From IMG/VR virus record IMGVR_UViG_3300021197_000751, positions 1 to 55,767 of that record: a stretch of DNA of 55,767 nucleotides; one strand, 5' to 3'. The translations under genes and the position numbers were made by a program. The stretch is from a virus. Below are positions 1 to 55,767 of this stretch, one piece after another. The notes beneath the pieces are model-generated. The model did no database searches, was not told the DNA's origin, and was given only the letters and a program-made list of their open reading frames with translations. Each line of letters starts with the position of its first letter. The first letter of the stretch is position 1.

Positions 1-3000
1 TTGGTCCGATCGCTTTAACAGTCAAAGGGTTATGAGTCATGACATTGGCTACAATACCAAGCGGTTCGCGCTCGGTGTAAGTGTAGCCCATTTTGGTGAT
101 GTGGAAATACAATGCGCGGTCATGAGGCTCATACGCTGTCTTCAACACATTGTCTTCGTTAAGACCGTATTGACTGTCGGGGAATGTGTTAGGGTTGTTG
201 CTTATGCGTTCATATCCGTTCTGTTCCCAATATGGTGCTGTGTAGACTTCTTTTCCGTCAAGCCCGAATGCAGACTCTACTCCTGCGCTTGGTTGCGAAG
301 GGTGTTGTAATCCACCATCACCCATTGTTTCGTGTTGATATGCTTGTAGTCTATCAAATCCGCTACGAACGAGAATGTTAGAAGGTATTTCATCGTGATT
401 TGGTAATTGTATTTTCATGTTAGGCGCTATACCGGAATTGGCAAGTGCGGGTGACAAGCCGGAACTTTCTCTATCACTTTTTAATTCGTAGTCACGGATA
501 ACAACACCAAGCGGTGAACCACCCGCAAGTGTATGAACTTGGCCGGTATCATCTGTGACCTCCATTCGGTTGAATTGTAATTCTTCATTAGGTATTGATA
601 GCGCGTTGCGTATCTCATACGGGTATTGTTGCGCTAATGATGGATGAGCCAATTCCTGTGCTTGCACAATAGGGAACATTACCTTATTTGTTGTTTCAAA
701 CGAAAAGCGTGTATTACCATAAATCGTTTCTCCAAACTTAACATACGCACCTCCGACCTTGTGATACTGCCACGGTATAGAACCAAGACCGCGAGCGTTT
801 GGTGCAGGTAATGAGAGATTACCTCCACTCATTCTTTTCCAAACCACATGTTCAACAAAGAAGTTTCGCGCGGCTGAACGACCTACACCATAATTCAAAA
901 CACCGGCAAGATGGTCGCTATATGATGAATAACCTACATTTTGATTGACAAGTTTATTCCCGTCAAATAACGGTTCACTTACATCACTATCGCTATAATT
1001 TTTCAAACCGGGATTGTGGTCTGCATCGTAAAACAAATCACCTGTTGGGAATAAGCAAGCATCCATTTGGAATAATGTTGCTTGTGTTGATTGATTTGTT
1101 TGCGCAAGGGTCGCACCCTCTTTAGGAATAATTGATGTTGACTCATACAGCGCTTCGACATGCGGACCTGCATTTGATTCAGCATTGTATCTATCATTGT
1201 TGAATCGTTCATTGTGATACGCGACAACTGTGCCTCCCATATTACTCGCTGACCATTTCAAAGCCAACATATCACCGCATGTAGGTTGACCATTGCGCGA
1301 AGCCTTTGCTATAATTGGTAAATCCCCTTCGTAAGATATAGCGATGTAATGTCTTTGATGAACTCTTGATGTTGCAGGATGCGCTGATACTGTCGGAACA
1401 AGTTGATACAAAGCGTTTTCAATTCCTCCATCAGCAGGAACAATTGTCATTTGGATAGAGTTGACTGTGTGACATGATTGAGATGGCCCGTATGGATTGA
1501 AGCCCGAAGCGGGCAACCAAGCGCCTAAACCTGCGGCGACCTTCGTTCCAATGTTTAGACTGTTGAGATACGAATAACGCTCACCATGCCAACCAACTGC
1601 ACCAACCGCGCGCGTTCTGTCTATGGCATCGGTGACACCGTTAAAGTGAACTTGAGTTGCCGCTAAGTGGTCAAATATGCTATTAGTTCTGTGGTGTGTT
1701 AGCGCTCCCTCTACCATTACACTCGTTGATGCATCGCTTCTTGTAGAAAGTGCGGCTTCTTGGAATCCATTATCCCATCTCAAATTACCGGATTTCGACC
1801 ACACATATGCTTTGTAGCCACTAAGCGCGGCTGTATTCATTGCCGCTACAACGCTACTTGCTCCTGTCGCTACTGTTGGGTTTTCAAGTTTGTTTGTGTT
1901 GCTTCGGTAATTATTACCTAAGATGAATGTGTCATCGCTTCTATGAGAATAATATCCGTAAAATGCGTTCGTTCCGTTGCTAACACGCACCCATCCATTA
2001 GCAGGTAGTGTCGAAGGCATATTACTCGCAAGAGTCACTAAACCATTTGTGTCATCATAATCGTTGATTGCTTGATTCATTTCAACCCAACTGTATCTAT
2101 CTTGTCTTTGAGCGTCTTGGAATGATGGTAAGAAAGAGCCGCCGATTGCTTTGAGGTTAGCAGGACCGGGCCATGTATTGATAGCCGCCGCTACAATAGC
2201 GGCTAACTCTTCGCTGTTTTGACAGCGAGTAGCGTCTATTACAAATGTATCAAGTGGGGGTGTGGTGTCCGCGTTGGTGTCAAATCCTGTTGCAACAGCC
2301 GCACCTACGCGGAACATCGTAGCATCGAGTCCTGTGACTAATGATACCGAGTTCCATGTTGCTGTTTGGCGAGAGGCTACGGTTGCACCTGTGATTGGGT
2401 GTGCAGGGTTCTTACGGATGGTGTCATCAAACCAAGAACCGCCGGGTGAATAACCTCCATCAAGATGAAAAATCATTAAGTTTGTTTTTTCGGGGGCGGC
2501 GGTAATACCCTTTCCGGTAAAACGCAATTGCGCTTTGTAATGAGAAAACGGATGAGCCATTTTTGGTCCTGCTGAATTAACAGAAGATGGGCTTCCGAAG
2601 TGATTTGATACATTGCGAGATTGCGCGGCGGATGTTTGATTGTAGTGAGAGTTTGAAAACCCAAGTGGTGTTTCCCAATGCCTAAACGCATTACCGGGAT
2701 ATACATTGTTTGCACCATACGCATCAGTAGGCGGTAAGAGTTGATTAGCCGCGCTATCAAGAGTTCCATTGTGTAATTCGTTAGGTAGCAAATGACCTGT
2801 ATCTGTATGAGCGCTGAATAGACCTCCAACAACTGTCGAACCATTCAACACAGCATACTCTTTTGCGGCGACAACCCATTTACCCGTAGGTTCTCTTGAT
2901 GTAGACATTGATTGGAGTTCACCTTTCCAATGTTTAGGTGCGGCTTGCCCCGGTCCAAATATCACATATGCAACGCTATTATCGCTATCAGTATATCGCG

Positions 3001-6000
3001 CGTATGGATGTGCAAAGCGTAGTATGATTGGTGAAGGTTTTACGATTTTGACATTCGTGTATGTTTTTCCGGTAGCGCCGTCATGAGCATCATTATTTCC
3101 ATCCATATCAGTCGCAAGTATAGCGTCTTGATTAGCAAATGGAGGAACAGTCGTTCCATGCATTTGGTCACATAAAGGTGAACCGGGGAACATAGCAAAC
3201 ATAGCGGCAGAATCAAGAAGAGCATATGACCCCATTTTCTCTCCAATATCTTGCATACCTGCGCATCCTGTCGGACCGCTTGCGTATGGATGCTCGTTAT
3301 GAGATGTGTAATCGACTTTAGCACCATCGTTAACATCCATAGTCACACCGCTAAATCCTCCACCGAAATACAATGGCACACTATGGTCAACGCTGTCTTG
3401 CGCGCCACGGAAATATGTCAATGGTTCACCATTGGTATTACCTGCCAATCTTAATCCGCTAAATTGTGCTTGATGTTCTGTTTTGTATTCTTGAGCATAA
3501 ATTACAATGTAATTTGATTGAATACCATTAGGATATTTACCTGTAAGTGGTTCGGTCCAATTCTCCGAACCATCTTCGGTTTTCATGAGGAAACAACCAT
3601 CAACCGGATAAACCAAAATTGACTCATCAGCGTAATACAGTCTTTTTGGTTCAACCCATGACAAGTCTGCCGCGCCACCAAATGTATCTGTTGCCGCAGT
3701 AGATATTGTGTAAGCATCACTTGATACTGCACCGTAGCGTCCGACCCACGCGTGTTCACGGCCTAACGGACCTGCACGATAAGTTTGACTAACCCATCCA
3801 TTATTGCATCGTATTCTTTGTCGAGGTATTGGCGTTCCGTCATCCGAAAATGTTCTTCGATATGATGTGATTTCTTTTGTTATGAGTCGCGCTTGGTTAG
3901 TTTTGCTAACAGTCACAGTTGCGTCACCGGAACCACCGGCAACGGTGAGAACATCGCTGTTAGCATAACCTGTGCCAAAAGCAACAGTTCCTTCTATGCT
4001 TGTTATCTGTCCGCTACCGTTCACTCCGACTTGTATCTTCGCACCGCTACCTCCACCTCCTGTTAAGGTGTAAGTTGTAGAAGCGGCATAACCGCTTGTT
4101 CCTGCCGAAGTCACAGCAAAAGTCCAATTGTTAACGGTGAACTCACCGGCAATTGTATATGAGTGTCCTCTTTTTGGAATATCTTGATTGTCGTCTTTAT
4201 CGCTTCTAATAGAACCAAAGTTGCCCGACAAGAAACCTCCCGTTCTAATTTCCGATGCCGCTACAATTTCTGCCCCGGTAGCGCTACCTGCTGAAATCCA
4301 TGTTGTAGGGTGTTGAACATCATTTGCGTATCTATACCCTACATATCCGCTATTTGGCACAGCATGAACTAACCCACCGGATAAAGGAGGTGCTATCCCA
4401 AACGGTAAATTGTCAATCGCGGGGGTGATGTGGTCGCCTACAAATCGCGTATATTTTTCACCGCGCAAATGTTTTTTCCATTCCGATGTATCAACAGGAT
4501 TATTGTTGCTGTCTATCAAAACAGGTGTTGCTGTGTTAGCGTTGTGTCCGAAATAATTGGTGTTGATTTGCAACACCGTTTTTGGTAAATATCCTGCATC
4601 AAACATCACTCCTGCATTTCTTTCTGCTTGAGTCAAACCTCCCATATGTGCTTGAGGGTTTGAACCAATGATACTCGCAACGGGTGCAGTTTCGGAACTT
4701 GATGCTTGAATACCATAATCTCGGAATAAATTAACATTGAATAAATCACTAAGCGGTTTTAGGTTTTTCTTAGAATTGAATGCTTTAATTCTAATAGCAG
4801 TTTGTGCATTATCACCAAGCCAATCTCCATATGTTCGACCGTCCGGCGCGTATAACTCACTACAATCAAACGCTACACCGTCTTCATCGTTCGGGTCAAT
4901 CGTGAATGCATGCGCGACAGCCGCCGCTAACAACTCATCGGTCACGATTGTTGTTTGATTAAGGTGTGGACTGATAATAACAGGTGGAATTGGGTTTGAT
5001 GAACTCGTTGGTCCTTTTCTTATAGTGCCATCGAAAAGAACATCCAAAGATGTAGCGTCAATTCCGGTAAGCCCAAAGAACCCATGTTCTCCGTTATACG
5101 CATTATGAGTTCTACCGGAATAATGAAACACCCTACCTACTTTACCGGAGGCTCCTGCATAACTTGAAGCGGTATGAGGAACTGCAACCCAAATCAAACC
5201 GCTATCGGGGAATCCTAACCATCCAAGAGCGTCTAAATTGGAACCTTCGGGTAAGTTATGCCATATACCTGTATTTTGATTACCCACACCCGAACCTGTT
5301 TTGAGATAAATTGACGAAGGATATGCATAACCATCGAGTGAACCAAACAATGCGCTAACTGTGACTCGCGCATTTGTGCCTGTTAGTCCAAGAACATCAC
5401 CTACTGCATATCCCGAACCTACTGCGGGGACACCTGTAATTCCGTTAACAGCACCCCCGCTTACTGTGACAGTTATTGAAGCGCCGCTACCTTTGTTTGC
5501 GCCGGATATATTGAACAAAGTGTATGTTCCTGCTGATACTCCGCTTCCTGCCACATTGATAGTAAGTTGTCCCGATGAGTTAATTCGACTTGTGAATTGT
5601 GTAGTTTTGTCACCGATACTTACAGCGAAACCGGAATTGTGTGTTCTAACTCCACGGAACTTATTACCTCTCCACGCCAATGCCGATGCCGCAGTAGAAG
5701 GAACTTGAGAAGTTATTTCAGTCCCCGAACCTCCAACTCCCCACATTCTATTACCGAGTGTAAATCCTCCTTGTGTCACATCACGGTCGTCAATATAGAT
5801 GACAATTTCTTCATCAATAGTGGGTGGTAGTTTGGTATTTTTATGCGTAAATGACTCCCCGCATGTTCTATACACCATACGAATTATGTGTGATTTTCCG
5901 CGATGGTCTGTTATTTTGAATCCGTAAATTGGTTCATTACCTATGTTATCGTCATTAACTTGACTCGCGGGAACATAACCTCCATACGAAGAATAAGATG

Positions 6001-9000
6001 CGTTTCCGGTCGGAACATGTTTTCCGTAGATGTTTTGGAATCTTGATGTTGAATGACCGTTAGCACCAAATCCCCATATACCCGCGTCCGGCGCAAAGCC
6101 CGGAACTCCCGAAGCCACAAGACCTCCGAAGTTAATTCTCCCTACTGCGCGAGTTCCTGTTTGTAGTCCTTCGCGGACAGTCATTTTAGCGTTGCCATCC
6201 TCAAAAGACTCCATGTTGATACTGTTAGAGTTTCGACCTGTGGTTGCTTCTGTGTTTGGTGTGCCTTCTTGCACTCCTTCATTTGATGAGACGACAGTAT
6301 TTGTGTTGTATTCAACATCATAGCCGAGATTCTGTGAGTTTGTCACATCTCCTAACTCTTCATCAAGAGATACATATTCGCGCAAAGTGGTTATTGGTGC
6401 AAACGGTTTTCCGTTTTTGTCGATTGGCATAGGAGCAGGATGCATATTTTCTCCTGCTATATCCGGCGAAGCGCAGTAATAGTTTCGGAATCGACCACCG
6501 TGACCAACTAAGTATTGAGGTCGATATTCGGATTGCCCTTTACTGTTATCAAGCCAAACGCAGAAATTACGACCGCTTGCGCCCGGAACTGTGCTGTGGA
6601 TAACAACGCTAAACCCTTCATTACCGTCAATATCTTCAACCACTCTACCAATATGAGCGCGCATATACCCCATGTGAGAACCGCGATTGTAAGATGTGAA
6701 TGCGCTATCATCCCAAAACGGAGACGGGTCGTGAGTGCTACCTGTTGTCGCAAAATCAGCATGATGATGGGCTGATGTGGGGTCACTTGGTTCATTTGTG
6801 TCTTGACCACTTGCTGTCACGGCTCTTCTGTTTATATCGAACCTTTCTCCTTCTGCGGAGTATTGGTCCGATGGACGACGCTGACTACTACGACCGTTGA
6901 TTGCACCGGCTTGATTGATAAGACGCACCACTTCTTTTGCCGCCGCTTCAATATCTGTCACACCATCTTTAATACCCACTTCACCAAAGTCTATACTAAG
7001 TCTTCTTGCAAAGTCCATTGAATACCAATGAGGGAGAGATTGTAGCGCTGTTTCGTAGTGTGCAGTAAGTGATAAATTACTACTTCGCTTACCTTTCATG
7101 CACAAGAATGCGGGTATTACGCGCGTCCCATCCGGTGTATCAAAGAATGTTGAATTGAAATCATAGGCATCTGCCGAACCTGCTCGCACCTTTGCTGAAT
7201 CAGTTTTCAGCATGTTTTCAGCATGTCGTGTGTTTGCCGCGCTAACAGAAACAGAACTTGGCTCAACTCGGTCATGTTCCGTAGATGTTATATCCGCAGT
7301 TTTTACGATGTGTCGTGTTTGGCGAGAAGGTCTTGAAAATTGACCAAGAGTAGATGTAGCGTAGTCGGCATCCATCAAATACCATGAAGCGTGAGCGTAA
7401 GCACCTTCTGTGTAAGTTGATTTACCTTCTTCTGCGTGGAGAGTATAGTTAACGCTGTTAATTGATTGTGTATGATGTGTGGAATTAGTAGTTTTATTTT
7501 TGGCTTGAGTAGCAAATCCTGCCGCTACATCTAATCCATCTATGAACGGAGTTCTTGCACTTGTTTGCACCTGCATATGAAGGTCATGGAATGCAATAAA
7601 CTCACGGTCATGCGCTACATCGTAAAGTAATACCCGCGCATGTTGTTCTGTGCTAAGGTAAGGGTCAAGATACGCTACAATTGGAGGATTGTTGCCATGT
7701 CCGAGTTCAGTCCAATTGAGAGAAATTGTTTTGTTAACATGTTGAACAAAGTTCTTTGCTGTCTCCATACAAGTGTTGCCAATTAAAAAGTTCTCAAGAG
7801 GTAGCGATGTTCTCGCTTCTGTTGTTAAATCACCCTTACCGCCATTAAACTCACTCCACACTTCATACTCGTTAAGAACACCGCGAGATTTAGCGAATAG
7901 ACCTTCGATGGCATGGGGGTTTGTGTAGTGCATGTTCATCCAAACAGTATCACCATAGCGTAATCCACCCGGCGCGTATGGATGATTCCATTTACTATTG
8001 ACTGTCCCATCCGGCAATTTGTAAGGTGCAACAACTGTCGATTCGATAGATGTGATAGTCCAAACATCACCAACATTTGTTCCTGCGGTTGTAATTACAA
8101 CTTGGTCAACATTAGCCGACGAATCGTAAGTAATCTGTGCTGTGTCACCTGTAATTTCATTTATAGCCGCGTAGTGATAATTTGCAGGTAATTCACCTTT
8201 GGGTAATTCACCTTTGAAAGTGACATCAAAAGGACCGCTACCGCTTTTTGCCAAAACGGTTATTTTAGCGCATCCGCTTTCGATTCGTGCAAGATGAGGA
8301 TTAGAAAGTGGTCCTGCTTTGAACTCAACAGCGCTAACATATTGACGCAATCCGTAATCAACATTACCTCCTTGCGTTTGAGTATTAGCGCGGTCGTAAT
8401 AGAACGGACGACGATATTCTTGCGCTGATGTTAGAGTGTTATGTGTGGTGTCGTTAGATAGAGGTTTGAAAATCTTAAACGGTTGTTGTCCCACAGTTAA
8501 TACAGAACCATTACGAATAGATACGAAGAAGTCTGCGCTATGGTTTCCTTCGGTTGTTATCAATTTTATTCTCTTGTTTGTTCTATCTTCATCCGGCGCG
8601 ATGTTCGACATGTGATAATAGCACCATTCACCATTATCAAGAATAATTTTTCTTATCCAATTTTCATAATTGCTACCACCATTACGAACATTGCCTCCTG
8701 CGCTTTGATTGGAGTCGGGTATTCTCTCAATACCTTCTTCGATGTTGAGATACACCCATGTTCTGTTTGCATCTAAAGAACCCATAGTCCCCGCAATAGC
8801 GCGAGTTGTTTCATCATTATACCATCTTTTGTAGTATGGTCCAAATACCGTTTTATCAATAGCAGGTGCGTTGATTGAGCGACGACCAACAGGACTCGGA
8901 CACCATGTATGTGCTGTCATGGTAGCATCAAGATGTATCTTCATGCTGTTATCCGGTCCGGGGAATATGTTTTGTTCTCTATTCTCAAAGAACTGATTAG

Positions 9001-12000
9001 GGAATAAAGGTATTTCAGCAAGTGCGCGCGTTGATGCATATTGAGTTCCTAACTGATAGTCGTGAGATATTGTCCCTAACGATTGAAACAATCTGTCGTT
9101 GACGGTTGTTCCGTCTTCACACACGCTTTGTGTGTTGAATAGAGGGTCGAGAATAAGTTGAGTTCCTATTACTACATTATTTGCTGAAACAAAAGCGGCA
9201 AATGAATCATGCTCATTACCGTTAGAAGCAACGAAACTACCCGATGAGAATAAACCCGTAGCGGTATCAAATGTAAATGCTGTTCCTGTTCTTGATTTGT
9301 ATTCAGCATTAGCGCCGTTTATCATGTGAACTCTACCCGTTGGAGGAAAACAATAAGTTCCCCACGAAGCAAGATTGGCGGAGTTATTATTGAGAGGTTG
9401 AACTGTTATCGTTCCTGTTGTTGTATCGACAGCGGTGACTTCGACTGTGCAATCTCTACGCGTATTCCACCCTACACGCGAAAGAGGTGAAGGGTCCCAA
9501 GACGGTTTTGTATTGATAGCGCCTTGTCCTGCCCCTCCAAGAGTGACAGAAACAACAGGCGCTCCGGGTTGTATTTCTTTAACGATGTGCGAATCGGGCG
9601 ACCCATCCCCTGTGAATGTCACCGATTGGTCGGAAACATCATCCATCAATCCGCGCGCTCTCATTATGAGTTGCCTTGAGCCTTTATCATCAGCAACTTT
9701 GAAAGAGTTAATTCTGCCTTGACCTTGAATGTATTCAATTGTAGCAAAAGTGTGGTCTACTGAATCATCTTTTGTGCCTACTACTCTTGATAATTGCATA
9801 GTTCTGTTTTTGCGCGAAGGTTGCACTATGACATAATGATAACCGCTATCAATGTAGTTATCAATTATATCAAATACTTCAAACGCCGCACCTTGTTGCG
9901 ATGCGTTTTGTTCTGTGACTTGGTAAGATACTGTTGTTCCCCCTGTTGGTGAATTACCTTTTGGTTTAGAAAGCGGGTGTAAAATCAATCTGTTATAGAC
10001 CGAAGGGTGTAATGATGATTCGTTAGAACCCTCAACACCAATAGGTATCGAGTTTGGTAAATCTGTTGCAAGTGCAGGAGTATAATTAGCGGGGATGCGA
10101 GATTCGTTTAGAGAAAACTCTCTTTCAGTCCCTCCTGTGTTGTCACCAACCAACCGATGAGGAATCATAACAGTTGAAGCATCGCCTACAACATCACCTG
10201 TAAATACAACAACACCTCCCGGCGCGTGTATAACAGCATTTGATACATTAGCGATATGATGCGCTATTGTATGACCGTCTAATACTGTATTCGCGCTTGG
10301 AACGGTCTTCTCAACTAACAAGCAAGGGTTTCCTATACCCATTTTAGCACCTGTTAAATCTATGGCTTTGTAATGAATCTCAACATAAGGGCAAGATGTG
10401 ATTGTCGAAACTTGCATAATCGCTACACGCGAAACATCTTCGGGCATAGCGTGAAGAGTGTGAGCATTACTACCTGTCACCACATCATCGAAACCATGCC
10501 CTTTCAACAAGAACGGCTTGATGTTATCCACACCTATTCCGATAACTCCATCTTGTGTGCTGTCAATTGAAGGAGCCATACCATTACGCACTACATTTGT
10601 CACAGTTGCGGATGTAATGACAGAATGAATAGCGCCGTGAAGCGCTGTGTGAGTAAGAGTTATTTTTGAGTTGATAGGGAGTTGGTCTTTAATTCCTAAA
10701 TTAGCCGCCGGGTAATGGACTCGGATGCTATCTGCAAGACCGTCGATTGTGCGCGTTATTGTGTGGTCTGTCGAAGGAGGTAGTATTCTCAAGAATGGAT
10801 GGCCTTCACCGTAATTGTAGAAATGTCGCCCGTTGTGACCTGTTTGTAGTTTGTCGTCAACAGCCCAATTAGCGGAAGAAACTGTAAATGGGTTTCCGCT
10901 TTCGTTAATAGAACACTGTCGAGAATAAAGGAATCCATGAAAATCATTTCCGCTTTCGTCAATAATCATCGCGCCTGTTCTATCAATTGCTTGGCTTGCC
11001 ATACCCGCCATTTGGTGTGGTTTTCCTGTTTGGCTATCGACTAATAAATCGGAACGAATGAGAACCATAGTGCTGTCATTCGCTAATTGAGTTGTAGAGT
11101 TGTATGCAGTTCGCGCGTGAAGAACGCCTCTTGCGCCGTATGTATCGTCTATGTTGAAATCAAGATGAATGCTGTTAACGACGATAGTTCCTGCATCGCT
11201 AAGGCTTACCAATCGCACTCTTTCGGGTGGTTTGTTGTTAGGTAATTTGCTCATAATGTCTGTCCCTGTTGGGTTGATGAGCATGTTCCAAGCGCGATGA
11301 GGTATGCTCACTACCTGCTTACCGGAAGGATGCGCGCTATTCATTGCACGATAATTACCAAGAGATTCGGGTGTGTAAGTGCCTGTAAAGGTATCGCTCT
11401 TACCGCTTATCAAACGGTAAAGAGTTTGAACTTGTGTTGCATCAAGAGTAATAGTAGTGGCATTCGCGCTAAGATTACTTTTGATATGAAATATGTCGGA
11501 ATCTACTTCGACAGGTTCTTCAAATCTCCACATGCCGATAGTGCCTGTTTCTTTTGTCACAGGTAAGGCTCTTAAATCAACAGAAGGCACTCCCCTTTTC
11601 CAATGAACGCTTTCGATATATCCCCTGTATTCTCCGCCTTTACCACCAAGATACAAATCTTGAGTGTTGATAGGAACTGAATACTTTGTGTTTAATTTCT
11701 CATACGCGACAAGTTCACCATTGATATAGAGCGTCAATTCGGATTCGCTAAACGCCCCTATAATATGGTAGAGTTCTCGTTGTTCTGTGTTGAGTCCTAC
11801 ATTGTTTGACACAAATGTTCCGGCATTAGTTGGGTAATTGTTAGCGCTTTTAACACTAAAAGACACTCCTGTTTGAGTGTGTATGGTGAAGATTGCAGGG
11901 GCGGGCGCACCTACGCTACCCATTCTTAATTCAAACACTCCGTCTTTGCTTGCAATCACACCTCCGCTATCGGGAGATACCCACGCCTCTATCGAGAACT

Positions 12001-12187
12001 TACCAAGAGATTGCATTGATGATTTCATTTGGCGGTGATTATCTCCATCTTGTAAAACATGTGATGATGTTCTTGCGCTATCACCTACTTTGTGACCTGT
12101 TTGTGTGAATCCACCTTGAGGGCATATCACGCTATCGTTAACACCGTTGAAAAACAACGCGTTGCTCGATGCACCGAATACTCCCAT
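1..12187 (-). CDS. Giant tail fibre / receptor-binding protein, C-terminus outside window
   Basis: An open frame begins at ATG 12187 and has no stop before the left edge, giving at least 4062 codons; I followed the frame by hand and it is still open at base 2. The ATG lies one base after the TGA of the upstream gene, which suggests coupled translation. Residues about 1-230 look like a LamG/concanavalin-type beta-sandwich (FSIEAWVSPD, LYINGELVAYE, GYIESVHWKRG). The rest is rich in Gly, Ser, Thr, Asn and aromatic residues, as in beta-rich fibres. Two Gly-rich GSGY-type modules occur near residues 2210-2275 (bases about 5360-5560) and 2670-2765 (about 3890-4180). Its place after the tape measure and a distal-tail-type gene fits a fibre or adhesin that contacts the host surface. 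The function is inferred from position and composition; no enzymatic motif was noticed. Confidence 0.8.
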   Translation of the reverse strand, partial: MGVFGASSNALFFNGVNDSVICPQGGFTQTGHKVGDSARTSSHVLQDGDNHRQMKSSMQSLGKFSIEAWVSPDSGGVIASKDGVFELRMGSVGAPAPAIFTIHTQTGVSFSVKSANNYPTNAGTFVSNNVGLNTEQRELYHIIGAFSESELTLYINGELVAYEKLNTKYSVPINTQDLYLGGKGGEYRGYIESVHWKRGVPSVDLRALPVTKETGTIGMWRFEEPVEVDSDIFHIKSNLSANATTITLDATQVQTLYRLISGKSDTFTGTYTPESLGNYRAMNSAHPSGKQVVSIPHRAWNMLINPTGTDIMSKLPNNKPPERVRLVSLSDAGTIVVNSIHLDFNIDDTYGARGVLHARTAYNSTTQLANDSTMVLIRSDLLVDSQTGKPHQMAGMASQAIDRTGAMIIDESGNDFHGFLYSRQCSINESGNPFTVSSANWAVDDKLQTGHNGRHFYNYGEGHPFLRILPPSTDHTITRTIDGLADSIRVHYPAANLGIKDQLPINSKITLTHTALHGAIHSVITSATVTNVVRNGMAPSIDSTQDGVIGIGVDNIKPFLLKGHGFDDVVTGSNAHTLHAMPEDVSRVAIMQVSTITSCPYVEIHYKAIDLTGAKMGIGNPCLLVEKTVPSANTVLDGHTIAHHIANVSNAVIHAPGGVVVFTGDVVGDASTVMIPHRLVGDNTGGTEREFSLNESRIPANYTPALATDLPNSIPIGVEGSNESSLHPSVYNRLILHPLSKPKGNSPTGGTTVSYQVTEQNASQQGAAFEVFDIIDNYIDSGYHYVIVQPSRKNRTMQLSRVVGTKDDSVDHTFATIEYIQGQGRINSFKVADDKGSRQLIMRARGLMDDVSDQSVTFTGDGSPDSHIVKEIQPGAPVVSVTLGGAGQGAINTKPSWDPSPLSRVGWNTRRDCTVEVTAVDTTTGTITVQPLNNNSANLASWGTYCFPPTGRVHMINGANAEYKSRTGTAFTFDTATGLFSSGSFVASNGNEHDSFAAFVSANNVVIGTQLILDPLFNTQSVCEDGTTVNDRLFQSLGTISHDYQLGTQYASTRALAEIPLFPNQFFENREQNIFPGPDNSMKIHLDATMTAHTWCPSPVGRRSINAPAIDKTVFGPYYKRWYNDETTRAIAGTMGSLDANRTWVYLNIEEGIERIPDSNQSAGGNVRNGGSNYENWIRKIILDNGEWCYYHMSNIAPDEDRTNKRIKLITTEGNHSADFFVSIRNGSVLTVGQQPFKIFKPLSNDTTHNTLTSAQEYRRPFYYDRANTQTQGGNVDYGLRQYVSAVEFKAGPLSNPHLARIESGCAKITVLAKSGSGPFDVTFKGELPKGELPANYHYAAINEITGDTAQITYDSSANVDQVVITTAGTNVGDVWTITSIESTVVAPYKLPDGTVNSKWNHPYAPGGLRYGDTVWMNMHYTNPHAIEGLFAKSRGVLNEYEVWSEFNGGKGDLTTEARTSLPLENFLIGNTCMETAKNFVQHVNKTISLNWTELGHGNNPPIVAYLDPYLSTEQHARVLLYDVAHDREFIAFHDLHMQVQTSARTPFIDGLDVAAGFATQAKNKTTNSTHHTQSINSVNYTLHAEEGKSTYTEGAYAHASWYLMDADYATSTLGQFSRPSRQTRHIVKTADITSTEHDRVEPSSVSVSAANTRHAENMLKTDSAKVRAGSADAYDFNSTFFDTPDGTRVIPAFLCMKGKRSSNLSLTAHYETALQSLPHWYSMDFARRLSIDFGEVGIKDGVTDIEAAAKEVVRLINQAGAINGRSSQRRPSDQYSAEGERFDINRRAVTASGQDTNEPSDPTSAHHHADFATTGSTHDPSPFWDDSAFTSYNRGSHMGYMRAHIGRVVEDIDGNEGFSVVIHSTVPGASGRNFCVWLDNSKGQSEYRPQYLVGHGGRFRNYYCASPDIAGENMHPAPMPIDKNGKPFAPITTLREYVSLDEELGDVTNSQNLGYDVEYNTNTVVSSNEGVQEGTPNTEATTGRNSNSINMESFEDGNAKMTVREGLQTGTRAVGRINFGGLVASGVPGFAPDAGIWGFGANGHSTSRFQNIYGKHVPTGNASYSSYGGYVPASQVNDDNIGNEPIYGFKITDHRGKSHIIRMVYRTCGESFTHKNTKLPPTIDEEIVIYIDDRDVTQGGFTLGNRMWGVGGSGTEITSQVPSTAASALAWRGNKFRGVRTHNSGFAVSIGDKTTQFTSRINSSGQLTINVAGSGVSAGTYTLFNISGANKGSGASITVTVSGGAVNGITGVPAVGSGYAVGDVLGLTGTNARVTVSALFGSLDGYAYPSSIYLKTGSGVGNQNTGIWHNLPEGSNLDALGWLGFPDSGLIWVAVPHTASSYAGASGKVGRVFHYSGRTHNAYNGEHGFFGLTGIDATSLDVLFDGTIRKGPTSSSNPIPPVIISPHLNQTTIVTDELLAAAVAHAFTIDPNDEDGVAFDCSELYAPDGRTYGDWLGDNAQTAIRIKAFNSKKNLKPLSDLFNVNLFRDYGIQASSSETAPVASIIGSNPQAHMGGLTQAERNAGVMFDAGYLPKTVLQINTNYFGHNANTATPVLIDSNNNPVDTSEWKKHLRGEKYTRFVGDHITPAIDNLPFGIAPPLSGGLVHAVPNSGYVGYRYANDVQHPTTWISAGSATGAEIVAASEIRTGGFLSGNFGSIRSDKDDNQDIPKRGHSYTIAGEFTVNNWTFAVTSAGTSGYAASTTYTLTGGGGSGAKIQVGVNGSGQITSIEGTVAFGTGYANSDVLTVAGGSGDATVTVSKTNQARLITKEITSYRRTFSDDGTPIPRQRIRCNNGWVSQTYRAGPLGREHAWVGRYGAVSSDAYTISTAATDTFGGAADLSWVEPKRLYYADESILVYPVDGCFLMKTEDGSENWTEPLTGKYPNGIQSNYIVIYAQEYKTEHQAQFSGLRLAGNTNGEPLTYFRGAQDSVDHSVPLYFGGGFSGVTMDVNDGAKVDYTSHNEHPYASGPTGCAGMQDIGEKMGSYALLDSAAMFAMFPGSPLCDQMHGTTVPPFANQDAILATDMDGNNDAHDGATGKTYTNVKIVKPSPIILRFAHPYARYTDSDNSVAYVIFGPGQAAPKHWKGELQSMSTSREPTGKWVVAAKEYAVLNGSTVVGGLFSAHTDTGHLLPNELHNGTLDSAANQLLPPTDAYGANNVYPGNAFRHWETPLGFSNSHYNQTSAAQSRNVSNHFGSPSSVNSAGPKMAHPFSHYKAQLRFTGKGITAAPEKTNLMIFHLDGGYSPGGSWFDDTIRKNPAHPITGATVASRQTATWNSVSLVTGLDATMFRVGAAVATGFDTNADTTPPLDTFVIDATRCQNSEELAAIVAAAINTWPGPANLKAIGGSFLPSFQDAQRQDRYSWVEMNQAINDYDDTNGLVTLASNMPSTLPANGWVRVSNGTNAFYGYYSHRSDDTFILGNNYRSNTNKLENPTVATGASSVVAAMNTAALSGYKAYVWSKSGNLRWDNGFQEAALSTRSDASTSVMVEGALTHHRTNSIFDHLAATQVHFNGVTDAIDRTRAVGAVGWHGERYSYLNSLNIGTKVAAGLGAWLPASGFNPYGPSQSCHTVNSIQMTIVPADGGIENALYQLVPTVSAHPATSRVHQRHYIAISYEGDLPIIAKASRNGQPTCGDMLALKWSASNMGGTVVAYHNERFNNDRYNAESNAGPHVEALYESTSIIPKEGATLAQTNQSTQATLFQMDACLFPTGDLFYDADHNPGLKNYSDSDVSEPLFDGNKLVNQNVGYSSYSDHLAGVLNYGVGRSAARNFFVEHVVWKRMSGGNLSLPAPNARGLGSIPWQYHKVGGAYVKFGETIYGNTRFSFETTNKVMFPIVQAQELAHPSLAQQYPYEIRNALSIPNEELQFNRMEVTDDTGQVHTLAGGSPLGVVIRDYELKSDRESSGLSPALANSGIAPNMKIQLPNHDEIPSNILVRSGFDRLQAYQHETMGDGGLQHPSQPSAGVESAFGLDGKEVYTAPYWEQNGYERISNNPNTFPDSQYGLNEDNVLKTAYEPHDRALYFHITKMGYTYTEREPLGIVANVMTHNPLTVKAIGP

Positions 12188-12188
12188 G

Positions 12189-13385
12189 TCATAGCCCCAC
12201 AATCAAATCAACAGGTTGGAATGTGATACTACCCTCGTAAATGTTGTTTCCTGCATCATATCCAAAGTTCATTCCTACAACAGTTCCGCGAATACCTGTG
12301 AACTTATCATCGACTATGAAATCGACACCGTGAGGGTTTTTGTTTCCGCTACTGTCTTGTTCTTCGATGGTCCGCGCGCCCGTCATAATGAGTAAATTGC
12401 GCGTGACATAACCATCGTTTGAAGTGTCACTTGTTGTCTTTTGAACGAGAGAATTGTAAGGGATTTGAATACCAACAATGTAATCCCCCGACCTATCAGC
12501 GATTGAAAAATCTGTTCCGAGGCCGTTTCCTTTGTCAATGTCAAGACCTACATCTAAGATGCCACCCGATACTCCGGCGAGATTAGCATTGCCTACTACA
12601 CCAATGAGGTCTTGTAGTTTATCCCCCGCGCTCTTACAGTTGTGTAGTGTGCCTCCACCAAAGAGTTCAAACTTTGGCTTTGACAATACTCCATTATCAC
12701 TCCAAAAATTAGGCGTAGCGTTATTACCATCCGGTCCTAATTCAACTGATGTTATTGTCACTTTTGAGTTGCCTGTTGACGCAATAGAACCCGCACCTGC
12801 TGATATTGTTAGCGCGTTTAACATAGTGTCACTTGTCGAACCTGTGGATGTGAGTTGGATGTTGAAAGAACCATTCTGTGTGAAGGCGGCGACAACGCGC
12901 GAAGCGAGGTCTGCTCCTGTTGATACTGATTGTATGCCTACTGTCAACAAAGGTTGCCCTGTGGCGTATGTATGACTTGCTGTATCTTTATCAAACTTGA
13001 TTGTGATAGGAGCGCGCACCCTGCTTTTGTTAGTGTATGCTGTTGCAATTTCAAATGTCTTATCATCCAAATTAGCAATTGATATTGCACCACCGTCACC
13101 TGTCATGAAGAAGTCATTACCTCCGCCCGATGTGTCAGCACTTAATCCAAAATCAATACTGCAAAATGCCGCGTCTTGTTGAAACTTTGTTGCCGCGCAA
13201 TCGTCATCACGCAATACACAATCAATTGAAATATCCGACTGAACGGCGTTAATGTCGATAGCCATTCTTTCTGCGAGAACAGGGATAGGTATGACCGGAA
13301 TAGAACGAGAGACGCTGATAGAGTAGGTAGTAGCATCGAGTTCGATGACTTTACCATCCTGTCGTATCAAGCGTATTCCTGCCAT
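12189..13385 (-). CDS. Putative distal tail / baseplate protein
   Basis: 398 residues from ATG 13385, which overlaps the TGA of the tape measure gene as TGATG; a GTG one codon upstream is possible but less likely. The N-terminus (GIRLIRQDGK, then SRSIPVIPIPVLAERMAID) reads like a tail protein that begins with a short strand-rich domain. The middle is strand-forming and rich in Ser, Gly, Thr and Asp. The end (GSITFQPVDLIVGL) is again beta-rich. No catalytic motif is visible. It lies between the tape measure and the giant fibre, where siphovirus-type genomes place distal tail or baseplate hub proteins. The assignment rests mainly on position. Confidence 0.6.
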   Translation of the reverse strand: MAGIRLIRQDGKVIELDATTYSISVSRSIPVIPIPVLAERMAIDINAVQSDISIDCVLRDDDCAATKFQQDAAFCSIDFGLSADTSGGGNDFFMTGDGGAISIANLDDKTFEIATAYTNKSRVRAPITIKFDKDTASHTYATGQPLLTVGIQSVSTGADLASRVVAAFTQNGSFNIQLTSTGSTSDTMLNALTISAGAGSIASTGNSKVTITSVELGPDGNNATPNFWSDNGVLSKPKFELFGGGTLHNCKSAGDKLQDLIGVVGNANLAGVSGGILDVGLDIDKGNGLGTDFSIADRSGDYIVGIQIPYNSLVQKTTSDTSNDGYVTRNLLIMTGARTIEEQDSSGNKNPHGVDFIVDDKFTGIRGTVVGMNFGYDAGNNIYEGSITFQPVDLIVGL

Positions 13386-15145
13386 CACAAAGCACCTCTT
13401 CTATTACCATAACCTCTACCGCTACGATTCATTTCATCACGGATTGCTTCACCTATTTCGCGAGCGAGAGCGCGCTTATCGGTTCGGTCGGTTATACCGC
13501 TTGCGTTGATGTTAATTGTTATTGGCCCGCCACCGCCCAATCCAATACCTTGAGGATTATTCTTCTTGGTCAAAGGTATGACAGCCTCCGGTCCATCCTC
13601 ACCGATTAGCGCGTTGGTGGGTTTGTTGACTATACCACCTTTTGCCAACTTGACTTTTGGTATTGTTGGCAATCCCCACTTCTTACCGCCAATCTTCGGA
13701 ACCCATTTAGGTATCTTGATTTTCATTTTCTTAGCAAGCCAATTATAAGCCCCTATTACTTTGTTGATGATACCTTCCGCAGTTTGCTTTGCTATCCTTA
13801 CCACACGACCCGGTATAGACACAAGCCATGCAAGAATACCTTTCCAACCGCCCGATAGCGCAATTTGAAATGACTTCCATAAGTCCATTAACAAATTATA
13901 AACAAAGATGAATGGGAATGTGATGATACCAATTATTGTCCCTGCTACGAATATGATTGCGGCAAGAACGACTTCAATTGCACCATAGATTAACAAAACA
14001 ATACCCGCTATGATAGCGCCGGTCCATTCACCAATCCAAGTCAATCCGGCCCATATCATCTCTCCTAATGCCACACCTAACGCAACTATTTCATCCCAAT
14101 ACTTGATGACGACGGCAATAAAAAGCGCAATTGCCGCGACTATAAACACAATAGGCCAAGTGAACCCTACAAGGATAGCAACACCAACACCGATAGCAAA
14201 TGCGCTAATTGCCGCTATCGCCCATCCAATCCAACCTGTGACTTTACCTGTGGCAAACGCCCAAAGACCAATAATACCACCGATAATAAGACCAACACCC
14301 AACAATACTGCTCCAACGGTTTGCATCAAAGCCGCTTTTGCCATTGTTGCCGCCGAGCCAACAATCACTAATGACGCTTTCAAATACAAAAATACACCAA
14401 CAAGTGTTAGTATCACCGCTATTGATGCCGCAAATGCGGCAGTTGTGCTACCTGTTCCTTTCTTAACAAGTTGAAATGTGCCTACCATGAGCAAAAGCGC
14501 ACCCGCAATCAGTGCCGCTTTGAATCCAAACAAGAACATGACAGGGAGCGCCAAAACCATCGCGGCTACTACAAGGTTAATTGCACCATACAAACCACCT
14601 TCGCCTTCGCCTGTCATAGCCATGATAAGACCTTTCAGCGCCTCATCGAGAACAGGTATGCCCTCCGTGTAATCTAACAATGGTGTTTCAGCACCTTGAA
14701 ACGCGACTGATATTGCCGCGATAGCAAATCCAACGAGTAAGAATATCGAAAGAATAGCAAATATGTTCATTGTCAATCTTCGCCATAGTGACACTTGATT
14801 CTCGACCATCTTGTTCATCATATTCCCATAAGCAGTAGCGCCTACTATCGCTACCATCCACTTGGTCAAACCTGTCGCATTCTTTTCGACTTCTGCTTTC
14901 TGTTCTTCTGTTAGTTGTGTTGATTGGGACTGTAATTTACTAAAGATTTTGATTTGCTTGCCTAACCCTAAGAATGATTTACCTACCTGCACGATAGGGT
15001 TTTTGTTAAAAGCACCTTTCAGTTTGCCTTGTTGCTTCTCCATTATACCTGCGGTTTTACCGTAAGCGTTTCCAACAACTCCCAACTCTTGTAGCGCTGT
15101 TTTCAAATCATCGAAGTCTTTGGATAGTTTAGCAACATCAGTCAT
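13385..15145 (-). CDS. Tail tape measure protein
   Basis: 586 residues from ATG 15145, with a strong Shine-Dalgarno AAGGAGTGA upstream. Residues about 1-95 are helical and charged. About residues 95-460 hold many hydrophobic segments rich in Ala, Ile, Val and Gly, the pattern of the membrane-active centre of tape measures. The C-terminal part carries the common tape measure signature GGIVNKP-TNALIGEDGPEAVIPL (near residues 505-530), followed by a Gly-rich and basic tail. The two chaperone-type ORFs directly upstream support the call. At the usual 1.5 Angstrom per residue the tail would be roughly 90 nm, an inference from length alone. The protein should fill the tail tube and may help DNA cross the host membrane. 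Confidence 0.9.
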   Translation of the reverse strand: MTDVAKLSKDFDDLKTALQELGVVGNAYGKTAGIMEKQQGKLKGAFNKNPIVQVGKSFLGLGKQIKIFSKLQSQSTQLTEEQKAEVEKNATGLTKWMVAIVGATAYGNMMNKMVENQVSLWRRLTMNIFAILSIFLLVGFAIAAISVAFQGAETPLLDYTEGIPVLDEALKGLIMAMTGEGEGGLYGAINLVVAAMVLALPVMFLFGFKAALIAGALLLMVGTFQLVKKGTGSTTAAFAASIAVILTLVGVFLYLKASLVIVGSAATMAKAALMQTVGAVLLGVGLIIGGIIGLWAFATGKVTGWIGWAIAAISAFAIGVGVAILVGFTWPIVFIVAAIALFIAVVIKYWDEIVALGVALGEMIWAGLTWIGEWTGAIIAGIVLLIYGAIEVVLAAIIFVAGTIIGIITFPFIFVYNLLMDLWKSFQIALSGGWKGILAWLVSIPGRVVRIAKQTAEGIINKVIGAYNWLAKKMKIKIPKWVPKIGGKKWGLPTIPKVKLAKGGIVNKPTNALIGEDGPEAVIPLTKKNNPQGIGLGGGGPITININASGITDRTDKRALAREIGEAIRDEMNRSGRGYGNRRGAL

Positions 15146-15157
15146 TTATTTCACTCC

Positions 15158-15421
15158 TTAATCGCTGAATGGCATAGGTGTTCCCGCGTCTGTTCCTGCT
15201 ACGCTCATTTTACCCTTAGAGTCATTGGTTGCTTTTTCCATTTCTTCTGCTTCTATTTTTTTTGCCGCAGACGCGAATGCAAGAGATTCTTCAAACTCAT
15301 GTAGCGACATGTCCCACACATCGCCTAAGCGTAATCCGTAATGTTTCGCTACAAAATACGCAGAAGAGTTCATGTAAATCTCAATGTCGAGTTCTTCGGG
15401 TTTATGTGACGGGGCCTTCAT
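15158..15421 (-). CDS. Tail assembly chaperone, downstream (T-like) ORF
   Basis: 87 residues if read from its own ATG at 15421 (MKAPSHKPEE). The frame is open upstream to 15469 and lies in the -1 frame of the preceding ORF, so it is more likely the second half of a frameshifted G-T type chaperone. The sequence is helical and acidic in the middle (HYGLRLGDVWDMSLHEFEE) with a polar tail. It sits 12 bases upstream of the tape measure gene, the position of gpT in lambda-like viruses. The ATG has no clear Shine-Dalgarno site, which also favours expression by frameshift. It would bind the tape measure protein during tail assembly. Confidence 0.7.
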   Translation of the reverse strand: MKAPSHKPEELDIEIYMNSSAYFVAKHYGLRLGDVWDMSLHEFEESLAFASAAKKIEAEEMEKATNDSKGKMSVAGTDAGTPMPFSD

Positions 15422-15828
15422 AAACGAATAAACTGTGTCTATTCGTTGTCCCCATCGCTCAAAGGGTTGTTAATCAAATCCTGTGGTTGCGGCAATAGCG
15501 CGGTAATTTGTTGAGCAACATATGGTTGTAGTTGCATCATTTGAGTAGGTGTCAGTCGTGGTTCAGTTTTCTCAACGCACTCCGCGAACATGTGTTTCCA
15601 ATAAGCGGCAAGGTCAATATCTACTCCGCCTTGTGCGGTGATATTCAAAAAGGTCTTGATGGCATTCTGCATCTGCATAAAGGACAATTCGCGAATCCAC
15701 ACCTTCAATCCAATATCGGGATTGTTGGGGTCTACGCCAATCATATGTTCTTTTGCTGTTGTATTTACCAATAGGCTTACTGCGCTCTCAACCAACTGTG
15801 TCGGCTGTTTCTGTTTCGTCGGATTCAT
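15158..15828 (-). CDS. Predicted -1 frameshift fusion of the two tail assembly chaperone ORFs
   Basis: Reading ORF 15439-15828 to the heptamer C CCT TTG and then shifting by -1 gives an uninterrupted product of about 223 residues ending at 15158. The joined sequence after the slip (ERWGQRIDTVYSFMKAPSH) is plausible protein. The -1 frame has a TAA just upstream of the heptamer and is open downstream, so the slip window is narrow. This is the arrangement known for gpG/gpGT of lambda and many other tailed phages, where the short and long forms coat the tape measure. The frameshift itself is inferred, not observed. Confidence 0.65.
15439..15828 (-). CDS. Tail assembly chaperone, upstream (G-like) ORF
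   Basis: 129 residues from ATG 15828, preceded by AGGAAGTG and overlapping the end of the upstream gene by 41 bases. The protein is helical and mostly polar (AVSLLVNTTAKE, RELSFMQMQNAIKTF, AYWKHMFAECVEKTEPRLT), with a Gln-rich C-terminal part. It resembles the size and make-up of phage tail assembly chaperones. The -1 related ORF and the tape measure gene follow directly. Family membership is inferred from synteny and the slippery site, not from a recognised domain. Confidence 0.7.
   Translation of the reverse strand: MNPTKQKQPTQLVESAVSLLVNTTAKEHMIGVDPNNPDIGLKVWIRELSFMQMQNAIKTFLNITAQGGVDIDLAAYWKHMFAECVEKTEPRLTPTQMMQLQPYVAQQITALLPQPQDLINNPLSDGDNE
15460..15466 (-). promoter_or_regulatory. Slippery heptamer CCCTTTG for -1 frameshift
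   Basis: On the minus strand the bases read C CCT TTG in the zero frame (codons AAC CCT TTG), an exact X XXY YYZ pattern. It lies about 27 bases before the TAG that ends the upstream ORF, within the only stretch where both frames are open. I did not identify a convincing stimulatory hairpin by eye. Confidence 0.65.
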
Positions 15829-16240
15829 TACTTACACTTCCTGTTTCATCGCTTGATACTGCCTCTTCCGAGGGGGCATCTTCGGTCACTTCAACAGCCT
15901 CTTGCAAGGGGGCATCCGCGTCCAATAGACGGGCAACTAATTCCGCCTTCTTTCCTTTCACCGCTAATTGTTTAGCGCGACAAAGAGCGCGCAATTCTTC
16001 AACGGTTAGGGAATTGTAATCTGTTGGACCCTCTTCTTCAAGAGGTGTTGTTTCTTCAACCACTTCTTCTTCGATAGGTGGTTCTTCGGGGAATGGATTG
16101 CCGTCAGTCTTAGCGGCTTCGGGATTGAAGACTTCTTCTTCAACGATTTCTTCCTCAAGAGGTTCTGCGACATATGCGTTTTTTTCAACAGCGACCCATC
16201 TTCGGGTTCGCGCTCCGCCTAAGTGCATACTCTCTCGCAT
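15788..16240 (-). CDS. Acidic protein with SAP-like domain
   Basis: 150 residues from ATG 16240, which has GAGGGG eight bases upstream; a longer reading from 16297 would overlap the previous gene and is less likely. Residues 1-20 are basic (GGARTRRWVAVEK). A long Glu-rich stretch follows (about 27-73). Residues about 75-108 (SLTVEELRALCRAK, then GKKAELVARLLD) match the helix-turn-helix shape of a SAP domain, a small fold known for binding DNA. The tail is acidic and Ser/Thr-rich. It lies between the tail-tube region and the chaperones. Its role in the virion is unknown; the SAP match is by eye and could be a related LEM/HeH fold. Confidence 0.65.
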   Translation of the reverse strand: MRESMHLGGARTRRWVAVEKNAYVAEPLEEEIVEEEVFNPEAAKTDGNPFPEEPPIEEEVVEETTPLEEEGPTDYNSLTVEELRALCRAKQLAVKGKKAELVARLLDADAPLQEAVEVTEDAPSEEAVSSDETGSVSNESDETETADTVG

Positions 16241-16265
16241 GATTACCGCCCCTCGTTCACCCGTT

Positions 16266-17093
16266 TCAAACTTTCCCTTTGAGAATAGACCATGCATGGT
16301 TCATTGCCATAGGATAGCCTGTCGCAACAAGATTTTGGGTTTCTTGTGGTTTGTCGAAATCTCGCACAGGCACATTTGGGTTTCGTCTGCCATCCTTATC
16401 GTGAACTTCTATTCCTAATTTTCGTCTGTGAGATGAAGATGGTTTAACATGCCTTTGATTCATTCTGCTGTTTTCAAGACCGCGCGCCTCTTCTTCATTC
16501 ATAGGCAATCGGTCAAGATGGTCTAAGTCGCCTTGCGTTTGCATTTGATTCCTTCTTGGGTTAGCGCTACCGATAGGGCCTAATATCTTATCCGCGTGTT
16601 CTTGCCCTTCCGGTCCGCGATAGTTTCCGCCCGGAGCGCGTCGCCCGCTTCGTCCTTGTTTGGTGTTGTGTGCCGCCGTCACCTTCTCGCTGTTTGCTGA
16701 ATTATTTCTCCTATTTGGGTCATCGTAATCCATATCATACGCTTCTTCTTCCATCTGTCGGCCTGTTTTGGGGCTGATACCCATGTTTTGCATATTTGGC
16801 TCGCGGTTAATTCCCGCGTTTGGTCTTGGCATAAGTTCAATCTTACGCCCCGGTAGCGGTCCTTGTGTGTTGCCACCCATAGGGTGTTCTTGATTAGGTT
16901 GTGGTTGAGGGTTCTTTTCAGCCCCTTTATTGCCGGATGAGTAAAAGTTGCCATCGGGTTGATAACCTTGTCTTTGAGCCATTGATACAACCGCAGGGTG
17001 AGGTTTAATTTCCGGCATATGGCTACCGTATTGAACATTGGTAGTAGCGACATTCTGTTTTAATACAGTCCATGCTATATTCATTGTGTTCAT
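16266..17093 (-). CDS. Hydrophilic tail-region protein with AWxxLK motifs at both ends
   Basis: 275 residues from ATG 17093 (a second ATG three codons in is possible). The protein is rich in Asn, Gln, Gly, Pro and Arg and looks largely disordered. It starts with MNIAWTVLKQ and ends with NHAWSILKGKV, so the same short helix-like motif caps both termini. Related motifs end or start other proteins of this virus. It follows the tail tube-like gene by four bases. I recognise no family. A linker or assembly adaptor that docks through its two ends is one possibility, but that is a guess from the motif. Confidence 0.6.
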   Translation of the reverse strand: MNTMNIAWTVLKQNVATTNVQYGSHMPEIKPHPAVVSMAQRQGYQPDGNFYSSGNKGAEKNPQPQPNQEHPMGGNTQGPLPGRKIELMPRPNAGINREPNMQNMGISPKTGRQMEEEAYDMDYDDPNRRNNSANSEKVTAAHNTKQGRSGRRAPGGNYRGPEGQEHADKILGPIGSANPRRNQMQTQGDLDHLDRLPMNEEEARGLENSRMNQRHVKPSSSHRRKLGIEVHDKDGRRNPNVPVRDFDKPQETQNLVATGYPMAMNHAWSILKGKV

Positions 17094-17097
17094 TATA

Positions 17098-19551
17098 TCA
17101 CAGTCCTAAAAATGCGTCGTGTGAAATGACACGAACATGCTTTGGCATGATTGTCATCTCGCTCTTGATTACACCCTTATCTTCGGGGATTGGTAGCGGT
17201 GCTTCGCTGATGATGTAATCATCAACTACGATGATAACTTCTTCGCGATTAGCACCCGCACCTGCTTTAGTAAGAGTGAGTGTAATTGGTTCTGTGTGAC
17301 CGTGACTACGGTTAGTTCTGTATTCGTGCCATAGTAGCGGGTCGGAAACAATGATTGACAATTTCATTTCATATTCAACTTGTTTCTCAATAGTAAGGTT
17401 TGGATTGCGCGAACCGCCAAATGGAACTTGCTCAAGTGATTGACCAAGTGAGTTCCTTGATTCTCTAAACGAAGACCCGCGAACAGTCAAAAGGTTCTCG
17501 ATATTGTTGTTTCCTGTAAGTGCAAAGTTTGTGATTTGCGCGAGGTTAACACCGAAAGCGCTAATCTGTCCGTTGTAAAAGAAGAACGGCTTCTCGGTGT
17601 TTGGTGCGATACCTGCCTTCTTTCGTTCTGCTTTACCGTTAGCGATGTTCTCAAACATTCGATGAGTGCTGTATCTGTCACCTTTGTTGCTGTTCTCAAG
17701 ACGGCCTGTATCTGTGTAGCAATATAGCGCATCAAAGTTAACTGATAGTTTAACTTCTGCATCCGCGTCTGCGGCAAGTGAAAAGTCCTTTACTTTACAT
17801 CCTCGCCAAATACGAGTTAGTTGCTTGTTGTCGGATGCTGAACCCGGTGCGGCTACGCTACCTGTTGCGCTTGCATTGTAAGAGCCGGTGTTGCGCGTTC
17901 GCATACTTGACTCAAGAGTGAATGAAGGAACGGTTGGTCCTTGAAATATCAAACGCGACATTCGATTTTGGATTTCTCCATAAGAACCCGCAGTAGTGTT
18001 GAAGTTAGGAGAGCCGGTTGTGTTATCATCCGCGTAAGCACAAACCTTCTGTGTCATGTTTGCAACAGCGTGGTCGAAGGTGAATGGTTCATCAACATAG
18101 ATTCGCTTACCAACAGCATCATGCAAAATGACACGGCGGATTTCATTGCGTTCTGCGTTCTGCATATCAACACCGAGTCCATCAGCGCTACCCCATTTCT
18201 TAGAACCTGCGGCTTCTGCTCGGTCTGTTGGGAACTCAACTGCTGTTGCATCAACGATGAGTAAGTATTCTCCTGCACTTGGCGCGGTAGAAGGAGTCAT
18301 AGTTCCTGTGTATTCAAAGTAAGTATCACCTGCGGCAATAGGTAATTCAGTATAACCACCGGCACATGTTGCTTTGACAGTAGATGGTTCATCAACAACC
18401 TGCGCGCCGAGGGCATAGTATAACCAACGAGCGCTGTTCATCATGGTTTCGATAGCGCCACCTTCGTTCTTCATGCTTTGAGGTTCTTGGATGACAACAT
18501 CACGACCAAGACCAATAACATGGCTTCGACGGATTTCGACTTTGGTTTCCGGTAGTGATACCGTAGCGGCAAGACCTACGAATTGGTCTGTGAGAACAGA
18601 CTCGTCCGATAGTTTAGCGCTTGCGTTGTAAGTCATTCCTGTGTCCATTGTAGGTGTTCCGATTGTGTCAATGAGTATTTCGTCATTATTATTTGATGCA
18701 CCATTCTCTTTCATCTTTGGAGTGACTGTGATAACATTAGCGCTATTGGCTACAATGGTGTATGTATTACCTGTTGTAGCGTAATCGTCAGCGTCATAAT
18801 TTGCGGTTGAACCTCTTACGCGAAGTTGAGAACCAACAAGCATTCCCGCAGGATATTTGAGATTACCATTTGCGTCGAACATTCCGCTTGTTGCTTGTGT
18901 AAATGTAATATCTGTGCAATCAGCGTTGTCGCTGTTGGTTGATTTTGTCATCACCAAACCACCTGCTGTAAGAGTTGCTACGGTTGCTGTTCCGCCTGTT
19001 CCTGTTCCAAGAGTCAAAACATCTCCGATAACATACCCTTTACCACCGGCAGGAGCGCCCGCTGTAAGAGCAGTAATGACACCATTAGCAACAGCCGTGA
19101 CTACAACTTTGAAACCACTTCCTGCACCACCTGTCCCCATAGTGACTACATCGCTTACAGCGTGTGTAGCGCCACCTGCGGTGACAGTATATGTTAGAAC
19201 ACCACCTGTGCCGGAAACAGTATTGATAGTAATTGCTAACCCTGTTCCGCTACCTGTTGACGCGGATTGGGTGACTGTATTAGTTCCTGCATAACCCGAA
19301 CCTGCGTCATCAACTCCCGAACTTGTCACTACGCCGTTTGCAATTGAGGCAATAGCAACTGTCGCGTCACCATCACCGCTACCGCCGGTCGTAGCGACCG
19401 TAGCAACAGAATACCCCGAACCCGCAGTTGTAGGAGCAGTAGTTAGTGTCGCTACGACACCACCACCAAATGCGCCGTGTTTAAGCGCTACTCCGCATTC
19501 ATGTCCGAATGTTATTTCTGCTAAATCTCCTTTGTAGACTGTCGATACCAT
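17098..19551 (-). CDS. Major tail tube-like protein with Gly-rich repeat insertion
   Basis: 817 residues from ATG 19551. Residues about 1-25 (TVYKGDLAEITFGHECG) and the C-terminal 250 residues, which include NLTIEKQVEYEMKLSIIVSD and TEPITLTLTKAGAG, look like a tail-tube or tail structural fold. Between them, residues about 30-200 are repeats of the GSGY/GxGGTATV type (AGSGYSVATV, GSGYAGTNTV, GKGYVIGDVLTLGTGTGG), which are common as surface-exposed modules on virion proteins of marine phages. The gene lies between a terminator-like gene and the chaperone/tape measure block, the usual place of the major tail protein. At 817 residues it is much longer than typical tube proteins, so a sheath or other tail subunit remains possible. 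Confidence 0.6.
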   Translation of the reverse strand: MVSTVYKGDLAEITFGHECGVALKHGAFGGGVVATLTTAPTTAGSGYSVATVATTGGSGDGDATVAIASIANGVVTSSGVDDAGSGYAGTNTVTQSASTGSGTGLAITINTVSGTGGVLTYTVTAGGATHAVSDVVTMGTGGAGSGFKVVVTAVANGVITALTAGAPAGGKGYVIGDVLTLGTGTGGTATVATLTAGGLVMTKSTNSDNADCTDITFTQATSGMFDANGNLKYPAGMLVGSQLRVRGSTANYDADDYATTGNTYTIVANSANVITVTPKMKENGASNNNDEILIDTIGTPTMDTGMTYNASAKLSDESVLTDQFVGLAATVSLPETKVEIRRSHVIGLGRDVVIQEPQSMKNEGGAIETMMNSARWLYYALGAQVVDEPSTVKATCAGGYTELPIAAGDTYFEYTGTMTPSTAPSAGEYLLIVDATAVEFPTDRAEAAGSKKWGSADGLGVDMQNAERNEIRRVILHDAVGKRIYVDEPFTFDHAVANMTQKVCAYADDNTTGSPNFNTTAGSYGEIQNRMSRLIFQGPTVPSFTLESSMRTRNTGSYNASATGSVAAPGSASDNKQLTRIWRGCKVKDFSLAADADAEVKLSVNFDALYCYTDTGRLENSNKGDRYSTHRMFENIANGKAERKKAGIAPNTEKPFFFYNGQISAFGVNLAQITNFALTGNNNIENLLTVRGSSFRESRNSLGQSLEQVPFGGSRNPNLTIEKQVEYEMKLSIIVSDPLLWHEYRTNRSHGHTEPITLTLTKAGAGANREEVIIVVDDYIISEAPLPIPEDKGVIKSEMTIMPKHVRVISHDAFLGL

Positions 19552-19570
19552 CTTGTTTCCCTCATTATTC

Positions 19571-20008
19571 TTATGCTATTAGTTCGCTGAAAATTACTAT
19601 CTCAACTTGAAATGTCATGCGATGCAACCGCTTCGTTCGGTCCGAAAGGTCAGTTCGTGTTTTATAGAGTAATCGGTCAAAATTAGCCCCATCACCCTTT
19701 CTGTTCGTGTGAACGATACGCCGAATCTCATCTTCTATTTTTGACAACTGTGCGCGCCCCTCCATAGTCCGAGCATCAACTGTCACATTTATACGCGTGT
19801 GAACGAAGTCATAAAACACTTCGGGTTGCTCTTCATTATGCGCTGTTTCGTATAGAACGATAGCGTCCGAACGGGATAAATCAAGACGCTTACCACCCGG
19901 TTCAACGGTAGTTATGTCTTGGATGGTTGGTTTCCTTTGCGATGTATTACCGCGATTCCAACCATCATCGAATAATTTTTTGATAAGTTCTATTGATTCA
20001 AGACCCAT
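19571..20008 (-). CDS. Putative tail terminator / tail completion protein
   Basis: 145 residues from ATG 20008, which overlaps the upstream stop as TGATG. The sequence mixes helix (ESIELIKKLFDDGWN) and strands (VFYDFVHTRINVTVD, LHRMTFQVEIVIFSE) in the alpha/beta order seen in small tail completion proteins. Conserved-looking motifs include RIRR-type basic residues (EIRRIVHTNRKG). It is the last gene before the tail tube-like protein, where tail terminators normally sit. The call is from size, order and secondary-structure pattern. Confidence 0.55.
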   Translation of the reverse strand: MGLESIELIKKLFDDGWNRGNTSQRKPTIQDITTVEPGGKRLDLSRSDAIVLYETAHNEEQPEVFYDFVHTRINVTVDARTMEGRAQLSKIEDEIRRIVHTNRKGDGANFDRLLYKTRTDLSDRTKRLHRMTFQVEIVIFSELIA

Positions 20009-20274
20009 CAAATATCCCTCCCGATAGGACTTTCATTGGCCGCTTGCTTCATAGCGGCCTCTATGATTGAATTGTAATCGGGATGTTTTGAATCCATTTT
20101 AGACCCATTTTTAAGCAGTATATTGCCTTCTCTATCAACCTCATATCCCATAGCATCTGCCGTCGCTATGAGAAAAATACGACCTTCGTTGCCGTATATT
20201 GACATTTTTCTTACTTCTCGTAGCGGAACTGCTAACTGCTTGAGCATAGCATCTTTATCATACAACTCACTCAA
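20008..20274 (-). CDS. Small head-tail junction region protein
   Basis: 88 residues. The start is TTG 20274, eight bases after GGTGATG, and overlaps the end of the upstream gene; an ATG nine codons later is the alternative. The sequence (QLAVPLREVRKMSIYGNEGRI, then DAMGYEVDREGNILLKNGSK) is hydrophilic with a short strand-rich centre and ends in a helix. I recognise no family. Its place between a connector-like and a terminator-like gene suggests a head completion or neck role. Confidence 0.5.
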   Translation of the reverse strand: MSELYDKDAMLKQLAVPLREVRKMSIYGNEGRIFLIATADAMGYEVDREGNILLKNGSKMDSKHPDYNSIIEAAMKQAANESPIGRDI

Positions 20275-21856
20275 GCGTCATCACCTCAACATATCGCGGT
20301 AAGGTTTCCGCTACTTGAGCCTTTAGGAGTTGGTATTTTGAACCTAAATCAACATTTTGTGTTCCTTCGGGCAGTAGAACGCTACGGTCGTCGGATAGAA
20401 TCAAATCCATCGCTACAAGTTTAGTGCAAATATCTTCAATGGCTTTCTCCACATAGCGCTCTCCGTAGACATAAGAAACTTTGACAGCGTTCCATGAGAA
20501 GTAAGGATAAGTGTTATTGAAGTAGATAATACCTAAATCATAATCAGCCCACCAATCTCGCAAACGCGCTTCGTCACCTGTTGAACCTCCAACATAATCA
20601 ATGCTGAATCGAGTTTGATTTACAGAAGCACCACCTGTTGCCGCCGCGCTTATATCTCCTGTTAGGTCGGCAACACCGTTTAGCACATTACCTGTTTTAC
20701 TTGTGTAATATCCAATGGCCGAACCAATTTTAATAAGACCGAAATCAACAAAAGGTGACGCGTCAGTAAGAGTTATTTCGGTTGCGGTTGAAGATACCAC
20801 AGTTCCTACAAAGGAATTAGCACCTGTGATACTGATACCGTCCTCGTCTGTTATAGCGATAGTAGCGGTTTCTCCTGCATCACCACGACGCATACTTGTG
20901 ATTTTGATTTGTCCTCCACCGTAGTCTGCGTTTGCGGATGACATAAACTCATGATGCACATTGGCAACAACTGAACCATCGTCTGCTTCTGCGTCTTCAA
21001 GACTAAATGAAGGAGAGAATGAAGTTGCTTCTTTACCACGCCTCAAATCTTTGTTGATGAGGTCGGATAATTGTTGCGCGGTTGTGACATTATCAAATTG
21101 AGCATTGAACTTTGATTTGGTAGTCCCCGCTGTGAGAGTAGCGATACCGCCACCACCGGGGCAAAGATACACTTTGTCGGTATCTGCTGTAAGTTTAGTG
21201 AAATCAAGAACTTTCAAACGCACTTCTGCACAAGCAATTTCGCGATACTCATGCCCTTGCCATACTTCAAGCCTCATGATTTGCTGAACATTGCGAAAGT
21301 AAAGAGGGACAGAACCGACATAATCCGTATAATATCGTCGTCGGTAAGGCTTGTAAGTATCGAAATTGACATATTCTGCTGTTTGTAGCATAGGTCGCCA
21401 TGAATTGTTTGTGAGGTTGTCTATTTTGTCTTGAGTTCGCTGAATCAATGTTTCAACTTGTTTCTTTGTAATGCCTTTACGCCTACCATTTGTGAATGAT
21501 TGTAGCGGTTGAATATACGCTTCGTCTGCTATGTCGTAATCGCCCGTTGTTCCACCAACCCATGTTATGACGACATTACTACCATCACGGTCAATGTCGG
21601 TTATAGTGACTTCTTCTCCCATTTCACTATTACTTGCGATTTCAATTTTATCTCCGACTTCAAAGCCGGTGTGTCTGTAATCGCTTGCTGTGATAGTAGC
21701 AGTTGTAGCGCCTGTGTTAGAATCACTTACGAGATAAACAGGGTCGGGTAGAGGTATCTGTAAAATGTCCGCTACCTTCTGTGCTGATGTATAGTATAAG
21801 CGCGTAGGGTCAAGTGGTCTTGATGCTCGCTCTCCTGTTTGAAATACGGTTGGCAT
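20267..21856 (-). CDS. Putative head-tail connector protein with large insertion
   Basis: 529 residues from ATG 21856. The N-terminal part (YYTSAQKVADILQIP) and the C-terminal part (VEKAIEDICTKLVAMDLILSDD) are helical, as in head-tail adaptors, while about residues 45-110 and 240-430 are strand-rich with Ser, Thr, Gly and Asp. A helical stretch (KKQVETLIQRTQDKIDNLTNN) precedes a segment of aromatic and basic residues. Connector proteins of this type are usually 100-200 residues, so this one carries extra beta domains that may decorate the neck. The assignment is by gene order after the capsid genes and is moderate at best. Confidence 0.5.
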   Translation of the reverse strand: MPTVFQTGERASRPLDPTRLYYTSAQKVADILQIPLPDPVYLVSDSNTGATTATITASDYRHTGFEVGDKIEIASNSEMGEEVTITDIDRDGSNVVITWVGGTTGDYDIADEAYIQPLQSFTNGRRKGITKKQVETLIQRTQDKIDNLTNNSWRPMLQTAEYVNFDTYKPYRRRYYTDYVGSVPLYFRNVQQIMRLEVWQGHEYREIACAEVRLKVLDFTKLTADTDKVYLCPGGGGIATLTAGTTKSKFNAQFDNVTTAQQLSDLINKDLRRGKEATSFSPSFSLEDAEADDGSVVANVHHEFMSSANADYGGGQIKITSMRRGDAGETATIAITDEDGISITGANSFVGTVVSSTATEITLTDASPFVDFGLIKIGSAIGYYTSKTGNVLNGVADLTGDISAAATGGASVNQTRFSIDYVGGSTGDEARLRDWWADYDLGIIYFNNTYPYFSWNAVKVSYVYGERYVEKAIEDICTKLVAMDLILSDDRSVLLPEGTQNVDLGSKYQLLKAQVAETLPRYVEVMTLE

Positions 21857-21858
21857 TA

Positions 21859-22086
21859 TTATCGCCCCTGCATCTTCGCCCTTTCTGCTTGCAGTTGCGC
21901 TTCTAACCTTTCTGCTTCTGCCCTCTTCTCTTCTATTTGTCTTCTAATCTCTTCAAAGTAAGGGTTGTATTCTTCTTGAACCCGTTGTGAATCTTTCGCT
22001 TGTTGTTCTTCTCTTTTTCGCTGTTCTTCTGCAAGCATTCTGCCAATTTCAGCAGGGTCATTTTTAAGAATTAAAATCCAATTCAT
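21859..22086 (-). CDS. Small coiled-coil protein
   Basis: 75 residues from ATG 22086, overlapping the upstream stop as TGATG with GGTGATTTG in front. From residue 10 on it is almost entirely a charged coiled coil (RMLAEEQRKREEQQ, EEIRRQIEEKRAEAERLEAQ). No family recognised. It may mediate assembly at the neck or inside the head; that is inference from its neighbours only. Confidence 0.55.
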   Translation of the reverse strand: MNWILILKNDPAEIGRMLAEEQRKREEQQAKDSQRVQEEYNPYFEEIRRQIEEKRAEAERLEAQLQAERAKMQGR

Positions 22087-22361
22087 CAAATCACCTTCTC
22101 AACCTTACCAAGATTGTATTCCATTGGTTTTTGACACGAACCACAGCGCTCAAGATAACAAAAATGAAGCATACCGCAATGACGACAACGAGTTCCGCTA
22201 CCGATGTTTAACACATCACGGATGTTGCGCGAACGAATGTTCTGCTTTTTGATAACGCCTTTGAGTTTATCTCGTTGATTAGGGTCAACACGGTCGCCTT
22301 CGTCTTGTGACCAACCTTGCTTAGCCATTCTGTGAATGTCTTGTGGTGTCAATCCCGTCAT
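22086..22361 (-). CDS. Small zinc-ribbon protein
   Basis: 91 residues from ATG 22361, preceded by GGTGATAGC. Residues 59-76 contain CRHC, a Cys at 68 and CGSC, consistent with one zinc site. The N-terminal part (LTPQDIHRMAKQGWSQDEGD) is helical and the middle is basic. It lies among the head-tail junction genes and is probably a minor structural or assembly protein. Zinc binding is inferred from the cysteine spacing. Confidence 0.6.
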   Translation of the reverse strand: MTGLTPQDIHRMAKQGWSQDEGDRVDPNQRDKLKGVIKKQNIRSRNIRDVLNIGSGTRCRHCGMLHFCYLERCGSCQKPMEYNLGKVEKVI

Positions 22362-22371
22362 GCTATCACCG

Positions 22372-22539
22372 TCATTGTCGGACGGCTACCACATAGATGT
22401 TTCCTTGACATTGGTATGCAGTAATTGCGTGAATACCTGCGGCGCTGTCGTTTAACACTTTAGCAATACCACCGGCAACGGTGTTAACCGTTTCACAAGC
22501 CTCGTTAGGCGTGAACTCATGAACTGTGACAGAAGGCAA
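22372..22539 (-). CDS. Small unrecognised protein, TTG start
   Basis: A 55-residue frame from TTG 22539 to TGA 22372 fills the gap between 22361 and 22551. The start is preceded by AAGGTGATTCACC, the same ribosome-binding pattern used by other TTG starts here. The translation begins PSVTVHEFTPNEACETV and ends in a strand-rich stretch (GNIYVVAVRQ). Its make-up resembles the small beta-rich head proteins on either side. It is too short for a family call. Confidence 0.6.
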   Translation of the reverse strand: MPSVTVHEFTPNEACETVNTVAGGIAKVLNDSAAGIHAITAYQCQGNIYVVAVRQ

Positions 22540-22550
22540 GGTGAATCACC

Positions 22551-22799
22551 TTATCTCTTACCAATTGCAAACAGTTTTCCACCTGCGGCTACACCGGGGT
22601 CGGCGTGAACTACTGTGGTCCCATTGATAGCGGTTGTCGCGTTTGCACCTGCGGTTGCCTTGATAGCGCATACTTGAGCGAATAAAATCTCACTCATAAA
22701 TGCGCTAAGGTCTGTGCTTGTGTCACCATTCGCGACTGTTCCGGTAATTACCAATAAGTCTCCTAATGTGTGTGGTCTGTTATCGCTTGTAAATGCCAT
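22551..22799 (-). CDS. Small beta-rich head decoration-like protein
   Basis: 82 residues from ATG 22799, overlapping the upstream stop as TAATG. The sequence (HTLGDLLVITGTVANGDTST, AQVCAIKATAGANATT, GKLFAIGKR) is strand-rich and Gly/Thr/Ala-rich, like many small capsid decoration or head-fibre proteins that follow the capsid gene. No named family is claimed. Confidence 0.55.
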   Translation of the reverse strand: MAFTSDNRPHTLGDLLVITGTVANGDTSTDLSAFMSEILFAQVCAIKATAGANATTAINGTTVVHADPGVAAGGKLFAIGKR

Positions 22800-23185
22800 T
22801 ATTCTTCATCTCCTGTTGTGTTATCCATATCGCCTTCGCTCATAGAGTCTTCGGTATCTTCGGGTGGGTTAAGGTGTGCTTCGACTTTAGCGAGCAACTT
22901 TGCTTTGGTGTTCAATGCGCCGTATTCTACGCCGTTATCGTCCATCCAAGTCATAATGTCGCCCTTAGTCCACTTCATGTCGGGAATACCGTCATTACCT
23001 TCATCTTCTTTAGCAACAGGTAGCGCGAAAAGCACACCGTCCACTAAGAAGTCACCAACAAGCATTTTCGCATAATGGTCAACCCATTCTTGCGTTTTGC
23101 TTTCTGCTTTACCCCAAGTCCAAAACCCTAAGCGACCCATATTGCGACCCGCTTTGTGCGGACCTTTGTAAATCACCGTAGGCAA
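22799..23185 (-). CDS. Head-region protein with HeH/LEM-like domain
   Basis: 128 residues from TTG 23185, with GAGGTGATT seven bases before it. Residues about 72-106 (WTKGDIMTWMDDNGVEYG, then TKAKLLAKVEAHL) fit the helix-extension-helix (HeH/LEM) pattern, a small DNA- or protein-binding fold often found near head genes of tailed phages. The N-terminal part (GRNMGRLGFWTWGKAES) is aromatic and basic and the C-terminus acidic. It follows the decoration-like gene 23197-23682 and may link capsid and DNA or act as a minor head protein. Confidence 0.6.
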   Translation of the reverse strand: MPTVIYKGPHKAGRNMGRLGFWTWGKAESKTQEWVDHYAKMLVGDFLVDGVLFALPVAKEDEGNDGIPDMKWTKGDIMTWMDDNGVEYGALNTKAKLLAKVEAHLNPPEDTEDSMSEGDMDNTTGDEE

Positions 23186-23196
23186 GTGGAATCACC

Positions 23197-23682
23197 TCAT
23201 GCACCGAGCAATAGAACAGTCACTTGCACTACTTGATTACCTGCTTCGGAATCCAAGATAAGACAAGGCAATGCTCCACCTGTTGCGAGAGGCGCTACTG
23301 TATCGTCTGCACCCACTTTACCTGTGTTAGTCATTGTGATTGTAATGTCTTTCGCGGCTGTTGCCGAAGCATACCCGATAATTCCGAGAATCTTTGAAGC
23401 ACCTGCTGAAAACAATAGAGGTTCAACAGTTGCCGCTTGAACGACATTTACTGTAAAAGTGACCAATCGTGGTCCTCCGTTGTTTGCTCGGTCTGTTTGT
23501 TGAGGACCGAATGAATCAGTCAACGCTCCATCACCCGGATAAGACGCACCGAGCCATGTTGTTTCATCGACAGGTGTTCCTTGTCTCAAGTCAATATCAG
23601 CAAGAATGTCAACGAGCGTAAAATCGCTGTCGGCTACTTTAATGCTAAGTCCATTTTCTGTTGTTGTTGTTGTTGCTACCAT
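23197..23682 (-). CDS. Putative capsid decoration protein
   Basis: 161 residues from ATG 23682, with AAGGAGATGATGAAAG upstream. It is rich in Thr, Val, Ala and Gly and strand-forming (GPRLVTFTVNVVQAATVEPL, KDITITMTNTGKVG, VQVTVLLLGA), typical of the decoration or head-stabilising proteins encoded next to HK97-type capsid proteins. The position directly after the capsid gene supports this. No specific family recognised. Confidence 0.55.
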   Translation of the reverse strand: MVATTTTTENGLSIKVADSDFTLVDILADIDLRQGTPVDETTWLGASYPGDGALTDSFGPQQTDRANNGGPRLVTFTVNVVQAATVEPLLFSAGASKILGIIGYASATAAKDITITMTNTGKVGADDTVAPLATGGALPCLILDSEAGNQVVQVTVLLLGA

Positions 23683-23697
23683 CTTTCATCATCTCCT

Positions 23698-24837
23698 TCA
23701 TTGTAGGTCGCGAATTGAACCGCTTGCACCAAAGAAACTACCCCATAGTTCACCCATAGTTCGGTAAAGCCCTTCTTGGCCGAGCCTGTTAATCGCGAAT
23801 GGGTCGCCGGTTTCGATACCGGATTCAAAGTATTGTGTCGGAATTGCAGTTTGGAACCACAAGTAATCAGTATCAAGGTAATAGATACGAGATAGTGTGT
23901 TTGCACCTTCATCCGGCATATCCTTTGTTGGGATAATAGGAACTCCATTGTATGTAGCAACAATAAATCCTGCTTCAATACCCGGAACACCCTTCACACC
24001 GGAGTATGTAGGAGTGATTCTCTTGGAGTCCATGAATCGCTGTTGAGATTGCAACAGTTGTTGAGCGCGCATAAGCGTATCATATCCTGTTAGCATAACC
24101 TTTGGATTACCACCGCGAGTCCAAATCTGTTGGAATAATCCATCAAGTTGGTTTAGCGATAGGTTTCGGTTAGCCGCCGCAATATCTACTTCTGCGCTAT
24201 GGAAATCTTTGCTACCGTCGCGAGTAATAGAATACATATCGTGGTCAGTAGTAGCGCTTACATGGCCTGTTCCTGTGGTCATCTTATCCGGGTCGGATGT
24301 AAGACGGTCAAGGGATTCAAAGTTGTTTCCGGCAGGAGTGTCAACATCAACAAGAAGCATCTTGTTAACCATTTCAGCGTGATGCTTACCCATTTCTTCT
24401 TTGAGAACTTGGCGAACATCTCCAAGACCGTCATCCTTGTCGGACAAGAACATGCTCACTTCGGACAAGTCAAAAGTGTGCGCGATGGTCTTTGGTTTTG
24501 CGGCAACATGAAGGAACTCCGGCCTCTTGGTGTCCGGTAGCGTTCCGTTTTCTGCAATACCGCCTGTGACTCCGCTTTCAGCGCGCTCGGTTAGAATACG
24601 CCATCCACTTCGCTCCCACGGCTTCTTAGGTAGAATAGAGAAGGCGTTGAACTCTTGGTTCAATTGTGACCAAACCTTACGACCGTAGACCGCTTGGTAA
24701 GTTCCGGCTGTGGTTGACATCATTGGGCTATCTGCTTTGAGAATGTCCCCTGCGCCGTAGGTGTAGCCTGTTTGAGCCGCACCACCGTAGTAGTATCTTT
24801 CCATATCTTGAACTGTTCTTACATAATTTCGTGCCAT
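23698..24837 (-). CDS. Major capsid protein, HK97 fold
   Basis: 379 residues from ATG 24837; the frame extends upstream to 24891 but that part overlaps the protease gene and lacks a fitting ribosome site. The order of elements is that of HK97-type capsids: an N-terminal arm, a strand pair with SGWRILTERAESG and GTLPDTKRPEF (E-loop region), a long helix (LGDVRQVLKEEMGKHHAEMVNKMLL), an A-domain with NPKVMLTGYDTLMRAQQLL, and a C-terminal strand segment (RIYYLDTDYLWFQTAIPTQYFESGIETGD). The protease/scaffold gene directly upstream and decoration-like genes downstream support the call. It should form the icosahedral shell. Confidence 0.85.
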   Translation of the reverse strand: MARNYVRTVQDMERYYYGGAAQTGYTYGAGDILKADSPMMSTTAGTYQAVYGRKVWSQLNQEFNAFSILPKKPWERSGWRILTERAESGVTGGIAENGTLPDTKRPEFLHVAAKPKTIAHTFDLSEVSMFLSDKDDGLGDVRQVLKEEMGKHHAEMVNKMLLVDVDTPAGNNFESLDRLTSDPDKMTTGTGHVSATTDHDMYSITRDGSKDFHSAEVDIAAANRNLSLNQLDGLFQQIWTRGGNPKVMLTGYDTLMRAQQLLQSQQRFMDSKRITPTYSGVKGVPGIEAGFIVATYNGVPIIPTKDMPDEGANTLSRIYYLDTDYLWFQTAIPTQYFESGIETGDPFAINRLGQEGLYRTMGELWGSFFGASGSIRDLQ

Positions 24838-24842
24838 ATATT

Positions 24843-26273
24843 TCACTCTCCCCTCAATGCTTTGTCGGCCATGCGGTGAACATCGTCCCACGACATATTA
24901 GCCATTTCCGTAGTATCGGGAATTGTAATTGATGTAGTCGAAGCACTCTTAGTGAGTGTTTCTCCGCTACCGGATGAAACGCGGTTGATGCGCTCATCAA
25001 GTGCAACAACAGCCTTTTGCAATTCAAGAAGAGGTTTGCGGGAGTCAAACTTTGCTCGCGCTTTCTCATTCTTTGCAATTCGCTGTTCTTTGGATAGGCG
25101 GTCTGCGAAGTAATCTCCGAGAGAGCCTTTGAATTGTTGTTCAACGGATGCGGCCTTGTAGACTTCGTAAGCCGCTTCAATATCGGATTGAGAAACATTT
25201 TCGGGCATAATAAAATCTTCACCCTTAATGACATTCTTGTTTCCGCTTGGAGCGCTACCCCAATTCTGCTTAGGTCGCTTTGAGGACTCGCCTTCACCTG
25301 CTCCTTCAAGAGAACCTTGTCCTCTATGGTCGTAGCCGGATTGTCCGGGTCCATATCCTTTGTTCACGCTATCGAAATGAGCGCGAGCATCTGCAATATC
25401 ATGTCCGCCGGACTTTGCTGTTTGCTCAAGCCAATTAAGATAGTCCATTGTTATCATATCGTCTGCTTTGTTAGTCATATTCATGTCATCTCCATACATC
25501 ATATCGTCCGTTTCGTCATCTTCTTCCTCTTCCTCTTCGTCGCCTCCGAGGTCAAGTTTAGGTTTGTTGGACTTTGGTTTGTCACCGAATGGGCCGGGGC
25601 TACCGTCACCATCGGGGTCGAGTGATTCGGGCATTTTTGATTGGCCCTCTTTATCCTCGTCTTTCTTCTTTTTATCATCTTCTTCTTCATCCAATTTCTT
25701 GGATAGTCGTTCTAATACATTTTGTAGTTCACTCATTGGGTCGGTCATAGTATCACCTGTGTCCTCCTTTAGAATACGAAATTGCGCTTCGGGGTTAATA
25801 CCCTTCTCACAAATCGTCACCTCATGGAGTTCCATACGACGGATTTCACGGTAGTCACCGCGAGTAGCGTCGCTTTTGTTGACGCGCTCAAAGGCTTGAC
25901 CGCCTATTGAGAACGACCGTAGGTTGCCCTTACGGATTTCGGATGCAACTTCGCGGGCTTTTTCAATATCCCCGCGCAGTTGAATAACAACAAACATACC
26001 TGTGTCATCCACTTCGGATTTCCAAACACGACCGTTGCTATCTGTGTAAGAAGGAATAACCGTTCCTACTTGAATGTTAGAGTGTGCAAGTTGCACATTG
26101 CGGAATGCTTCTGCTTTCATGAATCCGCCAAATGCGTCTTTCAAAGCGCTACGAGTAATAAGGTCGCCTTGCTTGTCAACCATCTCGACAGAAGCATAGC
26201 CCGCTACAACCAAATCATCACCGAATCCCTTGAGAACAAGGGGTGAAGTGGGTGAAGGTGCGAGAATTGCCAT
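24843..26273 (-). CDS. Prohead protease fused to scaffold-like region
   Basis: 476 residues from ATG 26273 (TTG 26285 is an alternative). Residues about 1-180 resemble prohead proteases of the HK97/XkdF type: VAGYASVEMVDKQGDLIT at the start, then AHSNIQVGTVIPSY with a likely catalytic His, and RKGNLRSFSIGGQAF with the likely catalytic Ser, ending in RRMELHEVTICEKGINPEAQ. A very acidic and Lys-rich linker follows (about 190-270). The last 150 residues are helical (AYEVYKAASVEQQFKGSLGDYF) and resemble scaffold tails. The C-terminus has MSWDDVHRMADKA, shared with protein 32893-33243. It would guide shell assembly and then cleave head proteins. Confidence 0.85.
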   Translation of the reverse strand: MAILAPSPTSPLVLKGFGDDLVVAGYASVEMVDKQGDLITRSALKDAFGGFMKAEAFRNVQLAHSNIQVGTVIPSYTDSNGRVWKSEVDDTGMFVVIQLRGDIEKAREVASEIRKGNLRSFSIGGQAFERVNKSDATRGDYREIRRMELHEVTICEKGINPEAQFRILKEDTGDTMTDPMSELQNVLERLSKKLDEEEDDKKKKDEDKEGQSKMPESLDPDGDGSPGPFGDKPKSNKPKLDLGGDEEEEEEDDETDDMMYGDDMNMTNKADDMITMDYLNWLEQTAKSGGHDIADARAHFDSVNKGYGPGQSGYDHRGQGSLEGAGEGESSKRPKQNWGSAPSGNKNVIKGEDFIMPENVSQSDIEAAYEVYKAASVEQQFKGSLGDYFADRLSKEQRIAKNEKARAKFDSRKPLLELQKAVVALDERINRVSSGSGETLTKSASTTSITIPDTTEMANMSWDDVHRMADKALRGE

Positions 26274-26299
26274 CGACTCGTTCAAGCGCTACAAGTATA

Positions 26300-29200
26300 T
26301 CAAACGCGCGGTTTGCTTATGGTGATGTTTCCTTTGTTATCTGTAATGGCTTCTTCGCCCGCAGTAGTGCGAATAACCTTTTCTTTTTTGTCAGTTTTAG
26401 CGGGCTTCTCTTTGTAATCGCGCGATGCAGGGTCAAAGTCCGGTAGCGTATCATCGTTCATGTTGGTAGTTGGTCCTCGCGGGGACTCAACATCTGCATC
26501 TGCGTAATCAACCCCAAGACCTTCTACACCTGTGTATGTGATTTTCTCTTTCTTCAATCGCTCAAGACCGCGCTCAAGGAGTTCAAGACCTTGTTTGATA
26601 ATCTCTTCTTCTTTTGGAAGTATTTTTTTCCGTTCCTTTGTGTGACCTGCGGGTGCTTCGGGGTCTACCTTTTTACTCTTGTAGCGCTTCGGAGTATTCA
26701 CGGCTTTTTCTTGGTCTTTCTTGAGAAGTATAGTCGCTATTGGCGACCAATGAGGGCGCATATCTTCGGATAGTTTGATGAAGTAATCTTCTCCATGACC
26801 CCATAGAGTCCTTTGAGGTTCAAGCATCCACCCACCTTCTTCTCTATCGACTTTGTAAATGACTTCATCATCAAGTGATGGAAACAGAATGTGTATAGCG
26901 CCTTTATTCAATCTAACTTTGTGGGGTATTTTTGAATCGCTACACATCAAACTTAGCGATTCAACACTATCTGCGGCTTGAGGATGTGCATCTCGGTCAA
27001 CTCTTGCCGAGCGCAATTTGTATGTAGGGTTCTCATCACCCGCTTTTGTAGCACCTGTGCAAAATACGGAGATGTATTCGCCTTTGTCATACCCTCTTGG
27101 GCCTTTAGCGCTACCAACATCCATGTAGTGTTGACCATTCAACTCTACTGAACGCGAACCGTAATGTTCGGGATGCATAATTGGACCAACACCGATACGA
27201 TAATTCATTCCTTTACGGTCAAGAATAATCACATCAATCTTCTTTTCTTTACTCAAAAGAATCCACTTAGGGTGTCGTATCTCCCCTCTCATGTATGTAG
27301 CCGATGCATCGCGTAGCAGTATATCACAAGAAGATTCTTCGCGTAATAGATGAATTGCTTCTTCTAACCCTTCGTCATCCGCGCGCTTTGTGTTATACGG
27401 TTCGGGCATTTTGATATGTTCGGATGATTCAAAGTGTGCGCGTAAATGCCTAACTCGGTCTTTAGCGGGCATGTTGTGAGTTTTCTCATCTGCCGCCTCA
27501 AGTAAGTCAATGAAGTAAAGCATATCTCCATCAATTACTGCATGAACAACAAAGTCTTTTTCGTTGACTTTGCTCATCTCATCATCTATATCTTCGGTTA
27601 ATTCAACCAACTTCATATCCGCATTATACGCTTTCACACGCTTACCTTTCTTTTGGAGTATAATTGGTTCACCTTTAGGAATATGCGACGCTACCCAATC
27701 ACCGCTAAACCCGCGTAGATGTTTCAAGTCGCTGTAATCAAAGATTCTGTGCATTGATTTTACAGGAACAGGGCGACCGTCCTTCTTGTAAATGAGCGTA
27801 TCGTCGGTTAATGAGTCAAGAAGTTCAATGTCGGACCTGTTTAACATTTGACCCGACCCCATATCGTTGAACACAGGAAAGTTGCTATTAACACTTTCAC
27901 CGGGAATACCGGATGGTTGCATAGCGACAGGTGGATATAGCGTATTCCCATCTGCTGATATATCGTATTGTGGCAATTCCGGGTGAAACTCACGAAGCGC
28001 GTAAGGGTCCATTCTCATCCTCATATTTGATTCACCTTGATGATAATCACCATTATCGTCATGAACTATGAGTCTGTTCTCTCTCAATCCGTGTGTAGCG
28101 ATTCTCCTTGAAGGTCGAATAACATGACCAAAAGTTCTGTTTGCTTTAGGGCAAGTATGAACAGCAGGTAATTGTATTTCATTAACACCAACACCGCCTG
28201 TTCCAACAGGCTCAAACTGTGTGTTGATTTTACCTGCTTCGTTAGTGACACCTTTTACATCACCTTTCAAACGCTCAATGAAATTACCGAATCTTTCTGT
28301 TAGATTTTCAAATCCCTTATCGCCTGTGTCTTTCTTCAAAGGTGCTGTCTTATGCGGAACTGCTTCGATAGCGTTAGCGCTACCTTTGGATTGCTTAAGC
28401 AGGGCGCGATACACTTTGTTTAGCGCGTGTATTTCCGAATACATAGAATAATTAACATTCCCTGCAACTTTAGGTCGCCCTGCGATTTTAATTCCTTCAC
28501 CGCCACTCATCAAAGGTGTATATTCATCGAGTTCGGCTTCATGATGGTGTCCTCCTTTAGCCGATTTGTAATTGTAAGCCCTTTGACCGTCACCTAAACC
28601 AAACTCCTTAACTGAACCAATAGGTAATTCTTGCATTAAGTTTTGACCGCCCGTATCAATCATTTTACCCTCTTCGTCTTTCTCGCGACCTTTAGCGCGA
28701 TGAGGTATATATCGAGCATGTAGAACATCTGCAAAGTCTTGAGGTGTAGCGTTCTTAGGTAATACGCGACTTACTTCATCAAAGATTTTCTTCACTAATT
28801 CATTTTTCTCATGAGGTGGGTAATGGCTTGAGTCCAATTCACCATTGACATATCTTTGCATCATACTCATGACTGATTTATCATCATCATCCATCTCTAT
28901 GTTGCGTCGAATGTCGCCACCTTGCCATGTCTGCCTTTGTAGCGGCATAGTCACATCCTTTGTGATTCTGTTGATACGCGACTCAATAGCGGCAGGTTTC
29001 ATACCTTGATTCTCAAAATGAGACTTTAGGATATTCATAACCGATTCACTTTGCCCGCCATCGCGCGAAGACTGAACCCTTGCATTCTTTATCCAATTCT
29101 TTCTCTCTTCGGGGTTTAATGTTCTCATCCATGTTTCGCATAGATGCGCGAGCATCTTGGTATCAGCCCATGCTTGATTTGCAAGTTTAGGTGTGTGAGT

Positions 29201-32200
29201 TTGAAACATATCGGGGTTAGCCCATTTCAACAAAGGCTTCATTATTTGACTTGCCGCTACTGCTTGAGCATGCATCTCTTGCGCATCGTCCAAGTAGTTT
29301 TTGCGTAATTCGTCTTCTGTGATTTCGGGCATTTCACCTACTTCGTCCACAACATGTCGTGCCTGTTCAGTTGCTAATTTTTCAAAATTAACTGCGCTTT
29401 CTGTGCGTCCATGTTTGTGTTCTATTCTTGCGTATCTTCTTAAATCCGATAGCGCATCTTGATAATGTGATAAAGGGTTAGGCGCGACAATATATTGCTT
29501 TCCTTCACCGTAATACCCTGTAAAGTTAGGCTTCTCCATCACATCATTACGCAATCTGTTCCTTTCAGCGAAACCTAATTCCGAAACATTTGAACCGTTT
29601 GAAGATTGATGAAAACTACCACCGTCGCTATTTGTAGCCATCAACTCTTGTTCTAACTCTCTTCTACTGTCGATGTTATCTTTTAGAGTGTCCGGCAATC
29701 GAAGAACACCTCCGTCTTCATGAAAGCGTTTCATTGCCGCCTCATATTCGTCTTTGTCATAAACCGCTATTTTTGCATTGAATGGGTTATCGTCTTTGGT
29801 AGCGCTAAGTAATTCATTTTGATATATTTCACCTGCGTCTTCACCTCTACCTAACGGGTCGCGATGTTTGGTTTTGTAGACTGTATGTGGCATGGTTTGT
29901 TTTTCATGATGAGTTGAATGGTCCTCTTCGCTATAATTGTCAATACCGTGATGTGCTTGAAAGAGTAAAGTGTGCATCATGAGCATACGGTTGTATGCAT
30001 CATCTTTGCTTACTTCGGATGAATGAACGCTTTGTTTCTTTTTTCCCATTACACCTTTACTTGGGCTGTGTCTTTCAATACCTCTTACATCGCGACCAAA
30101 TGTTGAATCTCCAACCCGTCTTAGCGTTGCGCCGTCTGCGTCTTTTTTTGCACGACTCTTAGAAACCCCACCTAATGTATTCGATATAAGTCGCGCATGT
30201 CTCATTGCTAAGATGCTGTCACTTGGTCGGTTTTCATTCTCTAAATCTCTCACCCAATGGTGATTGTAATCTGCTGAAAAGTGGTTGGGGTTCCTTTGAT
30301 TCTCATCATGCGATAGTAGCGGTGTAATGAGTCCGGCATGTCCGGCTGTGACAGGGGATGATGTTTGTTGATAACCACCAACATATTCAACAAGACCCAT
30401 TTCCGGTAATTTATCCTCCATGTATTCTTCTTCGTCAACATCTTCTGCTTGTGTAGCGGTTGGATTTCTACCCACTCCTTGCGGGAATGGAACTCGGACA
30501 GACTTACCTTCTTCGTATTGTGCTAACAATTCATCCTGTTCAGCCTCACTCATTTCTGCGCGCCTCATAGCCGCAATCAAATCCTGTTTGATGTTCGTGT
30601 GCGCGGGGTCATCGGGTTTAGATTGAAACACATCTTGAAACAAAGTAGGTTTCATGTAAGAAGAACCTAAACTATCAACAGTATTTTTCACAGAAGGTAG
30701 AACTCTTTCGCGCATTTCATCATCAATCATTGGTTCTTCTTGAGTGACAAAGACAGAAGGGAATGCTTCATTCACAGCATCGTCAAAGTGTGACCACTCT
30801 TCACCATACGCGCCTTGCAGATTACCGATAGCGTGACTCATGTAATACAGAAGTGTTTTATCCAACTCCGGCACACCTTTCAAGGGGTCGAAGAAATGGT
30901 CTTTCAACTTGTAAATGTGTTTAGAGTTATTCAAGAACTCCTTATTATCCGCTGTTGAGCCTTTCTCGCCATAGATTTGTGCAAATTGATTCATAACTTG
31001 TCTCAAATCTTTTTCATCTAACGCAGTATGATAATTCGGGGTATCTTCACCTTCACCTATATCGTCAAGTAGCGTAGCATCTTCGTTGGTAGAAGAAGGC
31101 AAACTTGCGAGAACATCGTTTTGCATCTCTCGCGTGATACCTGCTTCATCAATAAGCGCTATTACATCCTCGTCTTGGAGGTTTTCATTTCCCACCCCTA
31201 TTTTTAGTAATTTCTGTTTGAAGTCTTTATTGCGCATCATATCTTGCTGACCGCGCGTTTGACCAACTGTTCCTCCGGGTAATGAGTTGAAACCGGATGT
31301 GCCGACATTGCCCGAATAGACACCATGTAGCGCGTTAGCAAAAACAGAAGTATGTCTTGTGAGAAACCCTCTTGCATTATGCCCTAATATCCTGTTGATT
31401 TCTTTATCATCAAAGCGAGGATTAGTCATTTCGTAGTTAACATCATCTATATGACCTGCGCCATCTAAGAACCATTCCGAGAACTTTATCTTGTCTTCGT
31501 AATCAATAAGAGGTATGCCAAAATACATCATCCAAAATCCCGAACGGTATTTAGCGCTATCTCTTGACTCACTCTTCGCCTTCAATCGCTTCGTATTCTC
31601 TTGCTCTATCCTTCCGCCTTCACCATACAGGTTATCCCAAATGTAATCATCGGGAACTCCGCGCAACTCCCATATCTTGTGTTGAAAGAAGTGATTTTTT
31701 AATTGTGAGTTCACCAACAAGTTTCGTGCATTCTCATCACTTTTGTATGTGCCATTTTCCTTTCTGTTTTTGATGACGGCTTTCAGTCTATCTTCATTGA
31801 TGGTTAATGATGTGAACTTATCATTGAACTTATCCCTATACTTGCGAAAGTTGTCTACATATTGTTTGTTATATCCTGCTTCGTTAGCGGAATTAGACCA
31901 TTTACCCATGTTTTGAGATTGAGCCAATCTTGGCTTGATACCCATATCAGCCATAGCGCTATCCATCAGTTTGCGCGTAGGTTCACCATCCATTTTACCG
32001 TTAAAGATGGATTGAATCATTTGAACCATCATCGGAGAAGAAGAGTTGGATGAAGCGAATGATGATTGAGAGTGAGTGAGATTTAAGTGACGGAAAGGGT
32101 GTTCTTCTGCGTCGGGTGCGCTACCTTCACGCGGTTTTGTTGGTATATCCCAACTCAAAAAACGCTGTGCGAGTTCTCTTCTGCGTTCGGGGTTAGGGTT

Positions 32201-32545
32201 TTTACCATTAGGTGAACAATCGTGCCAATCATCAAAGTCAAACATTAGTATCGCTTCTTTAGGATGCTTTTGACCTCTTGTGACATCTTGACTACGCGTG
32301 TTGATAATGTTGGCTTGCTCTCTACGGGGTAAATCACCACTTGTGACTGTCGCGATTTTGGCTTTCGCTAAGTAATTTTCAATATCGTGAATAAAAGACG
32401 GAACAAAAAGTCCATGATTCTCTAAATTGTTTGCGCTAAACATCACATCTGCGGCTTCATTGAGCGCAGAATAACCTTCAAAATATGATTTGAGAAAAAG
32501 GTCTATCGTGCGCGTATGATATTGTGTAGGACTGTCTTTTGACAC
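26300..32545 (-). CDS. Giant virion-cluster protein with degenerate DNA ligase-like C-terminal region
   Basis: 2081 residues from GTG 32545, preceded by GGTGGTGATT. The first 1500 residues are hydrophilic, His/Asp/Asn-rich and mostly helical, with no family I recognise. Residues about 1610-1900 resemble the nucleotidyltransferase and OB domains of ATP-dependent DNA ligases: EPIILQKKGKRVKAYNAD where motif I (KxDG) is expected, FVVHAVIDGDMLYFIDLL like motif III, DILLRDASATYMRGEIRHPKW like motifs IV and V, then an OB-like part (VELNGQHYMDVGSAKGPRGYDKGEYISVF). The KxDG lysine is missing, so ligase activity is unlikely. The tail is charged. Lying between portal and protease genes, it is probably packaged or an assembly factor. 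Confidence 0.7.
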   Translation of the reverse strand: MSKDSPTQYHTRTIDLFLKSYFEGYSALNEAADVMFSANNLENHGLFVPSFIHDIENYLAKAKIATVTSGDLPRREQANIINTRSQDVTRGQKHPKEAILMFDFDDWHDCSPNGKNPNPERRRELAQRFLSWDIPTKPREGSAPDAEEHPFRHLNLTHSQSSFASSNSSSPMMVQMIQSIFNGKMDGEPTRKLMDSAMADMGIKPRLAQSQNMGKWSNSANEAGYNKQYVDNFRKYRDKFNDKFTSLTINEDRLKAVIKNRKENGTYKSDENARNLLVNSQLKNHFFQHKIWELRGVPDDYIWDNLYGEGGRIEQENTKRLKAKSESRDSAKYRSGFWMMYFGIPLIDYEDKIKFSEWFLDGAGHIDDVNYEMTNPRFDDKEINRILGHNARGFLTRHTSVFANALHGVYSGNVGTSGFNSLPGGTVGQTRGQQDMMRNKDFKQKLLKIGVGNENLQDEDVIALIDEAGITREMQNDVLASLPSSTNEDATLLDDIGEGEDTPNYHTALDEKDLRQVMNQFAQIYGEKGSTADNKEFLNNSKHIYKLKDHFFDPLKGVPELDKTLLYYMSHAIGNLQGAYGEEWSHFDDAVNEAFPSVFVTQEEPMIDDEMRERVLPSVKNTVDSLGSSYMKPTLFQDVFQSKPDDPAHTNIKQDLIAAMRRAEMSEAEQDELLAQYEEGKSVRVPFPQGVGRNPTATQAEDVDEEEYMEDKLPEMGLVEYVGGYQQTSSPVTAGHAGLITPLLSHDENQRNPNHFSADYNHHWVRDLENENRPSDSILAMRHARLISNTLGGVSKSRAKKDADGATLRRVGDSTFGRDVRGIERHSPSKGVMGKKKQSVHSSEVSKDDAYNRMLMMHTLLFQAHHGIDNYSEEDHSTHHEKQTMPHTVYKTKHRDPLGRGEDAGEIYQNELLSATKDDNPFNAKIAVYDKDEYEAAMKRFHEDGGVLRLPDTLKDNIDSRRELEQELMATNSDGGSFHQSSNGSNVSELGFAERNRLRNDVMEKPNFTGYYGEGKQYIVAPNPLSHYQDALSDLRRYARIEHKHGRTESAVNFEKLATEQARHVVDEVGEMPEITEDELRKNYLDDAQEMHAQAVAASQIMKPLLKWANPDMFQTHTPKLANQAWADTKMLAHLCETWMRTLNPEERKNWIKNARVQSSRDGGQSESVMNILKSHFENQGMKPAAIESRINRITKDVTMPLQRQTWQGGDIRRNIEMDDDDKSVMSMMQRYVNGELDSSHYPPHEKNELVKKIFDEVSRVLPKNATPQDFADVLHARYIPHRAKGREKDEEGKMIDTGGQNLMQELPIGSVKEFGLGDGQRAYNYKSAKGGHHHEAELDEYTPLMSGGEGIKIAGRPKVAGNVNYSMYSEIHALNKVYRALLKQSKGSANAIEAVPHKTAPLKKDTGDKGFENLTERFGNFIERLKGDVKGVTNEAGKINTQFEPVGTGGVGVNEIQLPAVHTCPKANRTFGHVIRPSRRIATHGLRENRLIVHDDNGDYHQGESNMRMRMDPYALREFHPELPQYDISADGNTLYPPVAMQPSGIPGESVNSNFPVFNDMGSGQMLNRSDIELLDSLTDDTLIYKKDGRPVPVKSMHRIFDYSDLKHLRGFSGDWVASHIPKGEPIILQKKGKRVKAYNADMKLVELTEDIDDEMSKVNEKDFVVHAVIDGDMLYFIDLLEAADEKTHNMPAKDRVRHLRAHFESSEHIKMPEPYNTKRADDEGLEEAIHLLREESSCDILLRDASATYMRGEIRHPKWILLSKEKKIDVIILDRKGMNYRIGVGPIMHPEHYGSRSVELNGQHYMDVGSAKGPRGYDKGEYISVFCTGATKAGDENPTYKLRSARVDRDAHPQAADSVESLSLMCSDSKIPHKVRLNKGAIHILFPSLDDEVIYKVDREEGGWMLEPQRTLWGHGEDYFIKLSEDMRPHWSPIATILLKKDQEKAVNTPKRYKSKKVDPEAPAGHTKERKKILPKEEEIIKQGLELLERGLERLKKEKITYTGVEGLGVDYADADVESPRGPTTNMNDDTLPDFDPASRDYKEKPAKTDKKEKVIRTTAGEEAITDNKGNITISKPRV

Positions 32546-32557
32546 ACAATCACCACC

Positions 32558-32896
32558 TCAATAGTAATCGGTCATTGTGTATGCACCCGGAGGATTCTTA
32601 TCCGATTTATCCCCTGCTGTGTTTTCATGTGCAGACAATGCATCGTCGTGAGATGAATGTTGCATAGCATCCAAGTTGACTTCTTCTTTCTTTGGTTCTG
32701 TTCGCTTAACATCGTCTACTACAATGTGGCGTTGGTTAGTATCGAAATAGCCTGTTTTAACAGCCTCGACACCTGTGACATTTTGGAACAAGTTGCCTAC
32801 TTTCGTATCAAACTTGTCTGCAACAACTTTTGCTTCTTTGAGTAGCGCTTCTAAATCCGGTGCTTTTTCACCTGCTTCAACTTTCATTGGCTTCAT
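32558..32896 (-). CDS. Small acidic protein, unknown
   Basis: 112 residues from ATG 32896, with AGGAGAGTGG upstream and a four-base overlap with the upstream gene. A helical N-terminal segment (APDLEALLKEAKVVADKFDTKVG) precedes a polar, His/Asp-rich end (MQHSSHDDALSAHENTAGDKSD). No family recognised. Its place between portal and the giant protein suggests a head assembly role. Confidence 0.55.
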   Translation of the reverse strand: MKPMKVEAGEKAPDLEALLKEAKVVADKFDTKVGNLFQNVTGVEAVKTGYFDTNQRHIVVDDVKRTEPKKEEVNLDAMQHSSHDDALSAHENTAGDKSDKNPPGAYTMTDYY

Positions 32897-33243
32897 TGGT
32901 CCACTCTCCTACCTTCTGCTTGTGCGGCTGTGTTAGCCATTGCGTGAATATCATCCCATGACATTTCATGCCATTCTTCATTTGAAGACGGCATAGCGAT
33001 ACCGTTCATAGATTCACTAATTTCTTCTGCGGCTTTAGAGATAACATTGTCGCGCTCTCCACGAAGAGGGTCGCCCCAAACATCTTCACTTGCAGGAGTG
33101 ACGGCTTTAACAAAACCCGACTTTCGCAACATTGCTTGAGGGTTAGATACTTGCTTTCGCAACATACCTAACTCGGCATCCATAGCCTCCATTTTACCAA
33201 TAAGGGCTTTCATCAAAAGCATAGCGTCTGCTTCATCGGGCAA
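32893..33243 (-). CDS. Small coiled-coil protein sharing C-terminal motif with the protease/scaffold
   Basis: 116 residues from TTG 33243, preceded by AGGTGTGAAAC. Residues 5-35 form a likely coiled coil (LLMKALIGKMEAMDAELGML). The C-terminus contains MSWDDIHAMANTA, nearly the same as the end of the protease/scaffold protein (MSWDDVHRMADKA). The shared tail suggests that both dock on the same partner, perhaps capsid or portal. That is inference. No known family recognised. Confidence 0.6.
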   Translation of the reverse strand: MPDEADAMLLMKALIGKMEAMDAELGMLRKQVSNPQAMLRKSGFVKAVTPASEDVWGDPLRGERDNVISKAAEEISESMNGIAMPSSNEEWHEMSWDDIHAMANTAAQAEGRRVDQ

Positions 33244-33246
33244 GTT

Positions 33247-33633
33247 TCACACCTGCCCTTGCTTCTTGAAAACGCCACCAATTCTATCCGGGCCAACATA
33301 GCCCAAAGGTCGCGATTCTCCTTTAGCAATGACATTTTCGATACTGTTGAACTGCATTACAGGAACACCGCCCGCGTATCGGTCATTGATTCCTGTAATC
33401 TTAACTTCGTTTTGTGATTTGTAAATAGCGGTCACATCATCAGCGAGGTAATCGCTTGTTGTTTGAATACTTCGCAAAAACTGTTCTGCTGATACAAGGT
33501 CATTGTTTGATAGCGCAACTTTGAACTCGGCCATAGCCGTTTCTAATTTGCGCACCATCGGGTCCATCTTGTTAAGAGAGTCGCTCATAACTAAGGCCAT
33601 TACCGCGCGACCTTTCAATGTATCGCTTATCAA
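33247..33633 (-). CDS. Small portal-adjacent protein, unknown
   Basis: 128 residues if read from TTG 33633, which overlaps the portal stop; ATG 33600 is a good alternative start with AAGGTCG upstream. The protein has a helical first half (MVRKLETAMAEFKVALSNNDLVSAEQF) and a strand-rich end (EVKITGINDRYAGGVPVMQF). No family recognised. It follows the portal gene and may act in head assembly. Confidence 0.55.
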   Translation of the reverse strand: MISDTLKGRAVMALVMSDSLNKMDPMVRKLETAMAEFKVALSNNDLVSAEQFLRSIQTTSDYLADDVTAIYKSQNEVKITGINDRYAGGVPVMQFNSIENVIAKGESRPLGYVGPDRIGGVFKKQGQV

Positions 33634-35498
33634 AACCCACTTTCTTGATTCTTACTCGTAGGGTCTTTTGCGGCTTCTACTGCGTCAAGTGCTTGCTCGG
33701 TGACAGTCTTTTCCGAACCTCTTTGATTCTTCTTAGATGATGGCGCGCCACTCAAATGTGTTTCGGATGAAATAGGTGCAGGTCCGTTGTCGCGTTGCCC
33801 TGTGCCTTCACCAAGTCCCGCTACACCGCCTTTTTCCATCATCATAATTTGACCTCCGGGTGGCGCTCCGCCTTGTGGTGGTAGCCCCCCGCCACCTTGA
33901 GGCATCATCGCACCGCCCATTGGAGGTGAGCCTTGTTGTGGAGGTGGCATTGGCATACCGCCTCCCGGCATTGGAGGTGGCATACCGCCCGGTGGTGGGT
34001 TGCCGGTAGGTGGCATTGGTGGTGCGCCGCCGCCACCTGCGGCGTTAGGGTCTTGTTGTGGTTGAGGTTCGGGTTTCTTGTAAGTGAAACGAATATCGCT
34101 ACCTGCACCTTCTGTGAGTTCTGCTTCAAATCCAAGTTGTTGCATACGCTGTGCGATGTTAACTTCTTGCTCATCGCGTCGTAGTCTTGTCACATCATCT
34201 TCTTCTTCGTTAGGGTAAAGAGTTAATTCCCAATCTTCAACACCCATCTCGTTTAGCAAACGCGGGAATATATTTTTAGCATATATTTTTTGTCCGTATT
34301 CAACAGCGCGATTTGTGACAAGGATTTGCATTCCTTCATTGTTTAGTCCGCCGGATTTACCCGCGTCCATCATAAAAATACTTGAAACACCATAGAAAGC
34401 GGCTATACGCATTCTTACTTCATCGCGGATTTGAGAATACTGCATCTCATCAAGACTATCCATGAAGCGAACGAACTCAACTTTACCGCGACCGGACGCT
34501 GATTCAATACCAACTTTAGGTATGTAATGCGGGTCGCGTTCCATCTTCTCTTCTGCCCCCTTCCAAAAAGAAGCAGTAGATTGAATGTTATCGGTGGTGA
34601 TTGCAAGAATACCGCGAGGGATTCTTCGCTTTTGATATGCAAGATAAATGTAATTATCCATAGCGGTGAGAGTTTGCGCTTGTCTCCACATAGTAGCGAC
34701 AGGGCTACGACCATACAGTTTAGATGGATTGTATTTGCTTGTGTGAATTATTTCTCCGTCGATGTAGTATTGTGTTTTACCGCTACCTGCTGTATTGATG
34801 AAATGAACATCTTGAAGAGGTAATCCGCATCCTTCTACATCGCAATTGTGATGGTCGCCATTATGCGGATATGTTTTATCGCGATGAACAGGACATATGA
34901 GATACCTGCCACCTCTTGCTCCGCGCTTATCAGCAACTATTCTCATGAATGTGGGGTCGCCTCTCATGATTTCTTTAATTCGCATAAACGATATTTCTCC
35001 ATTATCGGGGTCGATGAAATACTCTTTGATGAGGATAAGGAAACAATCATCAACAATATCTAAATCCCATTCAATTTCACGCATAACATCCATGAATGAT
35101 TGGTCCATACTGTTTCTTTGGTCTAAGAACCAACGCGGGTAGAGTATTTCGTCAACATCGGGAGAAGCAAACTCCGTATTCCCGCATAAACGACATTCGG
35201 TTATTGTATCGTGTTGGTATTCTTCTCCACAGTTTGTGCATTTCTTGTGAAACTTCTTCTCCCAATAATGCCCGCGTCTAAATACTTCTTGACAAAGTGT
35301 GTTAATCGTAGTTCTCAAAACAACGGATTCTTGGACTGTTGCGTATAGAGCAGGAATACTTACACCTTGAACAAGAACAGGTTCTTGAATACCGCTTTTC
35401 CATAGCGGCATAATAGGTTCGGGAGTTGTTCGTCGTCGGAATGGTTTAGACAGCGATGATAGGAATCGGCCAACAACGCCTTTTTTCTCTTCAACCAT
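33630..35498 (-). CDS. Portal protein with zinc-ribbon insertions
   Basis: 622 residues from ATG 35498, overlapping the upstream stop as TAATG. Portal-like features are SIPALYATVQESVVLRTTIN near residue 50, the long helix/strand core, ATMWRQAQTLTAMDNYIYLAYQKRR near 290, and AAFYGVSSIFMMDAG with GGLNNEGMQIL near 390. Two cysteine clusters are unusual: C87, C90, C102, C105 (CTNC/CRLC) and C202, H205, C219, C224 with nearby histidines. The last 140 residues are Pro/Gly/Met-rich and probably disordered. It should form the dodecameric DNA gate at the head vertex. The terminase and protease genes nearby support the call. Confidence 0.85.
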   Translation of the reverse strand: MVEEKKGVVGRFLSSLSKPFRRRTTPEPIMPLWKSGIQEPVLVQGVSIPALYATVQESVVLRTTINTLCQEVFRRGHYWEKKFHKKCTNCGEEYQHDTITECRLCGNTEFASPDVDEILYPRWFLDQRNSMDQSFMDVMREIEWDLDIVDDCFLILIKEYFIDPDNGEISFMRIKEIMRGDPTFMRIVADKRGARGGRYLICPVHRDKTYPHNGDHHNCDVEGCGLPLQDVHFINTAGSGKTQYYIDGEIIHTSKYNPSKLYGRSPVATMWRQAQTLTAMDNYIYLAYQKRRIPRGILAITTDNIQSTASFWKGAEEKMERDPHYIPKVGIESASGRGKVEFVRFMDSLDEMQYSQIRDEVRMRIAAFYGVSSIFMMDAGKSGGLNNEGMQILVTNRAVEYGQKIYAKNIFPRLLNEMGVEDWELTLYPNEEEDDVTRLRRDEQEVNIAQRMQQLGFEAELTEGAGSDIRFTYKKPEPQPQQDPNAAGGGGAPPMPPTGNPPPGGMPPPMPGGGMPMPPPQQGSPPMGGAMMPQGGGGLPPQGGAPPGGQIMMMEKGGVAGLGEGTGQRDNGPAPISSETHLSGAPSSKKNQRGSEKTVTEQALDAVEAAKDPTSKNQESGF

Positions 35499-36919
35499 TA
35501 AATCAGCCTCTCTATACGGTGAATGTCGTCCACAAGGCGGATAACTTCATTGTCCCGTTGTCCCCATGCAAGGACTTCATGCTCTTCAACTTTCCACTCT
35601 CGGAGTAGTTTGTCGCGCTCTTCGGGAACATCCTTCCAATTTTCCCACTTAACAACACGGTATAATTCATCTCTTCTTGACTTCACTATGTCGCTTTTTC
35701 GTCCGCGCATATCAAGCAGTTCTAAGACCGCTTTGGCTTGACCTTTCTTCATTTGAAGATGTGGTGAAATACCTTTGAGTAATTTGCGTAAATCATCAGC
35801 ACCGTAGAATTGAAGCCTGTGCTGTGTGCGCTTGCTATTCTTGTGTATTTTCAAATCAGTTTGAAGAACTCCACACCCAAGAGATTTATGCAATTGTTCA
35901 CAATGCAATTTACCTCTACCTCCTGTCGCTACAAATCCTGCTCTTGGTTCTCCGCGCTTAGTGATTGTGATATACCCGTCAGCGTCGAGGAAACCTGCGG
36001 CGTAAGCCCAAATATCTTTGACGATAACCATATCATTACGAACTATTCCGTAGTTTGTTCCAATCTTCTCAATATCAAACTCTATTCCATGCGTTTTCAG
36101 CATGGATGCCATTTTCCTTATCGTTAGATGCTTTGGTGAACCTATTGAATTGTAAATCTCATTTGAAGATAGCGGACCTCTATCTGTTAGCAAGTTTGCC
36201 GATTGTGTTAGCCATATAGCCTCTTGCTTCTTAATTGCGTCAATTGGATGTAGCGCCTTTTTCCATTGAGATTTAGCATCCTTTCTCATCTGTCTTGAAT
36301 CGAGCCATATTTGCAACTGCTCTTCATTGAAGTCACCTTCGACTTGTGATAATTTTGTTATTACATCATTGGCTTTTTCCCACATAGCGCATGCTCTTCG
36401 TAATGATACTTCGCGCGATACACCATGTTTCCTCAAAGCGTGAAGGTTTCTGTCGGAAACCCCAAGAGCGCGTATAGATGAGAGATGATTGTCAGCCCAC
36501 GGAAGAGATTTCAATGTTGATTCTACTTCTTCTCGCTTAGCGATTCTTATTGCGTTGATTGCAAGGTCAATGTCATCTCGCATATCCTTTCTTTCGCGAC
36601 GAGCCATTCGTAATTCCTTAACCATTGATTCAGCATCTTTACCAAACATTGATTGAAACCACCCGTTGTGAGGCATAGCGCTTTTGAGTTGTTGAGTTGG
36701 CTGAACGCTTTGTTGAGCGACAACCTCCTGTATTTTCTTCTTCTCTTCTTCTTGCTCTTGAGCATCCGGTTGAGATGCGACGCTTGGTGCGGATAATTCA
36801 CCTTCGCCTTGTGATTGTGTCGCGGGTGCATCTCCTATATTAGCAGAAGAAATAGAGCCACTTGCTTTACGCAAAATAGCGTCTATCTCTTCGTCCTTTA
36901 GGATTGAACCCGTCCACAT
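35498..36919 (-). CDS. Packaging-block protein with LAGLIDADG-type motif
   Basis: 473 residues from ATG 36919. An acidic, Gln-rich N-terminal part (about 30-80) is followed by helical, basic segments (VKELRMARRERKDMRDD). Residues about 245-290 look like a winged helix (LSSNEIYNSIG, IRKMASMLKTHG). Residues 308-316 read AGFLDADGY, a LAGLIDADG motif, followed by GYITIT, GKLHCEQLHKSLGCGVLQTD and LQFYGADDLRKLLKGI, the usual order of one LAGLIDADG endonuclease domain. The position between the small basic protein/terminase and the portal is where small terminase or adaptor genes lie. It may be a packaging factor with a captured DNA-binding domain. Cleavage activity is not shown. Confidence 0.7.
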   Translation of the reverse strand: MWTGSILKDEEIDAILRKASGSISSANIGDAPATQSQGEGELSAPSVASQPDAQEQEEEKKKIQEVVAQQSVQPTQQLKSAMPHNGWFQSMFGKDAESMVKELRMARRERKDMRDDIDLAINAIRIAKREEVESTLKSLPWADNHLSSIRALGVSDRNLHALRKHGVSREVSLRRACAMWEKANDVITKLSQVEGDFNEEQLQIWLDSRQMRKDAKSQWKKALHPIDAIKKQEAIWLTQSANLLTDRGPLSSNEIYNSIGSPKHLTIRKMASMLKTHGIEFDIEKIGTNYGIVRNDMVIVKDIWAYAAGFLDADGYITITKRGEPRAGFVATGGRGKLHCEQLHKSLGCGVLQTDLKIHKNSKRTQHRLQFYGADDLRKLLKGISPHLQMKKGQAKAVLELLDMRGRKSDIVKSRRDELYRVVKWENWKDVPEERDKLLREWKVEEHEVLAWGQRDNEVIRLVDDIHRIERLI

Positions 36920-36920
36920 A

Positions 36921-37256
36921 TTAACAATTCCACCTTTTGAGAGATGCGCCTTTTGGTGTCAGTTTGCCACCTTTGCTTGTAGCGCCTTTCATCCCGCCCA
37001 TTCTTGCGCAGAATGATTTGCGTCGCTTGGCTTTCTTTGAACCGGGTTTAAGTTTGCTCGGTTTCGTCGTGACCGGAGGTTTGAGATTCGCGCCGGATTT
37101 GCGCTTTGCGGCGGCACGACCCTTAGCGTTTAGTCCACCTTTAGGACTATGCTTATTTGGATTGTAGCCGTGAAACGGCTTAGACTTCTTCTTCGCTTTC
37201 AGCATCTCAAATGCTATCTCGTCCGGTGTGCAACACTCGCAGTATTCTTCGTTCAA
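36921..37256 (-). CDS. Small basic protein of a widespread phage family (DUF6321-like)
   Basis: 111 residues from TTG 37256, with AGGGTTGAT upstream and a four-base overlap with the terminase gene. The motifs SPKGGLNAKGRAAAKRKSGANLKPP and KSFCARMGGMKG, ending in KGASLKRWNC, are typical of a small Lys/Arg-rich protein found in many tailed phages, which I believe is listed as DUF6321. The N-terminus has a CECC motif. The strong positive charge suggests nucleic acid binding. The biochemical role of the family is not known to me. Confidence 0.7.
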   Translation of the reverse strand: MNEEYCECCTPDEIAFEMLKAKKKSKPFHGYNPNKHSPKGGLNAKGRAAAKRKSGANLKPPVTTKPSKLKPGSKKAKRRKSFCARMGGMKGATSKGGKLTPKGASLKRWNC

Positions 37257-38653
37257 TCAATCAACCCTGCCATCATATCATCAATATCGACTATTCGTTC
37301 TCGGAACTCGGTAGTTCCCCAATGCGCTAAAGCAAGCGCGATAGCGAAGTCATCGTGGCGACCGATGCTATCCAACTTGCCCTTCTTTGACATGCCGAAC
37401 ATGAGTAGTTCGCGTTCTAACTCGCTCATAAGGGTTCGGGAGTTTTCGTCACCCCACGGCAACCTTAGTTGCTCTTTCTCAAAACGCATAACTAATCCCA
37501 TGAGAAGCGATTCTCGGCGTTGCCGAGTTGAAATGAATGTCTTAATTGGTAAGTCTGTGTCCGCGCGTAATTCAGTAGCGAACACACGCTGAAAGTTGTT
37601 CGCTTCAAGTTCTATAACATCCGGTCCAAACTTTGAGTTGAGTTTTTGAATCTCCATAATCTGTGTTCGGAAATCCATATTCTTTCTACGAACCACATGA
37701 ACTAACTCAAGCAGTTCGGGATTAGTGGATGGGCGACGAAGCACCACCATAACGGTGTAGTCAGCCGACCTGTCCGATGAAATAGCAGGGTCCCAACCGA
37801 CGAAGTATTGGTCATCGGGGTCGCCATCTGCACGATTGATGATTCTTAAATCGCTATCTTTTGCGGCTTGAAGAACCAACGAAGGGAATAAACTGCTCAT
37901 ATCATCCATTGGTTCACACAGGTATTCGCGAGCAAATGCAATAGCGGGCATATCGTTTCTGCGCGCATCAAGAGAATCTAAATCCCACCGTTCCGGCCAT
38001 AGCGCTACACCTTTAGCGTTAATAGCGGGGTATGTTTCTACGAGGTAGCCCTCACGCTGTTCTAATTCTGTGTAAAGGTCAGTTGGTGTGAACGGTGTTC
38101 CTACAATCATCAATTTTGAAGAGTGGTGGAGTGTAGGGACAAGAACCTCATAAAACCAACTTGCGACTCTTTGAAGTTCGGTATCTGTCGTTCCCCACAG
38201 AATGTCGTCGCATAGAATGAGGTCGGGGTGAATACCACGAATAGCACCACCAACAGACTTCGCGCTGATGTTTGAACCATTGCTAAAACCAAAGAATGTC
38301 TTTGACCAAGAATCGGGTTTCTTCATGCGCGCCATGAACGGTATTCCATCTATGAGGTCATTGAGTGTTCTCATATGGTGAATAGATTGATGCAAACTGT
38401 GGCTGATAAGAACCGCTTTACATTTTGGATTAAACGCTACTTTCCAAAGAAGGTAGCCGAGGAACAGCGTTGATTTACCGTGGTCACGCGCCGCTTTCAC
38501 ACAATAGCGCCGTTGAGCCTCAAGATTGTCATACCACTTTTCGTGATGATGCGATAATTGAAAACCAAGAATATCTTCAAAGAAGAACTTGAAGTCGCGC
38601 TTAGCAACTTCGTAGTCTATCTCTTCAAGTGTTTCAAGGCTCAAGCCCTCCAT
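37253..38653 (-). CDS. terL: Terminase large subunit
   Basis: 466 residues from ATG 38653, with GAGGTGATT nine bases upstream. The ATPase part shows a Walker A-like site ARDHGKST (55-62), Walker B LILCDD (145-150) and the coupling motif VGTP (184-187). The nuclease part shows GWDPA with Asp288, DVIELEANNF (Glu348/Glu350) and GRHDDFAIALA near 436, the expected metal-binding acids of an RNase H-like fold. The length is normal for the family. It pumps DNA into the prohead through the portal and cuts the concatemer. I see no intein or truncation. Confidence 0.95.
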   Translation of the reverse strand: MEGLSLETLEEIDYEVAKRDFKFFFEDILGFQLSHHHEKWYDNLEAQRRYCVKAARDHGKSTLFLGYLLWKVAFNPKCKAVLISHSLHQSIHHMRTLNDLIDGIPFMARMKKPDSWSKTFFGFSNGSNISAKSVGGAIRGIHPDLILCDDILWGTTDTELQRVASWFYEVLVPTLHHSSKLMIVGTPFTPTDLYTELEQREGYLVETYPAINAKGVALWPERWDLDSLDARRNDMPAIAFAREYLCEPMDDMSSLFPSLVLQAAKDSDLRIINRADGDPDDQYFVGWDPAISSDRSADYTVMVVLRRPSTNPELLELVHVVRRKNMDFRTQIMEIQKLNSKFGPDVIELEANNFQRVFATELRADTDLPIKTFISTRQRRESLLMGLVMRFEKEQLRLPWGDENSRTLMSELERELLMFGMSKKGKLDSIGRHDDFAIALALAHWGTTEFRERIVDIDDMMAGLID

Positions 38654-38660
38654 AGGGCAA

Positions 38661-40259
38661 TCACCTCACATTCAGCCTTTTGAGTAAAGAATCCCAAGCA
38701 TGAGTTTCGTCATAAGATGCTAAGAAGTTATCATCATCATCTAATTCTTCTTCTTCTTCTGCCGGTGCTTCTTCTTCTTCTTCTTCTGCCGGTGCTTCTT
38801 CTGTCTTAGGAACTTCACCTTGACCAAACTCCGTTTCAGTAGCCTTCTTCTTCTTAGGAGTAGCCTTCTTCTTCTTAGAAGTAGCCTTCTTGGGCTTCTC
38901 AACTTCACCTTGACCCAACTCCGGTGCTTCTTCTGCGACCCCTGCTTCTTCTGCAATCGCCTCCGCTACTTCGGGTGTAGCGTTGCCGAATGTTGCCATA
39001 ATAGCGGAGATAATATCCTTCTTTGACATTTCGCTTCCTGTCGCCTTTCTCTTATTTTTGAGTGCCGCGACTAATTCTTTCTTAGTAGGAGTTTTGCCAT
39101 CTGCAACTAACGGTGTAATAGCACTAATCCATCCCTTTCTCGCAGTTCCTTTTTTATGAGGAATAGCATTGTGCCAAGCAGGAGTTTCGGCTCCCGCGTC
39201 AGCCTGTGGCTTTCCGCCGGTTTGTGCCGCCGGATTATCAGTTGCCGGTTTTGGCATTGAATCGTCCAACGCGGCGGAGTCGATACCTGCGCCCATCTCT
39301 TCAACTTCTGCGGCTTCGGTATCTGTGATAGGGTCTTGTTGACCATCAAGGCTACCTTGACCAAACTCTTCTGCGCCACCCATACCTTCATTATTTGCGG
39401 CTTGCACTTTTTGATGACGCATTGGGTATGGCCTTTCGGGATTCTTATTCGGGTCGCTATTAGCCGCCCAATCAGCATTTGCTTTATCTTTCATTCTGTC
39501 CTGCCTTGTTCTGTTCAACCTACGACTTTGTTCAGTTCCGCCACTCAATTCATTGGATTGTGAAATTAACGCAACTTGTTGGTCATAGCGCCTTCGTTCA
39601 CTTTCACTCATATTATCGGGGTCCATTCCTGCAAACTCGTTATCGAGAATGCGTTGTGCCGCCATCGCTGATTTACCCGCCTTAGCCTGTCGCCTTCTGT
39701 CGTTTCCTTCTTGAACATAAGATGCGAGATTCCTCATTGGTCTTAGCCTGTCGCGCAATCGGTATCGTTCTTTCATTCCGTCTGCTGAACCTGCTTGAGC
39801 ATCAATAGCGCCACCACGCGAATGAGCGCCACCTGTGAATAGATTCTTCATTCCCGCTACCATTGCTTGACCGGGTTTTCCTGCTTGCATCAATTCCTTA
39901 CCTGTTGGTTGTGGATTGTAATTAAGAGGGTTCCCTTGTGAATCTTTTGCGTTTTGTTGTGCTTGCATTCTTTGATTGTATGCCTCAACTTGTTGTTGAT
40001 TGATAGCACTTTGCATATCTTGAGGTTGTTGCGCTTGTGTTTGTTGCGCTACATCCTTCAAAAGAATGTCGGGGTGTGTGTTTAGCGCGGATGATGCGGC
40101 TTTGATAAGAGGCATTGGTGTGTTATCTTCAACATCCCAAACAACATAGTTAATATCAGCCCAACTGCGACCTTTCGCTATCATAAACTCGTAAGTTCCA
40201 AACACTTTACCACTCTTCATCATGTAAGAGTTCCATTCCATTTCAGTTTCTATATTCAT
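38661..40259 (-). CDS. Low-complexity virion-type protein with lysine-rich repeats
   Basis: 532 residues from ATG 40259, which overlaps the upstream TGA as ATGA and has GGAGG seven bases before it. The N-terminal 70 residues look folded (WNSYMMKSGKVFGTYEFMIAKGR, NYVVWDVEDN). Most of the rest is Gln/Ala/Gly-rich and disordered. Near residues 440-500 are KKATSKKKKATPKKKKAT repeats like histone H1 tails, flanked by Glu-rich stretches. EFGQG/ELGQG motifs occur three times. The C-terminus (HAWDSLLKRLNVR) carries a motif shared with other proteins here. It could bind DNA in the head; no family is recognised. Confidence 0.55.
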   Translation of the reverse strand: MNIETEMEWNSYMMKSGKVFGTYEFMIAKGRSWADINYVVWDVEDNTPMPLIKAASSALNTHPDILLKDVAQQTQAQQPQDMQSAINQQQVEAYNQRMQAQQNAKDSQGNPLNYNPQPTGKELMQAGKPGQAMVAGMKNLFTGGAHSRGGAIDAQAGSADGMKERYRLRDRLRPMRNLASYVQEGNDRRRQAKAGKSAMAAQRILDNEFAGMDPDNMSESERRRYDQQVALISQSNELSGGTEQSRRLNRTRQDRMKDKANADWAANSDPNKNPERPYPMRHQKVQAANNEGMGGAEEFGQGSLDGQQDPITDTEAAEVEEMGAGIDSAALDDSMPKPATDNPAAQTGGKPQADAGAETPAWHNAIPHKKGTARKGWISAITPLVADGKTPTKKELVAALKNKRKATGSEMSKKDIISAIMATFGNATPEVAEAIAEEAGVAEEAPELGQGEVEKPKKATSKKKKATPKKKKATETEFGQGEVPKTEEAPAEEEEEEAPAEEEEELDDDDNFLASYDETHAWDSLLKRLNVR

Positions 40260-42064
40260 GTTAATGCCTCCAAACACGACGCTTTGATAATGTTAACCAC
40301 ATCGCGCCCTACTTGAAAATGTTCCGCTAATCTCGTCCAATCTCCGATACTCATAGCGATAGCACGAACATCTGTCGATTCAAGGTCGAGTTGTTTCGCT
40401 AAAACTTTCATATCATTTCCATTGCGAGGATTAAGATTTTGATATTGAACGCTTTTCATAATTTGCGCATTCTCCCATGTGTCATGCATTTGAACTCGTT
40501 CCATTACAGCCGCGATAGCGCCCATAGGGTCGTCTTGTGAAGTCATAACACCTGTTTGGTCATTACGCGTGGCAACTGTTCCTGCGGGTCCAAACGGGTC
40601 TGTTGGTGATGGTGGTTGTGTGCCTTGATTATTCAATGGTAGACCTCCACCTGCACCTCCCGGCGGTAATTGTTGATTCTCTTGCGTTGGGTCGTAATCT
40701 CCTACGCTGATATGGTCGGGTATTTGGTCATGTAAATGCCCTAAATCTTCTGTTATTTGACCATGCATTTCATGATGTTCTTGAGCGAGTCCCATTTCTG
40801 CTAAATTGACAGGGTTTCCTCCCTGTCGTAGCGCGTAAGAGCGCCAACCACTAACAACCGATTGTGGAGGGCGTGAACTACCCATAGCGGGCGCAATATC
40901 AATTCGTAATTCTTCTGCTGTTTTGAGAGTAGCCAAGATTCTCTTAGCCGCATCTGTTCTACCTCTATCCGCACCGCCCACTCGACCATCAAAATGACTT
41001 CTGTGTTTGTGATATGCATCCGCTATCGAATTATCTTTGTTTTGACCGGCGATGCCGATGTAATCTTGTATTCTGTTAACTATTTTGTTCAGTTGAGTAG
41101 CAGAACCCTTCTTACCACGACCCAAAACCAACTGTGCGGCAGGTGCGCGAGCCATTTCTTCTGCTCTTCTCGGTGAAACCCCTTCCCTCATTAGTGCGTT
41201 AATCACATTTACAGGTGGTCTACCTCTTGAGGTGGGTATGAAAAACGCATCGGGTAGCGATGCAAGAATATCAAGTGGTCCAATTTGACCATATTGCGTT
41301 CTTTCGTTGTATTTTTCCGACCCATATTCGGGAAAATGGTGATTGTCCTTACTTGTAGGGTCTTTCATGTTGCTATCGAATCTCTCAAGAAGGCTTCGCA
41401 TCTTGTATGAGCCATCAGCCATCTTTTCGGGTGCGCGAACTATATGTTGAGGTTCAAGAACATTTTGCCTTGCACCTAATTCACTCTCTATACCTAAAGA
41501 AGCAATAATTTTACGAAACTCTTTCTCAAAATGAAAGGCTCCCGACTCAAGAAAACGACCAATAGTAGGATGCGCTACGCTATTATAGTGTAAATTGATA
41601 AGTTTTCTATTACGGTCGCGTGTTTTGCGCGCAGAAGTAGGAACTCTTCGGGATTCGTGTGTTCCGTAATGATTTGTTTTGTATTCGGGATGTAAATTAC
41701 CGCTTTCATCGAAAGGAATAGGCACAGTATGGAAGTCATCGCCGCTATTGCGCTTATTTCGATTAAAGTCATTAGCGGCTTTATTGAGGATATTTTTAGC
41801 CTCTTTTAGTGACAAATTACCCGGATAAAGTTGTTTCATCTTCTTATTATCTGCAAGATACCTTGCCGCCGCCTCCATAGGCCAATGACGCATATTATCC
41901 GGTATCTCTTTGTGTCCTTTACCTGTTGAATGGTCTATATGAAAATGGGACATTTCTTTATGCGGCGAATCCGGTGAAGGAAACGACATAGGAATCATTT
42001 TCCCTCCTGCTCCGCGCTTATAGACACCTTTACCCTTGAGGATAATATCGTCAAACTCGTCCAT
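40256..42064 (-). CDS. Large hydrophilic protein of packaging region, unknown
   Basis: 602 residues from ATG 42064 (TGATG overlap with the upstream gene). The open frame extends to 42112, but that part lies inside the upstream gene. It begins MDEFDDIILKGKGVYKRGAGG and is His/Asn/Arg-rich throughout, with folded-looking stretches (EAAARYLADNKKMKQLYPG, FRKIIASLGIESELGARQ). The last 60 residues are helical (VRAIAMSIGDWTRLAEHFQVG) and resemble a helix-turn-helix. No family recognised. It lies in a run of proteins that share short terminal motifs, which suggests a virion assembly role. Confidence 0.5.
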   Translation of the reverse strand: MDEFDDIILKGKGVYKRGAGGKMIPMSFPSPDSPHKEMSHFHIDHSTGKGHKEIPDNMRHWPMEAAARYLADNKKMKQLYPGNLSLKEAKNILNKAANDFNRNKRNSGDDFHTVPIPFDESGNLHPEYKTNHYGTHESRRVPTSARKTRDRNRKLINLHYNSVAHPTIGRFLESGAFHFEKEFRKIIASLGIESELGARQNVLEPQHIVRAPEKMADGSYKMRSLLERFDSNMKDPTSKDNHHFPEYGSEKYNERTQYGQIGPLDILASLPDAFFIPTSRGRPPVNVINALMREGVSPRRAEEMARAPAAQLVLGRGKKGSATQLNKIVNRIQDYIGIAGQNKDNSIADAYHKHRSHFDGRVGGADRGRTDAAKRILATLKTAEELRIDIAPAMGSSRPPQSVVSGWRSYALRQGGNPVNLAEMGLAQEHHEMHGQITEDLGHLHDQIPDHISVGDYDPTQENQQLPPGGAGGGLPLNNQGTQPPSPTDPFGPAGTVATRNDQTGVMTSQDDPMGAIAAVMERVQMHDTWENAQIMKSVQYQNLNPRNGNDMKVLAKQLDLESTDVRAIAMSIGDWTRLAEHFQVGRDVVNIIKASCLEALT

Positions 42065-43260
42065 CACAAACCACCCCTGCGCGTATAGAGTCCATAAGCA
42101 TGAGTTCCCCACATTGTAGGGTCGTCATCGGGGTCTGTTTCGGTAGCGCCTGTTGGGGCGGAGGTCATACGGGGGTGAGCGTTAGGTGTAGGTCCATCGG
42201 GTGCAGGGTCAAGGCTTGCATCCATTTTATTCGTCAATCCTCTCAACAACTTCTCAAGTTTCTGTATAAGGCGACGATATTCTTGTTTGTCGCGCATTGT
42301 CATACCTTTAGCGAGTAGAGATGAGAATGGAGATGCCCCACCTGCCGCTAAGTCGTGTGCCTTTGAATGACCTGCCCCCATTGGCGTATCGGGTTTTCTT
42401 GGAGCATGCATTTTCTTCGGCCCTTTAGTCGCTTCTCTATGTTCAGCCGTTCCTCTTGGTGCGTGAGCGACGCGAGAATCAACTTGTTCTGTTGGGATAG
42501 AAGGTGTGTTGGGTTGAGTAGGCATAGTTCCTGCCAATTCTGCTCTTCTTGCTTCGGATTCAAGAGCGCGTGGAGGACTCATCATAGCCGGTGGTCCCGA
42601 ACGCTGTGATGCGAGTGTCAAATAATTAGGAGTGGTGCGAGTTTGTCTGCTGTATTGCATTGAAGGTTGAGTTGCCCTGTGTGATGCAATAACACCTGTG
42701 TATTTAGCCGGATTTCGCCCGGTATCGACTCTTAACGGATTACCTGCTTTACTTGTGCGGGTCTTTTTCTTTGAATCCATTGTTTTGGTCTTCTCTTTCT
42801 TACCCTTGCGACCTTTTTCAGCGCGTTGTCTTGCACGAACTGTTGCTATCGTAGTGGTTTTCTTAGGCTTTTCCCTGTCGTATTTTGGCTCGTCTTTTTT
42901 TTTGATAACATCAAAAGCCATATCCATAGGCTCTCCTGTCATCACGCCCATACCTAACCCATTACCGCGCGGGTTAGCGCCCTCGATAGCGTCAGCCTGT
43001 CCGACTTGACCTGCAAGTTGACCTGCTTCTTCGGTTGGGCGCTCTTCATCCTCGGTGTTCTGTTGAGGTATTTTAATTTTCAAATGCTGAATACCATGCA
43101 TTGAAAGAGCGCGTTTTTCTTGTTCTTGTTGCTTTTTAGCGTCATGCTTAGCGCGCTCTTCGGAATCTTCACGCCCGACCGAAGAATCTTCTTCGATTTC
43201 TTCTGCGCTTTGGCGCGGGTTGAATCTTAACCCCGATGTGCTACCGCGTTCACCGCCCAT
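42064..43260 (-). CDS. Disordered basic protein, unknown
   Basis: 398 residues from ATG 43260, overlapping the upstream TAA as TAATG. The protein is rich in Arg, Lys, Pro, Thr and Glu and looks mostly disordered. Residues about 145-190 are very basic (RARQRAEKGRKGKKEKTKT). It contains MAFDVIKKKDEPKY, a variant of the short motif found at the ends of neighbouring proteins. No domain recognised. The charge pattern is compatible with DNA or RNA contact in the head. Confidence 0.5.
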   Translation of the reverse strand: MGGERGSTSGLRFNPRQSAEEIEEDSSVGREDSEERAKHDAKKQQEQEKRALSMHGIQHLKIKIPQQNTEDEERPTEEAGQLAGQVGQADAIEGANPRGNGLGMGVMTGEPMDMAFDVIKKKDEPKYDREKPKKTTTIATVRARQRAEKGRKGKKEKTKTMDSKKKTRTSKAGNPLRVDTGRNPAKYTGVIASHRATQPSMQYSRQTRTTPNYLTLASQRSGPPAMMSPPRALESEARRAELAGTMPTQPNTPSIPTEQVDSRVAHAPRGTAEHREATKGPKKMHAPRKPDTPMGAGHSKAHDLAAGGASPFSSLLAKGMTMRDKQEYRRLIQKLEKLLRGLTNKMDASLDPAPDGPTPNAHPRMTSAPTGATETDPDDDPTMWGTHAYGLYTRRGGL

Positions 43261-43685
43261 TAAGCATCACCATCACACAATGATTCAAAAGTCCTTTGGA
43301 GAATGCTCGCTATATTATAATAGAATAAACAAACTTCTTCGTTTTCCTTAAACGCCGTTGCGTATGCGCTAAAAATAGTGTGTATAGCCGTCATCATATG
43401 TGCTAAAATGGATTGCGCGTGTATAAACTTCTCACCATCATCGACAGTCATTATTTTGAATTGAGTTTCAACATCCTTTACGATACCTTTGTGAGTGTGA
43501 TATTCAGCGTATATGTGCGGAGCCATATTGCTAACTGCATGATGCCAACGGTCTATGACATGATGCGTAAGTTTGAAGAAATCACCATACTCGTCGCTAT
43601 TCAGCGGTCGTGTTATGCGCAAAAGGTCGCTATTCTTAATATCGCGACACTCAATGAAAGGGACAAAAACAGTAGACTCACTCAT
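43260..43685 (-). CDS. Small helical protein, unknown
   Basis: 141 residues from ATG 43685, which overlaps the end of the upstream gene by eight bases and has GGGTGAAA in front; GTG 43694 is an alternative. The sequence is helical with many His and aromatic residues (LTHHVIDRWHHAVSNMAPHIYAEYH, ILAHMMTAIHTIFSAYATAF). No family or catalytic motif recognised. It is part of the run of genes upstream of the packaging block. Confidence 0.55.
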   Translation of the reverse strand: MSESTVFVPFIECRDIKNSDLLRITRPLNSDEYGDFFKLTHHVIDRWHHAVSNMAPHIYAEYHTHKGIVKDVETQFKIMTVDDGEKFIHAQSILAHMMTAIHTIFSAYATAFKENEEVCLFYYNIASILQRTFESLCDGDA

Positions 43686-44370
43686 CAGTTTCACCCATCA
43701 ATTTGGTTCTTAATTTACGCCACACTTCGGGGGATTCTTTCGCTAATTCAACTTTGAGGATGTTGATTGTTTGAGCATTGATGTTTTCTGTCACATTACC
43801 TGCCGCGCGGTCTTGTATCTTTATCATCATATTAACCGTATCGCGAACTTCTTTGTGTAGCGAAACTATATTGCGGACATATTGAGGGTCATTGCGGTCA
43901 GCATCATCAAGAAAATGCGCTAATTCGCCATTCAAACGAGATAAATTACCGCGTATGGAGTTCATTTCATTACCGGCTTCGATAGCGATTATATCCGCCG
44001 CACCTTTTTGCACAAGAGGTTTCAAGTGATGCTTCAAATGATGATATACACTCGACTCCGGCATATTTACATCGACCGCTATTTCTTCTGTCGTCATAGA
44101 CCCGTTGTAATAAGCATGCTCAAGAGATTCGCGTTTCAAAGATGTGCATAAACTGCATTCGCTATTTGCACCCATATGATATTCTCCCATGTGGTTGCGG
44201 AAATGACGGTCGGCAGTTCCTTCGCGCCAATCTTTGTCTTTATCTAACTGTTTAGCGGTGACAATTCCATCTTTCATCAATTCCTCTAAACTATCTCGCT
44301 CTTCGTCTTGACAAAAGGGGCAAGATGCTCGCGTCACTCTCTCGCCCATAAGGTATGCAGAACGAAACAC
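43678..44370 (-). CDS. Protein with tandem CxxC/helix-turn-helix units, possible small terminase or regulator
   Basis: 230 residues from GTG 44370; ATG 44349 is an equally plausible start. Two copies of the same unit are visible: CPFC at 17-20 followed by LEELMKDGIVTAKQL and DRHFRNHM (H56, H60), then CSLC at 72-75 followed by LEHAYYNGSMTTEEIAVDVNM and VYHHLKHHL (H110-H115). Each unit pairs a likely zinc site with a helix-turn-helix. The C-terminal half is helical (REVRDTVNMMIKIQDRA). Similar CxxC-HTH proteins are common in phages and archaea. A DNA-binding role such as small terminase or regulator fits, but is not proven. Confidence 0.6.
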   Translation of the reverse strand: MFRSAYLMGERVTRASCPFCQDEERDSLEELMKDGIVTAKQLDKDKDWREGTADRHFRNHMGEYHMGANSECSLCTSLKRESLEHAYYNGSMTTEEIAVDVNMPESSVYHHLKHHLKPLVQKGAADIIAIEAGNEMNSIRGNLSRLNGELAHFLDDADRNDPQYVRNIVSLHKEVRDTVNMMIKIQDRAAGNVTENINAQTINILKVELAKESPEVWRKLRTKLMGETDE

Positions 44371-44399
44371 TTGAAAATCATTGCGATATAGAGTGTGCC

Positions 44400-44714
44400 A
44401 TGCGAACTCCTAAAAAAACCCCCCGCATAGCAGGAGTTCCGTTAAACAAAACTGCGGCTATAAGTCTTGGGAAGGGAGTTAGGGACTCCTTACTTAACCG
44501 AAAAGTGAATGATGAAGAACGCAGTAGAAGATTGAAAATATGTCACTCTTGCGAACATTTTAGCGCGCCGAGATGCACTCTATGTGGGTGTTTTATGAAC
44601 TTCAAAACAACATTAACATCGAGCAACTGCCCTATCCACAAATGGTCAACCTTGAGAGAACTTACGATAGACCATTCCGGTGAAACTGAAAAGACCAAAC
44701 AAAACGACGAGTAA
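44400..44714 (+). CDS. Small zinc-ribbon protein, the only plus-strand gene
   Basis: 104 residues from ATG 44400; an upstream ATG at 44355 would overlap the divergent neighbour by 16 bases. Cysteines at 48, 51, 59, 62, 64 and 77 (ICHSCEHF, CTLCGCFM, CPIHKW) match a zinc-ribbon family common in tailed phages of aquatic bacteria and also seen elsewhere. The N-terminal half is basic. It fills the 275-base gap between two minus-strand genes and its end overlaps gene 44646-44891 by 69 bases tail to tail. I could not find a clear ribosome site or promoter. The family's role is unknown to me. Confidence 0.75.
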   Translation: MRTPKKTPRIAGVPLNKTAAISLGKGVRDSLLNRKVNDEERSRRLKICHSCEHFSAPRCTLCGCFMNFKTTLTSSNCPIHKWSTLRELTIDHSGETEKTKQNDE

Positions 44715-44891
44715 ATACGACAGGCTTGTTGAGTCCATTGAGCCGCTATTGAATGCGATAATCATAAAACAACCAAGTGTTAGACTGATTAACTGAACCA
44801 TAATCATGTCAACGATGACAGACTTACGCATATTGCTAAAATCGCTCATTGCGCTAATCAAACCGCCCGTCCAATCTCCACTACTTTGCAT
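44646..44891 (-). CDS. Small protein with two membrane segments
   Basis: 81 residues from ATG 44891, with a perfect AGGAGG eight bases upstream, which decides against the longer reading from 44918. Two hydrophobic stretches are visible: about residues 24-47 (VIVDMIMVQLISLTLGCFMIIAF) and 56-75 (LSYLLVVLFGLFSFTGMVY), with a short polar loop. No family recognised. It is the last gene of the cassette that also encodes the Arf-like GTPase and other membrane proteins. Confidence 0.6.
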   Translation of the reverse strand: MQSSGDWTGGLISAMSDFSNMRKSVIVDMIMVQLISLTLGCFMIIAFNSGSMDSTSLSYLLVVLFGLFSFTGMVYRKFSQG

Positions 44892-44892
44892 C

Positions 44893-45468
44893 TTAACGGC
44901 CTCCTGTTGCCAATCCACGCACTAACGAACCAAGTCCGCCACCAACATTCTGCATCATGCCGGGGTCAGCCATCGCCGCGTCCAACATTCCTTGCATACT
45001 GCCTTGATTTGCCATAGCGACCATCTGTTGCACTTGCATTTGGTTCTGTTGCACTACATTAGATGAGTTGTTTTGGATTTGCGTCTTACTCATAGTGACG
45101 CTATCGGCAGTTGGTAGTCCTTGAACTCCACTAAAGTCAAACTTGTAGCCTTCTCCGTCTTCAACTAAGCGCGCACTTGCAAGCATAGTGTGAACGGAAA
45201 CCGCTACAACGCTACTCATTAGACTAATTAGTGGTTGAAAGTTTGTATCATTCGCTAACCAACGGTCGATAAGCGGGTTTGAGGTGATGAGAGCAGAAAT
45301 AATATCCATTTCGCTCGGTGGGGCTTGATATTGTTGCTGTTGCCCCCACGGAGTCTGCTGTTGTTGCCCCCATTGTTGCATAGGAACTTGTTGTTGTCCT
45401 CCCGGTAATCCAAGATTCAAACCCGATTGTTGTTGAGGTTGCTGATTACCACTAAACGGCCACACCAT
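44893..45468 (-). CDS. Gln-rich protein of the GTPase cassette
   Basis: 191 residues from ATG 45468, with GGTGG four bases upstream. The first 50 residues are Gln/Pro/Gly-rich (QQWGQQQQTPWGQQQQ). Residues about 52-100 are helical and partly hydrophobic (IISALITSNPLIDRWLAND, LISLMSSVVAVSVHTMLASARL). The rest is Gln/Met/Asn-rich and ends in a Gly-rich tail (GGGLGSLVRGLATGGR). No family recognised. It may be a membrane-associated scaffold; that is inference from composition and neighbours. Confidence 0.55.
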   Translation of the reverse strand: MVWPFSGNQQPQQQSGLNLGLPGGQQQVPMQQWGQQQQTPWGQQQQYQAPPSEMDIISALITSNPLIDRWLANDTNFQPLISLMSSVVAVSVHTMLASARLVEDGEGYKFDFSGVQGLPTADSVTMSKTQIQNNSSNVVQQNQMQVQQMVAMANQGSMQGMLDAAMADPGMMQNVGGGLGSLVRGLATGGR

Positions 45469-45477
45469 GATACCACC

Positions 45478-46371
45478 TCACACGCTCCCATCATTTGATT
45501 CTGTCGGTAAAGCAGTTGGTTGAGGTTGCGCTACTTGTTGTTGCATTTGATGTATCGCTAATGCATCAAAAAGTAGCCGAGCGTTGCCGTTATTTTGAAA
45601 TTGGCGCATATCAAACATCACAATAACCAAATCATTCACTCCTGTCGCGCTATTTGTCATATGCGTCACCGGAATGTTGTCTTTCTTCAACATATCAAAG
45701 AAAGGTTGGTATTTAGCAAGTGTAGGAGGTGTATTGTCTTTCTTTTTGATGGTGTTGATAGGAACTGCAACCACAGACACCCCTTTCTTGAGTTTAGCCT
45801 TTAGCGTTCCGCCTTTTGCTTCTTGTTCTGCTTCTTCTTCGCGTTCCCACTTGGTAAGCATATGATACAAATGCAAATGTTCGGGACAATAAGTGCCTCT
45901 TAATTTTCGCCCACTCGTCACATTCTCTCGCGCTACAAACGCTTCGGGTTCACCTGTGACCGGATTATGAAAATACAACTCCCATAGTGATTTTCCTGTC
46001 TCTTCATCAATGATTTGGTCGTAAATGTTGCCCGCTAAGCGAATAAGATTCTCTACATCTGCCCCATCAATGACACAACGCATCGTATTGGTGTTATATC
46101 GGTATTTACCCCCGAAAAACCACCTACGAGGTGAAAAAAAGCCTCTTTTTGTTGGTTTTAACAACCTATACGCCTGTTTTATGTCTTGACGGCGCGCTTT
46201 TGTTGGATTTGCGTGTCTTGACGGGTAAAAATTGACTTGAGGGACTTCGATTACACCCGATTGCTGTTGCATAGCGGCTTGGACTTGCGCTTGTTGTTGT
46301 ATTTGCGCTAAAGGCATGTTTGTTTGTGCGGCGAGCCGTAGTAATTCGGTTTGTGTTTTATTTCCAAGCAT
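45478..46371 (-). CDS. Basic protein following the Arf-like GTPase, unknown
   Basis: 297 residues from ATG 46371, with GGTGAT upstream and four bases after the GTPase stop; the longer reading from 46413 overlaps the GTPase gene. A Gln-rich helix (AQIQQQAQVQAAMQQQ) is followed by a basic stretch (TKARRQDIKQAYRLLKP, then SPRRWFFGGKYRYN). The middle has CVIDGADVENLIRLAGNIYDQII and a CPEHLHLYH segment. Residues about 210-270 look alpha/beta (QPFFDMLKKDNIPVTHM, DLVIVMFDMRQF). No family recognised. Tight coupling suggests it works with the GTPase. Confidence 0.55.
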   Translation of the reverse strand: MLGNKTQTELLRLAAQTNMPLAQIQQQAQVQAAMQQQSGVIEVPQVNFYPSRHANPTKARRQDIKQAYRLLKPTKRGFFSPRRWFFGGKYRYNTNTMRCVIDGADVENLIRLAGNIYDQIIDEETGKSLWELYFHNPVTGEPEAFVARENVTSGRKLRGTYCPEHLHLYHMLTKWEREEEAEQEAKGGTLKAKLKKGVSVVAVPINTIKKKDNTPPTLAKYQPFFDMLKKDNIPVTHMTNSATGVNDLVIVMFDMRQFQNNGNARLLFDALAIHQMQQQVAQPQPTALPTESNDGSV

Positions 46372-46375
46372 ATTA

Positions 46376-47098
46376 TCACCATTGTAGCATTTCAAGTAGC
46401 GTTTTTTCAACATTCCATCCTATATTTGTAGCCATCATAGATACGCGGCAAGGAATACCCGCTTTTTGTAGTCTGCGCATAGCAGGTCTATGCACATCGA
46501 AGACTTTGTGTTCCCGAAGTCTGTTTGATTGCCAAAGCATGTTTGCATTGTCATCCCACCACTCATCTGCCTTGTTCGCAATAATCCACACTTGTTTAGG
46601 GGAATAGCGCTTACCTTTCAATCTTGTCGATAATTTACGATATTTCCAACGCTTCTCAATCAAAGCATCAACAAGAAACTCCAAACCGCCAACAACATCA
46701 ATCACTTGAGAACCATTCCCTGTTAATGCGCGAGTGTCAGTCATGAAAATAACAATCTCAACTTGTCTATCCACCATATCATCAACCCAAAGGTTCCAAA
46801 AACGCTGTTGACCTCCAATATCTGCTGAATGCACGACTCTTTTCTCACCTTTCCAACGAAGACGCTTTCTTGTGGCGCGCGGAAGCACATGTCCTCCTTG
46901 TATCAGTCTTTTAGGATGCATAGTTCGTTCTTCTACCTCTTCCATCTCTCCGGGGGTGCGCATAAACAAATCAAGCGTCGTCTTACCGACTAATGTTGGA
47001 CCATACACACCTATTCGTCGCGGTTTAAGAAAATTATACAGTTCTTTACCATATACCACCGCACCCATAAGTGCGCTACCTGCTAACGCTACTGCCAT
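46376..47098 (-). CDS. Arf/Sar-like small GTPase with N-terminal hydrophobic helix
   Basis: 240 residues from ATG 47098, one base after the upstream TGA. Residues 2-24 are hydrophobic (VALAGSALMGAVVYGKEL). GTPase motifs are in order: G1 GPTLVGKTT (33-41), G3 DIGGQQRF (93-100), G4 NKAD (175-178) and a G5-like ATN near 219. DxGGQ is the mark of the Arf/Sar branch, in which a G protein acts on membranes. The spacing from G1 to G3 is longer than usual and includes a basic segment (PRATRKRLRWKG). Neighbours are small membrane proteins. A membrane-bound switch used in entry, assembly or release is a reasonable inference. Confidence 0.75.
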   Translation of the reverse strand: MAVALAGSALMGAVVYGKELYNFLKPRRIGVYGPTLVGKTTLDLFMRTPGEMEEVEERTMHPKRLIQGGHVLPRATRKRLRWKGEKRVVHSADIGGQQRFWNLWVDDMVDRQVEIVIFMTDTRALTGNGSQVIDVVGGLEFLVDALIEKRWKYRKLSTRLKGKRYSPKQVWIIANKADEWWDDNANMLWQSNRLREHKVFDVHRPAMRRLQKAGIPCRVSMMATNIGWNVEKTLLEMLQW

Positions 47099-47099
47099 C

Positions 47100-47336
47100 T
47101 CACGAAACCCAACCTACGACTTTATCTTTAGCCCATTCAACAGTATTTTCCCATACGCTGAAATCAGTTCCATATTCAAACCAAGAAACGCCTAATCCTG
47201 TTCCTGCGGCAAGTAAAATAGCGAATAATAATCCTTTTCCGCGCTCGTAGTAAGTGTCAAGTGTGTTTTGAGTGTGCAAAGCGCGTAAGGTTGCCTCCGT
47301 AGCATCATCGCTTGGTGTCTTAAACAACCAACCCAT
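47100..47336 (-). CDS. Small single-pass membrane protein
   Basis: 78 residues from ATG 47336, which has AAGGAG eight bases upstream; GTG 47345 would overlap the previous gene. One hydrophobic stretch (GLLFAILLAAGTGLGVSWF, about residues 34-52) follows a polar N-terminal part (ATEATLRALHTQNTLDTYYERG). The end is aromatic and amphipathic (VWENTVEWAKDKVVGWVS). No family recognised. It ends one base before the GTPase start, so the two are probably made together. Confidence 0.6.
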   Translation of the reverse strand: MGWLFKTPSDDATEATLRALHTQNTLDTYYERGKGLLFAILLAAGTGLGVSWFEYGTDFSVWENTVEWAKDKVVGWVS

Positions 47337-47341
47337 TACCC

Positions 47342-47881
47342 TCACTCCTTTTTCTTCTTGGCGAATGTCCCATCAGCCTTTCTTGCTTTACCTGTTGCAC
47401 CTAAAGCCATTGGTTTCTTCTTATCTGCCACATGAGATGGTGCGTTGACCGCTTCTTCTGCCGCATCTTGCATCTCTTGTTGCAAAGCCAAGTATTGAAC
47501 CACTTCGGGGTCTTTCTCAAGTTGGTCAAGTTGATGAGAGAACATCATTTCCTGCTTTTTCATCTCAATCTCCATCTGCTTCTGCGCGAATCCCATCTGT
47601 TGCTTTTGCATTTGACGCGACATGGTTTTCTGCATGTTCGCGAGGCTCGCCTTTTGGTCCATTGAGTCTTGAGCGAGCATTTTCCAAAGGAAATAACCCA
47701 TACCCTGTAATGTGAACGCGCCCATCGTGTAAGTTAGCGCGTTTGTTCGCACTTCATCATCAACGAGCCACAATTCTGCATCGAATACACCGACAGCGCA
47801 CCCAACTAAAATTGACACGAATGATATGAGTCCAAGTATTCTTAATTCATCTGCATTTTGTGGATTACTCGCCGGTTGCAT
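47342..47881 (-). CDS. Two-pass membrane protein with coiled coil, first gene of GTPase cassette
   Basis: 179 residues from ATG 47881, preceded by GAGGG six bases upstream; earlier in-frame starts at 47914 and 47917 lack this. Two hydrophobic segments are visible (LGLISFVSILVGCAVGVF near 16-33 and ALTYTMGAFTLQGMGYFLW near 49-67). Residues about 75-130 form a Met/Gln/Lys-rich coiled coil (MQKTMSRQMQKQQMGFAQKQ). The C-terminus is Lys-rich (KADGTFAKKKKE). No family recognised. It may anchor a complex at the membrane and present the coiled coil to partners. Confidence 0.6.
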   Translation of the reverse strand: MQPASNPQNADELRILGLISFVSILVGCAVGVFDAELWLVDDEVRTNALTYTMGAFTLQGMGYFLWKMLAQDSMDQKASLANMQKTMSRQMQKQQMGFAQKQMEIEMKKQEMMFSHQLDQLEKDPEVVQYLALQQEMQDAAEEAVNAPSHVADKKKPMALGATGKARKADGTFAKKKKE

Positions 47882-48019
47882 AGTGTTCCCTCGGTTATGC
47901 GGTGAACTGTGCATCAAATAAAGGTAATTGATTCACCTTTTCCGGTTTTCCTGTTTCCTGTCGGGAAATGTAATGAAATATATTCCTTTTTCTTAAGGGC
48001 AACCGGAAAAACCGAAAAC
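47882..48019 (-). promoter_or_regulatory. Candidate promoter/operator for the GTPase cassette
   Basis: This 138-base gap holds, on the minus strand, an AAGGAATATATTTC element (about 47974-47987) that resembles an archaeal BRE/TATA or an AT-rich bacterial promoter. It lies between a perfect 10-base inverted repeat, TTTTCCGGTT at 47938-47947 and AACCGGAAAA at 48001-48010. Extra copies of TTTCCTG lie near 47947-47960. The gap separates the 2524-residue gene from the cassette and is one of the largest non-coding gaps in the window. Confidence 0.45.
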
Positions 48020-51000
48020 TCATTGGTTATTCTGCCGTGGGTTTGGTTGTGTAAGTGGGTTAACCACTTGAACGAAACCTGTTTGTTGACCTTCTTGGTT
48101 TGTAGCGTCTTGTCGCATAGGTTGAGGTGGATTTTGCAAAAAGGCCGTTTGTCCGGGTTGCTGTGCCGCTTCTTGTTGCGCTTGACGAACTTGCACCATT
48201 TCTTTTTGTCTCTTGTCGTATTCAGCATATCTGTCATCCATATCCTGTTGTTGAGTTATTGGACCATGAACTCGCACCGTTTGTGGAGTTTCACCTGTAA
48301 TGTGTTGCTTTGTAGCGTTCATCATTCTTTCTGCAAATGCTTTCTTTTCCGCATCAACATCTTCTTTGGTTCGTGGACCTTGATTCGTTGCACTTGGACC
48401 GGGCGTTGGCAGGGCTAACCCCGATTCGTCGTCTTTGTCATAGCCGAAGCGTTGTTGTTGAGTAGCGACTTTGCCTAAACCGTTAGCAATATCAATCTCT
48501 CTTTGCTGTGCTGTGTTTGTAGGCATCCAACTCGGATGGATTGATTTTATCATCTGCACATCCCCGATAAACTCCTTCTTCAACTCCGGGTCTTGGTCAA
48601 ACAATTGTTTCAAATCCGTTAAGTTATCCAAACCATACTGTTCCGCCATGTCGTGCATTTTGTTTTCCAAATACAAGTTAGGGAAATGATACATATCGAA
48701 GAAGTTATTCGCGTTATCAACAATCTGTTGTGCGTCATTGTATGACATATTGAACTTATCATCATGCTTGGTTTCTCTCAATTGTTGATTTGATGCGATA
48801 ACATTCATCACTTTATTTATGAAGGTGTTGTCATCCGAAGCCGGTGCTACTGCATTCAAATCAGCATCTTGTTTTCTCTCGTCAAAATAATCTTCAAATG
48901 AGAACTTTTCTAACGCTAAGTCTTGATTGTGACTCTCCGAATGTGGCATTCTATTGATGATGTGATAATTGTTCAACACATCCTTTTCATCAATATCTTC
49001 TATGGGGTTGCCATTTCTATCAACAATCATCTTTGCAATGTTGGCATCCAACTGTGACTGTTGCTCTCTATTCAAACCTCCTTGCGCGTAATCTTCTATC
49101 GTCATAGGTTCACCATCCTTATTCAGTATTTTCTCAATGTCGGGTAGCATATGGTCTTGACCGGGCAAGTTTTGTATCTTGAAAAATGCGATTTTAGCGC
49201 GCATCTTCGCCATCTCCTTATGTTCATTCATTGCTACATCGCTGATAGCGGTAGGTATTACCATATGAAGCGCGTCTTTCTTACCTCTCAAAACATCACT
49301 TTTAGTTCCGTCATCATTGGTAATCTTCTTTGAAGTTCGCAACCAATTCTGTGCGTTATCCGAATGTTTGTCAAGGTTAGGGTGTAATACATTCCCTTTC
49401 GGTAAATCCTTAATGTAATCATCATCAGCAGTTTTCGCGCCTGTGAGTTCTCTCATCTCAAGATAATTCATATTTGGTTTCAATTTACCACCTTGACTCA
49501 CCATCAAAGGTTTCTCCCCCGACTCTATCAACTCATCAAAGTCTTTCAAGAAAGACATAATTTGACCATCTTCTTCTTCTTTAATTTCTTCCCATGTCTT
49601 ACTTGATAACATGTTGAAGGCTGATTCAATACGGTTTCGGCGCTCATCTTTACCGGACTTGAAGAAATTACGAACTCTTTCGGGTGTTTTATAATGCGCT
49701 ATATCAACGCTACCAAAACTGTCGAACGCGTCTTCATGCATGTCCTCCCATTGCGTCACCACTCTACCTCCTTTGTGTGATAATAGCGGTGTAGTCCAAG
49801 AAGGCGTTCTATACATGCTATTCATATATTTCTTCATCGCTTTATCTTTATCTTCACCTGCGGGCATCTTCTCGATTTGTTCAAGCATTGATGTTCCTTG
49901 AGAAAGCAAATCCCTTTGCTCGCTCTTTTTGTTTGTCTCATTTGTTAGCATCACTTGAACATCATGAAACAAATCATGAACTTCGTGATTGTCATCATCA
50001 AATGCAGCATAATGATGCGCTAACAAACGATTACACTTCTTTTCAAGGGAATCATATAGAGTTCCGGTTTCAACACCATTCTCGTCTTTTGTCGCTTTCT
50101 TGTGAAGTCCAAAACGCTTTGCCATCTTTTTGATGTTCTTAATTTGCTTCTCTAACGACTGTCTACCTGCTTTCTGCCGCGCATCTCTTAACACCATAGA
50201 AGGCATTCCTAATCCGGGCAATCTTTGTTGCGGGTTAGAGCGAATTGGAATTGGTTCGATTACTTTACCTTGACCGAACTCATCTTTTCCTTTTCCTTTT
50301 TTACCTTCTTCGTCATCTGCATGAAGATGCTTGAGTCCGCTTAGAATGTTTGAAGTTCGCTGTTTATTTTCAATAGCGGCTTTTGCTCGCTCAAGGTCTT
50401 CGCGTGTATGAATGTCCGGCAACTCACCATCTTCTATACGACCTAATAGCAAATCAAGCGGTCTTATACTATCGGAACTGAACATATCGTTGATGATATT
50501 GTCACCCATATCGCTACCTGTTCTCGGAGGACCGGATAACAGTCTACTTGGGTCGGTGATGGGTTCTACATCATCTACATCATCTACATCTTCACCCATC
50601 TGCCTAATTCGACTCATGTTAGCAATCTTAGCGATTTTTTCAGCATCCATAGCGGTTCCTACTTTGTGCGGGTGATGCTCAATATGTTCAAGTAAATGTT
50701 CATCGTTTTGGTCTACGGTTCCATGACCTAAACATGAACCACAAATACCATCCGATACATATCCATTAACTTGGTTATCCCAATGTTGACAATCGGGACA
50801 CGCGTATTCGTTATGGTCTTGTGGTGAAGTTTCGCAACCGTTTGCGTCGTTAAACGAATCAAACGATTGATACTCAAATGGACGACCGTGTTGACTAATC
50901 CATCCTCTCATTGCCCTTGATGAAGCAGTTAACCCATGTAGTTCATTATTATGCGCTTTAGCGTAAGCAACCAACTCATCTTTTGTCAAACATGCATTAC

Positions 51001-54000
51001 CTCCGCAAGTTCCACATCGCGATAACGAACCTGTCGGATTTGAATAGTTTTTCTTATCATTATGCACATACCTTCGATTTGCTTTGACCTTATCCCTCTC
51101 GCTCATATTAACGGTATCATCTTTGAACTCACTTTCTATATCTTCACTTGTCTTTAGCGCCGTTTCAGCAGAAGTTAAATCGCTTATTATTTCGGGTGTA
51201 ATGTCAACACCTTTCTCCCTCAACATGGCTAATGCATCATCAAGATTTGTTGGTAAAGGTGCGTGATAACCTCCGCCCGCGTAGTTGATTGCCGAACCTA
51301 ATGTTTCACCGATTCTCCCTCTTAATCCCCCTTTAGCGTCTAACGGACTTCGGCTTACTTCTCTTGATGCTTTAGGTCTACCTGCTTTGTCAAGAGCGAA
51401 GTTGAATCTGTGTCGCTTATTCATACCGTTCTTCTCTTGATATACATCTTTGTGTAGCGCATCAACCGCTTCGGATAATCTACCTTCTTCGGGATTTTTA
51501 CCTTGCGTTTTCATCATCTCACTAATTTGAGGATAAAGTGAAGCAAGTGTAGCGATGTGATTGTTATCAACAGGGAACTTGACTTTTGATTGCGCGAGTT
51601 GAACTTCTTCTTTTAGCGTATTATGTTTCTCTTTAGACTTTCTGTATCTGTTTAATTCAACACCATACGCGCCATGACTGTCGCTGTTCTTACAGTATTC
51701 AGCGGCTTTATCTCTCAATCGCTTCAAACCACCATTCATTGATTTTGTTTGCCCTTTCAAATCTCCGGGTTTCCTCATTTCGCCGTCTTCATAGAACATG
51801 TGTCCTAATATAGCATACGCCTTAAGCCCGTATTTCTTTTTCAACAACTCTTTGACTTGCGGTTCGGGCATACCTTGTAGATTTGGTAATTCTTCAGCGG
51901 CTTGTTTGATAAATTGCAATCGGCGGTTCAAGTTCTCTATCTCGTCAAACTTCATTCGACCCTCCCACGAAGCCATTTTGGTATTGTGACCCAAAATGGT
52001 CTTATCATCCGACCCATCTCGCTTTATCGTTCTGTCATTAGCGAACTTATTGTAATCCTTCATTGCTTTTCTATACGCAGGATGACCCGATGCTTTAACC
52101 AAGTCGTTTATCATATGTCTTTTGCCTTTACTTGACATTTTTCCATCATACAATAAAGGTGTGCGCAAATCTCTTCGTGCCATAGTGAGCAAGTTAAACG
52201 CTCCTAAAATGTCTTTCTTTTGATTTTTAATGAGTTGTTGTAAATTGTCGTGCGCATCTCTTCTTTCAGTCCCGCTTGTGGACGGGAATGCATACTTCCA
52301 TGTTTCTGCGGCTAATGGGTTTCTTTCAATATCAGCCGCTATTCCCTTTGGTCTTGCTTGAGTCCATCTCGCGGGAACGCCATACTTTGATGATATGTCT
52401 TCGGTAGCGCTACCAATTCTTTTTAACGCATTCTGTTCGATAACATATCGAATGGTATTCATATCCATGTTAGCCAAATCTCTATCAGTTCTCATCCAAT
52501 CTTCTTCTTCATCACCGCGCCCTTTCATGTCGTGATAGATGTTAACAAGTGATGTTTCCACTCCGCGTCCAAGCGGCATATGCCCGTTCGCTTCTGTTCC
52601 GAGTTCACCCAAAGGAACGCCAAATAAAGAAGGAACTTTCATCAAGTCATACAAATAAGGCGACCGTATTCCTCCTTTACCGCCTCTATTGTCACCAATG
52701 TTTCCGTGTCGTTCCGGTGAACCAACACAGTTAACACAAGTATGTTCTCCTTCACCTAATTTCTTCTCCCTCAAGGCTTTATGTTGCTCAATTGATTTAG
52801 ACGCGTGATTCATATCACTCATCTCTTTAGTGTGTCTTTTTCTCATAAAGTTGAATAGCATTTTATTGATTGAATCGTTTTCTAAGTCGCTACTGCTACC
52901 CATTTGATTCATCATTTTGATAGCACCTTGATTTAGGCTGTCATAATTCTCACCATTACCAAACGCTTGCGCTACTTGGTCTAAGAAAGCCAATGGGCTA
53001 ATTCCTAATTCGCGAATGTTTTCGCGCAATTCATTGTTTTGAGTCAATCTTGTCTTGAGCCAATTCTCGTCCAAGTTCGCGGCGGTCATAGCGTCTACTC
53101 TTGTGTCTTGTTTTGTTTTTGGTCCATACGGCCTCTTTGACGGTGGCTTCATCAAAGCGAGCAAATCACCCTCATTGTGAATCAAACCTGCATCTTGACC
53201 TGCCTCATTCAGTCGTCTTTTAGCGGCTTGAACAATGTGATGAGTGCCGAGAATAGTTTGCATGAAACTTGCTAATTTCTTCTCGCGTTGAGCCGGTGTT
53301 AGCACTTCGCCTGTCTTTCTGTCAGCGTAAAGGTAATGACCTTCGGGAACATCGGGGATGTTGAGAGATTGACCCATTTCTTCTTCTTCTTCTGTCTTGT
53401 CACCTTCTTCATTTTCAAGACCTTTTAGTGCAATAATCCTACCTACTTCTTTGTTGTATTCATCTCTTGAGATTCTACCCGCGTCAAGCAATCGCTTATT
53501 GTATTCGACTTCGTTCATCATCACTTTATGCTCAAAAGCCGCTAATTTGTCCTTCTTTGCTTGTGTGAATAACGAACCTTTACCTGTTCGCATAAACTCC
53601 TTTAGCGCTCTATGATGTTTGCGAGCCTTGCGCTCTAAGAATTGTCGTCGGCCTAACTTTGACATACCTGCAAGGTCTTCTTGTGTCACATCACCATAAA
53701 TCAATTTTGTTTTAGAGTCCCTACCTAATAGCGCATCTAAATTGCTACTCATAGGAGTTCCGGCTCTACCTCCACCTAATGCTTCTTGGGTAGAAATAGA
53801 CCCTGCTTTGCGGTTTTGAGTATCTAAATCGGTTCTGTCTGCTTCGCGTCCTGTATCGAGTCCCGACTCTTCCGCTACATCAACAATACCTGTCCTTTCA
53901 AACACCGTTCTCATTATATCTCCGTTTGATTTAATTGCAGGGTGTATGTTATCCATACCGCGCTTGTTAGTGTCTACATGATGCGCGACAGCGCTCGCAA

Positions 54001-55594
54001 TTGCCGCTTGGTATTGTGGATTAAAGGGGTTTGTTGGCTCTCCACCAAGACCCGCTATTCCCGAAAACGGACCGACCAAAAGAGCGTCCGGTGCGTTGAC
54101 TTTGATTGGAGTTTTGATTCCTAATTGATTGCCTATTGCTTTCCATGTAGGTGTCATAATTGGGTCGCTACCACTTTCATTGGTTCGACCAAACTCTAAC
54201 TTTTGTCGCCCACCTACACCGATAGCGTTGAGAGCCTTAGACGCGTGAGTATTCATGACAGTCTGCATTTGGTCATACACTTTTTGTGTCAAGTAAGCAT
54301 CGGATGAAAACTTTCTTTCTACGGGTTCTTCACCCATACTCTCGCGTCTTTTGTTTTCTTCTTCATGCCCTGCTTGCTCTCTACGACGCTCCGTTTCTAC
54401 CATTCGCTGTATAGTGTCAATGAGTGCATCTTTGGTAGCGCTTTTAGCGGGAGTAAAAGTATCTCTATCGTCATCGTCGGTGCGAACAGGGTGTTGTTCA
54501 AACATACTTTGGTATGCTTGGTCAAGCGCGCTTTTTGATTCTGTATAGTATTGCTCGTCGCGGAGAGGGTCGTATGGTGGAACATCCTCAAACCTTCTGT
54601 TGCTCTCATCACGCGCTTCTGCTTCGTCCGATTCCGCATCTGCTCGGTCTTGCACCTTATATCCGCGCTGTCGTCGTCGGAATGACTCTTCATCGAGCGC
54701 ATCTTGCAAATCAAAAGAACCTGTCGCTGATGCTTCATTGTAAGCCATACCTGCCGCTTGAAACGCAGGGTGAACATCCTCACCATCACGACCACTTTCC
54801 CAATCTAAAGCCTCCATAGCCTTGTCCGGTCGCTTTACTTTGTATTGGTCGAGCATACCGAGGTGGTGAAACATTTGTTCATCCTTGACTGTGGCCTCAT
54901 AAGGCGTAGTGTCTAATCCCTGCTCATCTGCATAAGTAGTAAAGACAGCACTCATAGCGGGAGTGATGAATGGTGTTTGGTCATGCTGTCGTTCAAACGC
55001 GTCTGTGTCAGCATCAGCGCCTAAACTTTCAGCAAACGCTTCTCCGATAACCTGTGAGGCATCTTGAAGTGCTTCTTCGTGAGTCGCGCCAAACGACAAC
55101 AACTCTTCTATGTGGTCAAACATCATTTGTTGGACTTGCGGTTGTCGTTCTTCGTTAGCCTTGACATGCCCCGGTCTATCGTCGGGTTCTTCTTCGGGTT
55201 CTTGCGTCTCCGGTTCTTCTTCTTCGGGGGGCGCTTCGCTTTCTTTAGCCTCGCGAGCCGCTTTGAATCGCTCTCTACCTTGCGCTCGGAACCGCGCCTG
55301 TGCTTCTCTCTTGGCCTTTTCATCCGCGCTCAACACCTTGACTTTCTTCTTGTCTTGGGGTGGGTCGGGCTTGAACTCATCGTTTGTCATCGGCCCATAG
55401 TCAATATCGTCGTATGGGTCGTCTGCATCGCCTTTGGCTTTGACAAAAACATAGCCTTTGGGCGCGTCACGCTTGGAGAGCATAAGACAGGCGAGGAAGT
55501 GAATGCCCTTGAATCTAACGGTCAAGGCAAAAAACGATGCTGTGAGCGCGGTTAGGATTTTTTCATTTGTAATTTTTTTTTCTGTATTTCGCAT
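48020..55594 (-). CDS. Giant hydrophilic protein with DnaJ-like zinc clusters
   Basis: 2524 residues from ATG 55594; ATG 55483 is an alternative, since the first 37 residues cross an A9 tract and neither start has a clear ribosome site. The N-terminal 120 residues are charged (ADEKAKREAQARFRAQGRERF, EEEEPETQEPEEEP). Most of the protein is helical, Asp/Asn/Gln/Met-rich and unrecognised. Cysteine pairs lie near residue 952 (HTCVNC) and near 1526-1618 (CGTCGGNACL, CPDCQHWD, CGSCLGHGTV), the last group like the zinc-binding centre of DnaJ. EMGQSL and EFGQGKV motifs recall those in protein 38661-40259. The size and cluster fit an internal or ejected virion protein, which is inference. Confidence 0.65.
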   Translation of the reverse strand: MRNTEKKITNEKILTALTASFFALTVRFKGIHFLACLMLSKRDAPKGYVFVKAKGDADDPYDDIDYGPMTNDEFKPDPPQDKKKVKVLSADEKAKREAQARFRAQGRERFKAAREAKESEAPPEEEEPETQEPEEEPDDRPGHVKANEERQPQVQQMMFDHIEELLSFGATHEEALQDASQVIGEAFAESLGADADTDAFERQHDQTPFITPAMSAVFTTYADEQGLDTTPYEATVKDEQMFHHLGMLDQYKVKRPDKAMEALDWESGRDGEDVHPAFQAAGMAYNEASATGSFDLQDALDEESFRRRQRGYKVQDRADAESDEAEARDESNRRFEDVPPYDPLRDEQYYTESKSALDQAYQSMFEQHPVRTDDDDRDTFTPAKSATKDALIDTIQRMVETERRREQAGHEEENKRRESMGEEPVERKFSSDAYLTQKVYDQMQTVMNTHASKALNAIGVGGRQKLEFGRTNESGSDPIMTPTWKAIGNQLGIKTPIKVNAPDALLVGPFSGIAGLGGEPTNPFNPQYQAAIASAVAHHVDTNKRGMDNIHPAIKSNGDIMRTVFERTGIVDVAEESGLDTGREADRTDLDTQNRKAGSISTQEALGGGRAGTPMSSNLDALLGRDSKTKLIYGDVTQEDLAGMSKLGRRQFLERKARKHHRALKEFMRTGKGSLFTQAKKDKLAAFEHKVMMNEVEYNKRLLDAGRISRDEYNKEVGRIIALKGLENEEGDKTEEEEEMGQSLNIPDVPEGHYLYADRKTGEVLTPAQREKKLASFMQTILGTHHIVQAAKRRLNEAGQDAGLIHNEGDLLALMKPPSKRPYGPKTKQDTRVDAMTAANLDENWLKTRLTQNNELRENIRELGISPLAFLDQVAQAFGNGENYDSLNQGAIKMMNQMGSSSDLENDSINKMLFNFMRKRHTKEMSDMNHASKSIEQHKALREKKLGEGEHTCVNCVGSPERHGNIGDNRGGKGGIRSPYLYDLMKVPSLFGVPLGELGTEANGHMPLGRGVETSLVNIYHDMKGRGDEEEDWMRTDRDLANMDMNTIRYVIEQNALKRIGSATEDISSKYGVPARWTQARPKGIAADIERNPLAAETWKYAFPSTSGTERRDAHDNLQQLIKNQKKDILGAFNLLTMARRDLRTPLLYDGKMSSKGKRHMINDLVKASGHPAYRKAMKDYNKFANDRTIKRDGSDDKTILGHNTKMASWEGRMKFDEIENLNRRLQFIKQAAEELPNLQGMPEPQVKELLKKKYGLKAYAILGHMFYEDGEMRKPGDLKGQTKSMNGGLKRLRDKAAEYCKNSDSHGAYGVELNRYRKSKEKHNTLKEEVQLAQSKVKFPVDNNHIATLASLYPQISEMMKTQGKNPEEGRLSEAVDALHKDVYQEKNGMNKRHRFNFALDKAGRPKASREVSRSPLDAKGGLRGRIGETLGSAINYAGGGYHAPLPTNLDDALAMLREKGVDITPEIISDLTSAETALKTSEDIESEFKDDTVNMSERDKVKANRRYVHNDKKNYSNPTGSLSRCGTCGGNACLTKDELVAYAKAHNNELHGLTASSRAMRGWISQHGRPFEYQSFDSFNDANGCETSPQDHNEYACPDCQHWDNQVNGYVSDGICGSCLGHGTVDQNDEHLLEHIEHHPHKVGTAMDAEKIAKIANMSRIRQMGEDVDDVDDVEPITDPSRLLSGPPRTGSDMGDNIINDMFSSDSIRPLDLLLGRIEDGELPDIHTREDLERAKAAIENKQRTSNILSGLKHLHADDEEGKKGKGKDEFGQGKVIEPIPIRSNPQQRLPGLGMPSMVLRDARQKAGRQSLEKQIKNIKKMAKRFGLHKKATKDENGVETGTLYDSLEKKCNRLLAHHYAAFDDDNHEVHDLFHDVQVMLTNETNKKSEQRDLLSQGTSMLEQIEKMPAGEDKDKAMKKYMNSMYRTPSWTTPLLSHKGGRVVTQWEDMHEDAFDSFGSVDIAHYKTPERVRNFFKSGKDERRNRIESAFNMLSSKTWEEIKEEEDGQIMSFLKDFDELIESGEKPLMVSQGGKLKPNMNYLEMRELTGAKTADDDYIKDLPKGNVLHPNLDKHSDNAQNWLRTSKKITNDDGTKSDVLRGKKDALHMVIPTAISDVAMNEHKEMAKMRAKIAFFKIQNLPGQDHMLPDIEKILNKDGEPMTIEDYAQGGLNREQQSQLDANIAKMIVDRNGNPIEDIDEKDVLNNYHIINRMPHSESHNQDLALEKFSFEDYFDERKQDADLNAVAPASDDNTFINKVMNVIASNQQLRETKHDDKFNMSYNDAQQIVDNANNFFDMYHFPNLYLENKMHDMAEQYGLDNLTDLKQLFDQDPELKKEFIGDVQMIKSIHPSWMPTNTAQQREIDIANGLGKVATQQQRFGYDKDDESGLALPTPGPSATNQGPRTKEDVDAEKKAFAERMMNATKQHITGETPQTVRVHGPITQQQDMDDRYAEYDKRQKEMVQVRQAQQEAAQQPGQTAFLQNPPQPMRQDATNQEGQQTGFVQVVNPLTQPNPRQNNQ

Positions 55595-55611
55595 GGGGTT
55601 AAGCAGGGCAA

Positions 55612-55767
55612 AAATGCGCTATCGCTACCGCTACTCCGGCTAAGCGCTATCCCGCTACGGGCAATAAGCGCTATGTCGCTATCGCTATCGGTGTCGCTAT
55701 CTAAGTTTCAGTAGCGCTTATGCACACCTTTCACATACCGCTACAATAGCGGGTAGCGATGCCTTGC
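55612..55767. repeat. Dense CGCTA repeat array in non-coding right edge
   Basis: Within 156 bases the pentamer CGCTA (or its complement TAGCG) occurs 13 times: CGCTA starts at 55617, 55623, 55629, 55645, 55653, 55669, 55677, 55683, 55695 and 55739, and TAGCG at 55712, 55747 and 55754. About 0.3 are expected by chance. Spacings of 6, 8, 12 and 16 recur. The segment lies upstream of the 2524-residue gene and has no convincing ORF. It may be an iteron-like origin, an operator array or a packaging site. Confidence 0.6.

What the first reader, a model, noticed from the sequence alone, without database searches (positions are those of the whole stretch)
26850..27720. Degenerate DNA ligase-like domain inside a 2081-residue protein of the head gene cluster
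Residues about 1610-1900 follow the order of ATP-dependent ligase motifs III to V and an OB fold, but the KxDG lysine of motif I is replaced. A dead ligase between portal and protease genes suggests a DNA-end or nick-binding part of the virion or of the packaging machine.
Basis: partly seen in the sequence, partly recalled or inferred. Interest (0 to 1): 0.75.

Follow-up and report, generated by a model that had tools for sequence, protein, structure and literature searches.

The report
Dead DNA ligase in virus head protein
A large family of uncultured marine archaeal viruses carries, in a giant protein next to its shell-building genes, a DNA-joining enzyme domain that has lost every catalytic residue yet is kept under selection as strong as that on the portal, so it probably now binds (DNA or another head part) instead of joining DNA.

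Summary
Residues ~1596-1867 of the 2081-aa ORF (26300-32545, minus strand) form the nucleotidyltransferase and OB domains of an ATP-dependent DNA ligase. AlphaFold2 on 43 homologues (pLDDT 82) gives the fold; the 50 best PDB matches are all DNA ligases (best E 6.7e-14). Every catalytic site is replaced: motif I Lys in 186 of 186 homologues, motif III Glu, motif IV Lys (Arg) and the motif V lysines. A KxDG 35 residues upstream (107 of 186) has the wrong spacing and is disordered in the model. The gene is present in 59/59 MCP loci and 39/39 portal loci with enough sequence, always one protease gene from the MCP. The dead domain is the conserved core of the protein (dN/dS 0.03-0.07, portal 0.05), while ~1,500 N-terminal residues diverge to 8-20% identity between clades. 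The viruses are relatives of Druskaviridae, probably magroviruses; three near-whole relatives show no other recognisable ligase. Best mechanism (inferred): a non-catalytic binding module that anchors a fast-evolving body in the head, on DNA or the portal vertex. Whether the protein is structural, packaging-related or injected is undecided.

The parts
26300..32545 (-). Giant ORF, 2081 aa, GTG start; carries the dead ligase near its C-terminus
   Evidence: full-length homologues L001 (94%) and L002 (71%); >100 homologous ORFs, mostly 1850-2580 aa when complete
27866..32545 (-). Residues 1-1560: fast-diverging N-terminal body, no recognisable domain
   Evidence: 8-20% identity between clades over residues 61-1560; no Pfam and no credible PDB profile hits
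27776..27787 (-). KKDG at residues 1587-1590: decoy KxDG upstream of the true motif I position
   Evidence: 82-83 residues before motif III position versus 46-66 in real ligases; present in 107/186; low-confidence stretch of model
27257..27760 (-). Nucleotidyltransferase-like domain, residues ~1596-1763
   Evidence: AF2 pLDDT 82, Foldseek to DNA ligases, PF01068 hits in 22/43 members, dN/dS 0.03-0.07
27665..27682 (-). Motif I equivalent, residues 1622-1627 (IPKGEP; KxDGxR in ligases): Lys and Asp replaced, Gly kept
27536..27544 (-). Motif III equivalent, residues 1668-1670 (HAV; DGE in ligases): Glu replaced
27500..27514 (-). Motif IIIa equivalent FIDLL, residues 1678-1682: Asp invariant as in ligases
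27311..27328 (-). Motif IV equivalent, residues 1740-1745 (CDILLR; EGxxxK in ligases): Glu not conserved, Lys to Arg in 186/186
27251..27265 (-). Motif V equivalent, residues 1761-1765 (WILLS; WxKxK in ligases): both Lys lost, Trp invariant
26945..27256 (-). OB-fold domain, residues ~1764-1867
   Evidence: AF2 strands, Foldseek alignments of ~355 columns spanning both domains of 4eq5 and 2cfm
26720..26920 (-). Extra beta-sheet plus helices after the OB fold, residues ~1876-1942
   Evidence: AF2 model; present in the full-length homologues
26408..26560 (-). Conserved C-terminal tail, residues 1996-2046 (KEKiTxTGvxGLGxDYAxxxxSPxGPT...PDxDP), found in no other ORF scanned
33630..35498 (-). Portal protein gene (context)
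   Evidence: phrog_18178 E=2.8e-74; 31% to HVTV-1 portal
24843..26285 (-). Prohead protease gene, S78 type (context)
   Evidence: PF04586 E=2.8e-9
23698..24891 (-). Major capsid protein gene (context)
   Evidence: phrog_24667 E=1.3e-55; ~33% to HVTV-1 MCP
37253..38653 (-). Terminase large subunit gene (context)
   Evidence: phrog_38 E=4e-59

Best explanation
The C-terminal part of a giant head-module protein is an ATP-dependent DNA ligase core (nucleotidyltransferase + OB fold) that lost its catalysis long ago and was kept as a binding module (shown: ancestry, loss of all catalytic residues, universal synteny in the loci checked, purifying selection). Inferred: it acts as a non-catalytic clamp that docks the protein on DNA, most plausibly at the genome end or inside the packaged genome near the portal vertex, while the conserved C-terminal tail directs it to the procapsid and the ~1,550 N-terminal residues form a fast-evolving body held in, and perhaps ejected from, the head.
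For: Fold: AF2 pLDDT 82, top 50 PDB matches all DNA ligases. Death: 186/186 homologues lack the motif I Lys, motif III Glu, motif IV Lys (now Arg) and motif V Lys; scaffold residues (IIIa Asp, following Arg, a Gly, motif V Trp) are kept in 186/186. Function retained: dN/dS 0.03-0.07 against 0.05 for the portal; 90-96% identity to L002 in residues 1601-1900 against 47-79% over residues 1-1600. Structural-module role: 59/59 and 39/39 loci, 1371-1453 nt from the MCP. Conserved tail unique to this protein. Invariant residues of the domain include 10 basic against 5 acidic (counted), compatible with nucleic-acid binding. In HVTV-1 the same slot holds large proteins with MuF, zeta-toxin and ART domains, a cargo-like context.
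Against: No direct evidence for DNA binding, for presence in virions or for ejection. A charge count is not specific. The ligase DNA-binding domain that normally precedes the nucleotidyltransferase was not recognised, so the ring-shaped clamp of cellular ligases may be incomplete. No homology between this protein and the HVTV-1 slot proteins was found.
Confidence: 0.5

Rival explanations
1. Protein-protein module: the ligase fold has become an assembly adaptor (portal, capsid or protease binding) with no nucleic-acid role, as T4 gp63 promotes tail-fibre attachment separably from its RNA ligase activity.
For: Position and fixed linkage to protease and MCP; conservation at portal level; T4 gp63 precedent, where mutants lose ligase but keep attachment activity (PMC3004832).
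Against: Does not explain why a DNA-handling fold was recruited; invariant basic residues concentrated in the HRIF, KDRxRHLR and GExRHPKW motifs.
Confidence: 0.22
2. Ejected anti-host protein: the dead ligase is delivered into the cell with the genome and masks nicks or ends, or competes with the host ligase, to protect the incoming DNA.
For: Polyvalent-protein theme of giant multidomain proteins encoded among virion genes (PMC5512222); HVTV-1 slot holds zeta-toxin/ART and MuF proteins; fast-evolving N-terminal body; P1 DarA/Hdf precedent of head-packaged co-ejected proteins (PMC12810830).
Against: No effector domain was recognised in the N-terminal 1,560 residues; the ligase domain itself evolves slowly, unlike a typical arms-race domain.
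Confidence: 0.18
3. Nucleotide- or cap-binding relic: the pocket still binds a nucleotide without transferring it, as in the snurportin m3G-cap domain, a non-catalytic relative of the capping-enzyme fold (my knowledge).
For: 15 of 43 members hit Pfam SPN1_m3Gcap_bd, best E=1.7e-4; motif I Lys is mostly aromatic (Y/W, 148/186).
Against: Better and broader match to DNA ligases including the OB domain; motif III, IV and V pocket residues are lost too.
Confidence: 0.06
4. The domain is still a ligase with unusual chemistry, using the upstream KxDG lysine.
For: Upstream K is invariant in the 43-sequence alignment (K14); KxDG in 107/186.
Against: Wrong spacing (82-83 against 46-66), disordered in the model, KxDG broken in the other clade, all other catalytic residues lost.
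Confidence: 0.02

Closest known systems
Archaeal/eukaryotic ATP-dependent DNA ligases (PF01068; Thermococcus 4eq5, Pyrococcus 2cfm, human LIG1)
   Same: Nucleotidyltransferase + OB architecture, P-x-P-x-M-like entry to the domain, FDxL (IIIa), Arg in the following helix, Y/G/W scaffold of motifs IV-V
   Different: All covalent-catalysis and nucleotide-contact residues lost; embedded in a 2081-aa head-module protein; DNA-binding domain not recognised
Snurportin m3G-cap-binding domain (PF21974)
   Same: A non-catalytic member of the nucleotidyltransferase superfamily used for binding; weak sequence hits in 15/43 members
   Different: Eukaryotic transport factor; overall structure here is closer to DNA ligases, with the OB domain
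T4 gp63 (RNA ligase 1 / tail-fibre attachment)
   Same: Ligase protein with a morphogenesis role separable from catalysis (PMC3004832)
   Different: Catalytically active, RNA ligase, tail fibre, not a structural part of the particle; no sequence relationship tested
Polyvalent / MuF / DarA-type head-packaged proteins
   Same: Giant protein encoded among portal, protease and MCP genes
   Different: No known effector, ParB, methylase, peptidase or MuF domain recognised

Membership tests
ATP-dependent DNA ligase | Nucleotidyltransferase + OB fold | tested here: met
   AF2 and Foldseek
ATP-dependent DNA ligase | Motif I KxDGxR nucleophile | tested here: not met
   Lys replaced in 186/186; upstream KxDG is not at the motif I position
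ATP-dependent DNA ligase | Motifs III (Glu), IV (Glu, Lys), V (two Lys) | tested here: not met
ATP-dependent DNA ligase | Pfam gathering score for PF01068 | tested here: inconclusive
   window 12.8-13.1 bits, below 26.2; two distant members just reach it
ATP-dependent DNA ligase | Nick sealing / self-adenylation | not testable with these tools
   needs protein
Order Magrovirales (Poseidoniales viruses) | MCP/portal clade next to Druskaviridae | tested here: inconclusive
   closest named relatives are HVTV-1-type viruses at 31-34%, matching published statements (PMC10768690, PMC8651126); magrovirus reference records were not held
Order Magrovirales (Poseidoniales viruses) | PolB, clamp loader and chaperonin in an oppositely oriented replication cluster | tested here: met
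   met in relative G003 only: PolB, RFC-type AAA, Cpn60; the window itself is a fragment without that cluster
Polyvalent proteins | Several disparate effector domains in one virion-encoded polypeptide | tested here: not met
   only the dead ligase recognised
Snurportin m3G-cap-binding domain | Sequence/fold match better than to ligases | tested here: not met
   ligases score better by Pfam and Foldseek

The most novel reading that the evidence does not exclude
A DNA ligase was captured, killed and turned into a hallmark structural or ejection component of the head of a large lineage of marine archaeal tailed viruses: a pseudo-ligase clamp that holds the genome end or nicks inside the particle. 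A published 'ATP-dependent DNA ligase' of some magroviruses could even be this dead domain.
Probability: 0.4. Interest if true: 0.8.

Novelty: new variant of a known kind. Interest (0 to 1): 0.64.

Why it matters
Pseudoenzymes of the covalent nucleotidyltransferase superfamily are few, and I found no paper describing one in a virion module. Here it was present in every locus checked of a large lineage of marine archaeal viruses, so it is a core part that any model of their heads must explain. It also warns that 'DNA ligase' annotations in these viruses may point to a protein that cannot ligate, which matters for claims that they replicate independently of the host.

Tried and rejected
AF2 on a 3-sequence alignment was useless (pLDDT 34); the 43-sequence one solved it. 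HVTV-1 gp113/114/115 and the protease as homologues of the giant protein: no signal by hhalign. Search of the N-terminal 1,560 residues for known folds: only chance hits. Decaying relic: rejected by dN/dS 0.03-0.07 and universal retention. An active ligase elsewhere in the relatives: not found in three nearly whole records by PF01068, PF09414, PF01653, a phage-ligase HMM or motif scan; the PF14743 search was uninformative because its controls were silent, the phage-ligase HMM is weak (it does not even find the dead domains), and 2.9 kb of one record was not fetched. Named phage records: no homologue of the full protein. Bacterial and archaeal genomes: no homologue of the domain. The tail motif elsewhere as a shared targeting signal: only in fragments of the same protein. 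The upstream KxDG as the nucleophile: rejected.

Full report
What the window is. All large genes lie on the minus strand: terminase (37253-38653), an HNH-like endonuclease (35498-36919), portal (33630-35498), three small ORFs, the 2081-aa ORF (26300-32545), S78 protease (24843-26285), MCP (23698-24891), then tail genes. It is an IMG/VR virus record, a fragment of 55.8 kb. Portal and MCP are closest, at 31-34%, to the haloarchaeal Druskaviridae (HVTV-1). A relative of 91 kb carries PolB, an RFC-like clamp loader and a Cpn60 chaperonin in an oppositely oriented cluster, as described for magroviruses (PMC10768690). Assignment to Magrovirales and to Poseidoniales hosts is therefore inference; no reference magrovirus was held.

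Is the ligase real? In the single sequence the evidence is thin (PF01068 E=0.096). In the family it is strong and comes from several methods: 22/43 members hit PF01068, best 1.2e-5; a PDB sequence-profile search lists five archaeal DNA ligases first; profile-profile with nine real ligases gives P=5.8e-5, hhalign probability 65%; AF2 reaches pLDDT 82, pTM 0.70; the 50 best Foldseek PDB matches are all DNA ligases, with about 355 columns over both domains. TM-scores are moderate (0.53 at best), as expected if the two domains sit in different relative positions and the proteins are distant.

Is it dead? Yes, as far as sequence can tell. Over 186 near-complete homologue domains, overlapping loci included (51 non-redundant at 95%), motif I Lys is Y/W/I/M/S, motif I Asp is mostly Q/E/K (D in 5), motif III Glu is I/V/F/L, motif IV Lys is Arg in all, and the motif V lysines are L/M/V and S/T/D/R/N/V; the IIIa Asp, the following Arg, a Gly and the motif V Trp are invariant. 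A KxDG (residue 1587 in the window) lies upstream in 107/186, but 82-83 residues before the motif III position, where real ligases have 46-66 and the aligned position here has 43-49; it is in a disordered stretch of the model, just before an element resembling the P-x-P-M entry of ligases (the entry resemblance is my reading of the alignment).

Is it functional? The gene is universal among the loci checked: 59/59 MCP loci with at least 2.7 kb upstream and 39/39 portal loci with at least 8.5 kb downstream carry it, with 1371-1453 nt between its stop and the MCP (some contigs occur in both sets). A pattern-limited scan confirmed 426 stretches in IMG/VR and none in 84,980 bacterial and archaeal species genomes. 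dN/dS of the nucleotidyltransferase half is 0.07 and 0.03 in two comparisons, against 0.05 for the portal and 0.11-0.21 for the N-terminal body (dS near 1 or above in the wider comparison). Between clades the nucleotidyltransferase half keeps 40-65% identity (OB half 30-52%) while residues 61-1560 fall to 8-20%. A conserved tail (1996-2046) follows and occurs in no other ORF scanned.

Mechanism. Shown: a ligase-derived, apparently non-catalytic, strongly constrained domain in a head-module protein. Inferred: it binds. DNA is the first candidate because that is what the fold handled, and invariant residues are biased to basic (10 against 5). The portal vertex or procapsid is the likely place because of gene position. 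The body may be ejected, as in P1 DarA/Hdf (PMC12810830) or polyvalent proteins (PMC5512222); HVTV-1's slot holds a MuF protein and a zeta-toxin/ART protein, but no homology links them to the present protein. T4 gp63 is a precedent for a ligase protein serving assembly apart from catalysis (PMC3004832).

Known or new? The kind is known (a pseudoenzyme of the covalent nucleotidyltransferase superfamily), the setting is not described in the papers I could search; the original magrovirus paper was not held. Published accounts give magroviruses an ATP-dependent DNA ligase (PMC10160649, PMC10768690, PMC12999244). In three nearly whole records here the only PF01068-like sequence, if any, is this dead domain, so some of those annotations deserve a check; I do not claim they are wrong.

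Noticed in passing
L146/L082/L166 source records (103, 107, 91 kb): No recognisable active DNA ligase in three near-whole magrovirus-like records, although the literature states magroviruses encode an ATP-dependent DNA ligase.
   Followed up: partly
L006:6230-14564 (HVTV-1 gp113-gp115): The equivalent slot in HVTV-1 holds a protein with an HEMGH metallopeptidase-like motif, a MuF protein and a zeta-toxin plus ADP-ribosyltransferase protein of 1313 aa.
   Followed up: partly
window 26408-26560 (-): Conserved C-terminal tail motif TGxxGLGxDYAxxxxSPxGPT...PDxDP of the giant protein; possible procapsid-targeting or protease signal.
   Followed up: partly
window 2-12202 (-): ORF of at least 4067 aa running off the window's left end, with a Laminin_G_3/ConA-like lectin domain; likely host-recognition tail protein.
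   Followed up: partly
window 48020-55594 (-): 2524-aa ORF with no Pfam or PHROGs match.
   Followed up: partly
window 35498-36919 (-): HNH-like endonuclease gene between terminase and portal; ORFs of the same size lie there in L001 and L002.
   Followed up: no
window 17098-19551 (-): 817-aa protein with a Phage_tube_2 tail tube domain, large for a tube protein.
   Followed up: no
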